A stretch of DNA of 64,000 nt from Rhodococcus sp. 06-462-5 (GTDB lineage Bacteria > Actinomycetota > Actinomycetes > Mycobacteriales > Mycobacteriaceae), in the NCBI RefSeq assembly GCF_002258315.1, contig NZ_NOYD01000046.1, forward strand, positions 197,638-261,637, read 5' to 3'. The position numbers were made by a program, and so were the translations under genes. Shown piece by piece: positions 1 through 64,000 of the stretch. The notes below the pieces were generated by a model, which was not told the DNA's origin, made no database searches, and saw only the letters and a program-made list of their open reading frames with translations. The first letter of the stretch is position 1; each line of letters opens with the position of its first letter.

Positions 1-228
1 CTCGACGATTACATGGCGATGCCCGAAACCGGATTCGACAAGCCCTTCTTCATGGCAAACGGCGTGCAGGACATCGACGTTCCGTTCCCGACCACCGCCG
101 CCTACGTCGCACGGCTGACGGCCAACGGTCAGCCGGTGACGTTCAGGCCCTACAACGCTGACCACAGTGGAGCCTTCGTCCAGTCGCAGGCCGATACGAT
201 TCCGTTCGTCGCGAACCTGTTCCGCTAG
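1..228 (+). CDS. C-terminal fragment of a lipase-like alpha/beta hydrolase
   Basis: Only the last 75 codons are inside the window; the reading frame is open from base 1, so the gene starts upstream. The visible part resembles the end of secretory-lipase/prolyl-oligopeptidase-type alpha/beta hydrolases: a strand ending in an acidic turn (NGVQDIDVP, candidate catalytic Asp) followed about 35 residues later by a histidine loop (NADHSGAF, candidate catalytic His). The nucleophile Ser would lie outside the window. Its stop codon overlaps the stop of the opposing SDR gene. Family-level call only; the substrate cannot be told. Confidence 0.55.
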   Translation, partial: LDDYMAMPETGFDKPFFMANGVQDIDVPFPTTAAYVARLTANGQPVTFRPYNADHSGAFVQSQADTIPFVANLFR

Positions 229-1040
229 GTCGCCGGCCGCTTGCTGGGCAATCCGTACGCGCGGGCCGTGAATTTCTCGAGCACGGTGCGTGGCAACAAC
301 CGCTGGGCGAGAAACACCGCAGGCGCATTGCTGCCGACGGCGTAGATCGGGAGAGTCTTCTTGTCTTCGACCGCTCTGAGCACAGTCTTCGCGACCGTTT
401 CGGCCGAAATGCCCTGTGCCTCCTTGGCGTCGAGCTTCGCGATCACCGTGGTGAAATCGCGCAGGTAGGGCGAATGCGGTCCGCAGTACTTGGTGCGACG
501 GGCGGACAGGCCGGTGGCGATCGAGCCGGGTTCGACTGTGGTGATGTCGATTCCGTACGGTTCGAGCTCGAACCGCGCTGCGGTGCTGAAGCCCTTGATC
601 GCAGCCTTGGTAGCGGCGTACGAGGAACGGTAGGCCAGCGGGAAGCTTGCAAGCATCGAGCCGATGTTGACGATTCTGCCGCGGCCCCGCTCACGCATGG
701 CCGGCAATACGGCCTGGGTCAACTCGATCGCGCCGAACACGTTGAGCTGGAACAGCCGAGTGATTGCCTCGATGGGGAGTTCTTCGATGGGGCCGCACTG
801 GCTTTCGCCTGCGTTGTTGATCAGTACATCGATCGGGGTGTCGCCGAGTCCGTCGACGAACGCGCGAATCGATTGCGGATCCGTCAGGTCCAGATCTCGG
901 TAGTCGACGCCCGGGATCGGGTCGGCCACCTTCGAGCTGTTGCGGCTCGTGCCGATGACGCGGTAGCCGCCAGCGATCAGAATCTCGGCGACGGCCTCGC
1001 CGATCCCGGACGTCGCTCCGGTGACGATTGCAGTGTTCAT
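225..1040 (-). CDS. SDR-family NAD(P)-dependent oxidoreductase
   Basis: 271 residues, a complete classical short-chain dehydrogenase. The cofactor motif TGATSGIG is at 7-14, NAG at 76-78, and the catalytic pair Tyr141/Lys145 lies in SYAATKAA. It probably oxidises an alcohol or reduces a ketone in the aromatic pathway encoded upstream. It is the last gene of a four-gene minus-strand operon; its ATG overlaps the stop of the flavin hydroxylase gene (ATGA at 1037-1040), so translation is probably coupled. The specific substrate is unknown. It could equally act on an acyl intermediate, because the C-terminal half resembles SDRs of broad aliphatic or steroid specificity. Confidence 0.85.
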   Translation of the reverse strand: MNTAIVTGATSGIGEAVAEILIAGGYRVIGTSRNSSKVADPIPGVDYRDLDLTDPQSIRAFVDGLGDTPIDVLINNAGESQCGPIEELPIEAITRLFQLNVFGAIELTQAVLPAMRERGRGRIVNIGSMLASFPLAYRSSYAATKAAIKGFSTAARFELEPYGIDITTVEPGSIATGLSARRTKYCGPHSPYLRDFTTVIAKLDAKEAQGISAETVAKTVLRAVEDKKTLPIYAVGSNAPAVFLAQRLLPRTVLEKFTARAYGLPSKRPAT

Positions 1041-2638
1041 CTTCGCCTCTTGGGTGCGGTGCGAGCAGCAGGTCGCTTGGTCGCAGTGGGTGTCGGGCAA
1101 GCAAGCCGTCGATACGCGGTTGTCGGCATCTTGGTGTGCAGCGCCGGTACCGATGTACCCGACGCCATGACGGTGCGGTCCGGTCGGACGATCGCTGCGA
1201 CAGCGCGTCCGCTGCGTAGCCAGACCCCCAGGTCCGACGACGCCGCCACCTCGACGACGACGGCTCCGCGACGTTCGATTTCTCGACGATGACCGGTTGT
1301 CAGCGGGGTCGACGAGACGAACAGGAACTGTCCAGGTGCGAGGTCGTCCAGGCGGGTCCCGTTGTCCAACGGGCTGTTCGGGCAGAGTTTGCCGGCCAGG
1401 GTGCGGATCTGCGCAGGTGAGCGCAACACGTACTGCGAACGCGGTAGAGCCGGAGTGGTACTGGCCGTGACCTTCTCGCCGACGAACGGTAGATGGCCGA
1501 GAGCGGGTGCGATACTCGAACGAAGGATGCCGGTGAGCTTGCTGCCGCCGGTCATGGCCCAACCGATCGCGATCGCCAGCTCGATCATGGACTTGGCGTG
1601 TGCTTTTCGTTCCGTCTCGTAGCTTTCGAGCGTCGCATCGCTGAGGTGCCCGTCGAGCACACCGACGAGTTTCCAGACCAGGTTGCGCGCATCTCTGAGT
1701 CCAGCACCCATGCCCTGTCCGATGAAGGGCGGTGTCAGATGTGCAGCGTCGCCGAGAAGGAATACTCGGCGATCTCGCCAGCGGTCGACGACCTGTGCGC
1801 GAAAGGTGTACTCGGCGCAGCGAATCAGCTCCATGTCCGGCTCGTCGATCGATTCGAGCCACGGCGCGATCAGCGGACGGATCGAGGCCAAGTCGGGGAA
1901 GGCGGACATGGTCTCGTCGTCGTGCAGACGGAATTCCCAGCGATAGCGGCTGGTACCGATGCGCATGTACGTCGCCGATCGCTCGGAGTCGCACACCTGG
2001 TGCACGCCGTCCCACTGATCCAGGTCGGCATCGGTGGCGATGTCGACCACCAGCCATCGCTGGGCGAACCCGAGGTCCTGCATCTTCGACCCGATGGATT
2101 CTCGCACCACGCTGTTGGCCCCGTCGCAGCCGAGAACGTAGTCGGCGGTCACCCAGTGTGGGGTTCCGTCGACGGTCGAGTCGTACCGGACCCGAACCGA
2201 ATCCTTCAGGTTCTGCACGTCGGTGATCTCGCAATTGCCGCGCATCTCCACGCACTCGAATTGCGACATGTGTTTGCGCATCAGTTGTTCGAGATCGGGC
2301 TGATCGAACATGTTGGCCTGCGGGTACCCGTGCGGTCGATCGTCGGGATCCCGCTCGAACTCGGCAAGCGTGCGGATCTGCTTGTCGCACAACCGCAGTC
2401 CGCGACCGGGGCGGGAGATTCCCGCGAAGTCCTCGGCCAGGCCGATATCGCCGAGAATGCGGAACACCTCGTCGTCGAGATGGACCGCGCGAGGCTGTGG
2501 GTAGACGTCCTCCCACCTGTCCAAAACGAGGCAGGGGACGCCGTACCGGCCCAGCAGCAACGCAGCGGTCATGCCCGTCGGACCGGCGCCGACGATCACC
2601 ACGGGAAAGTGGCGACCGTCGGACGTGTTTTCGGTCAT
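1037..2638 (-). CDS. FAD-dependent aromatic hydroxylase (MhpA/PheA-like)
   Basis: 533 residues, class A flavoprotein monooxygenase. The N-terminal Rossmann motif GAGPTG is at 17-22. A mid-protein GCDGANS motif and the FAD-binding stretch LLGDAAHLTPPFIGQG are those of MhpA, PheA and TetX relatives, and a thioredoxin-like C-terminal domain is suggested by length. The family adds an ortho hydroxyl to a phenol using NAD(P)H and O2, giving a catechol. The dioxygenase two genes upstream could then cleave that catechol. The ATG at 2638 overlaps the preceding stop (ATGA, 2635-2638), so I chose it over an in-frame start 60 bp upstream. Specificity (3-hydroxyphenylpropionate, a phenol, or other) cannot be set from the sequence. 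Confidence 0.85.
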   Translation of the reverse strand: MTENTSDGRHFPVVIVGAGPTGMTAALLLGRYGVPCLVLDRWEDVYPQPRAVHLDDEVFRILGDIGLAEDFAGISRPGRGLRLCDKQIRTLAEFERDPDDRPHGYPQANMFDQPDLEQLMRKHMSQFECVEMRGNCEITDVQNLKDSVRVRYDSTVDGTPHWVTADYVLGCDGANSVVRESIGSKMQDLGFAQRWLVVDIATDADLDQWDGVHQVCDSERSATYMRIGTSRYRWEFRLHDDETMSAFPDLASIRPLIAPWLESIDEPDMELIRCAEYTFRAQVVDRWRDRRVFLLGDAAHLTPPFIGQGMGAGLRDARNLVWKLVGVLDGHLSDATLESYETERKAHAKSMIELAIAIGWAMTGGSKLTGILRSSIAPALGHLPFVGEKVTASTTPALPRSQYVLRSPAQIRTLAGKLCPNSPLDNGTRLDDLAPGQFLFVSSTPLTTGHRREIERRGAVVVEVAASSDLGVWLRSGRAVAAIVRPDRTVMASGTSVPALHTKMPTTAYRRLACPTPTATKRPAARTAPKRRR

Positions 2639-3570
2639 CGGTAGGAGACCCGGGTGCGCTGGACCCCCAGATCGAGGGCTCCGTCGGGAGCGGAGCACGT
2701 CAGTTCGAGCACGTCACCGTCCTTCAGAAACGCCGGATTCTTGGCCTGCTTCTTGAAGAAGACCTTCCACTTGACCGACGGCGGAACCAGCGATCCGATC
2801 ATTTCGATCGGCTTGGCGGGGGCCTTCAGTGCGGTGCCTCCCGGCGTGCCGGTGAGCAGTAGATCGCCCGGATCGATCCGCTGGAACTTGCTCAGCGCCT
2901 TCAGCGATTCGACCGGACGGTAGATCATATCGGCGACCGTGCTGTCCTGTCGCACAGTGCCGTTCACCCGCAAGGTCAATGCGAGATCGCCGAACCGGTC
3001 GAACTCGCCGGCCTCGAGCAGTACCAGACGTGGCCCGACCGGAGTGAAGGTGGGATACGACTTACCCTCGTAGAACTGAGTTTTCGGCAACTGGACGTCG
3101 CGGGCCGAGACGTCGTTGGTGAGCACGAGCGCGGCCACGTACTCGGCCACGTTGGACGCGTCGATCTTGGTGCCGACGGTGATGGTCTTGCCGAACACCA
3201 AACCGATCTCGATCTCGTAGTCGAGCAGTTTGACGTGCGCGGGCTTGATCACGTCGTCGGTCGGTCCGCTGATGGAGCCCGAGGTCTTGCGGAAGAACGT
3301 CAGCGGCACCGTCTCGGGGTTCATTCCCGAATCCTTCACATGCGAGACGAAGTTCGTCATGTTCGCCATGATTCGGCAGGGCGCGGTGACCGGCGAGATC
3401 GGCGACAACGTCTCCACGGCAACGACATCGGTGGAGTCTCGCGCCGACTCGATGGCCGCTCGATCGGCGAGTAATTCGGCGGTGGTGGTAGCCGAGGTGT
3501 CGATTCGGGACGCCCCGGCCGGGGTCTCCACCCACCAGGCGTCGGCGGTGCGCAGTACAGCGATGCTCAT
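2635..3570 (-). CDS. Fumarylacetoacetate hydrolase family protein
   Basis: 311 residues. The C-terminal two thirds is the FAH fold, with the metal-binding ExE region (KLLDYEIEIGLVFGK), the following NDVSARDVQ segment and the GTPGGTA loop. Relatives hydrolyse acylpyruvates, hydrate 2-hydroxypenta-2,4-dienoate or decarboxylate oxalocrotonate. All of these are steps after extradiol ring opening, which fits its place between the dioxygenase and the hydroxylase. The start codon overlaps the dioxygenase stop (ATGA, 3567-3570). An upstream in-frame extension is rejected because it would overlap the dioxygenase heavily. Which of the three reactions it performs is open. Confidence 0.85.
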   Translation of the reverse strand: MSIAVLRTADAWWVETPAGASRIDTSATTTAELLADRAAIESARDSTDVVAVETLSPISPVTAPCRIMANMTNFVSHVKDSGMNPETVPLTFFRKTSGSISGPTDDVIKPAHVKLLDYEIEIGLVFGKTITVGTKIDASNVAEYVAALVLTNDVSARDVQLPKTQFYEGKSYPTFTPVGPRLVLLEAGEFDRFGDLALTLRVNGTVRQDSTVADMIYRPVESLKALSKFQRIDPGDLLLTGTPGGTALKAPAKPIEMIGSLVPPSVKWKVFFKKQAKNPAFLKDGDVLELTCSAPDGALDLGVQRTRVSYR

Positions 3571-4700
3571 GAGGAAGCCACTTTCATCAGGCCGCGAAGG
3601 CGTTCGGTGTCGAATTCGTTGTCGGTGCGTAGCGAGGAGATGATCGATTTCAGCTCGTGCAGAGACGCTTTGCTCGGCGCGATCCCGAGGAAGTCCTTGG
3701 ACGCAGGCGGCCCCCACTGAGCCAGGCCGGATGCGGTCATCGGTGCCCAGCCGGGCTCGAGGGAGTTGTCGAACATATCGCCGTCACTGAAATGTTCCAC
3801 CAGGAAACCGTCGGGATCCCGCCAGTAGTCGAAGATCTGGCTGCCCTGGATGTGCCTGCCGATACCCCACGAATGCCGGTACCCGCGCTGGGTCAGGTAC
3901 TCCCCGCCCGCGGCGATGGCATCGAGATCCGACACCTGGTAGGCCGAGTGGACATACCGGTTGGACGGACCGAGAGTCATTGCGAGAGTGTGATGATCGG
4001 CCGGAGTGTTGCCGCGATCGCAGCGGATGAAGCTCATCACCGGACCGCGATCACGCTGACCGTCGTAGTAGAGGAAGTCGCTGACGATCAGCCCGAGATG
4101 ATGCAGGTACCAGTTCAGGTTCTCGAGGTAGCCGGTGCGCTGGAGCACCACGTGTCCCAGACGTTGGACCCGGGCGGGCTGACGTGGTGGACGCTGCGTC
4201 GCGTTCACTCGGTAGCGCGGATCGCCGAAGTTGTAGGTGTGAGCGTCCTGCCCTGGCAGTTCGGGGTGCTCGGTGTAGCCGGACACGACCTGGACAGGCT
4301 GTCCACCGGGATCGGTGAGGGTCACTGAGATTCCGCCGAGGGTGTCGGGCAGACGCTGAATCCGCTGCCCCGTGGCGTCGGCCAAGGTTGCGACATCGGC
4401 GTTGTCGGCAGCAGCGAAGGCCGCGCCGACGAATCGTGTTCGCTTGCCGCGTCGGATGATCACGCACGGTGCGCCCACGTGCGTGCCGCGCAGATGGATC
4501 TCCTCGGGAGTGCGCAACGACACGGTGAATCCGAACGCCACTGCGAACGCCTCGGCCTTCACCAGGTCCGGCTTGCGGAATTCCAGCCACGCGATGTCGC
4601 GGACCTTGATGATCGGATCCTTCGCGCGACCGGGGTGCTCGCCGGTGAGCGCGCCCTGGTCCACGTGCATGTCCTTGTGGCCGTCGACGTCCTGTGCCAT
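3567..4700 (-). CDS. Extradiol (catechol 2,3-type) ring-cleavage dioxygenase, VOC family
   Basis: 377 residues with two vicinal-oxygen-chelate domains (about 30-140 and 178-310) and an extra 60-residue tail. The expected Fe(II) ligands are visible in the second domain: His183 (RLGHVVLQ), His251 (YVHSAYQV) and Glu302 (FLVEHFSD), with a His-His pair at 236-237 where the acid/base His normally lies. It should open a catechol next to its hydroxyls. It is the first gene of the operon, with a strong GAGGGAGG ribosome site just upstream. It is somewhat longer than BphC-type enzymes (about 290-300) because of N- and C-terminal additions, so it may define its own subgroup. Activity on a catechol is well supported; the ring substituent is not. 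Confidence 0.85.
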   Translation of the reverse strand: MAQDVDGHKDMHVDQGALTGEHPGRAKDPIIKVRDIAWLEFRKPDLVKAEAFAVAFGFTVSLRTPEEIHLRGTHVGAPCVIIRRGKRTRFVGAAFAAADNADVATLADATGQRIQRLPDTLGGISVTLTDPGGQPVQVVSGYTEHPELPGQDAHTYNFGDPRYRVNATQRPPRQPARVQRLGHVVLQRTGYLENLNWYLHHLGLIVSDFLYYDGQRDRGPVMSFIRCDRGNTPADHHTLAMTLGPSNRYVHSAYQVSDLDAIAAGGEYLTQRGYRHSWGIGRHIQGSQIFDYWRDPDGFLVEHFSDGDMFDNSLEPGWAPMTASGLAQWGPPASKDFLGIAPSKASLHELKSIISSLRTDNEFDTERLRGLMKVASS

Positions 4701-4716
4701 TGAGCCTCCCTCGTTG

Positions 4717-4774
4717 GTGACAATATCGTCACCTATGACAGTGCCGTCAGTCAATAGTATTGACAGAATCGTCA
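4717..4774. promoter_or_regulatory. Cluster of TGAC-N6-GTCA palindromes between the ring-cleavage operon and its TetR gene
   Basis: Three copies of TGAC, six bases, GTCA lie in 58 bp: 4718-4731 (N6 = AATATC, extended to GTGAC/GTCAC), 4736-4749 (AGTGCC) and 4761-4774 (AGAATC). The last two frame a further perfect palindrome at 4750-4764 (GTCAATA, G, TATTGAC). The cluster occupies the divergent promoter region and is the obvious binding site for the TetR protein at 4825. Function is inferred; the repeats are seen directly. Confidence 0.75.
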
Positions 4775-4824
4775 GCCATGAGGAAGAGTCAGGCCGTCGA
4801 CCAGCGCAGGCAGAAGTAGGGACC

Positions 4825-5478
4825 ATGACCGAAACCCCGAATCGACTCGAGCGCCGCAAGGCCCGAACACGTGGAGCGTTGATCGAAGCGGCGCAGGGCT
4901 TCATCGCCCGCGGCGAACTGAACGCGCCTATCGCAGAGATCACCCAGGCCGCCGACGTGGGTATGGGGTCGTTCTACAACCACTTCGTCAGTCGAGAGCA
5001 GCTGTTCCAGTCGGCGGTCGACGGTGCCCTGGAGTTGCTGGGTGGCTACCTCGATTCGCTGACCGATGTCGACGCCGACCCCGCCGAGGCGTTCACTCGA
5101 TCGTTTCGAATATCCGGCCGCCTGTTTCGGTTGCAGCCGGAGCTCAGTCGGGTGCTCATCCACTCCGGCCCCGAGTTGATCACCTCGCCGCACGGTCTCG
5201 GTCCACGTGCGGCGAGGGACATCGTCGCCGGAGTCGATGCCGGGTACTTCCGGGTCGCGGACCCGCAACTGTCCCTGGCTCTGGTGGCAGGCGCGTTGCT
5301 CGGCGTCGGCCAGCTGTTGCTCGAGCAACCCGATCGAGACGACGTCGAGGCCGTGGACGGAATGGCGTACAGCGTGCTGCTGGCACTCGGAATGCCCGAC
5401 GCCGATGCGCGTGACCTGTGCGCCCGGCCGCTCCCGCCGATGAGTGACGTTCCCAGCGTGGACGGTGAGAGCGCATAG
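4825..5478 (+). CDS. TetR-family transcriptional regulator of the ring-cleavage operon
   Basis: 217 residues. The N-terminal helix-turn-helix is typical (APIAEITQAADVGMGSFYNHF, about 30-50), followed by an all-helical ligand domain ending in a Pro-rich tail. It is divergent from the extradiol dioxygenase operon, with three TGAC-N6-GTCA palindromes between, so it probably represses that operon and itself until an aromatic intermediate binds. The ATG at 4825 is chosen because the TetR domain begins right after it; the longer open frame upstream runs through the promoter palindromes. Confidence 0.85.
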   Translation: MTETPNRLERRKARTRGALIEAAQGFIARGELNAPIAEITQAADVGMGSFYNHFVSREQLFQSAVDGALELLGGYLDSLTDVDADPAEAFTRSFRISGRLFRLQPELSRVLIHSGPELITSPHGLGPRAARDIVAGVDAGYFRVADPQLSLALVAGALLGVGQLLLEQPDRDDVEAVDGMAYSVLLALGMPDADARDLCARPLPPMSDVPSVDGESA

Positions 5479-5497
5479 CCCATGCGCCTACGGAACG

Positions 5498-6331
5498 TCA
5501 GCGTGCGTGTGTCTTCTCCAGATCCCGGATGATCTGCGCAACCCGACGGTCCCGGACGAGCCTGCGTTCCAGAATCGGGTTGAGCATTCCCCGGAACCAG
5601 AAGTACGGAGTCCACACGGCAGGGGCGATCAATCGTGCCCGACGGGTCCGGACCGCGTGGACGAGCAATTCGGCGGCTCGCTGAGACGGCAGGCGTCGGC
5701 TCAGTGGCCACGGAAGAAATCCTCCGATTCGCCGACCGATCGGGTCGTCGTCGAGTGTGTGCCGTGCCAGATCGGTGTCCACCACTCCGAAGTACGCGAG
5801 ACCGGCCGATGCGCCGACGGCAGCGAGTTCGATGCGCAGTGCGCGGCCCAGCTGTTCCACGGCCGCCTTGCTCACCATGTACGCGGACCCGCCCATCCCG
5901 GGAGTGAATGCAGCGCAGGACGATACGAGCAGTATGTGCCCGCCGCGCGCCACGATCTCGTCGGCGGCGGCCCGCACGATGTTGAGGACGCCGCCGAAGT
6001 TCACCGCCATCACCGAGTCGAAGACGGCGCGGTCGACCGACCTGATGGTGGCAGGCGGCGGAGTGATGCCGGCATTGGCGATCACGATGTCGAGGCGGCC
6101 GAACTTTTCGATCGTCGCCGCAACGCAGTGAGCCATCGCATCGGGATCGGTGACATCGCCGGTGAGCAGCAGGATCGGTCCCGAGCTCGCGGCGTCCGGG
6201 GGGAAGTCTCGATCGACCACAGCCACCGAGACTCCCGCGGATACCAACTCCGCCACCGTCGCGGCTCCGATTCCACGTGCTCCACCCGTCACCAATGCCA
6301 CTTTTCCGGACAGCTCGATGCGGTTCTTCAT
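5498..6331 (-). CDS. SDR-family oxidoreductase
   Basis: 277 residues, classical SDR: TGGARGIG at 15-22, NAG at 86-88, Ser137/138 and the catalytic Tyr151/Lys155 in SAYMVSKAA. The C-terminus has an Arg/Pro/aromatic-rich extension (WTPYFWFRG) seen in SDRs paired with Baeyer-Villiger enzymes in actinobacteria. It is the last gene of the PF10118, reductase, monooxygenase, SDR operon, with an ATGA overlap at 6328-6331. It likely makes the ketone used by, or oxidises the alcohol released after, the monooxygenase. Substrate unknown. Confidence 0.82.
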   Translation of the reverse strand: MKNRIELSGKVALVTGGARGIGAATVAELVSAGVSVAVVDRDFPPDAASSGPILLLTGDVTDPDAMAHCVAATIEKFGRLDIVIANAGITPPPATIRSVDRAVFDSVMAVNFGGVLNIVRAAADEIVARGGHILLVSSCAAFTPGMGGSAYMVSKAAVEQLGRALRIELAAVGASAGLAYFGVVDTDLARHTLDDDPIGRRIGGFLPWPLSRRLPSQRAAELLVHAVRTRRARLIAPAVWTPYFWFRGMLNPILERRLVRDRRVAQIIRDLEKTHAR

Positions 6332-7857
6332 GTGAGGTCCCTCGTGGTCACGAGCTCGGTATCGGGTTGAGAATCTGCACTGCGCCAGTGGTAGTGGCCG
6401 AGTTCGATCGTCGACATACGTTGGGTGAAGTTACGCACCGAACCGGGCCAGTACGTCACGTTTCGGCCCGACGGGCTCAGGTAGTAGCTGCTGCACCCAC
6501 CGGAGTTCCACACTGATCCCGCGAGCTTTCGGTCGGTGTGTTCGGCGAACGTCGACTGCGCACGCATGCTCACCTCGAGCGCAGTGATCGCGTTGGAGTC
6601 CATGGCGCGCAAGGCCGCGAGGATGTAGTTCACCTGAGCTTCGATGGTGACCACCTGCGAGGTGTACACCACCGAGTTGGGGCCGAGCAGCATGAAGAAG
6701 TTCGGGAAGCCGTGCACCGTGGTACCTCGGTACGACGACATTTCGCCGTCGGGCCACCTGTCCGCCAACGATTTTCCGTCGCGGCCGACGATGCGCCGGA
6801 AGCCGGTGTGGCCGGACACGGTGAATCCCGTCCCGAGGACGATCGCGTCCACCTCGTGCACGGTCCCGTCGGTGGTGACGATGCCCTCGGGCACGATCCG
6901 AGCGATGCCGGTGGTCTCGACGGTGACGTTCTCTCGGCACAGTGCGGGGTAGAACTTGTTCGAGAAGGTGGGTCGCTTGCAGCCGAATTCGTAACCGGGC
7001 GTCAGCTTCTCGCGAAGAACAGGGTCCTTCACCTGACGGCGTAGGTGGGCGCGCCCCATAGCCGTGAGCGGTGCCAACAACGAGCGATGGCTGATGAGTC
7101 CGGGGACCAACGCTTCCTGGAACAGGTCGAACACGCGGCGCATGGCCCGCTGGGCCCGGGGGTACTTCCGCAGCACGGATCTGCCGGATTCGGAGATCGG
7201 CCGGTCGGGGTGCGGAAGAATCCAGGTCGGCGTTCGCTGGAACAGAGTCAGGTGTGCGGCCTCGGGGGCCAGACGCGGGACGAATTGCACCGCCGATGCT
7301 CCGGTGCCGATGACGGCGATGCGTCGACCCTCGGCGGAGTGCTCGTGGTCCCACTTCGCCGAATGGAACACACTGCCCGAGAACGATTCCAGGCCTTCGA
7401 TATCGGGCGAGGCGGGCTCGCTGAACGGCCCGAGGGCCCCGATCAGGATGCGCGCCGACCACGTTCCTGCAGTCGTCCGCACCACCCACCTGGCCTGCTC
7501 GTCGTTCCAGGTTGCGTCCAGTACTTCGTGACCGAAGCGGATCCGATCTCGGATTCCGAACTTGTCGGTGCAGTCGTTGAGGTACGCCTCGATCTCGGGC
7601 TGCAGCGGATACAGCCGCGTCCAGTCGGGGTTGGGGGCGAACGAGAACGAGTACAGCGCGGACGGAATGTCGCACTGCGCACCGGGATAGGTGTTCACGT
7701 GCCACGTTCCACCGACGGCGGTATCGCGTTCGAAGATCAGAAAGTCACCGCGACCTTCTTGGTCGAGTCGGATTGCGGCACCCAGACCGCCGAAACCCGC
7801 GCCGATGATCGCGACGTCGATGGAGGGCATTGCGGTACCGGATTGTGTTGCAGTCAT
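6328..7857 (-). CDS. Flavin-containing Baeyer-Villiger-type monooxygenase
   Basis: 509 residues. Two Rossmann motifs (GAGFGG at 19-24, GTGASA at 184-189) bracket the Baeyer-Villiger fingerprint FxGxxxHxxxW at 159-169 (FSGSVFHSAKW). These enzymes insert oxygen next to a ketone, or oxidise sulfides, using NADPH. The gene is 17 bp downstream of the ferredoxin reductase gene and overlaps the following SDR gene. The ketone could come from the SDR or from the PF10118 protein at the head of the operon. A second start at codon 10 is possible; the upstream ATG keeps the usual spacing to the first Rossmann fold. Confidence 0.87.
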   Translation of the reverse strand: MTATQSGTAMPSIDVAIIGAGFGGLGAAIRLDQEGRGDFLIFERDTAVGGTWHVNTYPGAQCDIPSALYSFSFAPNPDWTRLYPLQPEIEAYLNDCTDKFGIRDRIRFGHEVLDATWNDEQARWVVRTTAGTWSARILIGALGPFSEPASPDIEGLESFSGSVFHSAKWDHEHSAEGRRIAVIGTGASAVQFVPRLAPEAAHLTLFQRTPTWILPHPDRPISESGRSVLRKYPRAQRAMRRVFDLFQEALVPGLISHRSLLAPLTAMGRAHLRRQVKDPVLREKLTPGYEFGCKRPTFSNKFYPALCRENVTVETTGIARIVPEGIVTTDGTVHEVDAIVLGTGFTVSGHTGFRRIVGRDGKSLADRWPDGEMSSYRGTTVHGFPNFFMLLGPNSVVYTSQVVTIEAQVNYILAALRAMDSNAITALEVSMRAQSTFAEHTDRKLAGSVWNSGGCSSYYLSPSGRNVTYWPGSVRNFTQRMSTIELGHYHWRSADSQPDTELVTTRDLT

Positions 7858-7874
7858 GAGGGTGTGGGCTCCTT

Positions 7875-8984
7875 CTACAGATCGAGAACGACGACTTCAC
7901 CGTCGACGGCACCGCGCGAGACGCACAGGGTGAGCGAGTTCTCGCGTTCGGAGGCGTCGAGAACACGGTCACGGTGATCGACGCGCCCGCCGACGAGACC
8001 GACCACGCACGCTCCGCAGAACCCCTGGCGGCAGGAGTAGGGCTGGTCCGGCCTCGATCGACGGATGGCGTCGAGAGCGGTCTCCTGGGCACCGACCTCG
8101 ACGGTCTCGCCGGAACGGTCGAGCTGCAACACGAACGGCGTGCCGTCGACCACCGGTGCAGGCGCGAACAATTCGGTGTGGAATTCACGAACGGCCGTAC
8201 TGTCGAGGACCTCGGCGCGGAGCCTGCTCGACAGCGCCGCGGGACCGCAGACGTACATCGCGGAGTTGCCCATTCCGAGGTCGACGATGTCCGCCGGAAT
8301 CGGAAGTCCGTCGACATCGTCGGTCTTGACGATCACATGACCGCGCGAGGTCAGTGCCAACTGCTGCAGTAGGGCAACGAACGGCATACTCGCCCGCGAG
8401 CGACCGTGGTAGTACAGAGTCCACCGCGCCCCGTCCGCAGCGGCGCGCTCGATCATCGCCCGGATGGGGGTGATGCCGATTCCGGCGGCCACGAAGAGAT
8501 AGTGCTCGGCCTCGGCCATCGGAAAGGCGTTGCGGGGTCCGCGAACTCGTAGGATATCGCCGCGAGAGAGGGTGTGGATCTCGGTGGACGCCGTCCCGCC
8601 GGGGATCCTGCGGACGCTGATGCGGTAGCGATCACCTGCGCCGGGTCGACCGGCGAGCGAGTACTGCCGCACCGAACCGGACGGAGTGGTGACGTCGATG
8701 TGCGCACCGGGCTGCCACGTCGGTAGTGGTGCACCGTCTGTGCGAGAGAGCATCAGGGAGCGAACGTCCTCGGCCTCGTCGATCGTATCGTCGACGACGG
8801 TCTCGAATTCGTATCCGACGCTTCGCCGGGGCCGCGCCGGAGACAGGGCCGTCACGAGCGAAAAGTCGGTGACAAGTGCGGCATAGAGGCGGGACGCGGC
8901 ACCGATGGCGCGCAGTCCCCGTCCCGGTGCCGTCACCGTGATCTCGCCGAGATGGCTGTGCACCGGAGGCGCCGTAGCTGTCAC
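7875..8984 (-). CDS. Ferredoxin reductase with C-terminal 2Fe-2S domain (PDR/VanB type)
   Basis: 369 residues: a short N-terminal segment, an FAD/FMN domain with RQYSLAG, an NAD domain with GIGITP, and a C-terminal plant-type ferredoxin with Cys318, Cys323, Cys326 and Cys354 (C-x4-C-x2-C). Such proteins pass electrons from NAD(P)H through flavin to an Fe-S cluster and then to an oxygenase. The start is a GTG overlapping the stop of the PF10118 gene (GTGA, 8981-8984). No Rieske oxygenase is nearby, so the candidate electron acceptor is the PF10118 protein itself; that pairing is an inference from the tight coupling. Confidence 0.87.
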   Translation of the reverse strand: MTATAPPVHSHLGEITVTAPGRGLRAIGAASRLYAALVTDFSLVTALSPARPRRSVGYEFETVVDDTIDEAEDVRSLMLSRTDGAPLPTWQPGAHIDVTTPSGSVRQYSLAGRPGAGDRYRISVRRIPGGTASTEIHTLSRGDILRVRGPRNAFPMAEAEHYLFVAAGIGITPIRAMIERAAADGARWTLYYHGRSRASMPFVALLQQLALTSRGHVIVKTDDVDGLPIPADIVDLGMGNSAMYVCGPAALSSRLRAEVLDSTAVREFHTELFAPAPVVDGTPFVLQLDRSGETVEVGAQETALDAIRRSRPDQPYSCRQGFCGACVVGLVGGRVDHRDRVLDASERENSLTLCVSRGAVDGEVVVLDL

Positions 8985-9895
8985 TGCTGGGCCGCCAACG
9001 CCGCGGGGGAGACTGCCAGATACTGCACGGCCTTGTCGATGTCGCCCATCTTCGAGGGATGGAAGCCCGGACGGATGTACAGGGCGAGCTGCACGAACAG
9101 GAACGACAGGCCCGGTATCAGATGCTTGCGTGACGCTCGTGCGAACGCGATCGGCCAGGGAGTTCGCAGCCGGCGCTTACCGGTTCGTGGCGTGGCGACC
9201 GAGTTTCTGTACAGGTAGGCGGCGGTGCTGAACCACAGCACGGCCAACCCGGCACTGGCGACCACCGCGGTTCGGGCGCGGCGGAATCCGCCACCGTCGA
9301 CGTATTGGAACGCGTCGAATGCGACGTTGCGGTGCTCGAGCTCTTCCGCGCCGTGCCAGCGGAGCAGGTCCAGCATGGTGGGGTCGACGCCGATGCGGTC
9401 GAATTCGGTGTTGTCGAGCAGCCACTCTCCGACAACGGCGGTGAAATGCTCTGCTGCAGCGTAGATTCCGAGCCGCTCGTTCAGCCATGCTTTGCCTGCG
9501 CGACCGGTGAGGCCGTGATCGCCGAACACCACACCCACGGCGAAGCGAATGCGCTGCAGAATCGGCTCGATGTCCACTCCGTGTGCAACGAGGTAGGTGC
9601 GGAAGCTCTCGTGCGAGGACGCGTGTGTCGCCTCCTGACCCACGAACCCCACAACTTCTTCGTGCAGTCGGCGGTCGTCGATGAACGGCAGCGCGCGGGC
9701 GAACACGTCCGCCATGGCTCGTTCTCCCTCGGGCAGGACCAGGTGCATCACGTTCCAGAAGTGGGTGGCGTACCACTCGTGGGGGATGTACTGCAGCGGA
9801 ACGCCGGACCAGTCGAATGTCACCGGGCGCGCCACTATCGCGTAGGACTCGTCCGTGTATTGCTCGTCCGAGTCGACCGCCTTGTTCCGAGACAT
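8981..9895 (-). CDS. PF10118-family protein, candidate ferritin-like di-iron enzyme
   Basis: 304 residues, of the family named 'predicted metal-dependent hydrolase' (COG3687/PF10118). Acidic and His residues are spaced as in a four-helix di-iron bundle: Glu58 (LPEGERA), Glu88-x-x-His91 (QEATHASSHE), Glu149 (AAAEHF) and Glu185-x-x-His188 (EELEHRN). A hydrophobic helix follows at 208-229. It is the first gene of the operon and is translationally coupled to a 2Fe-2S reductase. Together these suggest an oxygen-activating di-iron hydroxylase rather than a hydrolase. Family membership is fairly sure; the di-iron reading is my inference. Confidence 0.75.
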   Translation of the reverse strand: MSRNKAVDSDEQYTDESYAIVARPVTFDWSGVPLQYIPHEWYATHFWNVMHLVLPEGERAMADVFARALPFIDDRRLHEEVVGFVGQEATHASSHESFRTYLVAHGVDIEPILQRIRFAVGVVFGDHGLTGRAGKAWLNERLGIYAAAEHFTAVVGEWLLDNTEFDRIGVDPTMLDLLRWHGAEELEHRNVAFDAFQYVDGGGFRRARTAVVASAGLAVLWFSTAAYLYRNSVATPRTGKRRLRTPWPIAFARASRKHLIPGLSFLFVQLALYIRPGFHPSKMGDIDKAVQYLAVSPAALAAQQ

Positions 9896-9935
9896 TCGAA
9901 ACTCCGTTCCTTCGAGATCGTGCTGCCGAGAGTGA

Positions 9936-9961
9936 TGCTACATAGCAACACATTATGTTGC
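9936..9961. promoter_or_regulatory. Overlapping palindromes, likely TetR operator
   Basis: Two perfect inverted repeats overlap between the PF10118 operon and the divergent TetR gene: TGCTA-CA-TAGCA (9936-9947) and GCAACA-CATTA-TGTTGC (9945-9961). A further TTGC half-site follows. Position and symmetry suggest the binding site of the TetR protein starting at 10006. Confidence 0.6.
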
Positions 9962-10005
9962 AATGTTGCACAGGGTTGAGTCGGGACGGCCGATAGGATC
10001 GAGCA

Positions 10006-10578
10006 ATGCATCCAGATGGGGACGACGGACCGATTCTCGATGCCGCGTTGGAACTGTTCGGTGAGGTCGGAATTCCTCGAACCACGATCGGCGACGTCGC
10101 CAAGCGCGCCAAGATCAACCGAGTGACGGTCTATCGCCGCATCGGGTCCAAAGACGACCTGGTGCGGGCCGTCATGGCGCGGGAGTCGTCGCGATTGTTC
10201 GTCGCGGTGGCAGCTGCGGCTGCGGAACAGACGTCACGTGCGGATCGGGCGGCGCACGGATTCGCCACGACCATCGACTCGGTGCGAACGAACCCCGTGC
10301 TCTTGAAGATGTTCGATTCCGAGAGCTCGTTGGTGCTCGAGCAACTGACCACCAATGCATCGGCACTGCTCGTGACCGCAATCAACGCGGCCGCCCACAT
10401 CGCCGGGGGTGAACAGGGATCCGACGCCTTCGCCGTGCCGGATGCGCCAGAAATCGTTGTGCGGGTTGTCCATTCGATCTTGCTGACGCCGTCGGCCGCC
10501 GCCGCGCTCGATACCTACGACGATCTGCTCGCGTTCGCGCACCGCAACATCGTGCCGCTTCTCGTAGGTGCCGACTAG
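10006..10578 (+). CDS. TetR-family transcriptional regulator
   Basis: 190 residues. The helix-turn-helix is in TTIGDVAKRAKINRVTVYRRIGSKDDL (split here as a motif at about 25-50). The rest is an Ala-rich helical ligand domain. It is divergent from the PF10118/reductase/Baeyer-Villiger operon with palindromes between, so it is its likely repressor. It ends 5 bp before the stop of a second, convergent TetR gene. Confidence 0.83.
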   Translation: MHPDGDDGPILDAALELFGEVGIPRTTIGDVAKRAKINRVTVYRRIGSKDDLVRAVMARESSRLFVAVAAAAAEQTSRADRAAHGFATTIDSVRTNPVLLKMFDSESSLVLEQLTTNASALLVTAINAAAHIAGGEQGSDAFAVPDAPEIVVRVVHSILLTPSAAAALDTYDDLLAFAHRNIVPLLVGAD

Positions 10579-10583
10579 CGGGC

Positions 10584-11195
10584 TCAGGCGCGCGGCACGT
10601 ACGAGTCGAGCACGCGCAGCAGGGCGTCCTTCAGTTCGGCCCGATTGCCACCCGGCGTCGGCCTGGCGATCTCGTGCAGGGTGTAGCCGTCGATCAAGGC
10701 CAGGAAATGCCGAGCCGGTAGATGTGGTTCCGCTATGCCGAATTCCCCGAGTGCCGCCTCGGCCGCCTCTTCGATCATCCGCATGATTCGGTGTACCGAA
10801 TCCGCCAGCTCGGGCCGTCTCCGCACGGCGAGGTACGCCTCGAACTGGACGAGGGAGTCGTCGTCCTCGGGGGAGGACAGCAGCGAGACGAGGTCCATGA
10901 TCGCGTCGGCGAGATCGTCGCGAGTGAGCCCGCCGGTGTGCGCGACGTCGAGTAGAGCCGTGACCTTCGCCGTCACGTTCTCGGCAATTCGGGTGATCGC
11001 GGCATCGATGAGTTCGCCGACCGAGCCGAAGAAATAGCTGGTCGTCGACGGCGGGAAGCCGGCGGCGTCGGCCACGGACCGAAACGAGACGCGTTCGAGT
11101 CCGCGTGTTCCGATCACGCCGATGGCCGCGTCGACCAGGGCGTCGCGGCGCTCTTGGCCACGCGCGTATCGAGTCTTCCGGCGCTCGTCGGTCAT
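10584..11195 (-). CDS. TetR-family transcriptional regulator
   Basis: 203 residues, with the HTH at about 30-50 (FRSVADAAGFPPSTTSYFF) and a helical C-terminal domain. It is divergent from the flavin amine oxidase gene at 11333, so control of that gene is likely. The ATG at 11195 was chosen because the conserved TetR N-terminus (RGQERRDALVDAAIGVIG) begins shortly after it. The intergenic region carries CCAATATTGG at 11280-11289, a perfect 10-bp palindrome and possible operator. Confidence 0.82.
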   Translation of the reverse strand: MTDERRKTRYARGQERRDALVDAAIGVIGTRGLERVSFRSVADAAGFPPSTTSYFFGSVGELIDAAITRIAENVTAKVTALLDVAHTGGLTRDDLADAIMDLVSLLSSPEDDDSLVQFEAYLAVRRRPELADSVHRIMRMIEEAAEAALGEFGIAEPHLPARHFLALIDGYTLHEIARPTPGGNRAELKDALLRVLDSYVPRA

Positions 11196-11279
11196 GGCTA
11201 CAACGTAGCCGGAGTGCTGCCTTTCACCCCCACCGCAGTGCTCTCCAGCAGGCACTCTTCGTCAATCCTGGCCTAGTGG

Positions 11280-11289
11280 CCAATATTGG
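11280..11289. promoter_or_regulatory. 10-bp palindrome in the amine oxidase promoter region
   Basis: CCAATATTGG is a perfect palindrome lying 43 bp before the amine oxidase ATG, preceded by TGGCC-TAGT-GGCCA (another inverted repeat overlapping it on the left). Candidate operator for the divergent TetR gene; no further evidence. Confidence 0.4.
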
Positions 11290-11332
11290 GCTACTGTCGC
11301 CGCTACATCGAACAGCCCGGAAAGGAGCACCC

Positions 11333-12760
11333 ATGACCGAAATTTCGGAACCCACGCGTGTGGACGTAGTGGTCGTCGGCGCAGGACTCGCGGGTTTGAC
11401 CGCCGCCAGGGAACTGACGGCCGCAGGGTTGACCGTCCAGGTCCTCGAGGCCAGAGACCGGGTGGGTGGGCGGACGGTCAACCACGCACTCGGTGAGAAC
11501 TCGGTGGTCGAGACCGGCGGACAGTTCGTCGGTCCGACTCAGGATCACATCCTCCGCCTGGCCGCGTCGGTGGGCGTCGGGACGTTCCCCGCGCACGACA
11601 TCGGATCGAGCATCTACGTCAAGAACGGAGGCGCTCGACGCTTCGACGGCGGGGTGCCACCGGATCTGGCGGCTTTGCCCGACGTCGGGATGCTCGTGGC
11701 GCGGATCGATCGGGCCGCCGGGCAGATCCCCGTGGACCGACCGTGGTCGGCACCTCGTGCAGGCGAGTGGGACACCCAGACCCTCGCCACCTGGGCCCGG
11801 CGGCACGCGGCCACCGACGGCGGCGTGGAACTGCTCGACATCCTGCTCGGTTCGGTGTTCGGTGGCACGTCCGCCGACGTGTCGGCGCTTTTCGGCCTGG
11901 CGTACGTAGCCGGGGCGGGCAACGAGTACACCCCCGGCACCGTCGATCGGTTGATGAGTGTCGCTGGGGGAGCGCAGCAATGGCGATTCCACGGTGGCTC
12001 ACAGGCGATCTGCATCGAAATCGCGAAGCAGCTCGGTGATTCGGTCCGCCTGGATACCCCCGTGCGCCGCGTGGAGCAGCATCCGGATCGAGTGGTGGTG
12101 CACAGCGATACCGAATCGTGGGTCGCCCGATCGGTCGTCGTCGCGATTCCGCCCGTTCTGGCCACCCGAATCGACTGGAGCCCTGCGCTTCCCGCGGCCC
12201 AGGAAGCACTGTTTCAGCGGATGAACTTCGGCGGATTGGCCAAGTGCGAGGCCGTGTATCCCGAACCGTTCTGGCGCGCGAGCGGGCTGTCGGGCCAAGC
12301 GCTCTTTCGCGACAGCGACGTACCGGTGTCGTCGATGTTCGACAACTCTCCTCCCGACGGAAGTCAGGGAGTACTGATGGGATTCGTCGGCACCTGGGGC
12401 GGCCGCCACCGAGGCGGCCGAAACTGGTCCGACGGCAACGAATCCGAGCGCCGCGGCGAGGTTCTTCGCGCGTTCGCCACCGCAGTGGGGCCGCGCGCAC
12501 TCGAACCGACGGAATGGATCGAACAGAACTGGACCGACGAACAGTGGACCCGGGGCGGGCCGACCGCTGTATTGACCCCCGGGGTGTTGACCGGGCTCGG
12601 ACGGTGGCGCGATGTTCCGTTCGGGCGAGTGCGGTGGGCCGGCGCCGAGCACTCCGAATATTGGAACGGATACATGGACGGCGCCGTGCGATCGGGTGAA
12701 AAAGCAGCAGCAGACATACTTTCGACCGAAGGAGAACTCTCGTGGAACAACGCTTCGTAG
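11333..12760 (+). CDS. Flavin monoamine oxidase family protein
   Basis: 475 residues. The N-terminal FAD motif GAGLAG is at 16-21, followed by EARDRVGGRT. The C-terminus has the amine-oxidase FAD-binding end (WAGAEHSEYWNGYMDGA), where AEH replaces the more usual TET. The family deaminates primary or secondary amines to aldehydes, using O2. An AAAGGAG ribosome site lies 9 bp before the ATG. The gene overlaps the start of the SRPBCC gene by 19 bp. Substrate unknown; related actinobacterial enzymes act on putrescine, tyramine and similar amines. Confidence 0.85.
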   Translation: MTEISEPTRVDVVVVGAGLAGLTAARELTAAGLTVQVLEARDRVGGRTVNHALGENSVVETGGQFVGPTQDHILRLAASVGVGTFPAHDIGSSIYVKNGGARRFDGGVPPDLAALPDVGMLVARIDRAAGQIPVDRPWSAPRAGEWDTQTLATWARRHAATDGGVELLDILLGSVFGGTSADVSALFGLAYVAGAGNEYTPGTVDRLMSVAGGAQQWRFHGGSQAICIEIAKQLGDSVRLDTPVRRVEQHPDRVVVHSDTESWVARSVVVAIPPVLATRIDWSPALPAAQEALFQRMNFGGLAKCEAVYPEPFWRASGLSGQALFRDSDVPVSSMFDNSPPDGSQGVLMGFVGTWGGRHRGGRNWSDGNESERRGEVLRAFATAVGPRALEPTEWIEQNWTDEQWTRGGPTAVLTPGVLTGLGRWRDVPFGRVRWAGAEHSEYWNGYMDGAVRSGEKAAADILSTEGELSWNNAS

Positions 12761-13221
12761 TCTCGGCCCATCGCACACTCTCGGTGAGCCCGGAGGAAGT
12801 GTGGGCACTGACCGGTGACACCAGTCGGTATGCGGAATGGGTGTCCGACGTCCGGTCGGTCACCGCTCATCACGGCACCGCACGCACAGGTGGTGTCTAC
12901 ACCGAGGAAGTGGCGGCGCTCGGCCGCTTCACCACTCACGCCACGTGGACCGTCCGGCAGCTGGAACCGAACCGACTGCGAATCGATTCGGGTCAGGGAT
13001 TCGCGCCGCTCACCAACGTGGCGAACGTCTTTCGCTTTGCGCCGCTCGGCGGCGGTACCTCCACCGCGATGACCTTCGAGTTCTGGTTCGATGTCGCACC
13101 GAGCTGGCTGGGACGTATTGTGCGGCCCATCGCGACCGCCGGGATGTCCGCACGATTCGACATCTCGATGTGCAACCTCGAGGCGCTGATCCTCTCCGAG
13201 CGAACCGCGACGATTCGGTGA
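12742..13221 (+). CDS. SRPBCC-family (polyketide cyclase/dehydrase-like) protein
   Basis: 159 residues with a START-like ligand-binding fold pattern: VSPEEVWALTGDTSRYAEW near the N-terminus, a central beta-rich region, and a long C-terminal helix. The start is GTG with a well-placed AAGGAG. Its 5' end lies inside the amine oxidase gene, so the two are co-translated. SRPBCC proteins bind hydrophobic ligands and some are cyclases; no catalytic residue can be assigned here. Confidence 0.75.
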   Translation: MEQRFVVSAHRTLSVSPEEVWALTGDTSRYAEWVSDVRSVTAHHGTARTGGVYTEEVAALGRFTTHATWTVRQLEPNRLRIDSGQGFAPLTNVANVFRFAPLGGGTSTAMTFEFWFDVAPSWLGRIVRPIATAGMSARFDISMCNLEALILSERTATIR

Positions 13222-13289
13222 GAGAACCGGCGGAAGTCCTCATGCGTGGACAGCGGTGACATGGCAGGTGAAATCGGTGCGTTGATCGT

Positions 13290-14780
13290 TCAGCGGCGGT
13301 GACGCAGCCCCAGCACTCGGTCGATCAGCGGCATGACCCACCGTCGGCGTTGGAGCGTCACCAGCTCGAATCCGGGGATGTCGAACAGCTTCGTGACACG
13401 GCTGTGCGTGCGGCAGAACTCGGCGAAGCCTTCGTCGCCGTGTACCCGGCCGAAGCCGCTGGCACCGACGCCGCCCATCGGAACCGATCCCATTCCGGCG
13501 AACGCGATCACCGAGTTGACGGTGACCTGGCCGCACACCAGTTGCGCCGCGATCTCTTTGCCCTGCGTGCGGGAGAACACCGATGCGCCGAGAGCATACC
13601 GATGATCGTTGCTCAGCTCGATCGCGTCGTCGATGCTGTCGACCTCGCGGACGGTGACCGTGGGGCCGAAGGTTTCCTCGCGAACGGCCGAACAGCTCTC
13701 GGGGGTGTCCACCAACACGGTGGGTCCGACGAATCGCTCGCCGATCGAGGACAGTCCGCCGATCAGTGCTCGGCCACCGGCCGCCTCGGCGTCGGCGAGG
13801 TGGCGACGGACGATGTCGATCTGGCTGGGCATCGTCATCGGTCCGTAAGTGGCCGACGCATCGCCACCGGGCGCGATGGTACGTGCGTGCTGCACCAGAG
13901 CGCCGGTGAATTGTGCTGCGACACTGCGCTCGACGTACACCCGCTCGACTCCGACGCATGTTTGGCCGCCGTTGCTGAATGCTCCCCAGGCCACCGCCTC
14001 GGCTGCCGCAGCGATGTCTGCGTCCGCAGCGATGATCACCGGATCCTTGCCGCCGCATTCCACGACCACCGGGGTGAGCGTCTCGGCGCACGTGGCCATG
14101 ATCTTCGAGCCGGTGCTCGTCGAGCCCGTGAACGCGATCTTGTCCACACCCGAGCGGCACAGCGCGGCACCGGTCTCGCCGTACCCGGTCACCAGCGACA
14201 GAATGCCGAGTGGCAGAGACGGATTGGCTTCGTGGAAGGCGCGAACGTATCGGGCTGCCACCGCGGGGGTGTACTCGCTCGGCTTGAACACCACGCAGTT
14301 GCCTGCTGCCAGAGCCGAACCGATCGCACTGTTGGGTGCATACAGGGGGTAGTTCCACGGGCCGATGACGCCCACGACACCGAGTGCCACCGTCTCCACG
14401 TGAGCGGAGTAGTTCGCGAGCAGCAACCCGGGGTTGACTCGGCGCGACCGCATGAGCCGCGGTGCCTGCTTTTCCGCCCATGCGATGTGTTCGAGGGTCA
14501 GTACGATCTCGAGCAGTGCATCGTCGGCCGGTTTGCCGTTCTCACGGTGAATGAGATCGGCGAATTCGGTTCGGTGACTCCAGATGTCGTGTCGCCATGC
14601 CCGCAGGTGCCGGGCGCGAGTGCGTGGCGGCAACGAAGCCCATGTGCGCTGCGCCCTCCGCGCGAGGCCGACCGTCCGCGCGACGGACTCCGCCCCATCG
14701 ACGGGGAACGAGGCGACCGGACCGTCGTCGATGGGTGAGGAGGAATCGAAGGTGGTTCGCGCCTGGACCTGGCTGGTCAC
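13290..14780 (-). CDS. NAD(P)-dependent aldehyde dehydrogenase
   Basis: 496 residues. Catalytic Glu241 (VVECGGKDP) and nucleophile Cys275 (NGGQTCVGVE) are in place, as is the PWNYPLYAP cofactor region. The C-terminus carries an extra hydrophobic, Arg-rich tail like fatty-aldehyde dehydrogenases that touch membranes. The GTG start overlaps the acyl-CoA synthetase stop (GTGA, 14777-14780). Making an acid that the adjacent synthetase then activates is the natural reading. Chain length unknown. Confidence 0.85.
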   Translation of the reverse strand: MTSQVQARTTFDSSSPIDDGPVASFPVDGAESVARTVGLARRAQRTWASLPPRTRARHLRAWRHDIWSHRTEFADLIHRENGKPADDALLEIVLTLEHIAWAEKQAPRLMRSRRVNPGLLLANYSAHVETVALGVVGVIGPWNYPLYAPNSAIGSALAAGNCVVFKPSEYTPAVAARYVRAFHEANPSLPLGILSLVTGYGETGAALCRSGVDKIAFTGSTSTGSKIMATCAETLTPVVVECGGKDPVIIAADADIAAAAEAVAWGAFSNGGQTCVGVERVYVERSVAAQFTGALVQHARTIAPGGDASATYGPMTMPSQIDIVRRHLADAEAAGGRALIGGLSSIGERFVGPTVLVDTPESCSAVREETFGPTVTVREVDSIDDAIELSNDHRYALGASVFSRTQGKEIAAQLVCGQVTVNSVIAFAGMGSVPMGGVGASGFGRVHGDEGFAEFCRTHSRVTKLFDIPGFELVTLQRRRWVMPLIDRVLGLRHRR

Positions 14781-16324
14781 AGGGAAGCTCCGAGCGCGTC
14801 CTTCGCCACGTGTGCGTCCCGCAGTTCGCGCTTGAGGATCTTGCCTGCGCCGCTCATGGGCAGCGCGGTGACGAACTCGATGGTGCGCGGGGTCTTGTAT
14901 CCCGCGACGTAGCTGCGGGTGTGATCGCGGAGTTCTTCGACCGTCGGCGAGGTGCCCTCGGCCAACACGACACAGGCGTGGACGCGCTCGCCCCATTCGC
15001 CGTCGGGCACACCGATCACGGCGCAGGCCAGGACGGCCGGATGGCGGCTCAGCGCGCTCTCGACCTCTGCGCTGTAGACGTTCTCGCCACCGGTGATGAT
15101 CATGTCCTTGAGCCGATCTACGACGAACAGGAATCCGTCGGCGTCGAGGTAGCCGACATCGCCGGTGTGCATCCAACCGTCGCGAACGGCCGCGGCGGTC
15201 TCGTCCGGCTTGTTCCAGTAGCCCAGCATCACATGTCCACCGCGAACGCAGATCTCGCCGACGGATCCGGTGGCCAGCTGCTCGTCGTCGGGGCCGAGAA
15301 TCCGGATCTCCGAGTGCGGGGCCGCGAGGCCTGCCGAGCCGATACGTTCTCCCACATGGTGTTCCGGCCAGAGCAGGGACGCGACCGGTGCGAGCTCGGT
15401 CATGCCGTAGGCCTGAGTGAGACGGGCCTGAGGAAGGCGGGCGAGGGTGCGCTCGAGGACGCCGGCGGAGATCGGGGATCCTCCGTACAGCACACGGCTG
15501 AGCGAGGAGGTGTCGAACTCGCTCAATGCGGGGTGGTCGACGAGAAGCTGAATCATCGTCGGTACCAACAGCACATCGGTGATCGAGTGCTCGGCGATCG
15601 CGCCGAGGACGGCGGTCGGCTCGAAGAACGGAACCATGACATGGGTGCCGCCGAGCATGACCTGCCCCACCCAGGCGGCCAGATCGGCGAGGTGGAACAT
15701 CGGAGCGGCATGGAGCAGGATCGATGCGTCGTCGAGCAGCTGTCCGGTCGCCACCGTTCCCAGGCCGGAGGTGACGAGGTTCGCGTGCGAGAGCATGACG
15801 CCCTTGGGGAAGCCGGTGGTGCCACCGGTGTAGAACAGGCCGGCTAGTGCGTCGCCGCTACGGCGTGCGTCGGGGACGGGATCGTGCGACGAGACCAGGT
15901 CCTCGTACGAGACCATGCCCTCGGGGGTGGCGCCGTCTCCGCAGTAGACGATGGTCTGCAGGCCGGCACATGCCGGGCGCAGTGCCGGGACCATCGCACC
16001 GAAGGTGTCGTCGACCAGCAGGACCTTGGTGTCGGAGTCGTTGAGGGCGTACGCGACCTCGACGGGCGACCACCGGATGTTCACGGGGTTGAGCACGGCG
16101 TCGGCCCACGGCACCGCGAGCAGGTACTCCGAGTACCGGTCGCTGTTGAACGCCAGCATCGCAACTCGATCGCCGGACTCGACGCCGATCGAGTGCAGGC
16201 CTGCAGCCAGTCGTGCCACTCTGTCGATCTGTTCGGCGAAAGTACGAACGCGATCGCCGAACACCGTCGCTGCGCGGTTCGGAGTTGTTGCGGCAGAGCG
16301 GTGCAGGCCTTGGGTGAGATACAT
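14777..16324 (-). CDS. Acyl-CoA synthetase (ANL superfamily, FadD-like)
   Basis: 515 residues. The ATP/AMP-binding loop YTGGTTGFPKG, the Y-G-M-T-E motif (QAYGMTELAP), the TGDVGYLD hinge region and the C-terminal catalytic Lys context (SGAGKILKREL) are all present. It should activate a carboxylic acid to its CoA thioester for the beta-oxidation genes upstream on the same strand. It follows a 130-bp gap that holds a palindrome shared with the acyl-CoA dehydrogenase promoter, so it probably starts its own transcript together with the aldehyde dehydrogenase gene. Confidence 0.87.
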   Translation of the reverse strand: MYLTQGLHRSAATTPNRAATVFGDRVRTFAEQIDRVARLAAGLHSIGVESGDRVAMLAFNSDRYSEYLLAVPWADAVLNPVNIRWSPVEVAYALNDSDTKVLLVDDTFGAMVPALRPACAGLQTIVYCGDGATPEGMVSYEDLVSSHDPVPDARRSGDALAGLFYTGGTTGFPKGVMLSHANLVTSGLGTVATGQLLDDASILLHAAPMFHLADLAAWVGQVMLGGTHVMVPFFEPTAVLGAIAEHSITDVLLVPTMIQLLVDHPALSEFDTSSLSRVLYGGSPISAGVLERTLARLPQARLTQAYGMTELAPVASLLWPEHHVGERIGSAGLAAPHSEIRILGPDDEQLATGSVGEICVRGGHVMLGYWNKPDETAAAVRDGWMHTGDVGYLDADGFLFVVDRLKDMIITGGENVYSAEVESALSRHPAVLACAVIGVPDGEWGERVHACVVLAEGTSPTVEELRDHTRSYVAGYKTPRTIEFVTALPMSGAGKILKRELRDAHVAKDALGASL

Positions 16325-16388
16325 GTCGAGTCCCTTGTGCGAGAGGGGGCGAGGGTGCCCGGGTGAATACCGTCACAGTTCCACCTTG

Positions 16389-16403
16389 TTGGCACTGTGT
16401 CAA
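16389..16403. promoter_or_regulatory. 15-bp operator copy A, before the acyl-CoA synthetase gene
   Basis: TTGGCAC-T-GTGTCAA, a near-perfect palindrome (one mismatch). It shares 13 of 15 bases with the copy at 21776-21790 before the acyl-CoA dehydrogenase gene, and flanking TTG and CAAT bases also match. It is the probable site for the TetR protein encoded at 16457-17086. Confidence 0.68.
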
Positions 16404-16456
16404 TAGTGGAGATGCAGGTCGGCCCATCTCGAGGTTCCGCGAAAATGGTTGTCTTG

Positions 16457-17086
16457 CTAACGTTCCCGAGCGTCGTCGAAAGAACGTGCGGTTGCGAGAA
16501 CGGTGACGAGCACGTCCGTCAGCAGAATCTCGACCTGTTCGCGCGTCAGTGTGCCGCGCACCAACCACTCGCGGCCGGCCGCCTTGACCATGCCGCCGAA
16601 TGCGCGCACCGCAGACGTCGCGATGCGACGGTCACCGCCTCTGCCCTCGAATGCCGTTGCGTCGAGGACGCGTTCGGCAGCCAGATCGTCGGCCTCGTCG
16701 AGAATCTGTGCCACTTGCTCGTCGACGCCCGACCCGCTCGCCATCGACACCCACGCCGTGCCGTGTGTCTCGATCACCCCCACCAGCCAGTGCACACTGC
16801 CACGGGCCCGCTCCTCGAGTGAGCCCGTGGGCAGATGTACGTCTTCGATCGGCGGCACGGTGACCAGGAAGCGAACGCTCTCGAGGTACAGATCGCGTTT
16901 GCTGCCGATGTAGTGGTGAATGAGCCCGCGGGCCACTCCGGCGGAGGCGGCGACGTCCGACATCGAGACCTCGGCGTACGGCTTGTCGCCGAACAAGCGA
17001 ACGGCGCTGGCCAGGATCTGCGTTCGTCGCTCGTCCGGTTCCAGTCGATTCCACTTGGGTGTACTTGCAGCCGGCATGGTTCTCAT
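16457..17086 (-). CDS. TetR-family regulator of the beta-oxidation cluster
   Basis: 209 residues (206 if the ATG at 17077 is used; neither start has a strong ribosome site). The HTH is at about 35-60 (SMSDVAASAGVARGLIHHYIG). It lies inside the cluster, between FadB and the acyl-CoA synthetase. The 15-bp palindrome found in front of both the synthetase and the acyl-CoA dehydrogenase is its likely operator, so an acyl-CoA or fatty acid is the plausible ligand, as in other TetR regulators of fad genes. Confidence 0.82.
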   Translation of the reverse strand: MRTMPAASTPKWNRLEPDERRTQILASAVRLFGDKPYAEVSMSDVAASAGVARGLIHHYIGSKRDLYLESVRFLVTVPPIEDVHLPTGSLEERARGSVHWLVGVIETHGTAWVSMASGSGVDEQVAQILDEADDLAAERVLDATAFEGRGGDRRIATSAVRAFGGMVKAAGREWLVRGTLTREQVEILLTDVLVTVLATARSFDDARER

Positions 17087-17114
17087 GATTGCACCGAACC
17101 GACTCCGCGAGGCG

Positions 17115-19289
17115 TCAGAGGTACCGCTCGGTGCGTGAGCGCAGCGACCTCGGTACGACGAAGCGATCGCCGTATCGCGCCCGCAGCTCGTCGGCTCGAT
17201 GCACGAATCCCTGCAGCCCGCCGTCGAACTGATTGACGAACTGCAGCACCCCGCCGGTCCAGGCGGGATAGCCGATGCCGAGGATGGAGCCGATGTTCGC
17301 ATCGGCGACCGTGCGTAGAACTCCTTCGTCCAGGCATGCGACCGAGTCCAGAGACTGTGCGATCAACATGCGATCCATCATGTCCTCGAACGGAATTCCG
17401 TGATCGGGGCGGTGGTAGTGCTCCACCAGGCCCGGCCACAGCCCCGCCTTGGTGCCGTCCTCGGCGTACTCGTAGAAGCCGCGCCCACCCTTGCGGCCGG
17501 GCCGATCGAACTCGTCGACCAGTCGATCGACGAGGGCATACGAGTTCGAGACGATCCACGGTCGACCGTCGGCGCGGGCGGCCTGCGCCATGCCCTCACG
17601 GATGTGCCGGGACAGGGTCAACGAGATCTCGTCCATCAGTGCGAGCGCACCGGACGGGTACCCGGCCTGGAGCGCAGCCTGCTCGACGGTGGCGGGGTGC
17701 ACGCCCTCGGCCACCAACGAGATCGCCTCGTCCATGAATCGGCCGATGACGCGGGTGGTGAAGAAGCCGTGACTGTCTCCGACGACGATCGGCGTCTTGC
17801 CGATCAGCCGGACGAAGTCGAACGCGCGAGCCAGAGCGGAGTCGCTTGTGTGTTCTCCCACAAGGATTTCCACCAACGGCATCTTGTCCACTGGGGAGAA
17901 GAAGTGAGTGCCGATGAAGTCCGAGGTGCGTGAGACTCCCGTCGACAGCTCGGTGATGGGCAGGGTCGAGGTGTTCGAGCACAGCAATGCGTCGGCGGTC
18001 AGATACTTGTCGACGGCCTCGAATGCACCCTGTTTGACGGCGGGATCCTCGAACACGGCCTCGACGACCAGATCGCACCCCTCGGCATCGGCCGCGTCGG
18101 AACTGGGTGTGATCAGTGCGAGCACCGCATCGGCGTCGGCCTGGGTCGTGCGCCCCTTCGCGACGGCCTTGCCGAGAATCGAACGCGCGTAATCCTTTCC
18201 ACGCTCCGCAGATTCGATCGAGACATCACGCAGTACGACGGGGACCTCGGCCGAAGCGACAACGTAGGCGATGGCGGCACCCATCATCCCGGCTCCGATC
18301 ACCAGCACCTTCTCGGGTACCCGGTGCGGTTCGGCGCTCGGACGAGAGCCGCCCTTGTTGATGGATCCGAGATCGAAGAACATCGATTGGATCAGATTGC
18401 CCGAGACCGGACCGCAGGCGAGTGCCGTGCAGTGTCGGGTTTCCACGAGCGATGCCGACTCGAAGTCGAGCACCGATCCCTCCACGGCCGCAGCAACCAC
18501 CGCGATCGGAGCCGGCATGGGTGCACCCTTGACCTGCTTGCGTACCGTGGCTGCGAAGGCAGGGAGCTGCGCAGCCAACGCGGGTGAGGCCGCGGTGCCG
18601 CCGGGGATCCTGAATCCCTTCTTGTCCCAGGGCTGTACTGCGTCGGGATTCGCTGCTATCCACGCACGGGCTGCCGCCATCATCTCGTCCTCGGTCTCGA
18701 CGATCCTGTCGATCAGTCCGATCTCGAGTGCCTTGGCCGGCCTGTAGCGTTGTCCCTGGCCCACCACCTGTGTCAGTGCGCCGACGATTCCGAACATCCG
18801 CACCGTTCGGGTGACGCCGCCCGTGCCAGGGAGCAGACCGAGGGTCACCTCGGGAAGGCCGAACCGAGAGTTGCTTCTGTTCAGTGCAATTCGGTGATGG
18901 CAGGCCAGCGCGATCTCGAAGCCGCCACCGAGCGCGGTGCCGCCGAGTGCAGCCACGACAGGCTTGCCCAGCTTTTCGAGCCGACGGAATTTGTCCTTGG
19001 TGAAATCGAGGGCATCGGCGATACGTGCGTGGTCTGCGGGGCCCGCGTCGCGCAACAACTCGAGGTCACCACCGGAGAAGAACGAAGCCTTTCCCGAGGT
19101 GATGATGACGCCGTCGAATGCGTCTCGATTGGCCTCGAGCCAGTCGACGGTCCGACCGAGCGATTCACCGAACGCGGCGTTCATGGTGTTGGCCGACTGC
19201 GTCGGGTCGTCGATCGTCACCACGAGTACGCGGTCGGTGCCGATCTCGCCGGTGATCGTGGAAGTCTTCAGTGCCGCAGAGCTGTTCAT
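17115..19289 (-). CDS. fadB: Bifunctional enoyl-CoA hydratase / 3-hydroxyacyl-CoA dehydrogenase
   Basis: 724 residues from the ATG at 19289, which has a GAGGAAAC ribosome site; a GTG at 19328 overlapping the thiolase stop would add 13 residues. The N-terminal crotonase domain (about 20-250) has the oxyanion segments GKASFFSGGDLELL and LGGTALGGGFE. The C-terminal dehydrogenase has the Rossmann motif GAGMMGAAIAY, the active-site SNTSTLP and the His of FIGTHFFSPVDKMPL. It catalyses steps two and three of beta-oxidation. It is next to the thiolase, its functional partner. Confidence 0.9.
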   Translation of the reverse strand: MNSSAALKTSTITGEIGTDRVLVVTIDDPTQSANTMNAAFGESLGRTVDWLEANRDAFDGVIITSGKASFFSGGDLELLRDAGPADHARIADALDFTKDKFRRLEKLGKPVVAALGGTALGGGFEIALACHHRIALNRSNSRFGLPEVTLGLLPGTGGVTRTVRMFGIVGALTQVVGQGQRYRPAKALEIGLIDRIVETEDEMMAAARAWIAANPDAVQPWDKKGFRIPGGTAASPALAAQLPAFAATVRKQVKGAPMPAPIAVVAAAVEGSVLDFESASLVETRHCTALACGPVSGNLIQSMFFDLGSINKGGSRPSAEPHRVPEKVLVIGAGMMGAAIAYVVASAEVPVVLRDVSIESAERGKDYARSILGKAVAKGRTTQADADAVLALITPSSDAADAEGCDLVVEAVFEDPAVKQGAFEAVDKYLTADALLCSNTSTLPITELSTGVSRTSDFIGTHFFSPVDKMPLVEILVGEHTSDSALARAFDFVRLIGKTPIVVGDSHGFFTTRVIGRFMDEAISLVAEGVHPATVEQAALQAGYPSGALALMDEISLTLSRHIREGMAQAARADGRPWIVSNSYALVDRLVDEFDRPGRKGGRGFYEYAEDGTKAGLWPGLVEHYHRPDHGIPFEDMMDRMLIAQSLDSVACLDEGVLRTVADANIGSILGIGYPAWTGGVLQFVNQFDGGLQGFVHRADELRARYGDRFVVPRSLRSRTERYL

Positions 19290-19324
19290 CGTTTCCTCGG
19301 GTCGTTGTTCGAGCGCGGGGGTGG

Positions 19325-20533
19325 TCACAGGCGCTCGATGATGGTGGCGACGCCCATTCCGGCACCGATGCAGAGCGTGATCAGCGCGTAGCGCGCGCCC
19401 CGGCGTTCGAGCTCGTCGAGAGCCATTCCGGTGAGCATCGCTCCCGTCGCGCCCATCGGGTGGCCCATCGCGATCGCGCCACCGTTGACGTTGATGCGAT
19501 CGTGGTCGACGTCCAGCTTCTTCGCGTAGTTGAGCACCACCGAAGCGAATGCCTCGTTGACCTCGAACACCGCGATGTCGTCGAGAGTGAGCCCCGCTGC
19601 GGCCAATACCTTGTGGGTGGCCGGCACCGGGCCGGTGAGCATCAGCGTGGGGTCCGATCCGGCGACGACTCCGGCCACGACGCGTCCGCGTGGGGTCAAT
19701 CCGCCTGCGCGACCGGCCTCTTCGGAGCCGATCAGCACCATCGCGGTACCGTCGACGATGCCGGAGGAGTTGCCGGCGTGGTGCACGTGATCGATGCGCT
19801 CGACCTCGGTGTACTTCTGCATCGCGACGGCGTCGAACCCGGCGAGCGAACCCATCTGTGCGAACGACGGTTTGAGGGCGGCGAGGTCGGCCGTGGTGGT
19901 CTCGGGGCGCATGATCTCGTCGTGATCGAGCATCAGCCGGCCGTTCGAGTCGAAGACCGGGACGACCGACTTCTCGAAGTGGCCCATCGACCAGGCATGC
20001 GCCGCTCGCTGCTGGCTGCGCACCGCGAAGGCGTCGACCTCGTCGCGGTCGAACCCTTCGATCGTCGCGATGAGGTCTGCACTGACTCCCTGCGGAACGA
20101 AGTAGCTGCCGTAATTGGTCAGTGGGTCACACGGCCACGCGCCGCCGTCCGCCCCGAGCGGGACACGAGACATCGATTCGACGCCGCCGGCCACGATGAG
20201 CCGATCCCAGCCGGACCGAACACGTTGCGCCGCAGTGTTGACGGCCTCGAGACCCGATCCGCAGAAGCGGTTGAGCTGAACGCCGGCGACACTGTCGGGC
20301 AGTCCGGCCCCCATCGCAACGGTGCGGGCGATGTCGCATCCCTGGTCGCCGACCGGGGTGACGACACCGAGCACGACGTCGTCGATCAGGGCGGGATCGA
20401 GCTGCGAGTGTCGAGAGAGCAACGTGGACAACGTGTTCGCGGCCAGATCGACCGGTTTGATGGTGTGCAGTGAGCCGGAGCTCTTACCACGGCCACGTGG
20501 GCTGCGCACTGCGTCGTAGAGGAATGCCTCCAT
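19325..20533 (-). CDS. fadA: Acetyl-CoA C-acyltransferase (thiolase)
   Basis: 402 residues. Nucleophile Cys91 ([11 protein letters not shown]), the catalytic His in [14 protein letters not shown] and the second Cys in TLCIGAGMG are all visible. It releases acetyl-CoA from 3-ketoacyl-CoA in the last step of beta-oxidation. The gene lies 13 bp downstream of the acyl-CoA dehydrogenase gene, and its stop overlaps a possible GTG start of fadB. Confidence 0.9.
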
Positions 20534-20546
20534 GGTGGTGGCCTTT

Positions 20547-21740
20547 CTAGAGCGAGCGGGAAATGAGGTCTTTCATGACTTCGTTGGCGCCGGCGTAGAT
20601 GCGCGCGATGCGGCCGTCGACGAACATGCGGGCGATGGGGTATTCCTCCATGTAGCCGTACCCACCGAAGAGCTGCAGGCACCGGTCGACCACCTCGAAC
20701 TGTCGGTCGGTGGTCCAGTACTTGACCATCGCGGCCGTGGTGACGTCGAGTGTGCCCGAGATGTGCTGTGCCATGGCGTCGTCGACGAAGGTGCGCACGA
20801 CGCGGCCGATGGTGGCGCATTCGGCGAGCTCGAACTTGGTGTTCTGCAGGTCGAACAGTGTCTTGCCGAACGCGCTGCGCGACTTGGTGTATTCGACTGT
20901 CTGCGCGACGGCGGCGTCGATCATCGCAGCGGCGGCGATGCCGCAGATCAGGCGTTCCTGGGGGAGTTGCTGCATCAACTGCGCGAAGCCGCGACCCTCT
21001 TGACTTTCCTGGTCGTTCCTGCCGGCTCCACTCCCGCCCCCGAGGAGGTTCGTGGCAGGGATGCGGAGGCCGTCGAAGGTGAGTTCGGCTGTGTCCTGGC
21101 CCTTCTGGCCGATCTTGTGCAGCACGCGCCCGCGGTGGAAGCCGTCGGTGTCGTCGGAGACCTCGGCGACGAGCAGTGACAGTCCCCGGGCTCCGGCGGA
21201 CGGATCGGTCTTGGCGGCGATGATGATCAGATCGCAGTGAGCTCCGTTGGAGATGAACGTCTTTCCGCCGGTCACGACGTAGTCGTCGCCGTCGCGCACT
21301 GCACGGGTGGTGATGCCCTGCAGATCCGAGCCGGTGCCCGGTTCGGTCATGGCGATGGCACCGATCCACTCTCCCGAGCAAAGCTTCGGCAGCCACTGCT
21401 GCTTCTTCTCCTCGGACGCGTAGGCCAGGATGTAGTGCGGAACGATGCCGCTGTGCACGCCGAGCTGCATGGCCGAGTCACCCGAGCGGACCTGTTCTTC
21501 GAACAGCACCGCCTCGTGACGGAAGTCGCCGCCGCCTCCGCCGTACTGCTCGGGTACCGACATGCCGAGCAGTCCGAGGCTGCCCGCGGTGCGGTAGACC
21601 TCGCGGCTGGGGCGTCCGGCTGCCGCGAATTCCTCGCGGTGCGGCGCGACCTCCTTCTCGAAGAATCCTCGGGCGAGCTGTCGCACGTCGGCGAGCTCGG
21701 TAGCGAGGTCGCCGGAGGTGCGGTCTGCGAGTGCAGTCAT
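20547..21740 (-). CDS. Acyl-CoA dehydrogenase
   Basis: 397 residues with the usual FAD motifs ([13 protein letters not shown], and [13 protein letters not shown] near the end) and catalytic base Glu387 in YAGANEV. It makes the trans-2-enoyl-CoA that FadB consumes and is the first gene of the acyl-CoA dehydrogenase, thiolase, FadB unit. Oddity: before the normal [17 protein letters not shown] block there is an extra Gly/Ser/Asn-rich segment ([16 protein letters not shown]) of about 14 residues that most family members lack. Confidence 0.88.
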
Positions 21741-21775
21741 GGTGGGTCCTTGGCTCGAAGCGCATCCGTGGTTTG

Positions 21776-21790
21776 TTGGCGCTGTGCCAA
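21776..21790. promoter_or_regulatory. 15-bp operator copy B, before the acyl-CoA dehydrogenase gene
   Basis: TTGGCGC-T-GTGCCAA, a palindrome with one mismatch, 36 bp upstream of the acyl-CoA dehydrogenase start. It matches copy A at 16389-16403 in 13 of 15 bases and in the flanking TTG and CAAT bases. It links both transcripts of the fad cluster to one regulator. Confidence 0.68.
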
Positions 21791-21842
21791 TTATGATGGC
21801 GCGACGGTGTCGTGGATGTCAACCAAGGGTGCTGCCCGAGCT

Positions 21843-21902
21843 GCCGAACTCGAAGTTATGGACGGATTCGGGTCAGAATTCATCCATAACTTCGAGCTCG
21901 GC
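21843..21902. repeat. 60-bp dispersed hairpin element, copy 1
   Basis: The left arm GCCGAACTCGAAGTTATGGA (21843-21862) pairs with 21883-21902 with one mismatch, across a 20-base centre that can extend the stem (GGATTC against GAATTC). It lies between the 3' end of the GntR gene and the acyl-CoA dehydrogenase promoter. The same element, with identical arm and centre lengths, recurs at 27093-27152. There is no T-run, so it is either a factor-independent-like terminator of the actinobacterial type or a mobile intergenic repeat. Confidence 0.75.
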
Positions 21903-21912
21903 GGGGAGTTCT

Positions 21913-22611
21913 CTAGCCGTCGACCGAGCGCAGCAGCGCCACGTCCGAGACGAGTCGGATGTGGTCGGCCATTGCCCGTCCTGCCTCGGCCGGATCCTGA
22001 TTGCGGACGGCCTCGGCGATGCGGCGATGATGCTCGAGCGAGGCCTGGGGGCGGTTGGACTGCGACAGCGACTCGATGCGGGTCTCGCGAATCAGCTCGG
22101 CGATTTCGCCCATCAGGCGAGCGAGCAGCGGTGAGTGCGCGGCCTCGGTGATGGCGTGATGGAACAACTCGTCGCCGGAGTCTCCTCGATCGCCGTCGGT
22201 GATCTCGGTGGCCATCACGGACACGGCGTGGTCGATGGCCGCCATCTCGTCGTCGCTGCGACGCGTTGCGGCCAGTTCGGCGAGCTTGACCTCGAGTGCC
22301 TCACGGGCCTCGATCACTTCGGGAAGACGGTCGGCGTGTTCGCGCAGGGCGCGAATTGCCATGTCTCCCACGGGTCGTCGCACGAGCACTGCGCCGTCGC
22401 CGTGCCGGACCGACAGGATGCCCTGCACTTCGAGGGCGACGAGGGCCTGACTCAGCGATGCACGGCTGACTCCCAGATGCCCGGCCAGTTCACGCTCGGG
22501 GGGAAGTCGATCGCCAGGGTTCATATCGCGGTCGGCGATGTGCCTGCACAGCTGTTCGACGATGACCTCGTACAGCCGTGGTCGGGTCACGGGGCGAATT
22601 TGCTCAGCCAC
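21913..22611 (-). CDS. GntR-family (FadR/FCD type) transcriptional regulator
   Basis: 232 residues. The N-terminal winged helix (LPPERELAGHLGVSRASLSQAL, split at about 36-57) is followed by an FCD ligand domain with candidate metal-binding acidic and His residues (DELFHHAITEAAHS, MADHIRLV). It is divergent from the MatC-type carrier gene and probably controls that gene and the CoA transferase operon in response to an organic acid or its CoA ester, as MatR-type regulators do. Confidence 0.85.
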   Translation of the reverse strand: MAEQIRPVTRPRLYEVIVEQLCRHIADRDMNPGDRLPPERELAGHLGVSRASLSQALVALEVQGILSVRHGDGAVLVRRPVGDMAIRALREHADRLPEVIEAREALEVKLAELAATRRSDDEMAAIDHAVSVMATEITDGDRGDSGDELFHHAITEAAHSPLLARLMGEIAELIRETRIESLSQSNRPQASLEHHRRIAEAVRNQDPAEAGRAMADHIRLVSDVALLRSVDG

Positions 22612-22712
22612 TGTGTCACTCGCTCTCTGTTCCTCTGGACCTCCACCCTAGCCGCCGTCGCAGCAGTAACGGCAGACACAGTTGGGGTTGACAAGTGATC
22701 CACTTCACTGGT

Positions 22713-22753
22713 TGAGTCCCTATTGACTCAGTGGCCAGTCCAATTAGCCACTG
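22713..22753. promoter_or_regulatory. Two inverted repeats in the GntR/carrier divergent promoter
   Basis: TGAGTC-CCTATT-GACTCA (22713-22730) and CAGTGGC, 11 bases, GCCACTG (22729-22753) are perfect inverted repeats sharing two bases. Both lie between the GntR gene and the carrier gene. The sequences GTCCAAT and GCCACTGG inside the second recur before the CoA transferase gene (24298-24327), which suggests that GntR binds at both. Confidence 0.58.
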
Positions 22754-22805
22754 GAGATCCTGGGCGACCGCCCGGGTGAGACCACAGACGGACCGGAGAC
22801 CTTCG

Positions 22806-24176
22806 ATGTCGACCGAGTTGATACCCATCCTTGCGCTCGTCGTCATGTTCCTCGCCGCAACCGTGTTCCCCGTGAACATGGGCGCGTTGGGGTTCGTGGC
22901 AGCGTTCTTCGTCGGAACACTTGCCGTGGGCATGGGTGCCGACGACATCATTGCCGGCTTCCCGAGCAGCCTGTTCCTCACGCTCGTCGGAATCACCTAC
23001 CTGTTCGCCATCGCGCAGAACAACGGCACGGTGGACCTGCTGGTTCGCGGAGCCGTTCGGCTCGTCGGAGGCCGGGTGGCGCTCATCCCCTGGGTGATGT
23101 TCGGTATCACCGGCGTCCTGACCTCCATCGGGGCGCTCGGTCCGGCCGCGGTGGCCATCGTTGCCCCGATCGCCCTCGGCTTTGCCGCGCGCTACAAGAT
23201 CAACGCCCTGCTCATGGGCATGATGGTCATCCACGGCGCGCAGGCAGGCGGATTCTCACCCATCAGCATCTACGGCGTCACGGTCAACAACATCGCCGCC
23301 AATGCAGGCCTGGTCAACAGTCCACTCACACTCTTCCTCGGCAGCTTGTTCTTCAACGCCGCAATCGGCGCGCTGCTGTTCATGTTCCTCGGTGGCCGCT
23401 CCCTCATCGGACGCAGCGTGCACGACGAGGACGGCACTCGTCCCGACGGTGACACCGGTGGAGTCGGCGGTTCGGGTTCGCGAACGGTCATGCGCGGCTT
23501 CGGGGCGTCGACGCCTCGTCCCTCCGGTCAGACGGTCACGGTCGAGAACGCACCGCCCCTGGCCACCGCGGTCAAGGCCATCACCTTCGACCAGATTCTC
23601 ACGCTCGTCGGCCTCGCCTCGCTGGCTCTGTTCGCGCTAGTGCTCGACCTCGACGTCGGCTTCATCGCGATGACGGTGGCCGTGATCCTCGCTCTCGCAT
23701 CGCCCAAGGCGCAGAAGGGCGCGATCAACCAGATCAGTTGGTCGACGGTGCTGCTCATCGGTGGTGTGCTCACGTTCGTCGGCGTGCTGCAGGAAGCCGG
23801 AACCGTCGAATACGTCGGCGATTCGGTCGCCAACATCGGCATCCCGCTCCTGGTGGCGCTGCTGCTCTGCTACATCGGTGCCATCGTCTCGGCCTTCGCG
23901 TCGTCCACCGCGATCCTCGGCGTCACCATTCCGCTTGCTGTTCCGTTCCTGCTCGCCGGTGAAGTAGGGGCCATCGGAGTCATCGTGGCTCTGTCCATCG
24001 CTTCGACCATCGTCGACGTCAGCCCGTTCTCCACCAACGGAGCCCTGGTGCTCGCCAACGCCCAGGACATCGACCGGGATGTGTTCTACAAGCAGATCCT
24101 CAAATACAGCGCCCTGGTCGTGGTCATCGGTCCGCTGATCGCCTGGGGATTGCTGGTGGTACCCGGCTGGATGTAG
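22806..24176 (+). CDS. MatC-type dicarboxylate (malonate-like) carrier
   Basis: 456 residues, about 11-12 membrane segments, with the MatC N-terminal pattern (ALVVMFLAATVFPVNMGALG, GFPSSLFLTLVGITYLF) and a hydrophilic Gly-rich loop at about 205-255. MatC family members import malonate or related dicarboxylates. The ATG at 22806 is preceded by GGAG and avoids a longer N-terminus that would run into the palindromes. A strong hairpin follows the gene. The real substrate is open because the downstream enzymes are not those of the classical mat operon. Confidence 0.8.
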   Translation: MSTELIPILALVVMFLAATVFPVNMGALGFVAAFFVGTLAVGMGADDIIAGFPSSLFLTLVGITYLFAIAQNNGTVDLLVRGAVRLVGGRVALIPWVMFGITGVLTSIGALGPAAVAIVAPIALGFAARYKINALLMGMMVIHGAQAGGFSPISIYGVTVNNIAANAGLVNSPLTLFLGSLFFNAAIGALLFMFLGGRSLIGRSVHDEDGTRPDGDTGGVGGSGSRTVMRGFGASTPRPSGQTVTVENAPPLATAVKAITFDQILTLVGLASLALFALVLDLDVGFIAMTVAVILALASPKAQKGAINQISWSTVLLIGGVLTFVGVLQEAGTVEYVGDSVANIGIPLLVALLLCYIGAIVSAFASSTAILGVTIPLAVPFLLAGEVGAIGVIVALSIASTIVDVSPFSTNGALVLANAQDIDRDVFYKQILKYSALVVVIGPLIAWGLLVVPGWM

Positions 24177-24205
24177 CCGTACGGCAGCTCGACTTCCCTG
24201 ATCGA

Positions 24206-24240
24206 TGATGGCGGCACGTGTACTCGGCGTGCCGCCATCA
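24206..24240. terminator. Strong hairpin after the carrier gene
   Basis: TGATGGCGGCAC (24206-24217) pairs perfectly with GTGCCGCCATCA (24229-24240) around an 11-base loop, 29 bp after the carrier stop codon. The stem is G+C-rich, with no clear T-run. It separates the carrier from the CoA transferase operon. Confidence 0.7.
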
Positions 24241-24300
24241 CGCGTCTGAGCTGAGCAAAGGCCCGTAAATCGTTACTTGACTTCTCCGTGGTTCGCTGGT

Positions 24301-24327
24301 CCAATGGAATTGGCTAGGCCACTGGCC
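24301..24327. promoter_or_regulatory. Candidate GntR operator before the CoA transferase gene
   Basis: CCAAT-GGA-ATTGG (24301-24313) and GGCC-ACT-GGCC (24317-24327) lie side by side 60-90 bp before the CoA transferase start. A possible -35 element TTGACT sits at 24277-24282. The bases GTCCAAT and GCCACTGG also occur in the GntR divergent region at 22729-22754. Confidence 0.5.
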
Positions 24328-24388
24328 CAGTAATCCAATCGGACTTCGGGTCCGGCTCCCACCTCGCTTCGACGTAAGGATCAATTCG

Positions 24389-25588
24389 ATGCCCCTCAAC
24401 ACGACAGGCAGAACCGGACCGCTCGAAGGCACCGTGGTGGTCGATCTGACCCGCGCCTTGGCCGGTCCGCACGCGGCGATGATGCTCGGCGACCTCGGCG
24501 CGGACATCATCAAGGTCGAGACCCCCAAGGGCGGCGACGACACCCGGGTCTGGGGTCCCCCCTTCGTCACTCCGCGCGATGCCGAACGTGAGTCGACGTA
24601 CTTCCTCTCGGCCAACCGCAACAAGCGGTCCATCGCACTCGATCTCAAGACCGACGACGGCCGAGAAGCGTTGGAGCACATGATCGAACGAGCAGACGTG
24701 CTGCTCGAGAACTTCCGCACCGGAGTGCTCGACCGCCTCGGCTTCTCGCCGGAGCGCATCGCCGAGATCAACCCGCGCACGGTCGTGCTGTCGATCAGCG
24801 GATTCGGCTACGACGGACCCGAGGGCGGCCGCTCCGGTTACGACCAGATCGCCCAGGGTGAGGCCGGATTGATGTCGTTCACCGGCTCCGGTCCCGAGGA
24901 CGTCCAGCGCGTCGGAGTTCCCATTGCAGACCTGCTGGCCGGAATGTACGGAGCCTTCGGCGTTCTCGCCGCACTACGTGAACGCGACCGCACCGGACGC
25001 GGCAAGGTCGTCCGCACCTCCCTGCTTGCCAGCGTCGTCGGAGTGCATGCCTTCCAGGGCACCAAGTGGACCGTCGCCGGCGAGGTCGGCGCGGCTCAGG
25101 GCAACCATCACCCGTCGATCTGCCCGTACGGATTGTTTCCGACATCGGATGGCGCAGTGCAGATCTCCGTGGGCAGCGAGGGCCTGTGGCATCGCTTCTG
25201 TGAGGGCTTCGGTATCGACCCCGATCTCGAAGGCATGGCCACCAACCCGCAGCGCGTCGACAGTCGCGACGACGTCATCGAGCTCGTCTCCAAGATCTTC
25301 CGCACCTACGAGACCGAGCCGCTCCTGACTCTCCTCGACGAGATCGGTGTTCCCGCAGGCAAAGTGCGAAATGTACAGGAAGTGTACGAGTGGGAGCAGA
25401 CCAAATCTCAAGGCCTGCTGGTGGACGTCGAGCACGCGACTCTCGGCACGGTCACTCTGCCGGGGCCGCCGCTGCGCTTCTTCGAATCCGACGGCACCGA
25501 AGTCACCGAAACCAATCACCTGGCACCACCGGTACTGGGTGCCGACGACGAACTCGTCCGCGACTGGCTGAAAGAAGCGATCCGATGA
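24389..25588 (+). CDS. CaiB/BaiF family (class III) CoA transferase
   Basis: 399 residues. The N-terminus has VVVDLTRALAGPHAAMMLGDLGADIIKVE, read as the family signature at about 15-45. The catalytic Asp is expected in GVPIADLLAGMYG. The family moves CoA from a donor thioester to a carboxylate. Here it would activate the acid brought in by the MatC-type carrier. Its stop overlaps the start of the carboxyltransferase gene (ATGA, 25585-25588), so the two products are made together. Confidence 0.87.
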   Translation: MPLNTTGRTGPLEGTVVVDLTRALAGPHAAMMLGDLGADIIKVETPKGGDDTRVWGPPFVTPRDAERESTYFLSANRNKRSIALDLKTDDGREALEHMIERADVLLENFRTGVLDRLGFSPERIAEINPRTVVLSISGFGYDGPEGGRSGYDQIAQGEAGLMSFTGSGPEDVQRVGVPIADLLAGMYGAFGVLAALRERDRTGRGKVVRTSLLASVVGVHAFQGTKWTVAGEVGAAQGNHHPSICPYGLFPTSDGAVQISVGSEGLWHRFCEGFGIDPDLEGMATNPQRVDSRDDVIELVSKIFRTYETEPLLTLLDEIGVPAGKVRNVQEVYEWEQTKSQGLLVDVEHATLGTVTLPGPPLRFFESDGTEVTETNHLAPPVLGADDELVRDWLKEAIR

Positions 25589-27087
25589 CCAGAATGACCG
25601 CCCTCGAACTGCTCGATCTGGTGATCGATCCCGGCAGCTTCGACTCCTGGGACACCCCGACCGCGGACTACGTCATCGACGACCAGTACGCGAGCGAACT
25701 CGCGGCGGCCCGTGAGAAGACCGGTCTCGACGAGTCCGTCCTCACCGGCTCGGCGACCATTCGGGGCCGCAAGGTCGCAATCCTGCTCGGCGAGTTCGCA
25801 TTTCTGGCAGGCTCGATCGGGGTTGCGGCGGGTGAACGGCTCGTCACTGCCGTGCACCGGTCGACGGACGAGCGGCTGCCGCTGCTCGCGTTGCCGACCT
25901 CCGGCGGAACCCGCATGCAGGAGGGCACCGTCGCGTTCCTGCAGATGGTCAAGATCACCGCCGCGATCACTGCGCACAAGGCGGCGAACCTGCCGTACAT
26001 CGTCTACCTTCGGCACCCCACCACCGGTGGAGTCTTCGCGTCCTGGGGATCGCTCGGACACGTCACCGTCGCCGAGCCCGGTGCCCTCGTCGGCTTCCTC
26101 GGGCCTCGCGTCTACGAGGCTCTCTACGACGCGAAATTCCCCACGGGCGTGCAGACGTCGGAGAACCTCCAGGCCCACGGGCTCATCGATGCCATCCGCC
26201 CGCCCGAGCAGCTCGGCGAAATCGTCGATCGGGCGCTGCGCATCATGACCGACATCCCGTCGTGCCGGCCACGTACCGTCGAGGCGCTCGAATGGACGAT
26301 CGAGGACGTGCCTGCGTGGACGTCGATCCTGGCCTCCCGTAGGAACGATCGGCCCGGCGTGCGCGAGTTGCTGTTCAGTACTGCAGCAGATGTGCTGCCG
26401 CTCAACGGAACCGGGCAGGGGGAATCGGATCCTGGCCTGATTCTGGCTCTCGTGCGGTTCGGCGACATGCCATGCGTACTGCTCGGGCAGGATCGACGTG
26501 GGCAGACGACCAAGACACCGCTCGGTCCCGCAGCGCTTCGCGAGGCCCGACGCGGTATGCGTCTGGCACAGGATCTCAAGCTTCCGCTCGTCACCGTCAT
26601 CGACACCGCGGGCGCAGCGCTGTCGAAGGAGGCCGAGGAAGGTGGCCTGGCCGGCGAGATCGCTCGGTGCATCGCAGACATGGTCGACCTCGAAACCCCG
26701 ACGCTGTCGTTGCTGTTGGGACAGGGGACGGGCGGGGGCGCCCTCGCGCTGGTGCCCGCCGATCGCGTTCTCGCTGCTCAGCACGCGTGGCTCTCGCCGC
26801 TGCCGCCCGAGGGTGCGTCGGCCATCGTGCATCGCGACACCGCCCATGCCGCGGAGATGGCCACCAAGCAAGGAGTGCGCTCGCTCGATCTCTTCCGCGC
26901 CGGTGTCGTCGACATCATCATTCCCGAGCTGCCCGACGCGGCCGACGAATCGCAGCAGTTCTGTGATCGGGTGGGTGCGGTGCTGCACCGTGAGCTCGCC
27001 GACCTGATCGCCCAGGATCCGTCGATGCGGATGATCGCCCGCGAGAAGCGTTTCAACAGAATCGGCTTCGCGGCTGCCGCGGTCTGA
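25585..27087 (+). CDS. Stand-alone carboxyltransferase (fused AccD-AccA type)
   Basis: 500 residues covering both halves of an acyl-CoA carboxyltransferase. The N-terminal half has the oxyanion segment SGGTRMQEGTVAFLQM; the C-terminal half has GQGTGGGALALVPADRV and the PEGASAI loop. There is no zinc-finger N-terminus and no biotin carboxylase or biotin carrier gene in the window. It is coupled to a CoA transferase and sits downstream of a MatC-type carrier. It may decarboxylate or transcarboxylate a malonyl-type CoA ester, or borrow a biotin carrier from elsewhere. Fold is sure; reaction is not. Confidence 0.78.
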   Translation: MTRMTALELLDLVIDPGSFDSWDTPTADYVIDDQYASELAAAREKTGLDESVLTGSATIRGRKVAILLGEFAFLAGSIGVAAGERLVTAVHRSTDERLPLLALPTSGGTRMQEGTVAFLQMVKITAAITAHKAANLPYIVYLRHPTTGGVFASWGSLGHVTVAEPGALVGFLGPRVYEALYDAKFPTGVQTSENLQAHGLIDAIRPPEQLGEIVDRALRIMTDIPSCRPRTVEALEWTIEDVPAWTSILASRRNDRPGVRELLFSTAADVLPLNGTGQGESDPGLILALVRFGDMPCVLLGQDRRGQTTKTPLGPAALREARRGMRLAQDLKLPLVTVIDTAGAALSKEAEEGGLAGEIARCIADMVDLETPTLSLLLGQGTGGGALALVPADRVLAAQHAWLSPLPPEGASAIVHRDTAHAAEMATKQGVRSLDLFRAGVVDIIIPELPDAADESQQFCDRVGAVLHRELADLIAQDPSMRMIAREKRFNRIGFAAAAV

Positions 27088-27092
27088 TGCCC

Positions 27093-27152
27093 GCCGAACT
27101 CGAAGTTGTGGATGACTTTCGGCCGGAGTTCGTCCATAACTTCGAGCTCGGC
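27093..27152. repeat. 60-bp dispersed hairpin element, copy 2
   Basis: The left arm 27093-27112 and right arm 27133-27152 (TCCATAACTTCGAGCTCGGC) match copy 1 at 21843-21902 in length and almost in full sequence; the 20-base centre is diverged. It starts 5 bp after the carboxyltransferase stop and ends just before the IclR gene, so it may end transcription of the CoA transferase operon. Confidence 0.75.
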
Positions 27153-27174
27153 GATGACCGGGGAGGCTATCGTC

Positions 27175-27933
27175 GTGCAGGTGGCAGGCAATGCGCGGGA
27201 TCCGGGGGTCTCGGTGGCCTCGCGGCTGCTGGCGTTGCTCGGCGTGTTCGACGAGAAGACACCTGCGTTGACGTTGACCGAATTGGCAGACGGCGCAGGT
27301 CTTCCCATCGCCACGGCTCACCGCTTGGTGCACGAGCTTCTCGACTGGGGAGCACTCGTTCGCGGCGACGACGGTCGGTTCGTGGTGGGGCGTCGGCTGT
27401 GGAAGCTGGGGCTGCTGGCCCCGGATCAGTCCGACCTGCGCGAGATCGCGTCGCCGTTCCTGCACGATCTCTACGGAGCCACGCTCGCCACGGTGCATCT
27501 GGCCATTCGTGACGGCGACGAGGTGCTCTACCTGGACAGGTTGGCCGGACACGCGTCGGTGCCCGCGATCAGCCGGGTCGGAGCCCGCCTGCCGCTGTAC
27601 GCGACCGGAGTCGGAAAGGTGTTGTTGGCCCACGCCCCGCGCGAGGTGCACGATCGCGTGCTCGGGAACTTGGCCCGCATCACCCCGTACACGGTGACTC
27701 ACCCGGGAAAGTTGGACGGCGAACTACGCCGAGTGCATCGCGAGCGGTACGCGCAGACGGTCGAGGAGATGACGCTGGGGGCGTGTTCGGTGGCCGTACC
27801 GGTCCGCGGCGAAGGCGAGGCAGTGGTGGCCGCGCTGGGAATCGTGGTTCCGAGCATCGGCCGTGATCGAGCCAGACTGGTTGCAGCTCTGCAGGTTGCA
27901 GCCCGAGGAATCGAGCGAAGTCTGCGGGGGTGA
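27175..27933 (+). CDS. IclR-family transcriptional regulator (PobR/PcaR-like)
   Basis: 252 residues: N-terminal winged helix (LTELADGAGLPIATAHRLVHE, about 30-50) and C-terminal IclR effector domain (RVGARLPLYATGVGKVLLAH; MTLGACSVAVPV). I chose the GTG at 27175 because GGGAGG lies 8 bp before it; longer readings run into the hairpin repeat. It is transcribed toward pobA, which begins 67 bp after its stop. IclR proteins often activate pob or pca genes with 4-hydroxybenzoate or protocatechuate as ligand, so pobA is the likely target. Confidence 0.82.
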   Translation: MQVAGNARDPGVSVASRLLALLGVFDEKTPALTLTELADGAGLPIATAHRLVHELLDWGALVRGDDGRFVVGRRLWKLGLLAPDQSDLREIASPFLHDLYGATLATVHLAIRDGDEVLYLDRLAGHASVPAISRVGARLPLYATGVGKVLLAHAPREVHDRVLGNLARITPYTVTHPGKLDGELRRVHRERYAQTVEEMTLGACSVAVPVRGEGEAVVAALGIVVPSIGRDRARLVAALQVAARGIERSLRG

Positions 27934-28000
27934 AGATCGCCTTTTCACTGAGTGGAAACGACTTCTTGTTCCCGGCCCGAACGCGCGGTGTACTCGATAC

Positions 28001-29176
28001 ATGCGTACACAGGTCGCCATCATCGGTGCAGGGCCCGCGGGTCTGTTGCTGTCCCACCTACTCGGGGAGCAGGGAATCGACTCCGTTCTGATCGAGTCGC
28101 GTACGCAGCAGTACGTGCTCTCACGAATCCGCGCAGGAATCCTCGAACATTCGACGGTCCAGCTGCTCGACGACCACGGCTTGGGTGAGCGGTTGCATCG
28201 CGAAGGGCACGAGCACCGCGGAATCTATCTGCAGTGGCCGGAAGAGCGCCACCACATCGACTTTCGCGACCTGGTGGACCGAAGCGTGTGGGTGTACGGG
28301 CAGACCGAGGTGACGAAGGATCTCGTTGCGGCCCGCGAGAAGGCCGGTCAGCAGATCTACTACGACGTCTCCGACACCGCGTTGCACGACGTGGAGTCCG
28401 ACGCTCCGTACGTCACGTTCACCGACGCGTCGGGAACGTCGATGCGGATCGACGCCGACGTCATCGCCGGATGCGACGGTTCCTTCGGTCCGAGCCGGGC
28501 GGCGATGCCGGATTCGGTGCGCAACACCTGGGAGCGAACGTATCCCTACTCTTGGCTCGGGGTGCTGGCCGACGTCGCACCCTCGACCGACGAGCTCATC
28601 TATGCCTGGCATCAGGATGGATTCGCGATGCACTCGATGCGATCGTCGACGGTCAGCCGGCTGTATCTGCAGGTTCCGAACGGCACCGACATCGCCACCT
28701 GGTCCGACGAGCGGATCTGGGATGCGTTGGCACGCAGGCTCGGTCACGGTCAGGACGGCTGGGAGCTGACACCGGGGCCGATCACCGAGAAGAGCGTGCT
28801 GCCGATGCGCAGCTACGTGCAGACGCCGATGCGACACGGCAAACTCTTCCTTGCCGGCGATGCCGCGCACATCGTGCCGCCGACCGGAGCGAAGGGCCTC
28901 AACCTCGCAGTTGCCGACGTGGCACTGCTGGCCCCGGCGCTGACATCGTTGCTGGGCAAGAGCGACTCCCGTGCCGCCGATGCCTACAGTGACGACGCAC
29001 TTCGACGCGTCTGGCGATGCACGCACTTCTCCTGGTGGATGACGACGATGTTGCACACCGGCGACGATCCGTTCGATACGCAGTTGCAGCTCTCGCAACT
29101 GAAATGGGTGGCCTCCAGCGAGGCCGGGGCCACGGGGCTGGCGGAGAACTACGCGGGACTGCCGATCGGATTCTGA
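28001..29176 (+). CDS. pobA: 4-hydroxybenzoate 3-monooxygenase
   Basis: 391 residues, close to the 394 of Pseudomonas PobA and alignable along its whole length. Shared features are GAGPAG at 9-14, RIRAGILEHSTVQLLDDHG, YGQTEVTKDL, the substrate-pocket pattern with Ser, Arg and Tyr in HSMRSSTVSRLYLQV, LFLAGDAAHIVPPTGAKGLN and the C-terminal ENYAGLP. It hydroxylates 4-hydroxybenzoate to protocatechuate with NAD(P)H and O2. The IclR gene just upstream is its likely activator. No pca ring-cleavage genes are in the window, so protocatechuate must be handled elsewhere. Confidence 0.92.
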   Translation: MRTQVAIIGAGPAGLLLSHLLGEQGIDSVLIESRTQQYVLSRIRAGILEHSTVQLLDDHGLGERLHREGHEHRGIYLQWPEERHHIDFRDLVDRSVWVYGQTEVTKDLVAAREKAGQQIYYDVSDTALHDVESDAPYVTFTDASGTSMRIDADVIAGCDGSFGPSRAAMPDSVRNTWERTYPYSWLGVLADVAPSTDELIYAWHQDGFAMHSMRSSTVSRLYLQVPNGTDIATWSDERIWDALARRLGHGQDGWELTPGPITEKSVLPMRSYVQTPMRHGKLFLAGDAAHIVPPTGAKGLNLAVADVALLAPALTSLLGKSDSRAADAYSDDALRRVWRCTHFSWWMTTMLHTGDDPFDTQLQLSQLKWVASSEAGATGLAENYAGLPIGF

Positions 29177-29254
29177 GCCCTCGGCGGCGATCGCTGCGGC
29201 CGGCCCCTCGTTCGTTACCCTTGCGGAACAGCGAGAGAAACAGGGTAATTCACA

Positions 29255-30457
29255 GTGTCTGATATCGACGTGACCTCGGCGCGTACGACCACCGCGGTAC
29301 GGGCCACCTATATCGCGTTCATCGGAGCCGGCTTCGCATTCGCCAGCTGGGCGTCGCGCATCCCTCAGGTCAGGGATCGTCTCGAGCTCACGTCGTCCCA
29401 ACTCGGAATCGTGCTGCTGGCCATCGCGGTCGGGTCGTTGCTCGCCCTGCCGCTGTCCGGCATCATCATCAACCGCTTCGGGTCTCGGCTCACGGTAACT
29501 GTGATGTCTCTCGTCCTCGCGGCCGGTCTGACCGTCATCTCCACCGGCTATCTCGTTGGTGTGGTGCCCTTGCTCGTCGGGCTGTTCGTGCTCGGATTCG
29601 CCAACGGCGCATGGGATGTTGCCATGAACGTCCACGGCGCAGTTGCCGAACGACGGCTCGGGCGATCGATCATGCCGCGCTTTCACGCGGGTTTCAGCGC
29701 GGGCACTGTGGTGGGAGCCCTGATCGGAACACTGATGGTGGTGCTGAACATTTCGGTCACGGTGCATCTGTTGGCGGTCGCAGCCGTGATCGTCGGAGTC
29801 ATCCCGTGGGGAGTCCGTAACTTTCTGAACGAGTCCGACGCCGAACCCGAACAGCCTGCCGCCGACACCTCGCGGCCGCATGCCCTCGCTCGGTGGAAGG
29901 AGCCGCGCACCCTGTTGATCGGCGTCGTGGCCCTGTCGTTCGCGTTTGCCGAGGGCAGCGGAAACGATTGGCTCAACATCGCATTGATCGACGGATACGA
30001 TGCATCGGCCGTCGCCGGGACCCTGGCGTTCACCACGTTTCTGGTCGCCATGACCGCGGTGCGGTGGTTCGGCAACGGTCTGCTGGATCGGTACGGTCGA
30101 GTCGTCGTTCTGCGAGGTCTCGCGGGCGTGTCGGTGGTCGGTGTGCTGTTGTTCGTGCTCAGTCCGATTGTGCCGCTTGCCTTTCTGGGCGCGTTTCTGT
30201 GGGGATCGGGCGTCTCCCTCGGCTTCCCGGTTGCCATGAGTGCGGCGGCCGACGAGCCGGCAGCTGCAGCCGCTCGCGTCAGTGTGGTCGCCTCCATCGG
30301 ATACTTCGCCTTTCTCGGCGGTCCGCCCCTCATCGGATTTCTCGGTGGGCACGGTGACGTGCTTCGCGCGTTGCTGGTGGTCGCTGCGCTCCTGGCGTGT
30401 TCGTTGATCGTGATGGGAGCACTGCGACCCCTTGCCGGGTCGAATTCGCGGCACTGA
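29255..30457 (+). CDS. MFS transporter
   Basis: 400 residues, 12 predicted membrane segments in two six-helix halves separated by a hydrophilic loop at about 195-215. It resembles the actinobacterial MFS group with GFAFASWASRIPQVRDRL at the N-terminus (Sma-/MosC-like). The start is GTG. A 7-bp inverted repeat (TTACCCT at 29215, AGGGTAA at 29242) lies just upstream and may be regulatory. Substrate unknown; it stands between pobA and an amidase and is not clearly tied to either. Confidence 0.8.
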   Translation: MSDIDVTSARTTTAVRATYIAFIGAGFAFASWASRIPQVRDRLELTSSQLGIVLLAIAVGSLLALPLSGIIINRFGSRLTVTVMSLVLAAGLTVISTGYLVGVVPLLVGLFVLGFANGAWDVAMNVHGAVAERRLGRSIMPRFHAGFSAGTVVGALIGTLMVVLNISVTVHLLAVAAVIVGVIPWGVRNFLNESDAEPEQPAADTSRPHALARWKEPRTLLIGVVALSFAFAEGSGNDWLNIALIDGYDASAVAGTLAFTTFLVAMTAVRWFGNGLLDRYGRVVVLRGLAGVSVVGVLLFVLSPIVPLAFLGAFLWGSGVSLGFPVAMSAAADEPAAAAARVSVVASIGYFAFLGGPPLIGFLGGHGDVLRALLVVAALLACSLIVMGALRPLAGSNSRH

Positions 30458-30499
30458 TTCCGCTCCGAGGCCGACGTGGCCTCGGATACTGTGGCCGGT

Positions 30500-31984
30500 A
30501 TGCGCATCGACGAGTATCGCCAGTACGACGGCCTGGGTCTGGCAGGTCTCGTGGCCGAGGGAGATGTGACACCGCGCGAATTGCTCGATTGCGCACTGGC
30601 GCAGGTCGAGTCGATCGATCCGCGGCTCAATGCGGTGGTTCGGGTGATGCGGGAGCAAGCCGACGACCAGTTGACGCGGCCGGTGCAGGGACCCTTCGCG
30701 GGAGTGCCGTTCCTGATCAAGGACCTCTCGCAGGATTACGCAGGCCTGCCGACGTCGAGCGGATCGCGTGCGTTGACGGACTTGCCGATGCCGGAGCATT
30801 CCACGGTGGTGCAGCGCTGGCTCGATGCAGGCCTGGTGATCTTCGGAAAGACCAACACCCCGGAGTTCGGGGCGAAGGGAATCACCGAACCGGCGGTGCA
30901 CGGCGCGACTCGAAACCCGTGGGATCGCAGCAGAACTCCCGGTGGATCGTCGGGTGGATCGGCCGCTGCGGTGGCGTCCGGCATCGTCCCGGTGGCGGGA
31001 GCCAACGACGGCGGTGGGTCCATCCGTATTCCGGCGTCGTGCTGTGGGCTCGTCGGACTCAAGCCGGGACGCGGACTGGTGCCGTCGGGCCCCACATTCG
31101 GCGAACCCATGCACGGGGCAGCGGTGCAGGGCGTCGTGTCGAGGTCGGTGCGCGATACCGCCGCGATGCTCGACGTGTTGGCGGGCGGTGAGGCGACGTC
31201 CGACTACCTGCCCGCGCGTCCGGACGGAACGTTCCTGTCCCGAGTGGACAAGGACCCGAAGCCGTTGCGCATCGGAATGTACGCTGTGACATCGGTCAAT
31301 CCGTCGCCCCACCCGCAGGCCGTCGCCGCGATGGAGTCTGCTGCGAAGGCACTCACCGAGCTCGGTCACACCGTCGAACTTCTCGACGCCCCGCCCTACG
31401 ACGACGCGAATCTCAACCGCGAATTCCTGTTGGCCTGGTTCACCTACCTGGCGTGGGAGATGGACGAGGTGAAGCACAGAACCGGTTGCGGCGACGACAG
31501 ATTCGAGCGGGACACCCGCATCATGGCGGCGCTGGGCAGATCCGCCAGCGGTGTCGACTACCTGGAAGCAGTGGAAGGTCGCCATGTGCACGTGCGTGCG
31601 CTGGCCACCTTCTTCGAGACCTACGACCTGCTGCTCACGCCCACTGTCGCGGAGCTCCCCCCGAAGATCGGTGCCTTCGATCTCGCGAAGCCGTTGGAGC
31701 TGGCATCGGAGTTGTTGCTGCGCAGCCGAACTGCAGGAATTCTGCGCTACACCGGCATCGTGGATCAGATGATCGACGACAACATCTCGTGGATTCCCTA
31801 CACGCAGCTGGGAAACGTCACCGGGCGTCCGGCGCTGTCGGTTCCCGTGCACTGGACCCCCGAGGGTCTTCCGATGGGCGCGCACTTCACCGCACCGCTC
31901 GGCGGCGAGGCATTGCTCGTCCAACTGGCCGGACAGTTGGAGCGAGCCGTGCCGTGGGCCCACCGCTACGCCGACATCGGTTAG
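30500..31984 (+). CDS. Amidase (amidase-signature family)
   Basis: 494 residues with the Ser-cisSer-Lys triad at expected spacing: Lys74 (FLIKDLSQD), Ser150 (RTPGGSSGG) and nucleophile Ser174 (NDGGGSIRIPA). It hydrolyses carboxylic amides to acid and ammonia. I use the ATG at 30500; an in-frame GTG 24 bp upstream is possible. The stop overlaps the stop of the convergent NAD(P)-binding protein gene. Specificity cannot be told; relatives range from 6-aminohexanoate-oligomer hydrolases to aryl-amidases. Confidence 0.87.
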   Translation: MRIDEYRQYDGLGLAGLVAEGDVTPRELLDCALAQVESIDPRLNAVVRVMREQADDQLTRPVQGPFAGVPFLIKDLSQDYAGLPTSSGSRALTDLPMPEHSTVVQRWLDAGLVIFGKTNTPEFGAKGITEPAVHGATRNPWDRSRTPGGSSGGSAAAVASGIVPVAGANDGGGSIRIPASCCGLVGLKPGRGLVPSGPTFGEPMHGAAVQGVVSRSVRDTAAMLDVLAGGEATSDYLPARPDGTFLSRVDKDPKPLRIGMYAVTSVNPSPHPQAVAAMESAAKALTELGHTVELLDAPPYDDANLNREFLLAWFTYLAWEMDEVKHRTGCGDDRFERDTRIMAALGRSASGVDYLEAVEGRHVHVRALATFFETYDLLLTPTVAELPPKIGAFDLAKPLELASELLLRSRTAGILRYTGIVDQMIDDNISWIPYTQLGNVTGRPALSVPVHWTPEGLPMGAHFTAPLGGEALLVQLAGQLERAVPWAHRYADIG

Positions 31985-33033
31985 CGGGTCGCTCCGAGCA
32001 GAGCCTTTCCGAGGATGCCCGACGGCCGTTGCCGCACATGGCCGTCGACGATGTCGACGACTCCGCCTGCCCACTCGGGATCGGTGTCGGCGGCAGCCTG
32101 GGGATCGGCGTGGGCATCGGTGCCCTCCTCGGCGGTGACGGTGATCGAACGTTCCAGGGCCTCTCGGACGCTCATCAGCGACGTACCGGGGTCGGCGAAC
32201 ACCTCCGTTGCCGCGTTCCCGCGGCGCACCACCATGTCGTGAGTGAGGCTGTCGACCAACGAGATCACCGTGCCGGCAGGCATGGCGGTGATCTTGGCGA
32301 CGGCGCGCCCCACCAGACCGGTCGGCAACAACGGCACCGGAATCTGTACGCGACGCAGACCGGCGACGCTGCCGTACGCCTGCAGCAGCTCGGGATAGCT
32401 CATCGTCTCGGTTCCGCCGATGTCGAACGTTCCCGGGCGTGCGGTGTCGCCGAGAGCACGGGCGATGATGGCCACCACGTCGACGACGGCGATGGGCTGC
32501 ACCTGCCTGCGCATCCACGTCGGAATGGGCGTGAGCGGCAGACGCTCGGTCATCCGTCGCACCAACTCGAACGAGGTCGATCCCGAACCGAGGATGATCG
32601 CCGCCCGCAGTGCGGTGGCGTCGACGGAACTGTCGAGGAACGTCTCCTCGACCTGCAGGCGGGAGCGCAGGTGATCCGAGAGCGGCGTGCCGTCGTCGGG
32701 AATGAGTCCGGAGAGGTAGACGATCCGGCGCACACCGTTGCGTTCGGCCGCGGCGGCCATGGCCTGCGCGGCATGCCGATCCTTTTCGACGAAATCGCCC
32801 TCGTCCATCGAATGCACGAGGTATACGACCGCGTCGACATTCTCGGTCGCGGTGTCGAAGGTCTCGTGCTCGTCGAGGTCGAAGTGCACGGCGGTGACGT
32901 GAGCGCCCCAGGCGAAGCGCGATTTCTTGCTCGGATCGCGCATTGCGGCGTGCACGTGGTGACCCTGTTCGAGGAGGACCGGGATCAGCCGAGACCCGAT
33001 GTATCCGGTTGCGCCGGTGACCAGCACTCGCAT
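31981..33033 (-). CDS. NAD(P)-binding (NmrA/atypical SDR-like) protein
   Basis: 350 residues. GATGYIG at 7-13 and an RVLVTG start mark an atypical extended SDR of the NmrA/DUF2867-like group. YLVHSMDEGDF and VYLSGLIP follow at the usual places, but the classical YxxxK is not obvious. The C-terminal third is Asp/Ala-rich. It is divergent from the RsbQ-like gene, sharing an 80-bp promoter region. Redox or regulatory role unknown. Confidence 0.75.
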   Translation of the reverse strand: MRVLVTGATGYIGSRLIPVLLEQGHHVHAAMRDPSKKSRFAWGAHVTAVHFDLDEHETFDTATENVDAVVYLVHSMDEGDFVEKDRHAAQAMAAAAERNGVRRIVYLSGLIPDDGTPLSDHLRSRLQVEETFLDSSVDATALRAAIILGSGSTSFELVRRMTERLPLTPIPTWMRRQVQPIAVVDVVAIIARALGDTARPGTFDIGGTETMSYPELLQAYGSVAGLRRVQIPVPLLPTGLVGRAVAKITAMPAGTVISLVDSLTHDMVVRRGNAATEVFADPGTSLMSVREALERSITVTAEEGTDAHADPQAAADTDPEWAGGVVDIVDGHVRQRPSGILGKALLGATR

Positions 33034-33113
33034 GAGTTTCTCGTTTCTGTAGACACAGGCAATACCCGGTCGGAGCGGTCTCACTCCCCGGTGTCGGAGG
33101 CAGATGGCAGACT

Positions 33114-33920
33114 GTGCGGGTGAGTGCACGTATCAGGAACAACGTCAGGGTCGTGGGGGCTGTCGACGGGCCCGTGGTGATGCTGGCTCACGGCTTCGGT
33201 TGCGACCAGACGCTGTGGCGTTCGGTGACCGATATCCTGGCTCCGAATTTCTCGATCGTGCTCTTCGATCACGTCGGGTCGGGAGCGTCGGACCCCTCGG
33301 CGTGGGATGCCGACAAGTACGCGCCGCTGGACGCCTACGTCGATGACATCGTCGACATAGTCCGGGAACTCGGCCTCCGTGACGTCACGTTCGTCGGTCA
33401 TTCGGTGGCGTCGATGATGGGTGTTCTCGCGGTCCAGGCGGCTCCCGAGTTGTTCGGCAAGCTCTTTCTCCTGACGCCGTCCCCCCGGTACATCGACGAC
33501 GGTGACTATCGCGGCGGATTCAGCCGCGAGGACATCGACGAGTTGCTCGAGTCGTTGGACAGCAACTATCTGGGATGGTCCGCATCGATGGCACCGATCG
33601 TGGTGAACGCACCGGATCGGCCGGATCTCGAGAACCTGTGGACCGCGAGCTACTGCCGGTCCGATCCCGAGTGCGCACGGGTGTTCGCCCGCACCACCTT
33701 CCTGTCCGACAATCGTGCTGACCTGGCCGGGGTGGCCCTGCCCACGATGATCGTCGACTGCGCGCGGGATTCGCTGGCACCGCCTCAGGTCGGCAGATAC
33801 GTCCACGAGCACATCGCAGGCAGCACTCTGAAGACCCTCGACGCCAGCGGGCACTGCCCGCACGTCACTCAGCCCGAACAGACCGCCGAGGCGATTGCGA
33901 CCTTCGTGAGATCGTCGTGA
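33114..33920 (+). CDS. rsbQ: RsbQ-like alpha/beta hydrolase
   Basis: 268 residues (266 if the GTG at 33120 is used). It follows Bacillus RsbQ closely: AHGFGCDQTLW, FDHVGSGASDPSAWD, nucleophile Ser in FVGHSVASMMG, NYLGWSASMAP and the catalytic His in ASGHCPHVTQPEQT. In Bacillus, RsbQ makes or presents an unknown small molecule that the PAS domain of phosphatase RsbP needs to start the sigma-B energy-stress response. Here its stop overlaps the start of a PAS-PP2C gene (GTGA, 33917-33920), the same pairing. Confidence 0.87.
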   Translation: MRVSARIRNNVRVVGAVDGPVVMLAHGFGCDQTLWRSVTDILAPNFSIVLFDHVGSGASDPSAWDADKYAPLDAYVDDIVDIVRELGLRDVTFVGHSVASMMGVLAVQAAPELFGKLFLLTPSPRYIDDGDYRGGFSREDIDELLESLDSNYLGWSASMAPIVVNAPDRPDLENLWTASYCRSDPECARVFARTTFLSDNRADLAGVALPTMIVDCARDSLAPPQVGRYVHEHIAGSTLKTLDASGHCPHVTQPEQTAEAIATFVRSS

Positions 33921-35065
33921 TTCACGAACTCGACATCGAGGACCTGTACGAGAACGCGCCATGCGGTTACCTCTCGGTTCTCCCGGACATGCGGATCGTG
34001 AGACTGAACTCGACGCTGGCGAACTGGCTGGGCTTCGACGTCGACGCCTTGATCGGTACCGACTTCACTCAACTCCTCACCGCCGGTGGCCGGATCCACT
34101 ACGAGACCCATTTCGGTCCGATTCTGCGGATGTACGGCCAGCTCGACGGCATCGCGATCGACTTCGTGACGTCCGATCGGCGTCGGCTGCCCGTGTTCAT
34201 GACCGCGAACGTCAAGACCGACGAGAAGGACACGCCGGTACTGATTCGCATCACCGCGCTCGACGCCAGGGACCGTCGCACCTACGAACGCGAGTTGCTC
34301 GAGTCTCGAACGCGAGCGGAGCTGCTGGCGAAGACACTGCAGCGGTCGCTGCTCCCTCCTGCCCTGCTGCCGCCGTCGGGAATGACCGCCGCCGCGCACT
34401 ATCACGCGGCATCGAGCGATGAGGTGGGTGGAGATTTCTACGACCTGTTCCCGCTGTCGGACGACCGCTGGGGATTCTTCCTCGGCGACGTGTGCGGCAA
34501 GGGTGCGTCGGCCGCAGCCGTGACGTCGTTGACGCGGTACACCCTGCGCGCGGCAGCGGTGTACGACCACGACCCGGTAGCTGTTCTGCACAATTTGGAT
34601 TCGGTTCTGCGGCAGGAGTTCCGCGAGAACGATGCGCAGTTCTGCACTGCGGTGTTCGGGGTGCTCAGCCGCTCGGCCGGTGGATTCTTGGTGTCGATGG
34701 CCAGCGGCGGTCATCCGCCTCCGCTGGTGATGCGGGCCGACGGCAGCGCGCACTACGTCCACATGACGGGTGGGCAACTCGTCGGAATTCTGCGTGCCGC
34801 TCGCTTCGTGCCTGCCACCGTGACATTGAGCGCAGGCGAGACCCTGATGCTCTACACCGACGGCCTCACCGAGGCGCGGGTGGGCACCGGTCGATACGAC
34901 GACGAGGGCGCGCTGCTCGAGTTCGCGAACGCCCACGCCCCGGCGACGCCCGCGATCATCGTCGAGAATCTGCGAGTCCTACTGAACAGCTTCGGCGACG
35001 GATTGGCCGACGACGCAGCAGTGATGGCGCTCGGAGTGTCGTCAGTCGAGGGCGGCGAGGGCTGA
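33917..35065 (+). CDS. rsbP: RsbP-like PAS-domain PP2C (SpoIIE-type) phosphatase
   Basis: 382 residues: PAS domain (about 8-115, NAPCGYLSVLPDMRIVRLN), a short Arg/Glu-rich linker helix (about 118-140) and a SpoIIE-type PP2C domain with metal-binding acidic motifs (GGDFYDLF, LGDVCGKGAS, YTDGLTEAR, DDAAVMAL). It should dephosphorylate a Ser/Thr-phosphorylated STAS protein, freeing it to bind an anti-sigma factor. The start is GTG. The last 24 bp overlap, tail to tail, the STAS gene that encodes a likely substrate. Confidence 0.87.
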   Translation: MIHELDIEDLYENAPCGYLSVLPDMRIVRLNSTLANWLGFDVDALIGTDFTQLLTAGGRIHYETHFGPILRMYGQLDGIAIDFVTSDRRRLPVFMTANVKTDEKDTPVLIRITALDARDRRTYERELLESRTRAELLAKTLQRSLLPPALLPPSGMTAAAHYHAASSDEVGGDFYDLFPLSDDRWGFFLGDVCGKGASAAAVTSLTRYTLRAAAVYDHDPVAVLHNLDSVLRQEFRENDAQFCTAVFGVLSRSAGGFLVSMASGGHPPPLVMRADGSAHYVHMTGGQLVGILRAARFVPATVTLSAGETLMLYTDGLTEARVGTGRYDDEGALLEFANAHAPATPAIIVENLRVLLNSFGDGLADDAAVMALGVSSVEGGEG

Positions 35066-35401
35066 CGCCAGATCGGCGTGCAGCGCGAATTCCTGATCGA
35101 GACCCATCAGTTTGATCGGGCGGCTGGTGGTCGGCCCATCGGCGACGACCGAGAACGCGACGGTGTCCCCGTGATCCTTCTGGGTCGTTGCCAGCACGGT
35201 CATGGCCGCCGAGGCCAAGAACGAGACCTTGCTCAGATCGATGATCAGTGCAGCGGGCGTGGTGGAAATCTGGGCGTCGATCGCGCTCGACAATGCGGGG
35301 GCCGTGGTGACGTCGAGTTCACCGGCGACCGCGATGACGGCCGCGCGGCCGTCGTTGCTGGACTGGATGGAAAATCCGGCGGTGTTCGTATCGGCTGGCA
35401 T
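35042..35401 (-). CDS. STAS-domain anti-anti-sigma factor
   Basis: 119 residues, one STAS domain. The region DLSKVSFLASAAMTVL holds Ser64 at the phosphorylation site of RsbV/SpoIIAA-type proteins, here in the ASAA context common in mycobacterial relatives. Unphosphorylated protein would bind an anti-sigma kinase and free a SigB/SigF-type sigma factor. The ATG at 35401 has CAGGAG upstream. It is convergent with the RsbP-like phosphatase and likely its target. No anti-sigma kinase or sigma gene lies in the window. Confidence 0.83.
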   Translation of the reverse strand: MPADTNTAGFSIQSSNDGRAAVIAVAGELDVTTAPALSSAIDAQISTTPAALIIDLSKVSFLASAAMTVLATTQKDHGDTVAFSVVADGPTTSRPIKLMGLDQEFALHADLASALAALD

Positions 35402-35468
35402 CTGTACTCCTGAATCGTTACCCGCCGCGCTCGTCGACGGGGCATGCGGACCATTCAATCAGTAGGTC

Positions 35469-36800
35469 CTATTCGAACGTGACCTGCGTTCCTCTGAGTG
35501 CTGGAGCGCCGAGCGTCGTCGTCCAGGACGGCACTGCGTCTGGCTCGATCCCCGTGGCCCCGCCGTAGACGACGGCCAGGGTCTGCTGCTCGGTGACCGA
35601 GTTCGCGTACGACGCGGGCACGGGGGAGAGCTGAGGAACCGGAAGTGACGGAATGTCCTGTTCGCCGGGGTTTCTCGACGGCACCTGGTACGAGCCGTCG
35701 TTGGGGGAGCTGCCCGGGTACTGCGGGAAGTATTCGCCCGACGAGCGGTCGAGCGAGGAGTAGCAGGTCGGTCCACGGTCCTGCTCGAACAATCTCGGCT
35801 CGTCCTGGTTCGGTAGGTACCGACCCTTCGGGTTGACGAACGGCATCGAGACGTTGATGCCGGGATACTCGTCGCCGACGCCGGTGACGATCCTGCCGCG
35901 TCTGGCACCCTCGGCGAATTGGGCGACGGTGCAGCCGACGGCCGGGGAGAACTCGGCGAACACCTCGAGTGCTTCACGGGAATTCGCGGCCAGCCCGATG
36001 ATGTCCGCGGAGTTGGCATCGAGGAAGTCGGCGGTGGTGTTGGAGGCGGATGTCAAAGACGCGTACAGCGACTCGAGGGCCGGTCGCTTCTCGACGACGG
36101 TATTTCCGGTGGTCCGTAGGTTGTCCAGTGCGTTGATCAACTCGGGAGCCGCATCGGAGTAGGTCTGCGAGAAGTCGGCAAGCCCGCGCAGGTCCTCCTG
36201 GATTGCGGGCAACTCGGTATTGAGCCCGGCAAAGATGTTCTCGAGTCTGTCGATCGTGAGGCCGAGTTCCTCGCCGCGTCCGCTCAGGCCCTGGGCGATC
36301 GCGCCGAGGGTGTTCGACAGGTCCTCCGGTGGCACCGCCTGGAGCAGCGGCAACAGGCCGTCGAGTACCTGCCCTACCTCGATGGCGTTGCCGCTGCGAT
36401 CCTGCTTCAGCACGGTGCCCTCGGTGATCGGCGACCCGGGCTTGCCGTCCGGCAACACCAACGCGACGTACCGCTCACCGAACAGTGTCTTCGGCAGCAG
36501 TCGCGCGGTGGCGTTCGATGGAATCATCTCGGCCATGTCCGGCTCGATGGCCAACTCCGAGGTGACGACGCCACCGGCCGTCGTCGCCGATCGCACCTCA
36601 CCGACGATCAGGCCGCGTACCTTGACGTCGGCGTTGCGCGGAAGTGCGTTGCCGACGCTGTCGGTCTCGAGGGAGACCGTCACCACGTCCTTGAACGTCT
36701 TGTTGTACGAGGTGACGCTCCACCCCACGAACACGACGATGAGCACGACAAGAGCGATTCCGAGGAGTCGGTTCTGTACCGGCGAGGGGGAGCCGGTCAT
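35469..36800 (-). CDS. Orphan Mce-family (MlaD-domain) protein
   Basis: 443 residues. One N-terminal membrane segment (about 12-30, LGIALVVLIVVFVGW) is followed by an MlaD/Mce domain (about 38-115, ADVKVRGLIVGEVRS, LLPKTLFGERYVAL), a long helical region (about 130-280) and a C-terminal Mce tail with two Cys and a Pro-rich end. Mce proteins form hexameric tubes that carry lipids to YrbE/Mla-type ABC permeases. Normally six mce genes follow two yrbE genes; here there is only one and no yrbE. It could plug into a complex encoded elsewhere. Confidence 0.83.
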   Translation of the reverse strand: MTGSPSPVQNRLLGIALVVLIVVFVGWSVTSYNKTFKDVVTVSLETDSVGNALPRNADVKVRGLIVGEVRSATTAGGVVTSELAIEPDMAEMIPSNATARLLPKTLFGERYVALVLPDGKPGSPITEGTVLKQDRSGNAIEVGQVLDGLLPLLQAVPPEDLSNTLGAIAQGLSGRGEELGLTIDRLENIFAGLNTELPAIQEDLRGLADFSQTYSDAAPELINALDNLRTTGNTVVEKRPALESLYASLTSASNTTADFLDANSADIIGLAANSREALEVFAEFSPAVGCTVAQFAEGARRGRIVTGVGDEYPGINVSMPFVNPKGRYLPNQDEPRLFEQDRGPTCYSSLDRSSGEYFPQYPGSSPNDGSYQVPSRNPGEQDIPSLPVPQLSPVPASYANSVTEQQTLAVVYGGATGIEPDAVPSWTTTLGAPALRGTQVTFE

Positions 36801-36931
36801 GCGACCGTGGAAACGACAACAGCAGCCATGTCGCGAACCTTAGTGGTACACAACGTCACACTTACTACCGAAGATAGGTTTGTGAGATGGACCTAGCACT
36901 TCGACAGAAATGTGACGGGCACCACTATTTC

Positions 36932-37387
36932 TCAGTCGGCAATCAAGTGGGGCGAATGGAACCAGCCGCCCTGTCCGCCTTCTCGCTGCCGGCCGATGAC
37001 GTATGTCCCCGGCGCGATTCCGGTGGCTCCGTGTTCGGGATGAATGAGGTATGCCGTCTGCGAGTTGGTCAGGATGCCCAGGGCCAGACCTCGGACGTCG
37101 TGCACGGGGCTGGCCCACGAGCAGACGCCACCATCGGCCACCAGGCTGTGGGGGTTACCGCCTGCGGCGCTGCGCAGTAGTTCGATTCCCGTCAGCGGCA
37201 CCTTCTCGCGTCGCGTCTGGCCGGTGGGAACGACTATGCCGTCGAGCAGTACGTACGGAACGACGATCAGATCGCCTTGAGCTTGCAGGCCGTCGATGAC
37301 GGGCACGGAGATCTCCTTGTCGAGATAGTCGAATACGTCGAGGCCGGTGAGGTCGGTCAGTGCGGACAGTGTGATGTTCGAGTTCAT
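36932..37387 (-). CDS. Small unknown protein, probable partner of the DUF6745-like gene
   Basis: 151 residues with no membrane segment or signal peptide. The C-terminal part YLIHPEHGATGIAPGTYVIG followed by RQRE resembles small proteins I have seen encoded beside DUF6745 genes, which end in a similar HPEH...PPGTYxVxRQRE stretch. A central LVADGGVCSWASPVH lies where those proteins have a His-rich loop. The ATG at 37387 has AAGGTG 6 bp upstream. It lies 64 bp downstream of the DUF6745-like gene on the same strand. Function unknown; recognition is from memory. Confidence 0.6.
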   Translation of the reverse strand: MNSNITLSALTDLTGLDVFDYLDKEISVPVIDGLQAQGDLIVVPYVLLDGIVVPTGQTRREKVPLTGIELLRSAAGGNPHSLVADGGVCSWASPVHDVRGLALGILTNSQTAYLIHPEHGATGIAPGTYVIGRQREGGQGGWFHSPHLIAD

Positions 37388-37451
37388 GTGAGTCACCTTG
37401 TGTGTGTTGTCGGGGGTGTGTGTCGTCGTGGTGTGGTGTCGTCGTTAGGTG

Positions 37452-38717
37452 TCAGGTTCTGCGGAGTAGCCGGCCGTAGTCGGCTCCGGCCAGGCCGTAG
37501 GTCCAGCCCGCGGCGTCGACCGCGGACGAGAACGCGCCGGGGACGCGAAGTCCGTAGCGTCGGCGCTCGCCGTCACGTTCGCGAGAGCCGTTGACGGCGA
37601 GAAGGATTCGACCCTCGCTGCCCCAGCCCGCCGGGGTGGCGAACAGTTGCAGGGTGCAACCGGGATTGCCCGGATCGGCGTCGGTGTCGACCAGTCGCAA
37701 ACCGGCTCGGTCGAGATAGTTGTCCCAACCGATTCGTTCGATGGCGCTCCGTCGGATCTCGACGTTGCGTTCGACGGTGATGCGCTCGACCGTCGGATCG
37801 TGGATCACCCACTTGGGAACCACGGTCCCGTTCAGGACATGGACACCGCTGCCGTCGCTGAACTCGACTGCTGGAGACGACGAATTGTGCAGGCGCACTT
37901 CACCGTGCACCGGATTTGGAATGGGCTCGGTGTGCACTGCGGTGGGGCGTTCGGACATCACTGCGACGTCGTCGAACGCCCACCACCATCCCGTCGATTC
38001 GACGAGAGCGGATTGAATGTCGAGAAGTTCGTTGTCCTCGCGCTCGAACGTGGCGAGGTGAAAGGTGCGATAGATGTCGTAGTAGGCGACGCGATGCGCT
38101 TCCTGCTGGCCGTACCAGGTGATACTGCCGAACGAGTGTGGAGCGAGGCTTCTCGTTGTAGAAGCGACACCGTCGAACAGGCTGGTGCGCAACGAATCCC
38201 ACACTGTCCGGCGAATGATGGGATCGGGACTGATGCCGGCTCGGGCCGCGTCCTCCGGTGAACGTGTTGCAACGGTCGTCCGCGCTTCTCGATCGCTCGG
38301 CTTGTTCGGATTCTGGTAGAAGTACCACCGCGGCCATTCGATTCTTCGCTTGTCGATTCGCTCGTCCATTCGTCGACGGGAATTCGACAGCAACGATGCG
38401 ATGCGTGCAGGTGCTTTATCGGCTATCGCGGCGGTCGTGGGAATGTCGTTCACCAGCTGCTCTGCCGTGACGAAGGACGCGGCGGCAGCGGGGGACGGTA
38501 CCCACACGAACTCGGGCGCGTCGAAACCGGCTCTTCGATACAACTGTGCCACTGCTGATTCCGCCGTGGTTCTATCGGAAGGACCGGCCTTCAGGCCGTA
38601 GCGGAGCCATCGATCGCGCTGCGCGCAGAGCGCACGAATGCTCTCGGCGTATTCATCGGGATTGTCACTGAATGTGCCGCGACGGGGGAATGTCGACGGC
38701 ATCGGCACGGCGCTCAC
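37452..38717 (-). CDS. DUF6745-like protein of unknown function
   Basis: 421 residues, soluble, rich in Arg and Trp, GTG start (an ATG at 38702 is the alternative; neither has a clear ribosome site). The C-terminal half has the family-like run LHNSSSPAVEFSDGSGVHV, then GTVVPKWVI and a block ending EIRRSAIERIGWDNYL, with Asn-Arg-Glu-like residues that could be an active site or binding face. The middle has clustered aromatics (STGWWWAFDDVAVMSERP). Together with the 151-residue gene downstream it looks like a two-gene unit. I assign no function. Confidence 0.65.
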   Translation of the reverse strand: MSAVPMPSTFPRRGTFSDNPDEYAESIRALCAQRDRWLRYGLKAGPSDRTTAESAVAQLYRRAGFDAPEFVWVPSPAAAASFVTAEQLVNDIPTTAAIADKAPARIASLLSNSRRRMDERIDKRRIEWPRWYFYQNPNKPSDREARTTVATRSPEDAARAGISPDPIIRRTVWDSLRTSLFDGVASTTRSLAPHSFGSITWYGQQEAHRVAYYDIYRTFHLATFEREDNELLDIQSALVESTGWWWAFDDVAVMSERPTAVHTEPIPNPVHGEVRLHNSSSPAVEFSDGSGVHVLNGTVVPKWVIHDPTVERITVERNVEIRRSAIERIGWDNYLDRAGLRLVDTDADPGNPGCTLQLFATPAGWGSEGRILLAVNGSRERDGERRRYGLRVPGAFSSAVDAAGWTYGLAGADYGRLLRRT

Positions 38718-38792
38718 GTGAGGGAGGCGGTGTCCGCCTTTCCGGTTGTCATGAAGAAAAGAGTGGCACGAGAATCGGGTGAGCGCAAGAGG

Positions 38793-39776
38793 TCAGCCGC
38801 GCGAGCGCAGGATCAACTGGGCCGCGCTGATGTCGTCGATGACGAGGTCGGTGATCAATCCGCCGCGCAGTGCGGCGGTGAGTGCATCGAGTTTGGACGC
38901 TCCGGCGACGATGCAGACTCGGCGCGGAACCACCTTGAGCCGATCCAGGCTCGGTCCACTCGATCTGTCGTTCAACGCAATTCGGTCGTGGCTGCCGTCG
39001 GAGCGCAGGAACACGGTGGCGATGTCTCCGACGACGCCGTCACGTTGGAGCTCGGCTCTGTCCTCACGCTCGAGGTAGCCGGCGCTGTAGACGTGACTCG
39101 GAACGGCACCGCTCATGACGCCGATGCTGAACACGGCGAGGTTCATCCGATCCTGCAGTTCGAGTACTCGCTTGATGCTGCGTTCACGCCACAGGTGTTG
39201 CCGGGTCTCCGGGTAGTCGAAGAATGCGGGTACCGGAAATCCCTGCGCCACAGCGCCGTAGGCGTCGGCGAAGGTTCGGACGATGTCGGTGGCGTAGGAG
39301 ACTCCGGTGGTGCGGGTGTTCGCTGCGCCGTTGAGTTGCACGACGGTGGAGTTGTGCGTTCGTTTGGGTGCGAGCTTGCGGCTGACGGCGCTGACGGTGG
39401 TTCCCCAGGCGACGCCCATCACCATGTCGGACTCGAAGAACGAAGTCAGCAATCGGCCTGCGAAGGTGGCGACGCGATCGAGGCGCTGCAGTTCGTCGAC
39501 GGTTTCCGACACGGGGACGACATGTGCACGAATGTCGTACAGATCGGCGAATGCACGCTCGATTCGTGGGGCCTGACCGAGCGGGGTGGAGATCTTGATT
39601 TCCACCAATCCCGATGCCCGCGCGAACGTGATGAGTCGTGAGACCGTCGAACGCGATACGCCCAGCTCACGGCCGATCGCCGCCATCGTCATGTCCTGGA
39701 AGTAATAGAGGCGCGCTGCCTGGGTGGCATGGCCGGTCCGCAGATCCGATTCGGGCGTAATGCGTTGGTCCGTCAC
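38793..39776 (-). CDS. SorC-family sugar/polyol-responsive regulator of the glp operon
   Basis: 327 residues. The N-terminal HTH (MTMAAIGRELGVSRSTVSRL, about 30-49) is followed by a SorC/DeoR-like sugar-binding domain with MGVAWGTTVSAVSRKL and the C-terminal LDALTAALRGGLITDLVID. It is divergent from glpF-glpK-glpD, so it most likely senses a glycerol metabolite (glycerol 3-phosphate or dihydroxyacetone phosphate) or another polyol and controls that operon. The GTG at 39776 is chosen; a longer open frame would run through the operator palindromes. Confidence 0.83.
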   Translation of the reverse strand: MTDQRITPESDLRTGHATQAARLYYFQDMTMAAIGRELGVSRSTVSRLITFARASGLVEIKISTPLGQAPRIERAFADLYDIRAHVVPVSETVDELQRLDRVATFAGRLLTSFFESDMVMGVAWGTTVSAVSRKLAPKRTHNSTVVQLNGAANTRTTGVSYATDIVRTFADAYGAVAQGFPVPAFFDYPETRQHLWRERSIKRVLELQDRMNLAVFSIGVMSGAVPSHVYSAGYLEREDRAELQRDGVVGDIATVFLRSDGSHDRIALNDRSSGPSLDRLKVVPRRVCIVAGASKLDALTAALRGGLITDLVIDDISAAQLILRSRG

Positions 39777-39797
39777 CGTCGCAGTGTACGACCGGTT

Positions 39798-39871
39798 TGC
39801 ACATATGTGCATCAGCTGTGCAACGCAGTGCAGGCCGTCTACCGTGGCGAACAGCACGCAATGTGGCGTGC
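39798..39871. promoter_or_regulatory. Two palindromes in the regulator/glpF divergent region
   Basis: TGCACATATGTGCA (39798-39811) is a perfect 14-bp palindrome next to the regulator start, followed by another TGTGCA half-site. GCACGC-AATGTG-GCGTGC (39854-39871) is a perfect inverted repeat nearer glpF. The TGCA-type symmetry suits SorC regulators, and two sites about 55 bp apart would allow looping or dual control. Confidence 0.68.
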
Positions 39872-39897
39872 ATCACCAACTTTGCGGAGGCTACACA

Positions 39898-40752
39898 ATG
39901 GCTCGTAAGGAACCGGAATGGGGACTGCCGGCGCACATGGCTGCCGAGTTCGCCGGAACCATGATTCTCATTCTGTTCGGCGTCGGCGTCGTCGCGCAGG
40001 TCGTCTCGGGCGGTGAATCGGGAAGTCTCGGAGACCACGACTCGATCGCCTGGGCATGGGGGCTTGGCGTGATGTTCGGCATCTACGTCGCCGGTCGTAT
40101 CACCGGGGCGCACCTCAACCCTGCGGTCACCATCACGTTCGCCCTCTTCCGCGGATTCAGCTGGAAGATGGTTGCGCCCTACATCCTCGCGCAGACCGCA
40201 GGTGCCTTCGTGGCCGCGCTGCTGGTGCGCTGGAACTACAACGACATGATCAACGCGGTGGATCCCGGGCACACCACCGCCACCCAGACGATCTTCTCGA
40301 CGCTTCCCGGAAACGGAACGTTGCCCGTCAGCGTGTCCTCGGCGCTGATCGATCAGATCATCGGCACCGCGATCCTGCTGTTCCTCATTGTGGCAGTGAC
40401 CGATTCGCTCGGCACCGCGCCGATGGCCAACATGGCTCCGCTGATCGTCGGTCTCATCGTCGTCGCCATCGGTTTCGCATGGGCCACCAACGCCGGATAC
40501 GCGATCAATCCGGCCCGAGATTTCGGACCTCGCCTGGCGTCCTACATCACCGGATACGGTGGAGCCTGGCGAGATCAATACGGCGGCCTGTACTTCTGGG
40601 TCCCGATCGTCGGACCTCTCGTAGGCGGACCGATAGGAGTGTTCCTGTACGACCTGCTCATCGGTAAGAACCTACGCAAACAAGAAGGTTCGACGCCCGA
40701 GCTGCCATCACGACTCCCAGCAGACACCCAGACCACAGGAGAGAAGCCATGA
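39898..40752 (+). CDS. glpF: Glycerol facilitator (aquaglyceroporin)
   Basis: 284 residues, six membrane segments and both pore motifs: NPAVT after GAHL in the first half and NPARD in the second ([14 protein letters not shown]). The Asp after the second NPA is typical of glycerol-conducting members. GGAGG sits 7 bp before the ATG. It is the first gene of a three-gene operon, and its stop overlaps the glpK start (ATGA, 40749-40752). The C-terminal tail is short and hydrophilic. Confidence 0.92.
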
Positions 40753-42266
40753 CCGAGTTCGCAGGAAAGTACGTCGCCGCGATCGATCAGGGAACCACGT
40801 CTTCACGCTGCATGATCTTCGATCACGCGGGCACCGTCGTCGCGGTCGATCAGAAGGAACATCAGCAGATCTTCCCGCAGGCCGGCTGGGTCGAGCACGA
40901 CGCGTCGGAGATCTGGGACAACGTGCGCGCCGTCGCGGCCGGTGCCATGGCCGCAGCGGATCTGACGCGTGAGGACATCGCTGCAGTCGGTATCACCAAC
41001 CAGCGTGAGACGGCGCTGGTGTGGGAGCGCGCGACGGGCAAGCCGATCTACAACGCCATCGTCTGGCAGGACACCCGTACCGATCGCATCGCAACCGCCC
41101 TCGGCGGGGGCGACGCCAACAAGTACACCGCCAAGACCGGCCTACCCCTGGCCACCTACTTCTCCGGACCCAAGATCAAGTGGATCCTCGACAACGTCGA
41201 CGGCGCACGAGCGAAAGCCGAAGCGGGAGAACTGTGTTTCGGCAACATGGACACGTGGGTGCTGTGGAACATGACCGGCGGAACCGACGGCGGATTGCAC
41301 TACACCGATCCGACCAACGCCTCGCGCACCCTGCTGATGGATCTCGACACCTTGGCGTGGGACGAGAGCATCTGCGCCGACATGGACATACCGATGTCGA
41401 TGCTGCCCGAGATCCGCTCGAGTTCCGAGGTGTACGGCACCGGCCGTGAGCGCGGCCCGTTCCGCGGAGTGCCGATCTCCGGAATTCTCGGCGACCAGCA
41501 GGCAGCGACCTTCGGGCAGGCCTGCCTGTCTCCCGGTGAGGCCAAGAACACCTACGGCACAGGCAATTTCGTGCTCCTCAATACCGGCACCGAAAAGGTC
41601 ATGAGCAAGAACGGATTGCTGACCACGGTCTGCTACAAGATCGGCGACCAGCCGACGGTGTACGCGCTCGAAGGTTCCATCGCTGTGACGGGGTCGCTGG
41701 TGCAGTGGCTGCGCGACAACCTCGGCATGATCTCCTCGGCGGCGGACATCGAGACCGACGCACGGTCGGTGGACGACAACGGAGGCGCGTACTTCGTCCC
41801 CGCATTCTCCGGACTCTTCGCCCCGCATTGGCGCGCGGATGCCCGCGGTGCCATCGTGGGATTGACGCGGTTCGTCAACAAGGGCCACCTGGCCCGCGCC
41901 GTCCTGGAAGCCACCGCGTACCAGACGCGCGAGGTCATCGAGGCCATGAACGCAGACTCCGGAGTCGACCTCGAGGTACTCAAGGTCGACGGCGGAATGG
42001 TCGTCAACGAACTGCTGATGCAGTTCCAGTCCGACATCCTGAACGTCGACGTGGTGCGGCCCGTCGTCGCCGAAACAACCGCTCTCGGAGCGGCATACGC
42101 GGCCGGCCTCGCCGTCGGGTACTGGGAGAGCGAGGACGACATCCGGCAGAACTGGGCCGAGGACAAGACATGGACACCGTCCATGGACGAAGACCAGCGG
42201 GCAAAGCTGTACGCCGGCTGGAAGAAGGCAGTAACACGTACTCTCGATTGGGTTGATGAAGAATGA
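40749..42266 (+). CDS. glpK: Glycerol kinase
   Basis: 505 residues, full length. The N-terminal ATP-binding loop [15 protein letters not shown], the [19 protein letters not shown] block, the [26 protein letters not shown] block and the C-terminal [18 protein letters not shown] are standard FGGY-kinase signatures. It traps glycerol as glycerol 3-phosphate. Both ends overlap neighbours by ATGA, so the three operon products are likely made in step. Confidence 0.95.
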
Positions 42267-43969
42267 GTTCCACCACAACGGCTTTGAGCCCGCAGTCCCG
42301 CGCTGATGCGTTGGCGCGGATGGAAGCCGAAGAGCTCGACATCCTGGTGATCGGCGGCGGCGTCGTCGGAGCGGGCACCGCACTCGACGCCGTCACGCGC
42401 GGACTGAAGGTCGGTCTGCTCGAAGCGCGTGACTACGCGGCCGGCACGTCCAGCCGCTCGAGCAAACTGTTTCACGGCGGTCTGCGCTACCTCGAGCAGT
42501 TCAACTTCGCGTTGGTGTTCGAGGCGCTGAAGGAGCGTTCGCTGGTACTGAACAAGCTGTGTCCGCACCTCGCTCGCCCGGTGCCGTTCATCTATCCGCT
42601 CGAGAAGGTGATCGACCGTCCGTACGTCGGACTCGGCATCGGCGTCTACGACGTCATGGGTGCCGGACGCGGCGTCCCGAGCCACCACAAGCACCTCGGC
42701 AAGAAGAAGACACTCGAGTCCTTCCCGTCCGGCAAGCGCTCGGCGATCCGCGGTGCGGTGAAGTTCTACGAGGGTCAGGTGGACGACGCCCGGCACACGA
42801 TGATGCTCGCCCGTACCGCGGCCGCCTACGGTGCGTTGTGCGCCAACAGCACTCGCGTCACGGGCTTCCTGCGTGAGGACGACAAGGTCGTCGGCGTCGT
42901 GGCGAGCGACCTCGAAACAGGACGCTCCTTCGAGGTCCGGGCCAAGCAGGTCATCAACGCGGCCGGTGTCTGGACCGACGAGGTGCAGCAGATGGTCGGT
43001 GGCCGTGGGCAGTTCCAGGTTCGCGCCTCCAAGGGCGTGCACCTGGTGGTGCCGCGCAATCGCATCAACAGTGCCACCGGCATCATCACCCGAACCGAGA
43101 AGAGTCTGCTGTTCGTCATCCCGTGGGGGAGCCACTGGATCATCGGTACCACCGATACCGACTGGAAGCTCGACCTGGCTCATCCGGCCGCGAGCCAGAG
43201 CGACATCGACTACATCCTGGGTCACGTGAACAAGTTGCTCGCCGATCCGTTGGACCGCACCGACGTCGTCGGTGTGTACGCCGGACTGCGACCGTTGTTG
43301 TTCGGCGAATCCGATTCCACCAGCACGCTCTCGCGTGAGCATGCGGTGTCCAGTCCGGTGCGCGGACTGACGGTGATCGCCGGTGGCAAGTACACCACCT
43401 ATCGCGTGATGGCCAAGGACGCAGTCGATTCCGCGGTCCACGGGCTCGAGCGGACGGTGCCGAAGTGTGTCACCGAGGACATTCCGCTCGTCGGTGCCGA
43501 CGGGTACCTCGGGGCGTTCAACTCCCGAGCCCTGACGGCCGAGCGCACCGGTATGCGCGTCTCACGCGTCGAGCATCTGCTCGGTCGGTACGGCACCCTG
43601 ATGGGTGAGCTGCTGGACTTGATCGACGCCGATCCGGAGCTCGGTAATCCTCTCGTGAGTGCACCGGAGTACCTCAAGGCAGAGGTGGTCTATGCGGCCA
43701 GTCACGAAGGCGCGCAACATCTCGACGACATTCTGACCCGTCGTACGCGCATCTCCATCGAGGTCCCCGACCGCGGTGAGGCAGCGGCCGAGGAAGTGGC
43801 GCATCTCGTCGCACCGATCCTCGGCTGGGATGCTCAGCACATTGCCGAAGAGGTGGAGCACTACCGCCTTCGTGTTCTGGCAGAACGTGATTCGCAGGAA
43901 CAGCCCGATGACGACACCGCCGACGCGGCGCGCCTCGGAGCGCCGGACGTGCGTCTCGGCGTGAGCTGA
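42263..43969 (+). CDS. glpD: Glycerol-3-phosphate dehydrogenase (FAD-dependent)
   Basis: 568 residues. FAD motif [20 protein letters not shown] near the N-terminus, [20 protein letters not shown] and [10 protein letters not shown] are GlpD signatures; the C-terminal helical domain completes the family length. It oxidises glycerol 3-phosphate to dihydroxyacetone phosphate at the membrane and passes electrons to quinone. Last gene of glpF-glpK-glpD. Confidence 0.94.
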
Positions 43970-43974
43970 ATTTC

Positions 43975-44535
43975 TCAGCCCAGTGGTTCGGTGAGGTAGC
44001 GCCGCAGCGTCGGTCCTACCCACCGAACCAACTGCTCGTGGGTCATCTCGGCCAATGGAGGTACCGCGAGGATGTAGCGTCCGAACACCAGACCGAGTAC
44101 CTGGGTTCCTACTAGTGCGGCCCGCTCCGCATACCGATCCGGCGAGACTGCGGCCAGCGCCGGCGCGACCTGGGTGGCGAACACTTGCTGCATCGTCGTT
44201 GCCGCCGCGGCATTGGTAGCCGCAGCGCGCATCAGGGCGAGGAATGTTCCGTCTTCCTCCCAGACCTGAAAGAACCTGGGCATCAGCACTTCTGCAATGC
44301 GCTCCGGTGGGACGTGGGTCAGATCCGGAATGTCGAGTTCGAACGTGGCGGCCTCGGCGAACAACGCTTCCTTGGTTCGGAAATACCTGACGACCATCGC
44401 CGCGTCGACGCCCGCGGTGGCGGCGACGGATCGCATGGTGGTGCGGTCGTAGCCGTCGGCGGCGAATTGTGCACGGGCGGCGTCGAGGATGCGAGTGCGG
44501 GTGGCGGTTGCGGATCGTGGGGGGCGGTCAGCCAT
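43975..44535 (-). CDS. TetR-family regulator of the adjacent flavoprotein monooxygenase
   Basis: 186 residues, HTH at about 30-50 (MRSVAATAGVDAAMVVRYF), with a TetR C-terminal domain of the group that has VGTQVLGLVFGRYILAVPPL. It is divergent from the rifampicin-monooxygenase-like gene. Two identical-format palindromes (GTCAAC-N4-GTTGAC) lie between, so it is probably an autoregulated repressor of that gene. It ends 5 bp from the glpD stop (convergent). Confidence 0.85.
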   Translation of the reverse strand: MADRPPRSATATRTRILDAARAQFAADGYDRTTMRSVAATAGVDAAMVVRYFRTKEALFAEAATFELDIPDLTHVPPERIAEVLMPRFFQVWEEDGTFLALMRAAATNAAAATTMQQVFATQVAPALAAVSPDRYAERAALVGTQVLGLVFGRYILAVPPLAEMTHEQLVRWVGPTLRRYLTEPLG

Positions 44536-44548
44536 CCTCGTAGCCTAA

Positions 44549-44609
44549 GTCAACGTGTGTTGACCCCTTTGCGCGGTGGGTCTATGGTCGGAAGTCAACA
44601 ACCGTTGAC
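44549..44609. promoter_or_regulatory. Two GTCAAC-N4-GTTGAC operators
   Basis: GTCAAC-GTGT-GTTGAC (44549-44564) and GTCAAC-AACC-GTTGAC (44594-44609) are both perfect 6+6 inverted repeats, starting 45 bp apart (about four helical turns). One lies near each divergent start. They fit a TetR dimer binding once for each promoter. Confidence 0.78.
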
Positions 44610-44639
44610 CGCCGAGTTCGGACCCCCAGGGAGCGCGCC

Positions 44640-46073
44640 ATGAATCAGTCCGATGTCCTCGTTGTCGGAGCCGGCCCTGCCGGGTGCATGGTGGCAGGCG
44701 AACTCGCGCGGGCCGGTCGCTCGGTGACGGTGCTGGAGAAACATGCAGCGCCTTCGCCGTTGTCGCGCGCGTTCGGCGTGCATGCGCGAACCCTCGAGAT
44801 CCTGGACAGCCGAGGGATGGCGGATGCGCTACTGGCGAACGGAACACGTGCGCGGGGGTTGAAGCTGTGGAACGGACTGGAACTCGACCTCGGTGTGTTG
44901 CCGTCGTCGTTCCCGTTTCTGCTGGTCACACCTCAGAGCAACGTCGACCGGGTGCTCGAATCGAACGCCCGTGAGCACGGTGCCCGCATCCTGCGCGGGG
45001 TGACGGTGCGCGGTCTGGTGCAGCGCGGCGACGGTGTGACTGTGCACGGCAGGGACGCCGAAGGTCGCGAGCAACAGTGGACGGCCCGGTACGTGGTGGG
45101 TGCCGACGGAGTGCACAGCACCGTCCGAACTGCGATCGGACTGGACTTTCCCGGCAAGGAGTTGCTTCGCTCGATCATGCTGGCGGATGTGCGGTTGACC
45201 GATCCTCCCAACGGTCTGATCAACGTCGACGCAGGAACGGACTGTTTCGCCTTCGTGGCTCCGTTCGGAGACGGGTGGTTCCGTGTCATCGCCTGGGATC
45301 GCACAGACGGCGCGGCAGAGTCCGAACCGGTCGACGAATCCAGACTGCGTGCAGTGTTACGCCGTGCGGTCGGTACCGACTACGGCTGGAGTGAAGTTCG
45401 ATGGAGTTCGCGATTCGCCTGCGACGAACGGCAGGTTTCGCGATACCGAGAGGGCCGCGTGTTCCTCGTGGGCGATGCGGCACACGTGCATTCGCCTGCG
45501 GGCGGGCAGGGCATGAACACGGGAATCCAGGACGCGATGAACCTCGGCTGGAAGCTGGCAGCCGTCCTCGGCGGTGCCGATCAGAAGATTCTCGACACCT
45601 ATCACGACGAGCGGCACCCAGTGGGAAAGCTGGTGTTGCGCAGTAGCGGCGCGACGATTCGCATGTTGTTGCTGCGCTCGGTGGTAGCGCGGACGTTGCG
45701 CAACATCGTCTCCGCACGGGTGCTTCGTAGACAACGTGCCGTCGGCAGGATAGCCGGGATGTTCTCCGGTGTTTCGATCTCGTATGCTCGCCGACGTGGC
45801 GAGCACCCGCTGGTCGGCCGGCGCGCAGTGCAGATACCCCTCATCGACGGCACCGTCACCACGGCGCTGCGCGACACCGCTTTTCTGATGATCGGCGAGA
45901 ACGATTGCAGCCGAACGGATATCCCCCGCCGAGCCGACCACGGTCCGGCAGTCCTCGTCCGGCCCGATGGATACATCGCATGGGCCGGACGATCGGACTC
46001 GAATCGATGGCAGGCTGTTCGAGACCGGTGGACAGCAGAGTGTTCCGCCTCGATCAGCCCTGCAGCAACGTGA
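44640..46073 (+). CDS. Class A flavoprotein monooxygenase, rifampicin-monooxygenase-like
   Basis: 477 residues. GAGPAG at about 10-15, SRAFGVHARTLEILDSRGM, the GADGVHS motif and FLVGDAAHVHSPAGGQGMNTG follow the RIFMO/Iri and polyketide-hydroxylase group, and the length matches RIFMO (473). That family hydroxylates large aromatic compounds, including rifamycins in Nocardia and Rhodococcus. Solo location with a dedicated TetR repressor is typical of a drug- or polyketide-inactivating enzyme. The 3' end overlaps the convergent glgX by 20 bp. Actual substrate unproven. Confidence 0.78.
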   Translation: MNQSDVLVVGAGPAGCMVAGELARAGRSVTVLEKHAAPSPLSRAFGVHARTLEILDSRGMADALLANGTRARGLKLWNGLELDLGVLPSSFPFLLVTPQSNVDRVLESNAREHGARILRGVTVRGLVQRGDGVTVHGRDAEGREQQWTARYVVGADGVHSTVRTAIGLDFPGKELLRSIMLADVRLTDPPNGLINVDAGTDCFAFVAPFGDGWFRVIAWDRTDGAAESEPVDESRLRAVLRRAVGTDYGWSEVRWSSRFACDERQVSRYREGRVFLVGDAAHVHSPAGGQGMNTGIQDAMNLGWKLAAVLGGADQKILDTYHDERHPVGKLVLRSSGATIRMLLLRSVVARTLRNIVSARVLRRQRAVGRIAGMFSGVSISYARRRGEHPLVGRRAVQIPLIDGTVTTALRDTAFLMIGENDCSRTDIPRRADHGPAVLVRPDGYIAWAGRSDSNRWQAVRDRWTAECSASISPAAT

Positions 46074-48096
46074 ACGAATGCTCGCGGATCAGGATGGACG
46101 GGCCACCGGCCTCGTACGCCTGATCGGGGTCGCTCGAGGTCGACTGAGTCCACGTGCCCTTCGGCAGAGTGAATTCCACGGCTCCGGGTGAGGCGTTGAC
46201 CATCCACGCGAACGAGGCATCACTTTCCCCGGCGCGCATGAGGACCAGAATGCTGTGGGCGTTGCCGTCGGACCAATCCTCGTCGGACAGCTTCTCGCCG
46301 TCGGCGCGATAGAAGTCGACGGTGTCCGGGCCGGCTCCCTCCTCGTCGGAATCGCTGTCGTGCCGGAACCAGGTGGGGCGCAGTGCCGGGTGCTCGGTGC
46401 GAAGCGCGATGAGGTGGGTGGTGAAGTCGATGAGGTCCTGATCGGCTGTGCTCCAATCGAACCAGGAGACCTCGTTGTCCTGGCAGTAGGCATTGTTGTT
46501 GCCGTTCTGCGTCCGGCCGAGCTCGTCGCCGCCGAGGATCATCGGCACACCGGCCGAGAGCAGCAGTGTCGCAAGGTGATTGCGTTGCTGGCGAGCCCGC
46601 AATGCGTTGACACCCTCGTCGTCGGTCGGGCCCTCGGCACCGCAACCCCATGAGCGGTTGTCGGATTCGCCGTCCTGGCTGTCCTCGCCGTTCTCCTCGT
46701 TGTGTTTGTCGTCGTAGGAGTTCAGGTCGGCCAACGTGAAGCCGTCGTGTGCGGTGATGAAGTTGACGCTGGCCAACGTGGGACGACGGGTGCTCTCGTA
46801 GACGTCCGGGCTGCCGGTGACACGTTGCGCCAGTGCAGGCAGCGCCCCGCTCTCGCCGCGCCAGAAATCGCGAACGTCGTCGCGGAACTTTCCGTTCCAC
46901 TCCGACCAACGCGCCGGGAAGCCGCCCACCTGGTAGCCCTGGGTGTCCCACGGTTCGGCGATGAGCTTGACCGGCGCGAGCGTCGGATCCTGATGCACGA
47001 GGCTGAGGAACGCACTGTGCACGTCGAGGTCCGAGTCCTGACGAGTCAGGGTGCTGGCCAGGTCGAAGCGGAAGCCATCGACGTGCATCTCGGTTACCCA
47101 GTAGCGCAGTGAGTCGAGGATGAGTGCCAGAGCGGCGGGGTGACCGACGTTGAGGCTGTTGCCGGTACCGGTGGTGTCGTAGTACGCGCTCCGGTCGTCG
47201 TCGACGAGTCGGTAGTGCGAGCCGTTGTCGATTCCCTTGAGCGAGAGGGTCGGTCCGAGATGGTTGCCCTCGGCGGTGTGGTTGTAGACGACGTCGAGAA
47301 TGACCTCGATGCCGTTGTCGTGCATGGCTTTGACCAAGGCCTTGAACTCGTCCACCTGGCCGCCGGTGTCGCCGGTGCTGCTGTACTCGTTGTGCGGGGC
47401 GAAGAAGCCGATGGAGTTGTAGCCCCAGTAATTGCGACGGCCCTCCTCCAGCAGATGCGAATCCTGAACGAACTGGTGGATCGGCAGCAGTTCCACTGCC
47501 GTAACGCCGATTCGTTTCAGATGTGCGATGGCTGCGGGGTGTGCCAGTCCGGCGTAGGTGCCGCGAATGTCCTCGGGCACATCGGGATTGGTGGCGGTGA
47601 ATCCCTTGACGTGCACCTCGTAGACGACCGTCTTGTCCAACGGTGTGCGCGGTGACTCGTCTCCCGACCAATCGAAGTTCGATTGCACAGCAACGGAATA
47701 CGGCATGTACGGTGCCGAATCCTCGTCGTTGCGGGTCTCCGGCTCGTCGTGCAGATGCGAGAAGACCGACTCGTTCCAGTCGACCTGACCGGTGATGGCG
47801 GTGGCGTACGGGTCGAGGAGCAACTTCGCCGAGTTGTGCCGCAGCCCCGACGCGGGGTCCCACGGACCGTCGACGCGCAGACCGTACCGCGCTCCCGGGG
47901 TGACGTCGGGAACCAGATCGTGAAAGACGTGACCGGTGCGCTGCGTCAAAAGCGTTGTACTGCGCTCTGTTCCGTCGTCGTTCAATACGACCACAGAGAC
48001 CGAGTCCGCTGTTTCGGAGTAGACGGCAAGGTTGGCACCGTCGTTCGACAGACGTGAGACGCCCAAGGGGTACGGGAGACTGGATGAGGAGGGCAT
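46054..48096 (-). CDS. glgX: Glycogen debranching enzyme (isoamylase type)
   Basis: 680 residues: an N-terminal carbohydrate-binding beta domain (about 8-100), a GH13 barrel with YEVHVKGFT, VILDVVYNHTAEGN, catalytic Asp in HVDGFRFDLAST, Glu in KLIAEPWD and the ITAHDGFTLADL region, and a C-terminal beta domain. It hydrolyses alpha-1,6 branches in phosphorylase-trimmed glycogen. The gene appears monocistronic. An Asp/Glu-rich stretch (HNEENGEDSQDGESDNRSWG) is typical of actinobacterial GlgX. Confidence 0.92.
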   Translation of the reverse strand: MPSSSSLPYPLGVSRLSNDGANLAVYSETADSVSVVVLNDDGTERSTTLLTQRTGHVFHDLVPDVTPGARYGLRVDGPWDPASGLRHNSAKLLLDPYATAITGQVDWNESVFSHLHDEPETRNDEDSAPYMPYSVAVQSNFDWSGDESPRTPLDKTVVYEVHVKGFTATNPDVPEDIRGTYAGLAHPAAIAHLKRIGVTAVELLPIHQFVQDSHLLEEGRRNYWGYNSIGFFAPHNEYSSTGDTGGQVDEFKALVKAMHDNGIEVILDVVYNHTAEGNHLGPTLSLKGIDNGSHYRLVDDDRSAYYDTTGTGNSLNVGHPAALALILDSLRYWVTEMHVDGFRFDLASTLTRQDSDLDVHSAFLSLVHQDPTLAPVKLIAEPWDTQGYQVGGFPARWSEWNGKFRDDVRDFWRGESGALPALAQRVTGSPDVYESTRRPTLASVNFITAHDGFTLADLNSYDDKHNEENGEDSQDGESDNRSWGCGAEGPTDDEGVNALRARQQRNHLATLLLSAGVPMILGGDELGRTQNGNNNAYCQDNEVSWFDWSTADQDLIDFTTHLIALRTEHPALRPTWFRHDSDSDEEGAGPDTVDFYRADGEKLSDEDWSDGNAHSILVLMRAGESDASFAWMVNASPGAVEFTLPKGTWTQSTSSDPDQAYEAGGPSILIREHSFTLLQG

Positions 48097-48218
48097 GACT
48101 GCGGCTGTACCCCCGCGCGGGGTGTGCGAAACGCCTGCATACCGGTCGTTCGGCTAGTATCGACGGCTAGGTTGCGCCCGCTGGACACCGGCGGCCGCAA
48201 GTGACTAAGGACGATGCG

Positions 48219-50600
48219 ATGACTTCCCTACGACCCGATGCCGGTTCGGCCCGCCTGGACGAGCTGTTTCCGGGTGACAACGCGACCGACGCCAGGTTTC
48301 GGGAACTGGACTGGGCGGCGACCGAGTTGGGGCCGGTGGACCAGTGGCCGCAAGAGTTGATCACCGCGATTCGCACCGTCATGCCGTCGACGATTCCGAT
48401 GCTGATCTGGTGGGGTCCTCACCTGGTGCAGATCTTCAACCACACGTACACCGACTTCCTCGGGGACAAGTTCCCCGCGGCCGCAGCGCAGCCGGCCAAG
48501 GTCTGTTGGGCGGAGATCTGGGACGAGATCGGAGAGTTGGCCCGACAGGTCGTCGACGGCGGCACGGCAGTGCACGGTGCTCGCCAACGGTTCATGATGA
48601 ACCGGTACGGATTCCTCGAAGAGACGTACTTCACTTTCTCCTACAGCCCGATCCACGGTCCCGGGCGCGCGGTCCTCGGCGTGTTCGTCGCCACGTCGGA
48701 GGTCACCCAGCAGGTGCTCGGTGACCGTCGTATGCAGGCGTTGTTGAGCCTGGGGACGCTGACAGGCATCGACACCGACGGTGCCGAGGACATCTGCCGG
48801 GCAGCCGTGGGTGCGCTCGCGGCCGAAGCATCGGAGTTTCCGCTCGTCTCCGGTTACCTCCGCGAAGGCATGAATGCGGACGGCCGTGTCGAGTGTGTCG
48901 TGACCGGCGGCGACGTCGGCTACGAGCGCTCGACGTGGGAGTGCGCCGATCTCGCCCGGGTCGCCGACGGCGCAGTGGCCGTGGCGACGGTCGGCGTGGA
49001 CGGCAACGTTCCTCGGGCCGTCGTCGTGCCGTTGACGATGGCAGGCCGTGTGCAGCCGGTCGGTGCGCTGCTGATCGGGGTGAGCAGCCACCGAGTGATC
49101 GACGATGCCTTCACCTCGTTCTGTGGCGTCGTGGCCGAACGCGTATCGACTGCGCTGACCGCCTCCCAGGCCTTCGAGATGGAGCGGCAACGCGTCGTGG
49201 CGCTGGCCGAGGCCGATGCGGCGAAGACGCGGCTGCTCGAAACCGTTGGGCACGAATTCCGAACACCGCTGACCCTTCTCGCCGGTCCGCTGGACTCGGT
49301 ACGCGAGAGTGCTTCCTCGCAGTTGAGCGAACCCGATCGGCAATCCCTCGACGTGGTCCACCGCGCATCGGTACGACTACGCCGACTCGTCGACGATCTG
49401 ATGGATGCCGTCAGCGCCGACGCGGGCCGACTCGAGGCCCGTCTCGAACCCACCGATCTCACGGCGGTGACGCGTGACTGCGCGACGCTGTTCGCGACGG
49501 TGGCGTCGGACCGCGGTCTCGACCTGGAAGTCGATACGTCCGAGGACGTCGTCGTGCTCAGCGACGGCGAGATGTGGTCGAAGATCGTGTTCAACCTCGT
49601 CGCGAACGCCATCAAGTACACCCCCACGGGCCGGGTGTCGGTGCGTCTGAGGGCCGAGACCGACACCGTTCGGCTCGTGATCGCCGATACCGGGCTCGGA
49701 ATCCCCGAAGACGATCTGTCGCGCATCTTCGATCGATTCCACCGGGTCGAGCACGCGGGAGCGCGCAGTATCGAAGGGTTCGGCATCGGGCTCGCGCTGG
49801 TATCGGACCTGCTCACAGCCCTGAACGGGCATGTGGATGTCGACAGCGAGGTGGGCATCGGGAGCACGTTCACCGTGGTCGTGCCCCGGGTGCCGGTCGA
49901 GGCCGCGGTGCCCGTCGACCGTCCGGCAACACCGACCGATTCGGTGTCGGCGATCTTCGTGGCCCACGAATCGACGCAGGCGACGCCCGATCGAGCGGAC
50001 ATTCTGCTCGTCGAGGACAACGTCGACATGCGCAACTACCTGCTGAGGCTGCTGACCGAGGAAGGGTGGTCGGTCGCCACCGCAGGCGACATCGACACCG
50101 CACTCGATCGGGCGCGATCGACGAGACCGGGGCTGGTGTTGTCCGATGTGATGCTTCCCGGCCGCAGCGGCCTGGACCTGGTCGACGACATACGGCGTGA
50201 CGACATGCTGAAGCGAGTGCCGGTCATCCTGCTGACCGCGCGAGCGGGAACGGACTTCGTGCTCGACGGCCTCGGACGCGGGGCGGAGGACTACATCGTC
50301 AAACCGTTCCACGATCGGGAACTCGTGGCCCGAGTGCGCGTTCATCTCGAATTGTCCCGGATGCGTGAACAACTGATCGACGAAAGCGACAACCAGGCGT
50401 CGACGCTTCGCGCGGCCCTCGACACCCGCGGAACGATCGGCCGCGCAGTCGGAATCCTGATGTCGGTCTACCGCATCGACGAAGATGCCGCGTTCACCCA
50501 GCTGACCGAACTGTCGCAGAACTCCAACCGCAAGACCCGCGACCTGGCAGCCATGATCGTCGACGACTTCACCGCCGGGCTCGGCCGAGAGCGTCAGTGA
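48219..50600 (+). CDS. Hybrid histidine kinase with C-terminal receiver and ANTAR domain
   Basis: 793 residues from the ATG at 48219 (AAGGAC 7 bp upstream; a GTG at 48201 is the alternative). Order: PAS-like sensor (about 30-170, LIWWGPHLVQIFNHTYTDFLG), GAF-like region (about 175-320), HisKA with His345 (ETVGHEFRTPLT), HATPase (NAIKYTPTGR, ADTGLGIPEDD, GFGIGLALV), receiver with phospho-acceptor Asp643 (LVLSDVMLPGRSG), and an ANTAR domain at about 724-787 (GRAVGILMSVYRIDEDAAF, NRKTRDLA). No transmembrane segment, so it senses in the cytoplasm. ANTAR binds RNA and prevents transcription termination. The combination in one chain is unusual. Confidence 0.85.
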   Translation: MTSLRPDAGSARLDELFPGDNATDARFRELDWAATELGPVDQWPQELITAIRTVMPSTIPMLIWWGPHLVQIFNHTYTDFLGDKFPAAAAQPAKVCWAEIWDEIGELARQVVDGGTAVHGARQRFMMNRYGFLEETYFTFSYSPIHGPGRAVLGVFVATSEVTQQVLGDRRMQALLSLGTLTGIDTDGAEDICRAAVGALAAEASEFPLVSGYLREGMNADGRVECVVTGGDVGYERSTWECADLARVADGAVAVATVGVDGNVPRAVVVPLTMAGRVQPVGALLIGVSSHRVIDDAFTSFCGVVAERVSTALTASQAFEMERQRVVALAEADAAKTRLLETVGHEFRTPLTLLAGPLDSVRESASSQLSEPDRQSLDVVHRASVRLRRLVDDLMDAVSADAGRLEARLEPTDLTAVTRDCATLFATVASDRGLDLEVDTSEDVVVLSDGEMWSKIVFNLVANAIKYTPTGRVSVRLRAETDTVRLVIADTGLGIPEDDLSRIFDRFHRVEHAGARSIEGFGIGLALVSDLLTALNGHVDVDSEVGIGSTFTVVVPRVPVEAAVPVDRPATPTDSVSAIFVAHESTQATPDRADILLVEDNVDMRNYLLRLLTEEGWSVATAGDIDTALDRARSTRPGLVLSDVMLPGRSGLDLVDDIRRDDMLKRVPVILLTARAGTDFVLDGLGRGAEDYIVKPFHDRELVARVRVHLELSRMREQLIDESDNQASTLRAALDTRGTIGRAVGILMSVYRIDEDAAFTQLTELSQNSNRKTRDLAAMIVDDFTAGLGRERQ

Positions 50601-50974
50601 TTGCGACGGTAGTTCTCGCGTTCCCGTTCCAGTTCGGCGGTCTTCTTCTCGCTCTTCAGATCGGCCGGAAGTCCGTGGATCTCGAGGCGTCGGGCACGGT
50701 TCTGCTCCATGTACGCCGCCGTGTAGAACAGCGCGAGCAGCAGACTGAGCAACACCATCGAGGCGCGTAGCCAGATCGCTCCGGGGAAGAGGACGAAGAA
50801 TCCGATGAAGATCGGCAGGAACGGAATCATCGATCGCAGGATGTGACGGGGCGTCGCACCCGGCCCGACGAGATCGCGTCGGACCCAGCCCTGGAACTCG
50901 TCGGGGAGTTTGCGGCCGAGGACGGCGTAACCCAGCCATTGGCCGAGGGGCGGGCGAGTCGGGCGAGTGTTCAC
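50594..50974 (-). CDS. DUF5313-type small membrane protein
   Basis: 126 residues with two central membrane segments (about 50-68 and 70-92) and a charged C-terminus rich in Lys, Glu and Arg. The N-terminal RPPLGQWLGYAVLGRKLP and WVRRDLVGPG are the DUF5313 pattern of mycolic-acid actinobacteria. The GTG start overlaps the stop of the MarR gene (GTGA, 50971-50974). The 3' end overlaps the histidine kinase gene by 7 bp. Function unknown. Confidence 0.78.
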   Translation of the reverse strand: MNTRPTRPPLGQWLGYAVLGRKLPDEFQGWVRRDLVGPGATPRHILRSMIPFLPIFIGFFVLFPGAIWLRASMVLLSLLLALFYTAAYMEQNRARRLEIHGLPADLKSEKKTAELERERENYRRNH

Positions 50975-51423
50975 GACAGTGCTCCTGCTGCGATGGCCGC
51001 GTCGTTGACGCGGGAGAGGACGCGTCGCAGTTCGTCGAGCTCGGCGAGTGACGCGCCGAGCTTCGCCACGACGGCGGGTGGAATTTTCTCGGCCTTCTTG
51101 CGGAGCGCGGCCCCGGCCGGGGTGAGCGCGACGAGCAGAACGCGCTCGTCCTCGGCGCTTCGATTGCGGGTGAGCAACCCCATCGACTCCAGACGCTTGA
51201 GCAGCGGCGAGAGGGTGGGGGAGTCGAGCTGCAGTGCCGATCCGATGGCTTTGACCGACATCGGCGACTCGCCCCACAGCGCCAGCATCACCAGATACTG
51301 CGGATGCGTCAGTCCCATCGGCTCGAGCAGTGGCCGATACACCGACAGCACGGCACGGTTGGCGACGGCGAGTGCAAAGCAGACCTGTCGATCGAGTGCG
51401 AGTGGATCTTCGGCGGTGGCCAC
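50971..51423 (-). CDS. MarR-family regulator (OhrR-like)
   Basis: 150 residues from the GTG at 51423. The start region (LALDRQVCFALAVANRAVL, LTHPQYLVMLALW) is the OhrR pattern with a conserved N-terminal Cys, the peroxide-sensing residue in OhrR. The winged helix follows (SPLLKRLESMGLLTR). No ohr gene is nearby. A perfect TTAGTGCACTAA palindrome lies 24 bp upstream. It likely senses oxidants and represses itself together with the DUF5313 gene it is coupled to; other targets are unknown. Confidence 0.78.
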   Translation of the reverse strand: MATAEDPLALDRQVCFALAVANRAVLSVYRPLLEPMGLTHPQYLVMLALWGESPMSVKAIGSALQLDSPTLSPLLKRLESMGLLTRNRSAEDERVLLVALTPAGAALRKKAEKIPPAVVAKLGASLAELDELRRVLSRVNDAAIAAGALS

Positions 51424-51446
51424 GGGGGCCAGGCTACCAGAATTGG

Positions 51447-51458
51447 TTAGTGCACTAA
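51447..51458. promoter_or_regulatory. TTAGTGCACTAA palindrome, likely MarR operator
   Basis: A perfect 12-bp palindrome just upstream of the MarR start, extended to GGTTAGTGCACTAATC and followed by a further TTAG half-site. Rest of this 260-bp gap (51424-51683): no gene seen; it includes the leader of the secreted esterase gene. Confidence 0.6.
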
Positions 51459-51683
51459 TCATTAGTGGACGATGCGATGTCGAAAGTCGGTACCCGGTGC
51501 CCGAAAGATGTTGCAAAGAAGGGCAAATGCTCGTGCGGTGAGGTGTTGTCAGAGTCCCGGTCGGTCCGAATCGGATGGATTGGCGTTCGGCATTCCATCC
51601 GGTCGGTTGCTGTGCAATGCTCCATGCAATTCGCCATTTCGTTGTGACAAATCCCGCCCTGTGACAATCCCGAGAGGATCGCC

Positions 51684-52661
51684 ATGCGTCGTCGACGCAT
51701 CTTCACCCCGTTCGTCGTCGCCGCAGCGCTGTCCGTGTCCTCGGTCGGCATCGCGACGGCCGATCCCGTCGAGCCGGTCGCTCGGATCGTCGACACGTCC
51801 ATCGCGTCGGACACCCTGCGCACGCTCAGCGTGGAATCGCCCGCGATGGGGGCCGTCGTCGAGGTACAGGTGCTCACCCCCGCCGCACAGAGCGGCTCGC
51901 GGCCGACGCTGTACATGCTCAGCGGCATCGGCGAGGAGGATCCCGACAACAGCATGTGGCTCCGCAAGGGTGGCGCGGCCGAATTCTTCGCCGACAAGAA
52001 CGTCAACGTCGTCCTACCGCTGGCCGGCCCCGGCAGCTTCTACACCGACTGGCAACGGGACGATCCGAAACTCGGCCGATACCAATGGGAGACGTTTCTG
52101 ACCGAGGAACTCCCCCCGTTGATCGACGCAACCGTGGACGGCAACGGACGCAACGCGATCGCTGGGCTGTCCATGGGTGCGCAGTCGGCCATGATGCTGG
52201 CCGCACGTCACCCCGACCTCTACTCCGGGGTGGCGTCGTACAGCGGTTGTTTCGCCTCCTCGGAGCCGATGGGGCAGGCTAGTATTCGCGCGATCGTCGG
52301 CGCGTTCGGCGGAAACGCCGACAACATGTGGGGTGGCCCGCTCGATCCCGCCTGGGCGGAACACGATTCGGTGGTCAACGCCGAAAGTCTGCGCGGCACC
52401 GACGTGTACGTGTCGGTGGGAACGGGAGCGCCGGGACCGCACGAAAGCTTCGACAGCGCAGCAGCACTGGATGTGGTGGTGGTCGGCGGCATCATCGAGG
52501 TGGGCGCGAACTACTGCACCCATCGACTTGCGGATCGACTCGGCCAGCTGAACATTCCTGCCACCTTCGATTTCACCGAGACCGGCACCCACTCGTGGCC
52601 GTACTGGGTGGATCAGCTGCCCAAGAGCTGGCCGACACTGGCCGGGTCGCTCGGGATCTGA
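51684..52661 (+). CDS. Secreted antigen-85-like esterase (PF00756)
   Basis: 325 residues. Signal peptide of about 27 residues (MRRRR, then a hydrophobic core, ending ATADP). Alpha/beta hydrolase with nucleophile Ser in AIAGLSMGAQSAM and the catalytic His in TGTHSWPYWVDQLP. The family includes mycolyltransferases that build trehalose dimycolate and arabinogalactan mycolate, and plain esterases. The presence of such a protein supports a mycolata host. GAGAGGAT precedes the ATG. Mycolyltransferase versus esterase cannot be decided. Confidence 0.8.
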   Translation: MRRRRIFTPFVVAAALSVSSVGIATADPVEPVARIVDTSIASDTLRTLSVESPAMGAVVEVQVLTPAAQSGSRPTLYMLSGIGEEDPDNSMWLRKGGAAEFFADKNVNVVLPLAGPGSFYTDWQRDDPKLGRYQWETFLTEELPPLIDATVDGNGRNAIAGLSMGAQSAMMLAARHPDLYSGVASYSGCFASSEPMGQASIRAIVGAFGGNADNMWGGPLDPAWAEHDSVVNAESLRGTDVYVSVGTGAPGPHESFDSAAALDVVVVGGIIEVGANYCTHRLADRLGQLNIPATFDFTETGTHSWPYWVDQLPKSWPTLAGSLGI

Positions 52662-52667
52662 GCCGGC

Positions 52668-53618
52668 TCAGCTGCGGTTGGTGTCGCGAAAATCCTTGGG
52701 GGTGCAGCCGAAGCGTGCACGGAACGCGCGGCTGAAGTGCGCGGGGTCGGTGAATCCCCACGACGCCGCCAACGCGCCGATGGTGGTGCGAGCATTCTGC
52801 GGCTCGCACAGTGCACGTTTGACGCCGTCGAGTCGCTGCATCCAGATCCACTCACTGGCGGTACACGGCTCACCGGCGAAGGCTCGATGCACCGTGCTCA
52901 ACGACAAGTGCAGCGAGGCAGCCACTTCCGTCACGGTCAGGTCCGGATCACGCAGTCGCGCGGTCATCGCGCGCTTGATCTCGCCGAGTCTCTCGGACGC
53001 CGCATACGGTGCGGGCTTCTCGACTCCGGTGAGTCCGACCAGGCCCGCGACCAGGATGTACTCGACGCTCTGCGACACGGCCTCGGCCGACGCGGTACTC
53101 ATGTCGGCGTCGTCCATGATCGACGAGATCATGCTGACGAGCAGTTTTCCCGCGCCGTGCCGCCCGGACACAGCCCGCGCGGTCAGCGAATTCGTATCCC
53201 GGACGAGCGTCCGTAGCGTTGCTCCGGGGAGCATCAGAACGTACTGAGCGAACGGGTCGTCGAAGCGAAGACTGTAGGGCCGGGTGGTGTCGTAGAGCGC
53301 GAAGTCCCCCGGTTGCAGGACCGCAGTTCGGTCGTCCTGGACCACGAACCCGGTTCCCGACGTCTGAACACTGACCAGGAAGTAGTCGTCACTGGTTCGG
53401 GAGATACCTGCAGGCGTCCGCAGCACGCTCTGCGCCGTCGCCGTCACCCGCGACAATCCGAGAGTCGCAAGCCCGGTCGACTCGATACGCCCGGTGATCG
53501 CAGACGCGTCCTCCGGAATCGTGCACTCGAGATCGACGTACGTCCGGCTCACCGCCGCCGTCCAGAAGTCGACGCTGTCGGCTTGGTCCACCGAATCGGT
53601 GCGCAGCGGATCGCCCAT
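52668..53618 (-). CDS. AraC-family regulator in the nitrilase/aldoxime dehydratase operon
   Basis: 316 residues. N-terminal AraC-ligand-binding-like domain (QDDRTAVLQPGDFALYDTTRP, split at about 115-140) and a C-terminal double HTH (VTEVAASLHLSLSTVHRAF; FTDPAHFSRAFRARFGCTPKDFR). It is the third gene of nitrilase, aldoxime dehydratase, araC, 20 bp after the aldoxime dehydratase stop. It resembles NphR-type activators found with nitrile and aldoxime genes in Rhodococcus. The 31-bp element in front of the neighbouring aldehyde dehydrogenase and GMC genes is a candidate binding site. Confidence 0.84.
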   Translation of the reverse strand: MGDPLRTDSVDQADSVDFWTAAVSRTYVDLECTIPEDASAITGRIESTGLATLGLSRVTATAQSVLRTPAGISRTSDDYFLVSVQTSGTGFVVQDDRTAVLQPGDFALYDTTRPYSLRFDDPFAQYVLMLPGATLRTLVRDTNSLTARAVSGRHGAGKLLVSMISSIMDDADMSTASAEAVSQSVEYILVAGLVGLTGVEKPAPYAASERLGEIKRAMTARLRDPDLTVTEVAASLHLSLSTVHRAFAGEPCTASEWIWMQRLDGVKRALCEPQNARTTIGALAASWGFTDPAHFSRAFRARFGCTPKDFRDTNRS

Positions 53619-53638
53619 GTCAGGTACCTCCTGTCCGG

Positions 53639-54640
53639 TCACAGAGTAGAACGCTCCGCAGCGGTGCGCAGAAGACCTGTGCGGCCGTGGCAACCGAAGT
53701 ACTCGAAGTACTGCTCGTCCGCCGCCGCGACGGTCACCTCGTGATAGAGCCTCAGGGAGGCAGCGGGGCCCATCGTCGACAGATACTTCAGTGCGGCACC
53801 GAAGATGGCCACGTGCGTCGGATGCGACTCGGCCCATGTCTCCAGATCGCTCAGGCTGCGCCACCAACTCATGCCGAACGATTTGTCGGTATCGGTGCCG
53901 TTGTCGGTCACGACGGTCATGTACCGGTTGGCGAAGCAGCCGATGGCGAGTCCGTCGTCGCGGAGAAAGTCCATGCCGGCACGCAACACCGGTTCGACGT
54001 CTCGCAGGTACATCTCCCGTTCGGCCCCGGCGGTATCGGCCCAGTCCTGCCCGGATCGGATGAGGCAGAGGTTCTCCTGCGGCACGATCCTGACTCTGTC
54101 GCCCTCGCGGACGATCTCCGGATCCCCACTGGGAGCAAGCGAGTCGTTCTGCGACAACGGGATTCGATCTCGAACCCCGCCCCAGTAGGCATGCTCGACG
54201 ATGGTCCCGCTGAGTGAATCGGTCAGAGTGGCAACACCTTCCATTCGTCCGGTGGAGGAGAACAGTGTCTCGTAGCGGTCGACGGTCGGTCTGATGATCT
54301 CGACGAAGCGACCTCGGACGCTCGTCCAGTGTCGGCCGACGGTGTCGAACCAGCGGTCGAACGTTGCCACGTCGTCCCAGTAGCCGATGAACACCGTCGT
54401 GTCGGTGCCTTCCTCGTCGGTGTAGCGCGCCCGGTCCGTCCGGGGTGGACCTTCGTCACCCCACGGGGAGGCGTCGGGCATGCCCTGTATTCCGAAGTAG
54501 CCCATGACGACTCGCTCGGTGGACACCGGAAAGCGGGCGACGTACGACGGGAAGGGCGGCTGGTAGCCCTCGGGTGTGCTGCGCGGACACGACCGTGGAA
54601 CGACGAGATGATCGGGTATCGCGGATTCGAGCTCAGACAT
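53639..54640 (-). CDS. oxd: Aldoxime dehydratase (phenylacetaldoxime dehydratase family)
   Basis: 333 residues. The N-terminus (VVPRSCPRSTPEGYQPPFPSY), the WDDVATFDRWF and SFGMSWWRSLSDLETWAESHPTH regions (split) and the C-terminal LRLYHEV...YFEYFGCHGRTGLL are the Oxd family, haem enzymes that dehydrate aldoximes to nitriles without added water. His300 and His318 are candidates for the haem-ligand and catalytic His pair. The start overlaps the nitrilase gene end by 8 bp. The product nitrile is the substrate of that nitrilase, so the two work in series. Confidence 0.9.
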   Translation of the reverse strand: MSELESAIPDHLVVPRSCPRSTPEGYQPPFPSYVARFPVSTERVVMGYFGIQGMPDASPWGDEGPPRTDRARYTDEEGTDTTVFIGYWDDVATFDRWFDTVGRHWTSVRGRFVEIIRPTVDRYETLFSSTGRMEGVATLTDSLSGTIVEHAYWGGVRDRIPLSQNDSLAPSGDPEIVREGDRVRIVPQENLCLIRSGQDWADTAGAEREMYLRDVEPVLRAGMDFLRDDGLAIGCFANRYMTVVTDNGTDTDKSFGMSWWRSLSDLETWAESHPTHVAIFGAALKYLSTMGPAASLRLYHEVTVAAADEQYFEYFGCHGRTGLLRTAAERSTL

Positions 54641-55688
54641 GGGCGGCGTCCTCGTCGTGAGCGAGCTGCTCGGTGATCTCGAGACGTACCTCGGCGGCGT
54701 CCTCGGTGAAGTCGTAGCGCGCGTTCGCGACTGGCTGCGCACCCGACACGACGCGGTCGCCGGGAGTCTTGTCGAGCCACAGTCTCGTCACGTCCGGACG
54801 CGAGTAGTGGCCGGCCGGGTCGGCTGCGGCCTTGGCGATCGAGATCAGGCTGGTGTCGATGTCGGCGAACACCAGGCCTTCGGCGTCGGGTGCGAGCGGT
54901 TCGTGCATCAATTGGCCGTCGGGAGCGTAGATGCGGGCATGACCGCCGCCCGCGGTGAGCATCGCGCGCTTGGCGTCGTCGGTGCACATGATGTCGATCA
55001 TCTCGGGTGAGACCGTCGCGCACGGGCTGATGACGAAACAGCCGCCTTCGACGGCGTAGATGCGGCTGGCGGCCGTGTTGACCTCGGGCCCGAGGGCGTA
55101 GGCCGCCCCGGTGTAGAGCGAGAAGCTGGGCCACGCTCCGATGTGAACCTGCTCGTTCTGGGCGTACATTGCGTACTTCGACAGCGGCTGCAGGTGCTCC
55201 CAGCAGCACAGTGCGCCGACGCGTCCGAGGTCCGTGTCGTACACCGACAGATCGGATCCGTCGCCCTCGCCGTAGACGGTGCGCTCGACGTGAGTCGGCT
55301 TGAGTTTGCGACGCATCGCGACGGTCTTGCCTTCCGCGTCGATGATCCACTGGGCGATGTAGAGGCTGGCCTTGTAACGCTCGCTCAGACCCATCACGAC
55401 CATGATGTGGTTGTCCTTGGCGGCCTGCACAATTCGAGCTGCCTGCGGTGTCCCGTACTCGAGCGAGTTGTCGAAATAGCGCTGCGTGAACTGAAATCCC
55501 CATGCGGGTGCGTCGAGCCAGATGTACCAGGGGTAGCCGGGCAGGTAGGTCTCGGGAAACGCGACGAGCTCGGCTCCGGCGCGAGCTGCGTCCTCGATCA
55601 GGCCGATCGCCTTGTCGATCGAGGCGTCGAGATCGAGAAAGATCGGTGCGGCCTGGACTGCTGCGGCGCGGAACTGATGGTGGTTCAT
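54633..55688 (-). CDS. Nitrilase (aryl-acetonitrilase type)
   Basis: 351 residues. The Glu-Lys-Cys triad is clear: Glu46 (VAFPETYLPGYPWY), Lys130 (RKLKPTHVERTVYGEG) and Cys162 (GALCCWEHLQPL), against 48/131/165 in the Rhodococcus J1 enzyme. It hydrolyses a nitrile directly to acid and ammonia. The ATG at 55688 gives the standard N-terminus (RAAAVQAAPIFLDL). First gene of nitrilase, aldoxime dehydratase, araC; it faces the aldehyde dehydrogenase gene across a 294-bp region with the 31-bp element. Aryl-acetonitrile preference is inferred from context. Confidence 0.92.
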   Translation of the reverse strand: MNHHQFRAAAVQAAPIFLDLDASIDKAIGLIEDAARAGAELVAFPETYLPGYPWYIWLDAPAWGFQFTQRYFDNSLEYGTPQAARIVQAAKDNHIMVVMGLSERYKASLYIAQWIIDAEGKTVAMRRKLKPTHVERTVYGEGDGSDLSVYDTDLGRVGALCCWEHLQPLSKYAMYAQNEQVHIGAWPSFSLYTGAAYALGPEVNTAASRIYAVEGGCFVISPCATVSPEMIDIMCTDDAKRAMLTAGGGHARIYAPDGQLMHEPLAPDAEGLVFADIDTSLISIAKAAADPAGHYSRPDVTRLWLDKTPGDRVVSGAQPVANARYDFTEDAAEVRLEITEQLAHDEDAAHV

Positions 55689-55858
55689 GGAAGGGCCTTT
55701 CGTTGGGGAGTGCCCCAGTTTTGCCTGCTGAAAGGCCGTTCGATGGCCTCGATGTGTCGGAAAAATTGACTCTCCGTCGCACGGCCGGATGCCGAAACAC
55801 TGCGGTAACCGGGGCCTCGTGTGTGGACACACGATCGTCACGCGGGGAGGTCGGCCGG

Positions 55859-55889
55859 CGGTGCGCATCTATCGCACAATGTGTGCGCG
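55859..55889. promoter_or_regulatory. 31-bp shared promoter element, copy 1 (aldehyde dehydrogenase)
   Basis: CGGTGCGCATCT, seven variable bases, then AATGTGTGCGCG. The 24 fixed bases are identical to copy 2 at 62283-62313. Inside copy 1 there is also a perfect inverted repeat CGCACA-ATG-TGTGCG (55873-55887). It lies 93 bp before the aldehyde dehydrogenase start and 170 bp before the nitrilase start, so it could serve both. Rest of this 294-bp gap (55689-55982): no gene seen. Confidence 0.75.
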
Positions 55890-55982
55890 ATCACACAAGA
55901 CCTTCGTGCCGCTGCGGGCGCAATCTGGGAACTGCACACGCCACAGGTGCCGTGATCGGCACCCGAGAAGGAGCTTTCGAAT

Positions 55983-57467
55983 ATGACCGCAGTACAGGAA
56001 TCTGCCGCACCGTCGTTGCCGACCGGCACCGCCACCGAGCTCTACATCGCAGGGCAGTGGCGCGGTGCATCCGACGGAGGCACCTTCACCGACCTCAACC
56101 CCACCACGGAGCAGCCACTGGCCGAGGTTGCCGCCGCCACGGCGTCGGATGTGGATGCTGCGGTGCGTGCGGCTCGCGCCCAGCTCGGTGGCGAATGGGG
56201 TGCCACGCCCGGAGCGGTCCGCGGAAAGCTGCTCAATCGAATTGCCGATCTGATCGAGCGCGACGGGGATCTGTTGGCGCGGCTGGAGGCTCTCGACGTC
56301 GGCAAGCCGGTGGGTCAGCCGGCGATGCTCGACATCCCCAATGCTGCAGCCACTTTCCGACACTTCGCCGGGTGGGCCGACAAGATCACCGGTAGCTCCA
56401 TCCCCACTGCGGGTTACTTCGGTCAGCCGACGCACTCGTACACCGTTCGCGAGCCCGTCGGCGTGATCGGCATGATCGTTCCGTGGAACACCCCGTTGAT
56501 GATCGCCGGGTGGAAGCTCGCACCTGCGCTGGCTGCGGGAAACACCGTGGTGATCAAGCCGCCGGAGGACGCCCCGTTGTCGATCCTGCATCTGGCTCGT
56601 CTGATCGACGAGGCGGGCGTACCTGCCGGAGTCGTCAATGTCCTTCCGGGACTGGGAGAAGTGACCGGCGACGCGTTGGTCGGTCATCCTGACGTCGACA
56701 AGATCAGCTTCACCGGCAGCCCGCGGGTCGGCAAGCTCATCGCCAAGAAGGCTGCCGACACGTTCAAGCGGACGACGCTCGAGCTCGGCGGCAAGTCTCC
56801 GCAGATCATCCTCGAGGACGCGGATCTCGAGGCAGCGATCAACGGAACCGCGATGGGACTGTTCTTCAATCAGGGCCAGGTGTGTGCGGCTGGTACCCGG
56901 GTGCTGGTGCATCGCTCGCTGTACTCACAGGTGGTCGACGGTTTGGCCGCTGCGGCGTCGGCTCAGGTACTGGGCGACCCGTTCGATCCGTCGACGACGA
57001 TGGGGGCACTGGTCAACGCGAAGCAGCGCGACAGCGTGCTGGGGTACATCCAGGCCGGACGCGACGGCGGTGCCCGAGTGGCGGCCGGAGGTGGCCGCCC
57101 CGACGGGGCCGGATACTTCGTCGAGCCGACCATCTTCGCCGACGCCGACAACGGCATGAAGATCGCCCAGGAGGAGATCTTCGGGCCCGTCGGCACGGTC
57201 ATTCCGTTCGACACCGCAGACGAAGCGATCGGTATCGCCAACGACACCGTGTACGGATTGGCCGCGAGCATCTGGACCCGCGACGTGTCGAGGGCGCACA
57301 CCTTGGCTGCGCAGGTCCGATCCGGCGCGGTCTGGGTGAACGGTTGGGCTGCAATCGATCCCGCACTCCCGTGGGGCGGAATGAAGACCAGTGGCACGGG
57401 CCGTGAACTCGGATGGGCCGGCATCGAGGCCAACACCGAGGAGAAGGTAGTCACGATCGTCCTGTAG
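55983..57467 (+). CDS. Aldehyde dehydrogenase (phenylacetaldehyde dehydrogenase-like)
   Basis: 494 residues. Cofactor region IVPWNTPLMIAGWKLAPALAAG (split at about 165-185), catalytic Glu in TLELGGKSPQ, nucleophile Cys in FNQGQVCAAGTR and C-terminal GGMKTSGTGRELG. It would oxidise the aldehyde released by the copper amine oxidase to the acid. AAGGAG lies 9 bp before the ATG. It shares a promoter element with the GMC oxidoreductase and is divergent from the nitrilase operon. A 15-bp-stem terminator follows. Substrate is inferred from neighbours. Confidence 0.87.
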   Translation: MTAVQESAAPSLPTGTATELYIAGQWRGASDGGTFTDLNPTTEQPLAEVAAATASDVDAAVRAARAQLGGEWGATPGAVRGKLLNRIADLIERDGDLLARLEALDVGKPVGQPAMLDIPNAAATFRHFAGWADKITGSSIPTAGYFGQPTHSYTVREPVGVIGMIVPWNTPLMIAGWKLAPALAAGNTVVIKPPEDAPLSILHLARLIDEAGVPAGVVNVLPGLGEVTGDALVGHPDVDKISFTGSPRVGKLIAKKAADTFKRTTLELGGKSPQIILEDADLEAAINGTAMGLFFNQGQVCAAGTRVLVHRSLYSQVVDGLAAAASAQVLGDPFDPSTTMGALVNAKQRDSVLGYIQAGRDGGARVAAGGGRPDGAGYFVEPTIFADADNGMKIAQEEIFGPVGTVIPFDTADEAIGIANDTVYGLAASIWTRDVSRAHTLAAQVRSGAVWVNGWAAIDPALPWGGMKTSGTGRELGWAGIEANTEEKVVTIVL

Positions 57468-57475
57468 AGCTCACG

Positions 57476-57541
57476 CAGGTGAGCGGGAGTGGAGCCTGCG
57501 GAACGACCCAGGTGAGCGGGAGTGGAGCCTGCGGAACGACC
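57476..57541. repeat. Two perfect 33-bp tandem repeats
   Basis: The unit beginning CAGGTGAGCGGGAG and ending GGAACGACC occurs twice with no change (57476-57508, 57509-57541). A third start (CAGGTGAGCGG, 57542-57552) becomes the left arm of the terminator hairpin. The array lies directly downstream of the aldehyde dehydrogenase stop. It looks like duplication of the terminator's own arm. Confidence 0.85.
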
Positions 57542-57589
57542 CAGGTGAGCGGAACTTCGTAGCAGGGGTCGAGTTTCCGCTCACCTGGG
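57540..57589. terminator. 15-bp-stem terminator after the aldehyde dehydrogenase gene
   Basis: CCCAGGTGAGCGGAA (57540-57554) pairs perfectly with TTCCGCTCACCTGGG (57575-57589) around a 20-base loop. There is no T-run, as is common in high-GC actinobacteria. The rest of this gap, 57590-57742, holds only the TetR promoter and its palindrome. Confidence 0.78.
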
Positions 57590-57646
57590 GTAACGCGGTG
57601 TTTACGGAAGGACACGCGATTCGTAACGAGCAGGTCGCAAGATTTA

Positions 57647-57664
57647 GTTCAACGGACGTAGAAC
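57647..57664. promoter_or_regulatory. TetR operator copy 1 (own promoter)
   Basis: GTTCAACGGACGTAGAAC, a near-palindrome (GTTC-A-ACG against CGT-A-GAAC). It matches the copy at 58368-58384 as TTCAACG-N3-GTAGAAC (14 fixed bases identical). It lies 79 bp before the TetR start. Confidence 0.75.
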
Positions 57665-57742
57665 AACGGCCGAACGGATCGGAAGGCGATGATGACGATG
57701 CCCGAACCCTAGGTTCCAGCAGGGAGCCGCTACCGTAGGGCT

Positions 57743-58324
57743 GTGCCGAAGCTCGTGGATCACGACGAACGCCGCCGCGCGATCACCGCGGCAACCTGGC
57801 GTCTGATCGCTGCCAAGGGGATCGATGCCGCGAACATGCGGGACATCGCGACCGAGGCGGGATACACGAACGGCGCGCTGAGCCACTACTTCGCGGGCAA
57901 GGACGAGATTCTCCGAACTGCATTCGAGCACGTCTTCGAGGCAACGAACCGCCGTATCGACGAAGCACTGGGCGACGCAACGGGATTCGATGCGCTCCGC
58001 ATCTTCTGCCGAGAAGTGATGCCGACGACCGAAGAGACTCTGCTCGAGGCGAGAATCGCAGTCTCGCTGTGGCAGCGCGCAATGTACGACGGGCACATGG
58101 ACGACACCAACCATCGATCCCTGGTGTCGTGGCGGGCGCGGATGGCTGAGTTTCTCGAGCAGGCCCGCGCAGAAGGCGACGCCGGCGACTTCGATGTCGA
58201 TCTCGCCGTCGAAATGTTGCTCAACATGATGATGGGTATGCAGATCCTCGGCGTGCTCACCCCCGACGACACCACTGCCGACCGGCAGTTCGAGATGCTC
58301 GACCGGTTCATAGCTCAGCTGTAA
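57743..58324 (+). CDS. TetR-family regulator of the amine oxidase operon
   Basis: 193 residues, GTG start. HTH at about 28-48 (NMRDIATEAGYTNGALSHYF) and a BetI/PuuR-like C-terminal domain (LLNMMMGMQILGVLTPDD). It precedes the copper amine oxidase gene by 84 bp on the same strand. The same operator-like palindrome sits before both genes, so it likely represses itself and the amine oxidase/permease operon until an amine or its aldehyde is present. Confidence 0.85.
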   Translation: MPKLVDHDERRRAITAATWRLIAAKGIDAANMRDIATEAGYTNGALSHYFAGKDEILRTAFEHVFEATNRRIDEALGDATGFDALRIFCREVMPTTEETLLEARIAVSLWQRAMYDGHMDDTNHRSLVSWRARMAEFLEQARAEGDAGDFDVDLAVEMLLNMMMGMQILGVLTPDDTTADRQFEMLDRFIAQL

Positions 58325-58367
58325 CCACCTGTGTGCAGGCGACTCATGGTCCCGCATGTCTTCATTA

Positions 58368-58384
58368 TTCAACGTCTGTAGAAC
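58368..58384. promoter_or_regulatory. TetR operator copy 2 (amine oxidase promoter)
   Basis: TTCAACGTCTGTAGAAC, identical to copy 1 at 57648-57664 in all 14 positions outside the three central bases. It lies 24 bp before the amine oxidase ATG, so a bound repressor would block transcription or early elongation. Confidence 0.75.
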
Positions 58385-58408
58385 CAACACCGACCTCGAG
58401 GAATATCC

Positions 58409-60355
58409 ATGCCAACTCTCACGCCACACGCAATCGACCACGCGTTGTCGTTGCCCACCGAAGACGAGATCGCACAGGTTCGAGACATCGTCGACGCCGC
58501 CGGATTCGTCACGGCTGCAACGCGGTTCGTCTACCTCGGACTGGACGAACCGGAGAAGTCCGAGTTGTACGTCGCCGAACCGACCACCCGACGCACCTTC
58601 CGGGTGCTGTTGCACGACATCTCGACACCCGATGCCGTCGACCTTCTCGTCTCCCTCGACGAGCGTCAGGTGATCGGCTCCACCCGCCTCGATGCGATCC
58701 GTGACGGCCAGATGCCGGTGCTCGACGAGGAATTCGAGCTCGTCGAGAAGGTGCTCTCCACCGATCCGGACTGGCTCGCCGCGCTGGCCGCGCGCGGACT
58801 GGACGTAGCCGACGTTCGAGTGGCACCCCTGTCGGCAGGTGTGTTCGACTACCCGGGCGAGCACGGTCGACGCATACTGCGCGGCTTGGCTTTTCGGCAA
58901 GACTACCCCGCCGATCACGCGTGGGCCCATCCTATCGACGGGCTGGTCGCGTTCGTGGACGTGATGAATTGGACGGTGGACAAGGTTGTCGACCTGGGTG
59001 TGGTTCCCATCCCGGAGGAATCGGGAAACTTCGACGATTCGGCCGTCACCGGCCCGCTGCGCACCACGCAGAAGCCGATCGAGATCACTCAACCCGAGGG
59101 GCCCAGCTTCACGGTTCGAGGCAATCGCGTCGACTGGGAGAAGTGGTCCTTCCGAGTCGGCTTCGATGTGCGTGAGGGCCTGGTGCTGCACCAGATCGGG
59201 TTCGAGGACGGGGGTACCGTCCGTCCGATCATCCACCGCGCTTCGATCGCCGAAATGGTTGTGCCCTATGGTGATCCGTCCCCGGTGCGGTCGTGGCAGA
59301 ACTACTTCGACACCGGTGAGTACCTGGTGGGACGGTTCGCGAACTCACTCGAACTCGGGTGCGACTGCGTCGGGGACATCACGTACTTCGACGCCGTGAT
59401 CGCCGACGAATTCGGCAACCCGAAAACGCTGACGAACGCCGTGTGCATGCACGAGGAGGATTTCGGGGTGCTGTGGAAGCACACCGATCTGTGGTCGGGA
59501 TCGCAGGAGACCCGGCGTCAGCGTCGACTCGTGATCTCCTTCTTCACCACCATCGGCAACTACGACTACGGATTCTTCTGGTACCTCTACCTCGACGGCA
59601 CCATCGAATTCGAGGTCAAGGCAACCGGAATCGTGTTCACTTCCGGGCATCCCGGTGGTGACTATCCGTACGCGACGCAGATCGCCCCCGGGCTCGGTGC
59701 GCCGTGCCATCAGCACCTGTTCAGTGCGCGACTCGACATGATGGTCGACGGCATCGGCAACTCCGTCGAGGAGATCGAGACCCGCCGAGTACCGATGGGC
59801 CCGGACAACCTGCACGGCAACGCCTTTGCTCTGCAACACACGCCGCTGGCCACGGAGTCCGAGGCGCAACGCGTCGCCGACGGCACAGTGGGGCGCGTCT
59901 GGCACGTCACCAATCCCACCTCGTTGAGCCGACTCGGAAAGCCCGTCGGATACACACTGCACCCCGAGGGGCAGCCGCTGCTGTTGGCCGACGACAACTC
60001 GTCGATCGCGCGACGCGCCACGTTCGCCACCAAGCATCTCTGGGTGACGCAGTTCGACCGAAGCGAACGGTATGCCGCAGGCGATTTCGTCAACCAGCAC
60101 CACGGGGGAGCTGGCCTGCCGGCATTCGTCGCCTCGAACCGTAGCCTCGTCGACGAGGACATCGTGCTGTGGCACACCTTCGGGCTGACCCACTTCCCGA
60201 GGCCCGAGGATTGGCCGATCATGCCGGTGGACTACACCGGCTTCAAACTCAAGCCCGCGGGGTTCTTCGATCGCAACCCCACCCTCGACGTGCCCCGCTC
60301 GAGTTCTTCGCACTGCGCCGCATCGAGCTGCGAGAGCGGTGAGCAGAATGTCTGA
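58409..60355 (+). CDS. Copper-containing amine oxidase (phenylethylamine oxidase type)
   Basis: 648 residues. The residues of Arthrobacter phenylethylamine oxidase are all present with a constant +3 offset: topaquinone-precursor Tyr385 ([11 protein letters not shown]), catalytic base Asp301 ([11 protein letters not shown]) and copper ligands His434, His436 ([11 protein letters not shown]) and His595 ([12 protein letters not shown]). It turns a primary amine into aldehyde, ammonia and H2O2. No signal peptide, so it is cytoplasmic. CGAGGAAT precedes the ATG. Its stop lies inside the start of the permease gene. The aldehyde would go to the dehydrogenase at 55983. Confidence 0.93.
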
Positions 60356-61769
60356 GCGCCAATCTAATTCGACGGCCGGCGCGCTACGTGGTTCCATCGG
60401 CGTAGTCGGGATCGTGTTCCTGGTCATCGCTGCTGCAGCGCCACTGACCGCCATCGGTGGGGCCTTACCGGTCATGATCGCGACCGGCAACGGAGCGGGC
60501 GCACCGCTCGCCTACATCGTCGCCGCGATCGTTCTGCTGATCTTCAGCGTCGGCTACGCGGCCATGAGCCGACACATGGTCGACACCGGCGCGTTCTACG
60601 CCTATGTGGAGAAGGGGCTCGGGAGAACCATGGGCCTCGGCGCTGCGGGTCTGGCGCTGCTGACGTACACCGCCATTCAGGCGGGCATCTACGGACTCGC
60701 CGCATCGACCGTCGACAGCCTCGTCGTGAAGTACGGCGGCCCCGACCTGCCGTGGTGGGTGTGGGCACTCGGTCTCGTCGCGATCGTGGCGCTGCTCGGC
60801 TACCGCAGCATCGATCTCGGTGCCAAGGTCCTCGGGGTACTGCTGGTGCTCGAGATCGGCATCATCGTAATCCTGTCGGTCGCGGTGTTCGCCAAGGGTG
60901 GTGCCGCGGGCATCGACGTCGAATCGTTCACTCCCTCGGCCTTCTTCAGCGGATCCCCGGGAATCGCCCTGATGTTCGCCATCGCGTCGTTCATCGGCTT
61001 CGAGGCCACCGCGATCTACGGTGAGGAGGCGCGTAACCCCACGCGGACCGTTCCGATCGCGACCTACGCCGCTGTTGTCACCATCGGACTGGTGTACGCG
61101 GTATCGAGTTGGGCCGTCGTACTCGCTTTCGGCAGTGCATCCGTCGCGCAGGCCGCTGCCGACGACACGGCGGGATTGACGTTCGCCGCTGCCGCCCAGT
61201 ACCTGGGCCCGATGTCGGCGGACATCATGGAGATCATGTTGGTCACCAGTCTCTTCGCCGCCCTTCTCGCGTTCCACAACGCAATCGGACGGTACGTCTT
61301 CGCGCTCGCTCGCAAAGGTGTCGCCCCGTCGATGCTGGCGCGCACGCACTCTCGGCACGGCTCCCCGCACATGGGGTCACTGTTCCAAACAGCCTCCGCA
61401 GCAGTGGTTCTCGTGGTCTTCGCGGCAGCAGGCGCAGACCCGGTGCTGGAACTGTTCACCTGGATGTCCGGGCTGGCCACCGTGAGCATTCTGGTCCTGA
61501 TGATCCTCACCGGCGGTGCCATCATCGCCTTCTTCCGTCGATCGACCGTGGATACGCGTACTTGGCACACCGTTGTCGCCCCGGTACTCGGAACCGTGGG
61601 TCTGGTGGCGATCCTCGGTCTTGTGCTGGACAACTTCACACTGCTCATCGGCGGTTCGGGGGTGCTCGCCGCGCTGCTGTTGATCGTCGTCGCGACGTTC
61701 TTCGCGGCGGGGATCCTCGTAGCTCGGCTGACCGGATCTCGCGCCCTCGATCTCGAGCCGACGGGCTGA
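60348..61769 (+). CDS. APC-family amino acid/amine permease
   Basis: 473 residues, about 12 membrane segments, with the APC N-terminal pattern [21 protein letters not shown] and [20 protein letters not shown] at segment 6. The ATG at 60348 overlaps the amine oxidase stop, so the two are co-translated. It most likely imports the amine that the oxidase degrades. A GTG 9 bp upstream is a possible alternative start. Confidence 0.87.
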
Positions 61770-61774
61770 CACCG

Positions 61775-62257
61775 ATGGTCATGACGGTGCTCATGGCGCT
61801 GGGTGCGGTGGGTGCTGTCCTGCCCCTGATCGGACGCCGCAACCACACGGGGCGGGTCCGGTGGGCTCACCTGTGCATGGGCACCGTCATGGCCGCCATG
61901 GTGGTCCTCGGCACGGACCCATCCGTGGCGCTGATTTCGATCCTTGCTCTCGTCGCGGCTGCCGTCCATGTCACCGCCGACCGGCCGAACAGAACTCGAT
62001 CGATTCCGTGCGCGGTGGACCTGACGTGCATGGCCGTGCTGCTGATGATGCTGCTGCCCATGCACTCCCACGCGGATCCGCAGGCGTCGACGCGGCACCG
62101 GCACGGAGTCGAGGCGGATCCAAGGATCATCGCCGCGCTGCTCCTGGTGGGGTGGATGGCCGTGACGATCCACCTGCTGCGCACGAACCCGCCCGGACGA
62201 CGAGTCACCGCAGGTTCCGCACTGATGATCCTGGGAATGGCACCGATGGTCTACTGA
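61775..62257 (+). CDS. Small Met/His-rich membrane protein (DUF5134-like)
   Basis: 160 residues, four to five membrane segments, 5 bp after the permease stop. It is unusually rich in Met and His for its size: CMAVLLMMLLPMHSHADP at about 85-102, then HRH at 108-110, plus Met-rich first and last helices. The layout suggests DUF5134-type proteins of unknown role. Being in the operon of a copper enzyme, it could handle copper; that is an inference from composition and position only. Confidence 0.65.
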   Translation: MVMTVLMALGAVGAVLPLIGRRNHTGRVRWAHLCMGTVMAAMVVLGTDPSVALISILALVAAAVHVTADRPNRTRSIPCAVDLTCMAVLLMMLLPMHSHADPQASTRHRHGVEADPRIIAALLLVGWMAVTIHLLRTNPPGRRVTAGSALMILGMAPMVY

Positions 62258-62282
62258 CGGTCGCTCCTGCAGGCTCCGCTCC

Positions 62283-62313
62283 CGGTGCGCATCTGACCCA
62301 GAATGTGTGCGCG
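62283..62313. promoter_or_regulatory. 31-bp shared promoter element, copy 2 (GMC oxidoreductase)
   Basis: CGGTGCGCATCT, seven bases, AATGTGTGCGCG, with all 24 fixed bases equal to copy 1 at 55859-55889. It lies 69 bp before the GMC start, in the 125-bp gap after the small membrane protein gene. It implies a common regulator, plausibly the AraC protein at 52668. Confidence 0.75.
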
Positions 62314-62382
62314 CAGCGACATGTTTGTGCTCGCAGATTCGGCCACTGTTGTGTCGACGGTCACAACAGAAAGAGGCAGCGC

Positions 62383-63903
62383 ATGTCGACGGATTACATC
62401 GTAGTGGGAGCAGGATCAGCAGGAAGCGTCATCGCTCGCCGACTGCTCGATGCCGGGCACACCGTGCATGTCATCGAAGCAGGACCGGTGGACACCGATC
62501 CGGCGATCCACTCACCCCAGGGCTGGCCGACGCTGCTGGGCGGATCGCAGGACTGGGGACTGTTCACCACCCCGCAGAAGCACGCCAACGATCGGCGGAT
62601 CTTCTGGCCACGCGGGCGCGTACTCGGCGGCAGCTCGTCGCTCAACGGAATGATCTACGTCCGAGGACATTCCAGCGATTACGACGCGTGGGCGTCCGCA
62701 ACCGGAGATGCCGGGTGGGCCTGGGAGAACGTATTGCCACTGTTCAAGCGCTCGGAGTCATACGAGCTCGGTGCCAACGAGTTCCACGGCGGCGACGGGC
62801 CGCTGCCGGTGTCGATCATGGGTACCCCGCACCCCTTGGCGGCTGCCTTCGTCGATGCGGCGGTCGAGCACGGGCACAAACTGATCGACGACTTCAACGC
62901 CGACGAGATGCTGGGCGCGGGCTACAACCACACCACCACCCGCGACGGCGAACGGATGAGTGCGTGGAAGAGCTTCGTCGGCCCGGTGATCGACCATCAT
63001 GATTTGACCGTCACCACTGGCGCACTCGTGCACAAGGTGGTGCTCGAGAACGGCCGAGCGGTGGGAATCGAGTACAGCCGCGGGGGTTCCGAGGTGGAGC
63101 GATCGTTCGCGGATCACGAGGTGATCCTCTGCGGTGGAGCTCTCGGATCACCGAAGACGTTGCTGCTCAGTGGAATCGGACCCGCCGTGCACTTGGCCGA
63201 ACTTGGGATCGACACGGTCGTGGATCTGCCGGGTGTCGGCGAGAACCTGCACGACCATTTGCTGCTCAGCAACATCTACGAATCGCTCGAACCCCTCGCA
63301 GCCGGCACCAACAACCTGCTCGAGGCGCAGCTGTATGCCCGCAGTACCGGATGGGCAGGCGCTGCACCGGATCTGCAGCCACTGTTCATGCACATTCCGT
63401 ACCCGGCCGACGGATACCCGGTGCCCGAGAACGGCTACACCATCGCGCCCGGCATCGTCGCTCCGCGTTCGCGTGGCACTCTCCGGTTGGCATCCTCGGA
63501 TCCGAGCGAACTGCCGCTGGCGGACCCGAACATCCTGGCCGATCCGTACGACCTCGAAGCGATGGTCGACGCCGTGGAGATCTGCCGCGAGATCGGAGCA
63601 TCCGACGCGTTCGCGCCGTGGCGCAAGGCCGAGGTGGTTCCGGGACCGAGTGCGCGTACCCGCGACGACCTACGGGCCTACGTTCGACAGACCGCCGGTA
63701 CGTACCACCATCAGGTCGGCACCTGCAAGATGGGAGCGGACTCGGACGCCGATGCCGTTGTCGGAGCCGACCTTCGGGTCCGCGGCGTCGAGGGACTGCG
63801 GGTCGCGGACGCGTCGATCATGCCCACGGTGCCATCGGGCAACACCAACGCGCCGTCCATCATGGTCGGTGAGCGGGCCTCGGATCTGATCCTGGGAAGC
63901 TAG
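62383..63903 (+). CDS. GMC-family FAD oxidoreductase (choline dehydrogenase-like)
   Basis: 506 residues. FAD motif GAGSAG at 9-14, the GMC signatures GRVLGGSSSLNGMIYVRG and GGALGSPKTLLLSGIG, and a C-terminal active site with His443 (YHHQVGTCKMG) and GNTNAPSIMVGERA. It oxidises an alcohol to an aldehyde. With the shared promoter element, an aryl-ethanol feeding the same aldehyde dehydrogenase is plausible. AAAGAGG precedes the ATG. Alternatives include a choline- or polyethylene-glycol-dehydrogenase-like role. Confidence 0.87.
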   Translation: MSTDYIVVGAGSAGSVIARRLLDAGHTVHVIEAGPVDTDPAIHSPQGWPTLLGGSQDWGLFTTPQKHANDRRIFWPRGRVLGGSSSLNGMIYVRGHSSDYDAWASATGDAGWAWENVLPLFKRSESYELGANEFHGGDGPLPVSIMGTPHPLAAAFVDAAVEHGHKLIDDFNADEMLGAGYNHTTTRDGERMSAWKSFVGPVIDHHDLTVTTGALVHKVVLENGRAVGIEYSRGGSEVERSFADHEVILCGGALGSPKTLLLSGIGPAVHLAELGIDTVVDLPGVGENLHDHLLLSNIYESLEPLAAGTNNLLEAQLYARSTGWAGAAPDLQPLFMHIPYPADGYPVPENGYTIAPGIVAPRSRGTLRLASSDPSELPLADPNILADPYDLEAMVDAVEICREIGASDAFAPWRKAEVVPGPSARTRDDLRAYVRQTAGTYHHQVGTCKMGADSDADAVVGADLRVRGVEGLRVADASIMPTVPSGNTNAPSIMVGERASDLILGS

Positions 63904-63940
63904 GAGAACGGACACGGTTGTTGCACCCGCGAAACGCGGA

Positions 63941-63981
63941 GGTGACGTCACCGAAGTGCAGTGCCGCCACTGTGAACAGTG
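63941..63981. promoter_or_regulatory. Palindromes at the end of the window
   Basis: GGTGACGTCACC (63941-63952) is a perfect 12-bp palindrome. CACTGT-GA-ACAGTG (63968-63981) is a perfect inverted repeat. Both lie after the GMC gene and may be the operator of a gene beyond the window, or part of a terminator. No gene is visible in 63904-64000. Confidence 0.45.
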
Positions 63982-64000
63982 CACGCCTCGCGCGGAGGTG

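Follow-up and report, generated by a model that had tools for sequence, protein, structure and literature searches.

A modular gene island beside the paa operon of Rhodococcoides as a probable upper pathway into phenylacetate

INTRODUCTION

Several peripheral catabolic routes converge on phenylacetate and lead from there into the paa core, an organization known as the phenylacetyl-CoA catabolon. The term itself occurs in PMC5874493. Two gene arrangements that are already known resemble parts of the locus described here: (i) a copper amine oxidase (CAO) and an aldehyde dehydrogenase (ALDH) beside paa genes, as in Escherichia coli; and (ii) an aldoxime dehydratase (Oxd), a nitrilase and an AraC-type regulator, as in Bacillus and Bradyrhizobium.

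For the first arrangement, the annotation of E. coli K-12 places feaR-feaB-tynA next to paaZABCDEFGHIJK, so that an AraC regulator, a phenylacetaldehyde dehydrogenase and a CAO lie beside paa genes, as they do here. The 27 kb of that locus that we looked at contain no annotated aldoxime dehydratase, nitrilase or alcohol-oxidising gene and, unlike the E. coli enzyme, the CAO described here is accompanied by its own TetR regulator and permease.

For the second, AraC, nitrilase and Oxd genes occur together in Bacillus sp. OxB-1 and Bradyrhizobium sp. LTSPM299 (PMC8955678), and the Bacillus strain converts phenylacetaldoxime to phenylacetic acid (PMC4342420; PMC8955678). The parts of these two sources cited here describe no tie of either cluster to an amine oxidase, an ALDH or paa genes. 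A haem Oxd is likewise clustered with nitrile-converting enzymes in R. globerulus A-4, R. erythropolis N-771 and P. chlororaphis B23; there the partners are a nitrile hydratase and an amidase, whereas here the partner is a nitrilase (PMC8955678, in the part cited).

The locus that we describe differs from the phenylacetyl-CoA catabolon in that an aldoxime-nitrile branch lies at the same place as the branches for amine and aldehyde, and an operator is shared. The portions of the open-access literature that were searched contain no case of Oxd-nitrilase and CAO-ALDH joined at one paa locus, and nothing in them contradicts an earlier note on this DNA, whose author knew of no published cluster in which Oxd and nitrilase are combined with a TPQ amine oxidase.

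RESULTS

The window is the whole stretch of DNA analysed, 64,000 nucleotides from Rhodococcus sp. 06-462-5 (contig NZ_NOYD01000046.1). A five-function gene set with regulators and a permease occupies positions 52668-63903. Every gene that the earlier note had named is present, with an open frame and an assignment from Pfam and NCBIfam; a DUF5134 gene between the permease and GMC genes was absent from that note. In the window, the AraC, Oxd and nitrilase genes are on the minus strand, and the ALDH, TetR, CAO, APC permease, DUF5134 and GMC genes are on the plus strand. The features are as follows:

52668..53618, minus strand: AraC-family regulator, FeaR-like, of the aldoxime-nitrile module (Pfam AraC_binding_2, HTH_18)
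53639..54640, minus strand: aldoxime dehydratase (haem), Oxd (PF13816)
54633..55688, minus strand: nitrilase, arylacetonitrilase-like (PF00795)
55861..55888, plus strand: AraC-type operator, GTGCGCAT-N13-TGTGCGC, in the divergent nitrilase/ALDH promoter region
55983..57467, plus strand: phenylacetaldehyde dehydrogenase, StyD-like, ALDH (NF045736, 959.6 bits, cut-off 800)
57648..57663, plus strand: TetR operator, TTCAACGGACGTAGAA, upstream of tetR
57743..58324, plus strand: TetR-family regulator of the amine module (PF00440, PF13977)
58368..58383, plus strand: TetR operator, TTCAACGTCTGTAGAA, upstream of CAO
58409..60355, plus strand: copper/TPQ amine oxidase, phenylethylamine-oxidase-like, CAO (PF01179)
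60339..61769, plus strand: APC-family permease (PF00324/PF13520)
61775..62257, plus strand: DUF5134 membrane protein (PF17197, 31.4 bits, cut-off 29)
62285..62312, plus strand: second AraC-type operator, GTGCGCAT-N13-TGTGCGC, 71 bp upstream of GMC
62383..63903, plus strand: GMC-family FAD oxidoreductase, proposed to oxidise 2-phenylethanol (PF00732/PF05199)

In an alignment to 3w08, Oxd retains R178, S219, H299 and H320, which we take to be the haem-ligand and catalytic residues. Its score against NF050090, the model of OxdA-type aliphatic aldoxime dehydratases, is 330.8 bits, under the equivalog cut-off of 600. The nitrilase gene and the start of oxd overlap by 8 bases, and the Glu-Lys-Cys motifs of the nitrilase, whose roles we assume, align with those of its best solved relative, NitA 6zby. 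The top NCBIfam match of the Oxd-linked AraC is FeaR (NF007243), at 155.2 bits and under the equivalog cut-off of 199. Wherever a genome of the genus has an Oxd of at least 80% identity (11 genomes), the nitrilase lies beside Oxd and araC adjoins oxd. By its residues and adjacency, the set of Oxd, nitrilase and AraC genes is a predicted aldoxime-nitrile pathway cluster, in which Oxd would dehydrate phenylacetaldoxime to phenylacetonitrile and the nitrilase would hydrolyse the nitrile to phenylacetate.

In the amine module, CAO scores 923.2 bits against PRK11504 (cut-off 651), and its closest solved relatives are phenylethylamine oxidases; the best of these, 1rjo, matches at 912.8 bits over residues 15-640, almost the whole length. 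The alignment to 1rjo shows an N-Y-D motif, presumably the site of the TPQ tyrosine, together with histidines that we take to be the copper ligands and the substrate-channel residues. The start of the permease gene overlaps the end of the CAO gene, and the permease probably imports the amine, which would be 2-phenylethylamine, for conversion by CAO to phenylacetaldehyde. Related CAO genes in G010 and G013 are located at other sites, next to an ALDH of only 34-36% identity, and the amine module is therefore able to stand without the island ALDH. The CAO locus of G013 has no TetR operator at up to two mismatches.

Phenylacetaldehyde would in turn be converted to phenylacetate by the StyD-like ALDH. 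Among 20 matches to NF045736 in its own genome this protein alone exceeds the cut-off, and none of 14 control genomes has a match above it. Beginning about 3 kb beyond the end of the window are paaK and the remaining phenylacetate-degradation (paa) operon. PaaK, PaaA-E and PaaZ score above cut-off there, a PaaH-like protein is under the PaaH cut-off, and the enoyl-CoA hydratase genes were named by eye. PaaK would turn phenylacetate into phenylacetyl-CoA, and PaaABCDE, PaaZ and others would break the latter down. Two further AraC proteins are under the FeaR cut-off of 199, one next to paaK at 162.9 bits and one downstream of GMC at 104.7 bits.

A sample of 37 genomes was used to follow the island through the genus (Rhodococcoides). 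ALDH is found in 20, all within the 21 that have paaK, and oxd is present in G004 although the ORF finder missed it. The tree left out G034, which has paaK and no ALDH. The earlier note had looked to conserved synteny; this holds for the link between ALDH and paaK, which share one island in 20 of 20 ALDH-bearing genomes, whereas the surroundings are modular, and only 5 of the 37 genomes (G000, G009, G023, G024, G026) carry the complete five-function set. The 20 islands include nitrilase-Oxd-AraC in 11, TetR-CAO in 11, GMC in 12 and an alcohol dehydrogenase in 8. Because the nitrilase-Oxd adjacency and the company of ALDH and paaK are without exception, the grouping exceeds chance. Amidase-isochorismatase-permease genes in four sister genomes were considered as a phenylacetamide branch and dropped as phenylacetate feeders, because NCBIfam points to allophanate and biuret hydrolases: the G019 amidase exceeds the cut-off for allophanate hydrolase, and the other enzyme is closest to biuret hydrolase (268.9 bits, under the cut-off of 370). 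The G019 permease, which has no Pfam or NCBIfam match, was named by eye.

The AraC-type operator has exactly two exact sites in the 5.76-Mb genome, in the nitrilase/ALDH gap and before GMC, and each of the 20 islands has it, with at most one mismatch, ahead of aldh or adh; three of 24 exact sites lie outside islands. It would govern ALDH, from a region common to the divergent nitrilase promoter, and GMC; the amine module is without it. Islands that lack the AraC of the Oxd module still keep the operator (e.g., G003, G008, G011, G022 and G030); this AraC was therefore rejected as its sole user, and the AraC beside paaK most likely binds it. The TetR operator pattern has three sites in the genome, two of them in the island; it precedes CAO in all 11 CAO-bearing islands (one with a single mismatch), and would govern tetR and CAO. 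A palindrome of the PaaR type stands before paaA, a paaR-like gene and paaZ, and may control these. One-mismatch matches to this motif within the window number 15 where 9.5 would be expected, and 5 of 100 shuffles reach 15; direct PaaR control of the island is not supported, because the matches in the island region (53170, 59216 and 63049) all sit inside genes. In one relative, a second copy of the AraC-type operator flanks the aldoxime-nitrile module.

At E 1e-20, Oxd is found in 37 of 401 genomes of a family sample, 25 of them outside the genus; surroundings were read for the two of these 25 with full-length Oxd (54-61% identity). At E 1e-60, a 396-genome phylum sample has no Oxd besides that of the strain itself. 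A plasmid search gave 21 records, all below 60% identity. Among 22 related loci outside the genus, several of them short, paaK is near Oxd in only one, and no paaK was found near Oxd in L191 or L192. By eye, the regions upstream of the nitrilase at six distant loci have no obvious site in common. The direct repeat of GTGCGC is absent from all six; of the 22 loci, a single further one (L118) contains it, away from the nit promoter.

DISCUSSION

The island is very probably a modular upper pathway through which phenylalanine-derived C6-C2 compounds are converted to phenylacetate for the adjoining paa operon; the substrates and the direction of flux are what we infer from the genes. There is good support for the earlier note's proposal that the functions converge on a single aryl-acetic acid, and the StyD-like ALDH above its cut-off and the adjoining paa operon identify the acid as phenylacetate.

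The alcohol step has another possible reading, namely that GMC acts on some other alcohol, choline-like or pyridoxine-like, and lies outside phenylacetate supply, in which case the rest of the pathway may still hold. GMC resembles broad families (choline dehydrogenase, MftG and pyridoxine 4-oxidase) and is under every NCBIfam cut-off listed, as that reading would have it. We nevertheless consider it unlikely, given that GMC and ALDH have an operator in common, that GMC comes immediately after ALDH in G003 and G016, and that in a sister clade an NDMA-dependent alcohol dehydrogenase stands beside the same ALDH in place of GMC. The two enzymes were exchanged only once on the tree; the exchange is therefore weak evidence for the alcohol step, and their mutual exclusivity was rejected as repeated evidence. 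GMC, or in the sister species the alcohol dehydrogenase, probably makes phenylacetaldehyde from 2-phenylethanol.

It is also conceivable, and in our judgement very unlikely, that two unrelated catabolic units meet at an insertion hot spot, one for the detoxification of plant oximes or for nitrogen supply and one for unrelated primary amines, with paa nearby only as the insertion site. The modules do turn over independently (at least seven changes on the tree for oxd-nit and three for CAO), they have separate regulators and operators, and in 4 of the 20 islands the same neighbourhood holds biuret/allophanate genes, which do not feed phenylacetate. Set against this are the ALDH operator common to the nitrilase promoter region, the kinship of CAO with phenylethylamine oxidases, and Nonomuraea, where nit-oxd adjoins paaK independently. 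The least probable reading is an auxin route, as the earlier note had envisaged, with indole-3-acetate made from host indole-3-acetaldoxime, indole-3-acetonitrile or tryptamine, or with phenylacetate released as an auxin. It draws on several characterised Oxds that accept indole-3-acetaldoxime (PMC8955678, in the part cited), on phenylacetate being itself an auxin (PMC9867223, likewise) and on named relatives that include Rhodococcoides fascians and strain Leaf278. As the main role it lacks support: the product would be consumed by PaaK and the ring-degrading enzymes alongside, ALDH is restricted to paaK genomes, and fascians is described as having no significant levels of nitrile-, amide- or tryptamine-route intermediates (PMC8955678, in the part cited). 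A side activity on indole substrates is possible.

For a bacterium that has plant-dwelling strains among its relatives, the upper-pathway reading thus describes a feeding pathway rather than a plant-hormone factory, because the genes for phenylacetate breakdown adjoin the island. More tentatively, and with rather more doubt than confidence, the paa locus could be an exchange island for plant volatiles and defence compounds that derive from phenylalanine. Its core, which oxidises aldehydes and bears the operator, would then take up interchangeable aldoxime-nitrile, amine, alcohol and possibly N-acyl amine modules, and the promoter itself would be the point at which these modules pass from one species to another. 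If so, consumption of phenylacetaldoxime, phenylacetonitrile and phenylacetate would tap and dampen the phenylacetate auxin and the defence chemistry of the host.

Finally, we note what the island means for these actinomycetes. It unites two known designs, amine oxidase-ALDH-paa and Oxd-nitrilase, and gives nitrilase-linked Oxd clusters a concrete, testable role in the supply of phenylacetate catabolism. An operator pattern with just two sites in the genome predicts a small regulon. The island suggests that a whole range of C6-C2 compounds derived from phenylalanine can be used as food, and it reverses the auxin idea: rather than making an auxin, these bacteria may take one away together with its precursors.

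Gene content of the cluster

Nine genes lie within 52668-63903 of the window. The gene list of the earlier note proved correct, its sole omission being a DUF5134 gene:

minus strand, nitrilase
minus strand, aldoxime dehydratase (Oxd), its gene and that of the nitrilase overlapping by 8 bases
52668-53618, minus strand, AraC-family regulator, co-directional with the two preceding genes
plus strand, StyD-like aldehyde dehydrogenase (ALDH), first of six genes in this order
plus strand, TetR-family regulator
plus strand, copper/TPQ amine oxidase (CAO), its gene overlapping that of the permease
plus strand, APC permease
61775-62257, plus strand, DUF5134 membrane protein
plus strand, GMC-family FAD oxidoreductase (GMC)

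ALDH scored 959.6 bits against the NCBIfam model of the Rhodococcus-type phenylacetaldehyde dehydrogenase StyD (cut-off 800). As a control, the model had 20 matches in the same genome, of which only the window ALDH exceeded the cut-off; 13 of 14 control genomes gave some match and none gave one above it. The best solved relatives of CAO are phenylethylamine oxidases (1rjo, 912.8 bits, residues 15-640). By alignment, CAO equals 1rjo at the N-Y-D tyrosine, the copper histidines, the NYFD stretch, which holds the gate tyrosine and the aspartate base, and the residues equivalent to F105, L137, W168 and Y302. Alignment to 3w08 shows that Oxd retains R178, S219, H299 and H320, which we take to be haem-ligand and catalytic residues; it reached 330.8 bits against the OxdA equivalog model (cut-off 600), and the OxdA identity was therefore dropped. 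NitA (6zby) is the best solved relative of the nitrilase, and GMC fell under all NCBIfam cut-offs listed. Another apparent catabolic set, judged by eye, comprises an FAD monooxygenase and its neighbours at the window start (1037-4700).

The adjoining paa operon

About 3 kb beyond the window end lies paaK, the first gene of a phenylacetate-degradation (paa) operon. The stretch after the window (L100, on G000:C58) reads, in order:

second AraC, acyl-CoA dehydrogenase, third AraC (araC3), paaK
paaE, paaD, paaC, paaB, paaA, two enoyl-CoA hydratase-like genes
paaH-like gene, thiolase, TetR-like regulator, paaZ

The enoyl-CoA hydratase-like genes and the TetR-like regulator were named by eye. In an NCBIfam scan, 7 of 10 proteins exceeded their own cut-offs (PaaK, PaaE, PaaD, PaaC, PaaB, PaaA and PaaZ); the thiolase passed the general thiolase cut-off only, the PaaH-like protein passed no listed cut-off, and the TetR-like regulator had no match within the 1e-40 limit. 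Phenylacetate, the predicted common product of the cluster, is the substrate of PaaK. A comparable neighbourhood exists in E. coli K-12, where feaR, feaB and tynA lie beside paa.

Distribution in the genus

We use island for ALDH and the surrounding gene modules near paaK. Among 37 genus genomes, 20 carry ALDH (E up to 1e-200) and 21 carry paaK (E up to 1e-60). All 20 with ALDH are among these 21, and the 16 that lack paaK also lack ALDH. G034 has paaK and no island. Synteny in relatives, a check that the earlier note named, is conserved for ALDH and paaK, which share an island in 20/20 genomes, and the surrounding modules vary. Around ALDH, oxd-nit-araC is present in 11/20 islands and TetR-CAO in 11/20, with permease and DUF5134 in 10 of the latter; for family assignment, one representative of each kind of gene was scanned. 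GMC (12/20) and an NDMA-dependent alcohol dehydrogenase (ADH, 8/20) are mutually exclusive, one always being there. Biuret/allophanate-type amidase-isochorismatase genes occur in 4/20 islands and a histone-deacetylase-fold hydrolase in 1/20. One island (G016) carries oxd-nit-ALDH-GMC without the CAO module.

Oxd of at least 80% identity occurs in 11/37 genomes, in all 11 with the nitrilase beside it. Of eight close loci, two carry the name Rhodococcoides (fascians A44A and kyotonense), probably the name of this genus, and six the name Rhodococcus, including strain Leaf278. G019 has a 45% identical Oxd elsewhere in the genome (L092:8968-14386), on a different contig from paaK; its neighbours, by eye a CobW/P47K protein, nitrile hydratase subunits and an amidase, are of the classical Rhodococcus type.

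Several further genes accompany the islands. DUF5134 also lies by an unlinked CAO of G010 (L091), and a weak relative lies near an ALDH/ADH pair at L191. A 569-aa Amidohydro_3 protein stands between DUF5134 and GMC in G009 (L157:4896-6605), with same-length genes in that gap in G015 and G023. The Oxd-module slot is filled in G003 by a 2-oxoadipate dioxygenase/decarboxylase-like (HGLS) protein (L153:12106-13491), and in G011 and G030 by genes of similar length. Near the islands of G010, G019 and G036 are genes which by eye resemble those of a branched-chain 2-oxo acid dehydrogenase complex (L163:332-5028); they could provide a further entry, from phenylpyruvate to phenylacetyl-CoA.

Predicted operators

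Direct repeats 21-22 bases apart are the expectation for an AraC-family site. The pattern GTGCGCAT-N12/13-TGTGCGC, in which GTGCGC repeats are so spaced, matches the 5.76-Mb genome at exactly two places, 55861 and 62285 of the window; a reversed control matched nowhere. Of the 37 genomes, 18 had exact matches, 24 in total, of which 21 were inside islands. The other three were in G011, G031 and G034; those at G011:C133:167-193 and G034:C7:26458-26484 are alike (GTGCGCATCCAT...TAGGTGTGCGC) and perhaps point to a further gene controlled by a related regulator.

With at most one mismatch, and with gene starts set by alignment to the window proteins, the operator stands 92-95 bases 5′ of aldh or 72-73 bases 5′ of adh in 20/20 islands. 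A copy lies 71-80 bases 5′ of GMC in the 10 islands where the CAO module parts ALDH from GMC, two of these copies carrying two mismatches; it is absent in G003 and G016, where GMC directly follows ALDH. Because the operator persists where the Oxd-linked AraC is absent, the AraC beside paaK is its likeliest binder.

A second motif, TTCAACG-N3-GTAGAA, stands 5′ of tetR and of CAO; two of its three genomic matches are in the island. With at most one mismatch it was found in 11/11 CAO-bearing islands and in 0/10 other island loci scanned. The motif is also present at the unlinked CAO of G010; a search allowing up to two mismatches did not find it at that of G013. In G019 the motif, as a one-mismatch TetR operator, also precedes the deacetylase-fold hydrolase (L163:12846-13952, between ALDH and tetR) as well as CAO, which ties the hydrolase to the amine branch; it is possibly an N-acyl-phenylethylamine deacetylase. 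PaaR-like palindromes lie 5′ of paaA, the paaR-like gene and paaZ; the intergenic sequences of the island showed none.

Module exchange

A tree of the 20 genomes, built from paaK, araC3 and ALDH, required at least seven changes for oxd-nit, three for CAO, three for the biuret genes and, despite the mutual exclusion, one for GMC/ADH; these counts are approximate because 6 of 17 inner branches were drawn open. G023 is 99.7% identical to the window in oxd (DNA), compared with 91.0% in ALDH and 86.8% in an esterase, which points to recent exchange of the oxd module between species. At its far side in G023 this module has the ALDH operator once more (23-base identical core), adjoining a short-chain-dehydrogenase-like gene. 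In G022 the module is absent, and a gene that shares its start and length with that short-chain-dehydrogenase-like gene stands, with the operator, directly by ALDH. G015 retains araC and nitrilase as fragments only, beside ALDH and CAO (L160:6555-6839), a decayed aldoxime-nitrile module.

Outside the genus

Twenty-two further Oxd loci came from named genomes (L109-L130), 12 with a nitrilase nearby. At one of the 22, from Nonomuraea lactucae (L115), araC-nit-oxd-paaK form a co-directional series; paaK was not found in the other 21 at E 1e-10 within the sequence stretches, some of which are short. In a family sample of 401 genomes, 37 had an Oxd (E 1e-20). Of these, 25 lie outside the genus, and two of the 25 (L191, L192; Oxd 54-61% identical) have a nitrilase and no paa genes nearby. 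The link to paa is thus strong in the genus and occasional elsewhere.

Discussion

An AraC-like regulator belongs to the Oxd-nitrilase cluster of Bacillus OxB-1, whose two enzymes take phenylacetaldoxime to phenylacetic acid (PMC4342420). Excerpts of PMC8955678 place nitrilase-type oxd clusters in Bacillus and Bradyrhizobium and nitrile-hydratase-type ones in Rhodococcus and Pseudomonas, and call the role of the R. fascians oxd genes poorly understood; aldoxime dehydratase and phenylacetyl-CoA are treated apart in excerpts of PMC8230428. Excerpts of PMC8416521, PMC5855665 and PMC10978784 hold no joint aldoxime dehydratase/amine oxidase cluster, and a term search for nitriles, aldoximes and amine oxidase found nothing in the main text of a 2026 paa pathway survey (PMC13186573). 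Since the open-access papers searched, outside which most subscription journals lie, gave no such cluster, we regard the meeting of aldoxime-nitrile, amine and alcohol branches, with a common operator, at a single paa locus as a new variation on known designs.

The earlier note had the five functions converge on an aryl-acetic acid such as phenylacetate or indole-3-acetate, perhaps as an auxin route. Auxin formation may occur as a side effect, but it is not the best account. We suggest instead that phenylacetaldoxime would pass through phenylacetonitrile to phenylacetate, and 2-phenylethylamine through phenylacetaldehyde to the same acid, with 2-phenylethanol probably entering at the aldehyde via GMC; PaaK and the paa enzymes would then degrade the acid. 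Gene identity, adjacency, co-distribution, operators and module exchange are seen in the sequences themselves, and the substrates, the flux and the protein that binds the operator are predictions.

The cluster is real and coherent, and is largely explained as phenylacetate catabolism. Phenylacetaldoxime, phenylacetonitrile, 2-phenylethylamine and 2-phenylethanol are among the phenylalanine-derived products of plants, and such predicted substrates fit the plant-dwelling habit of the strain's relatives.
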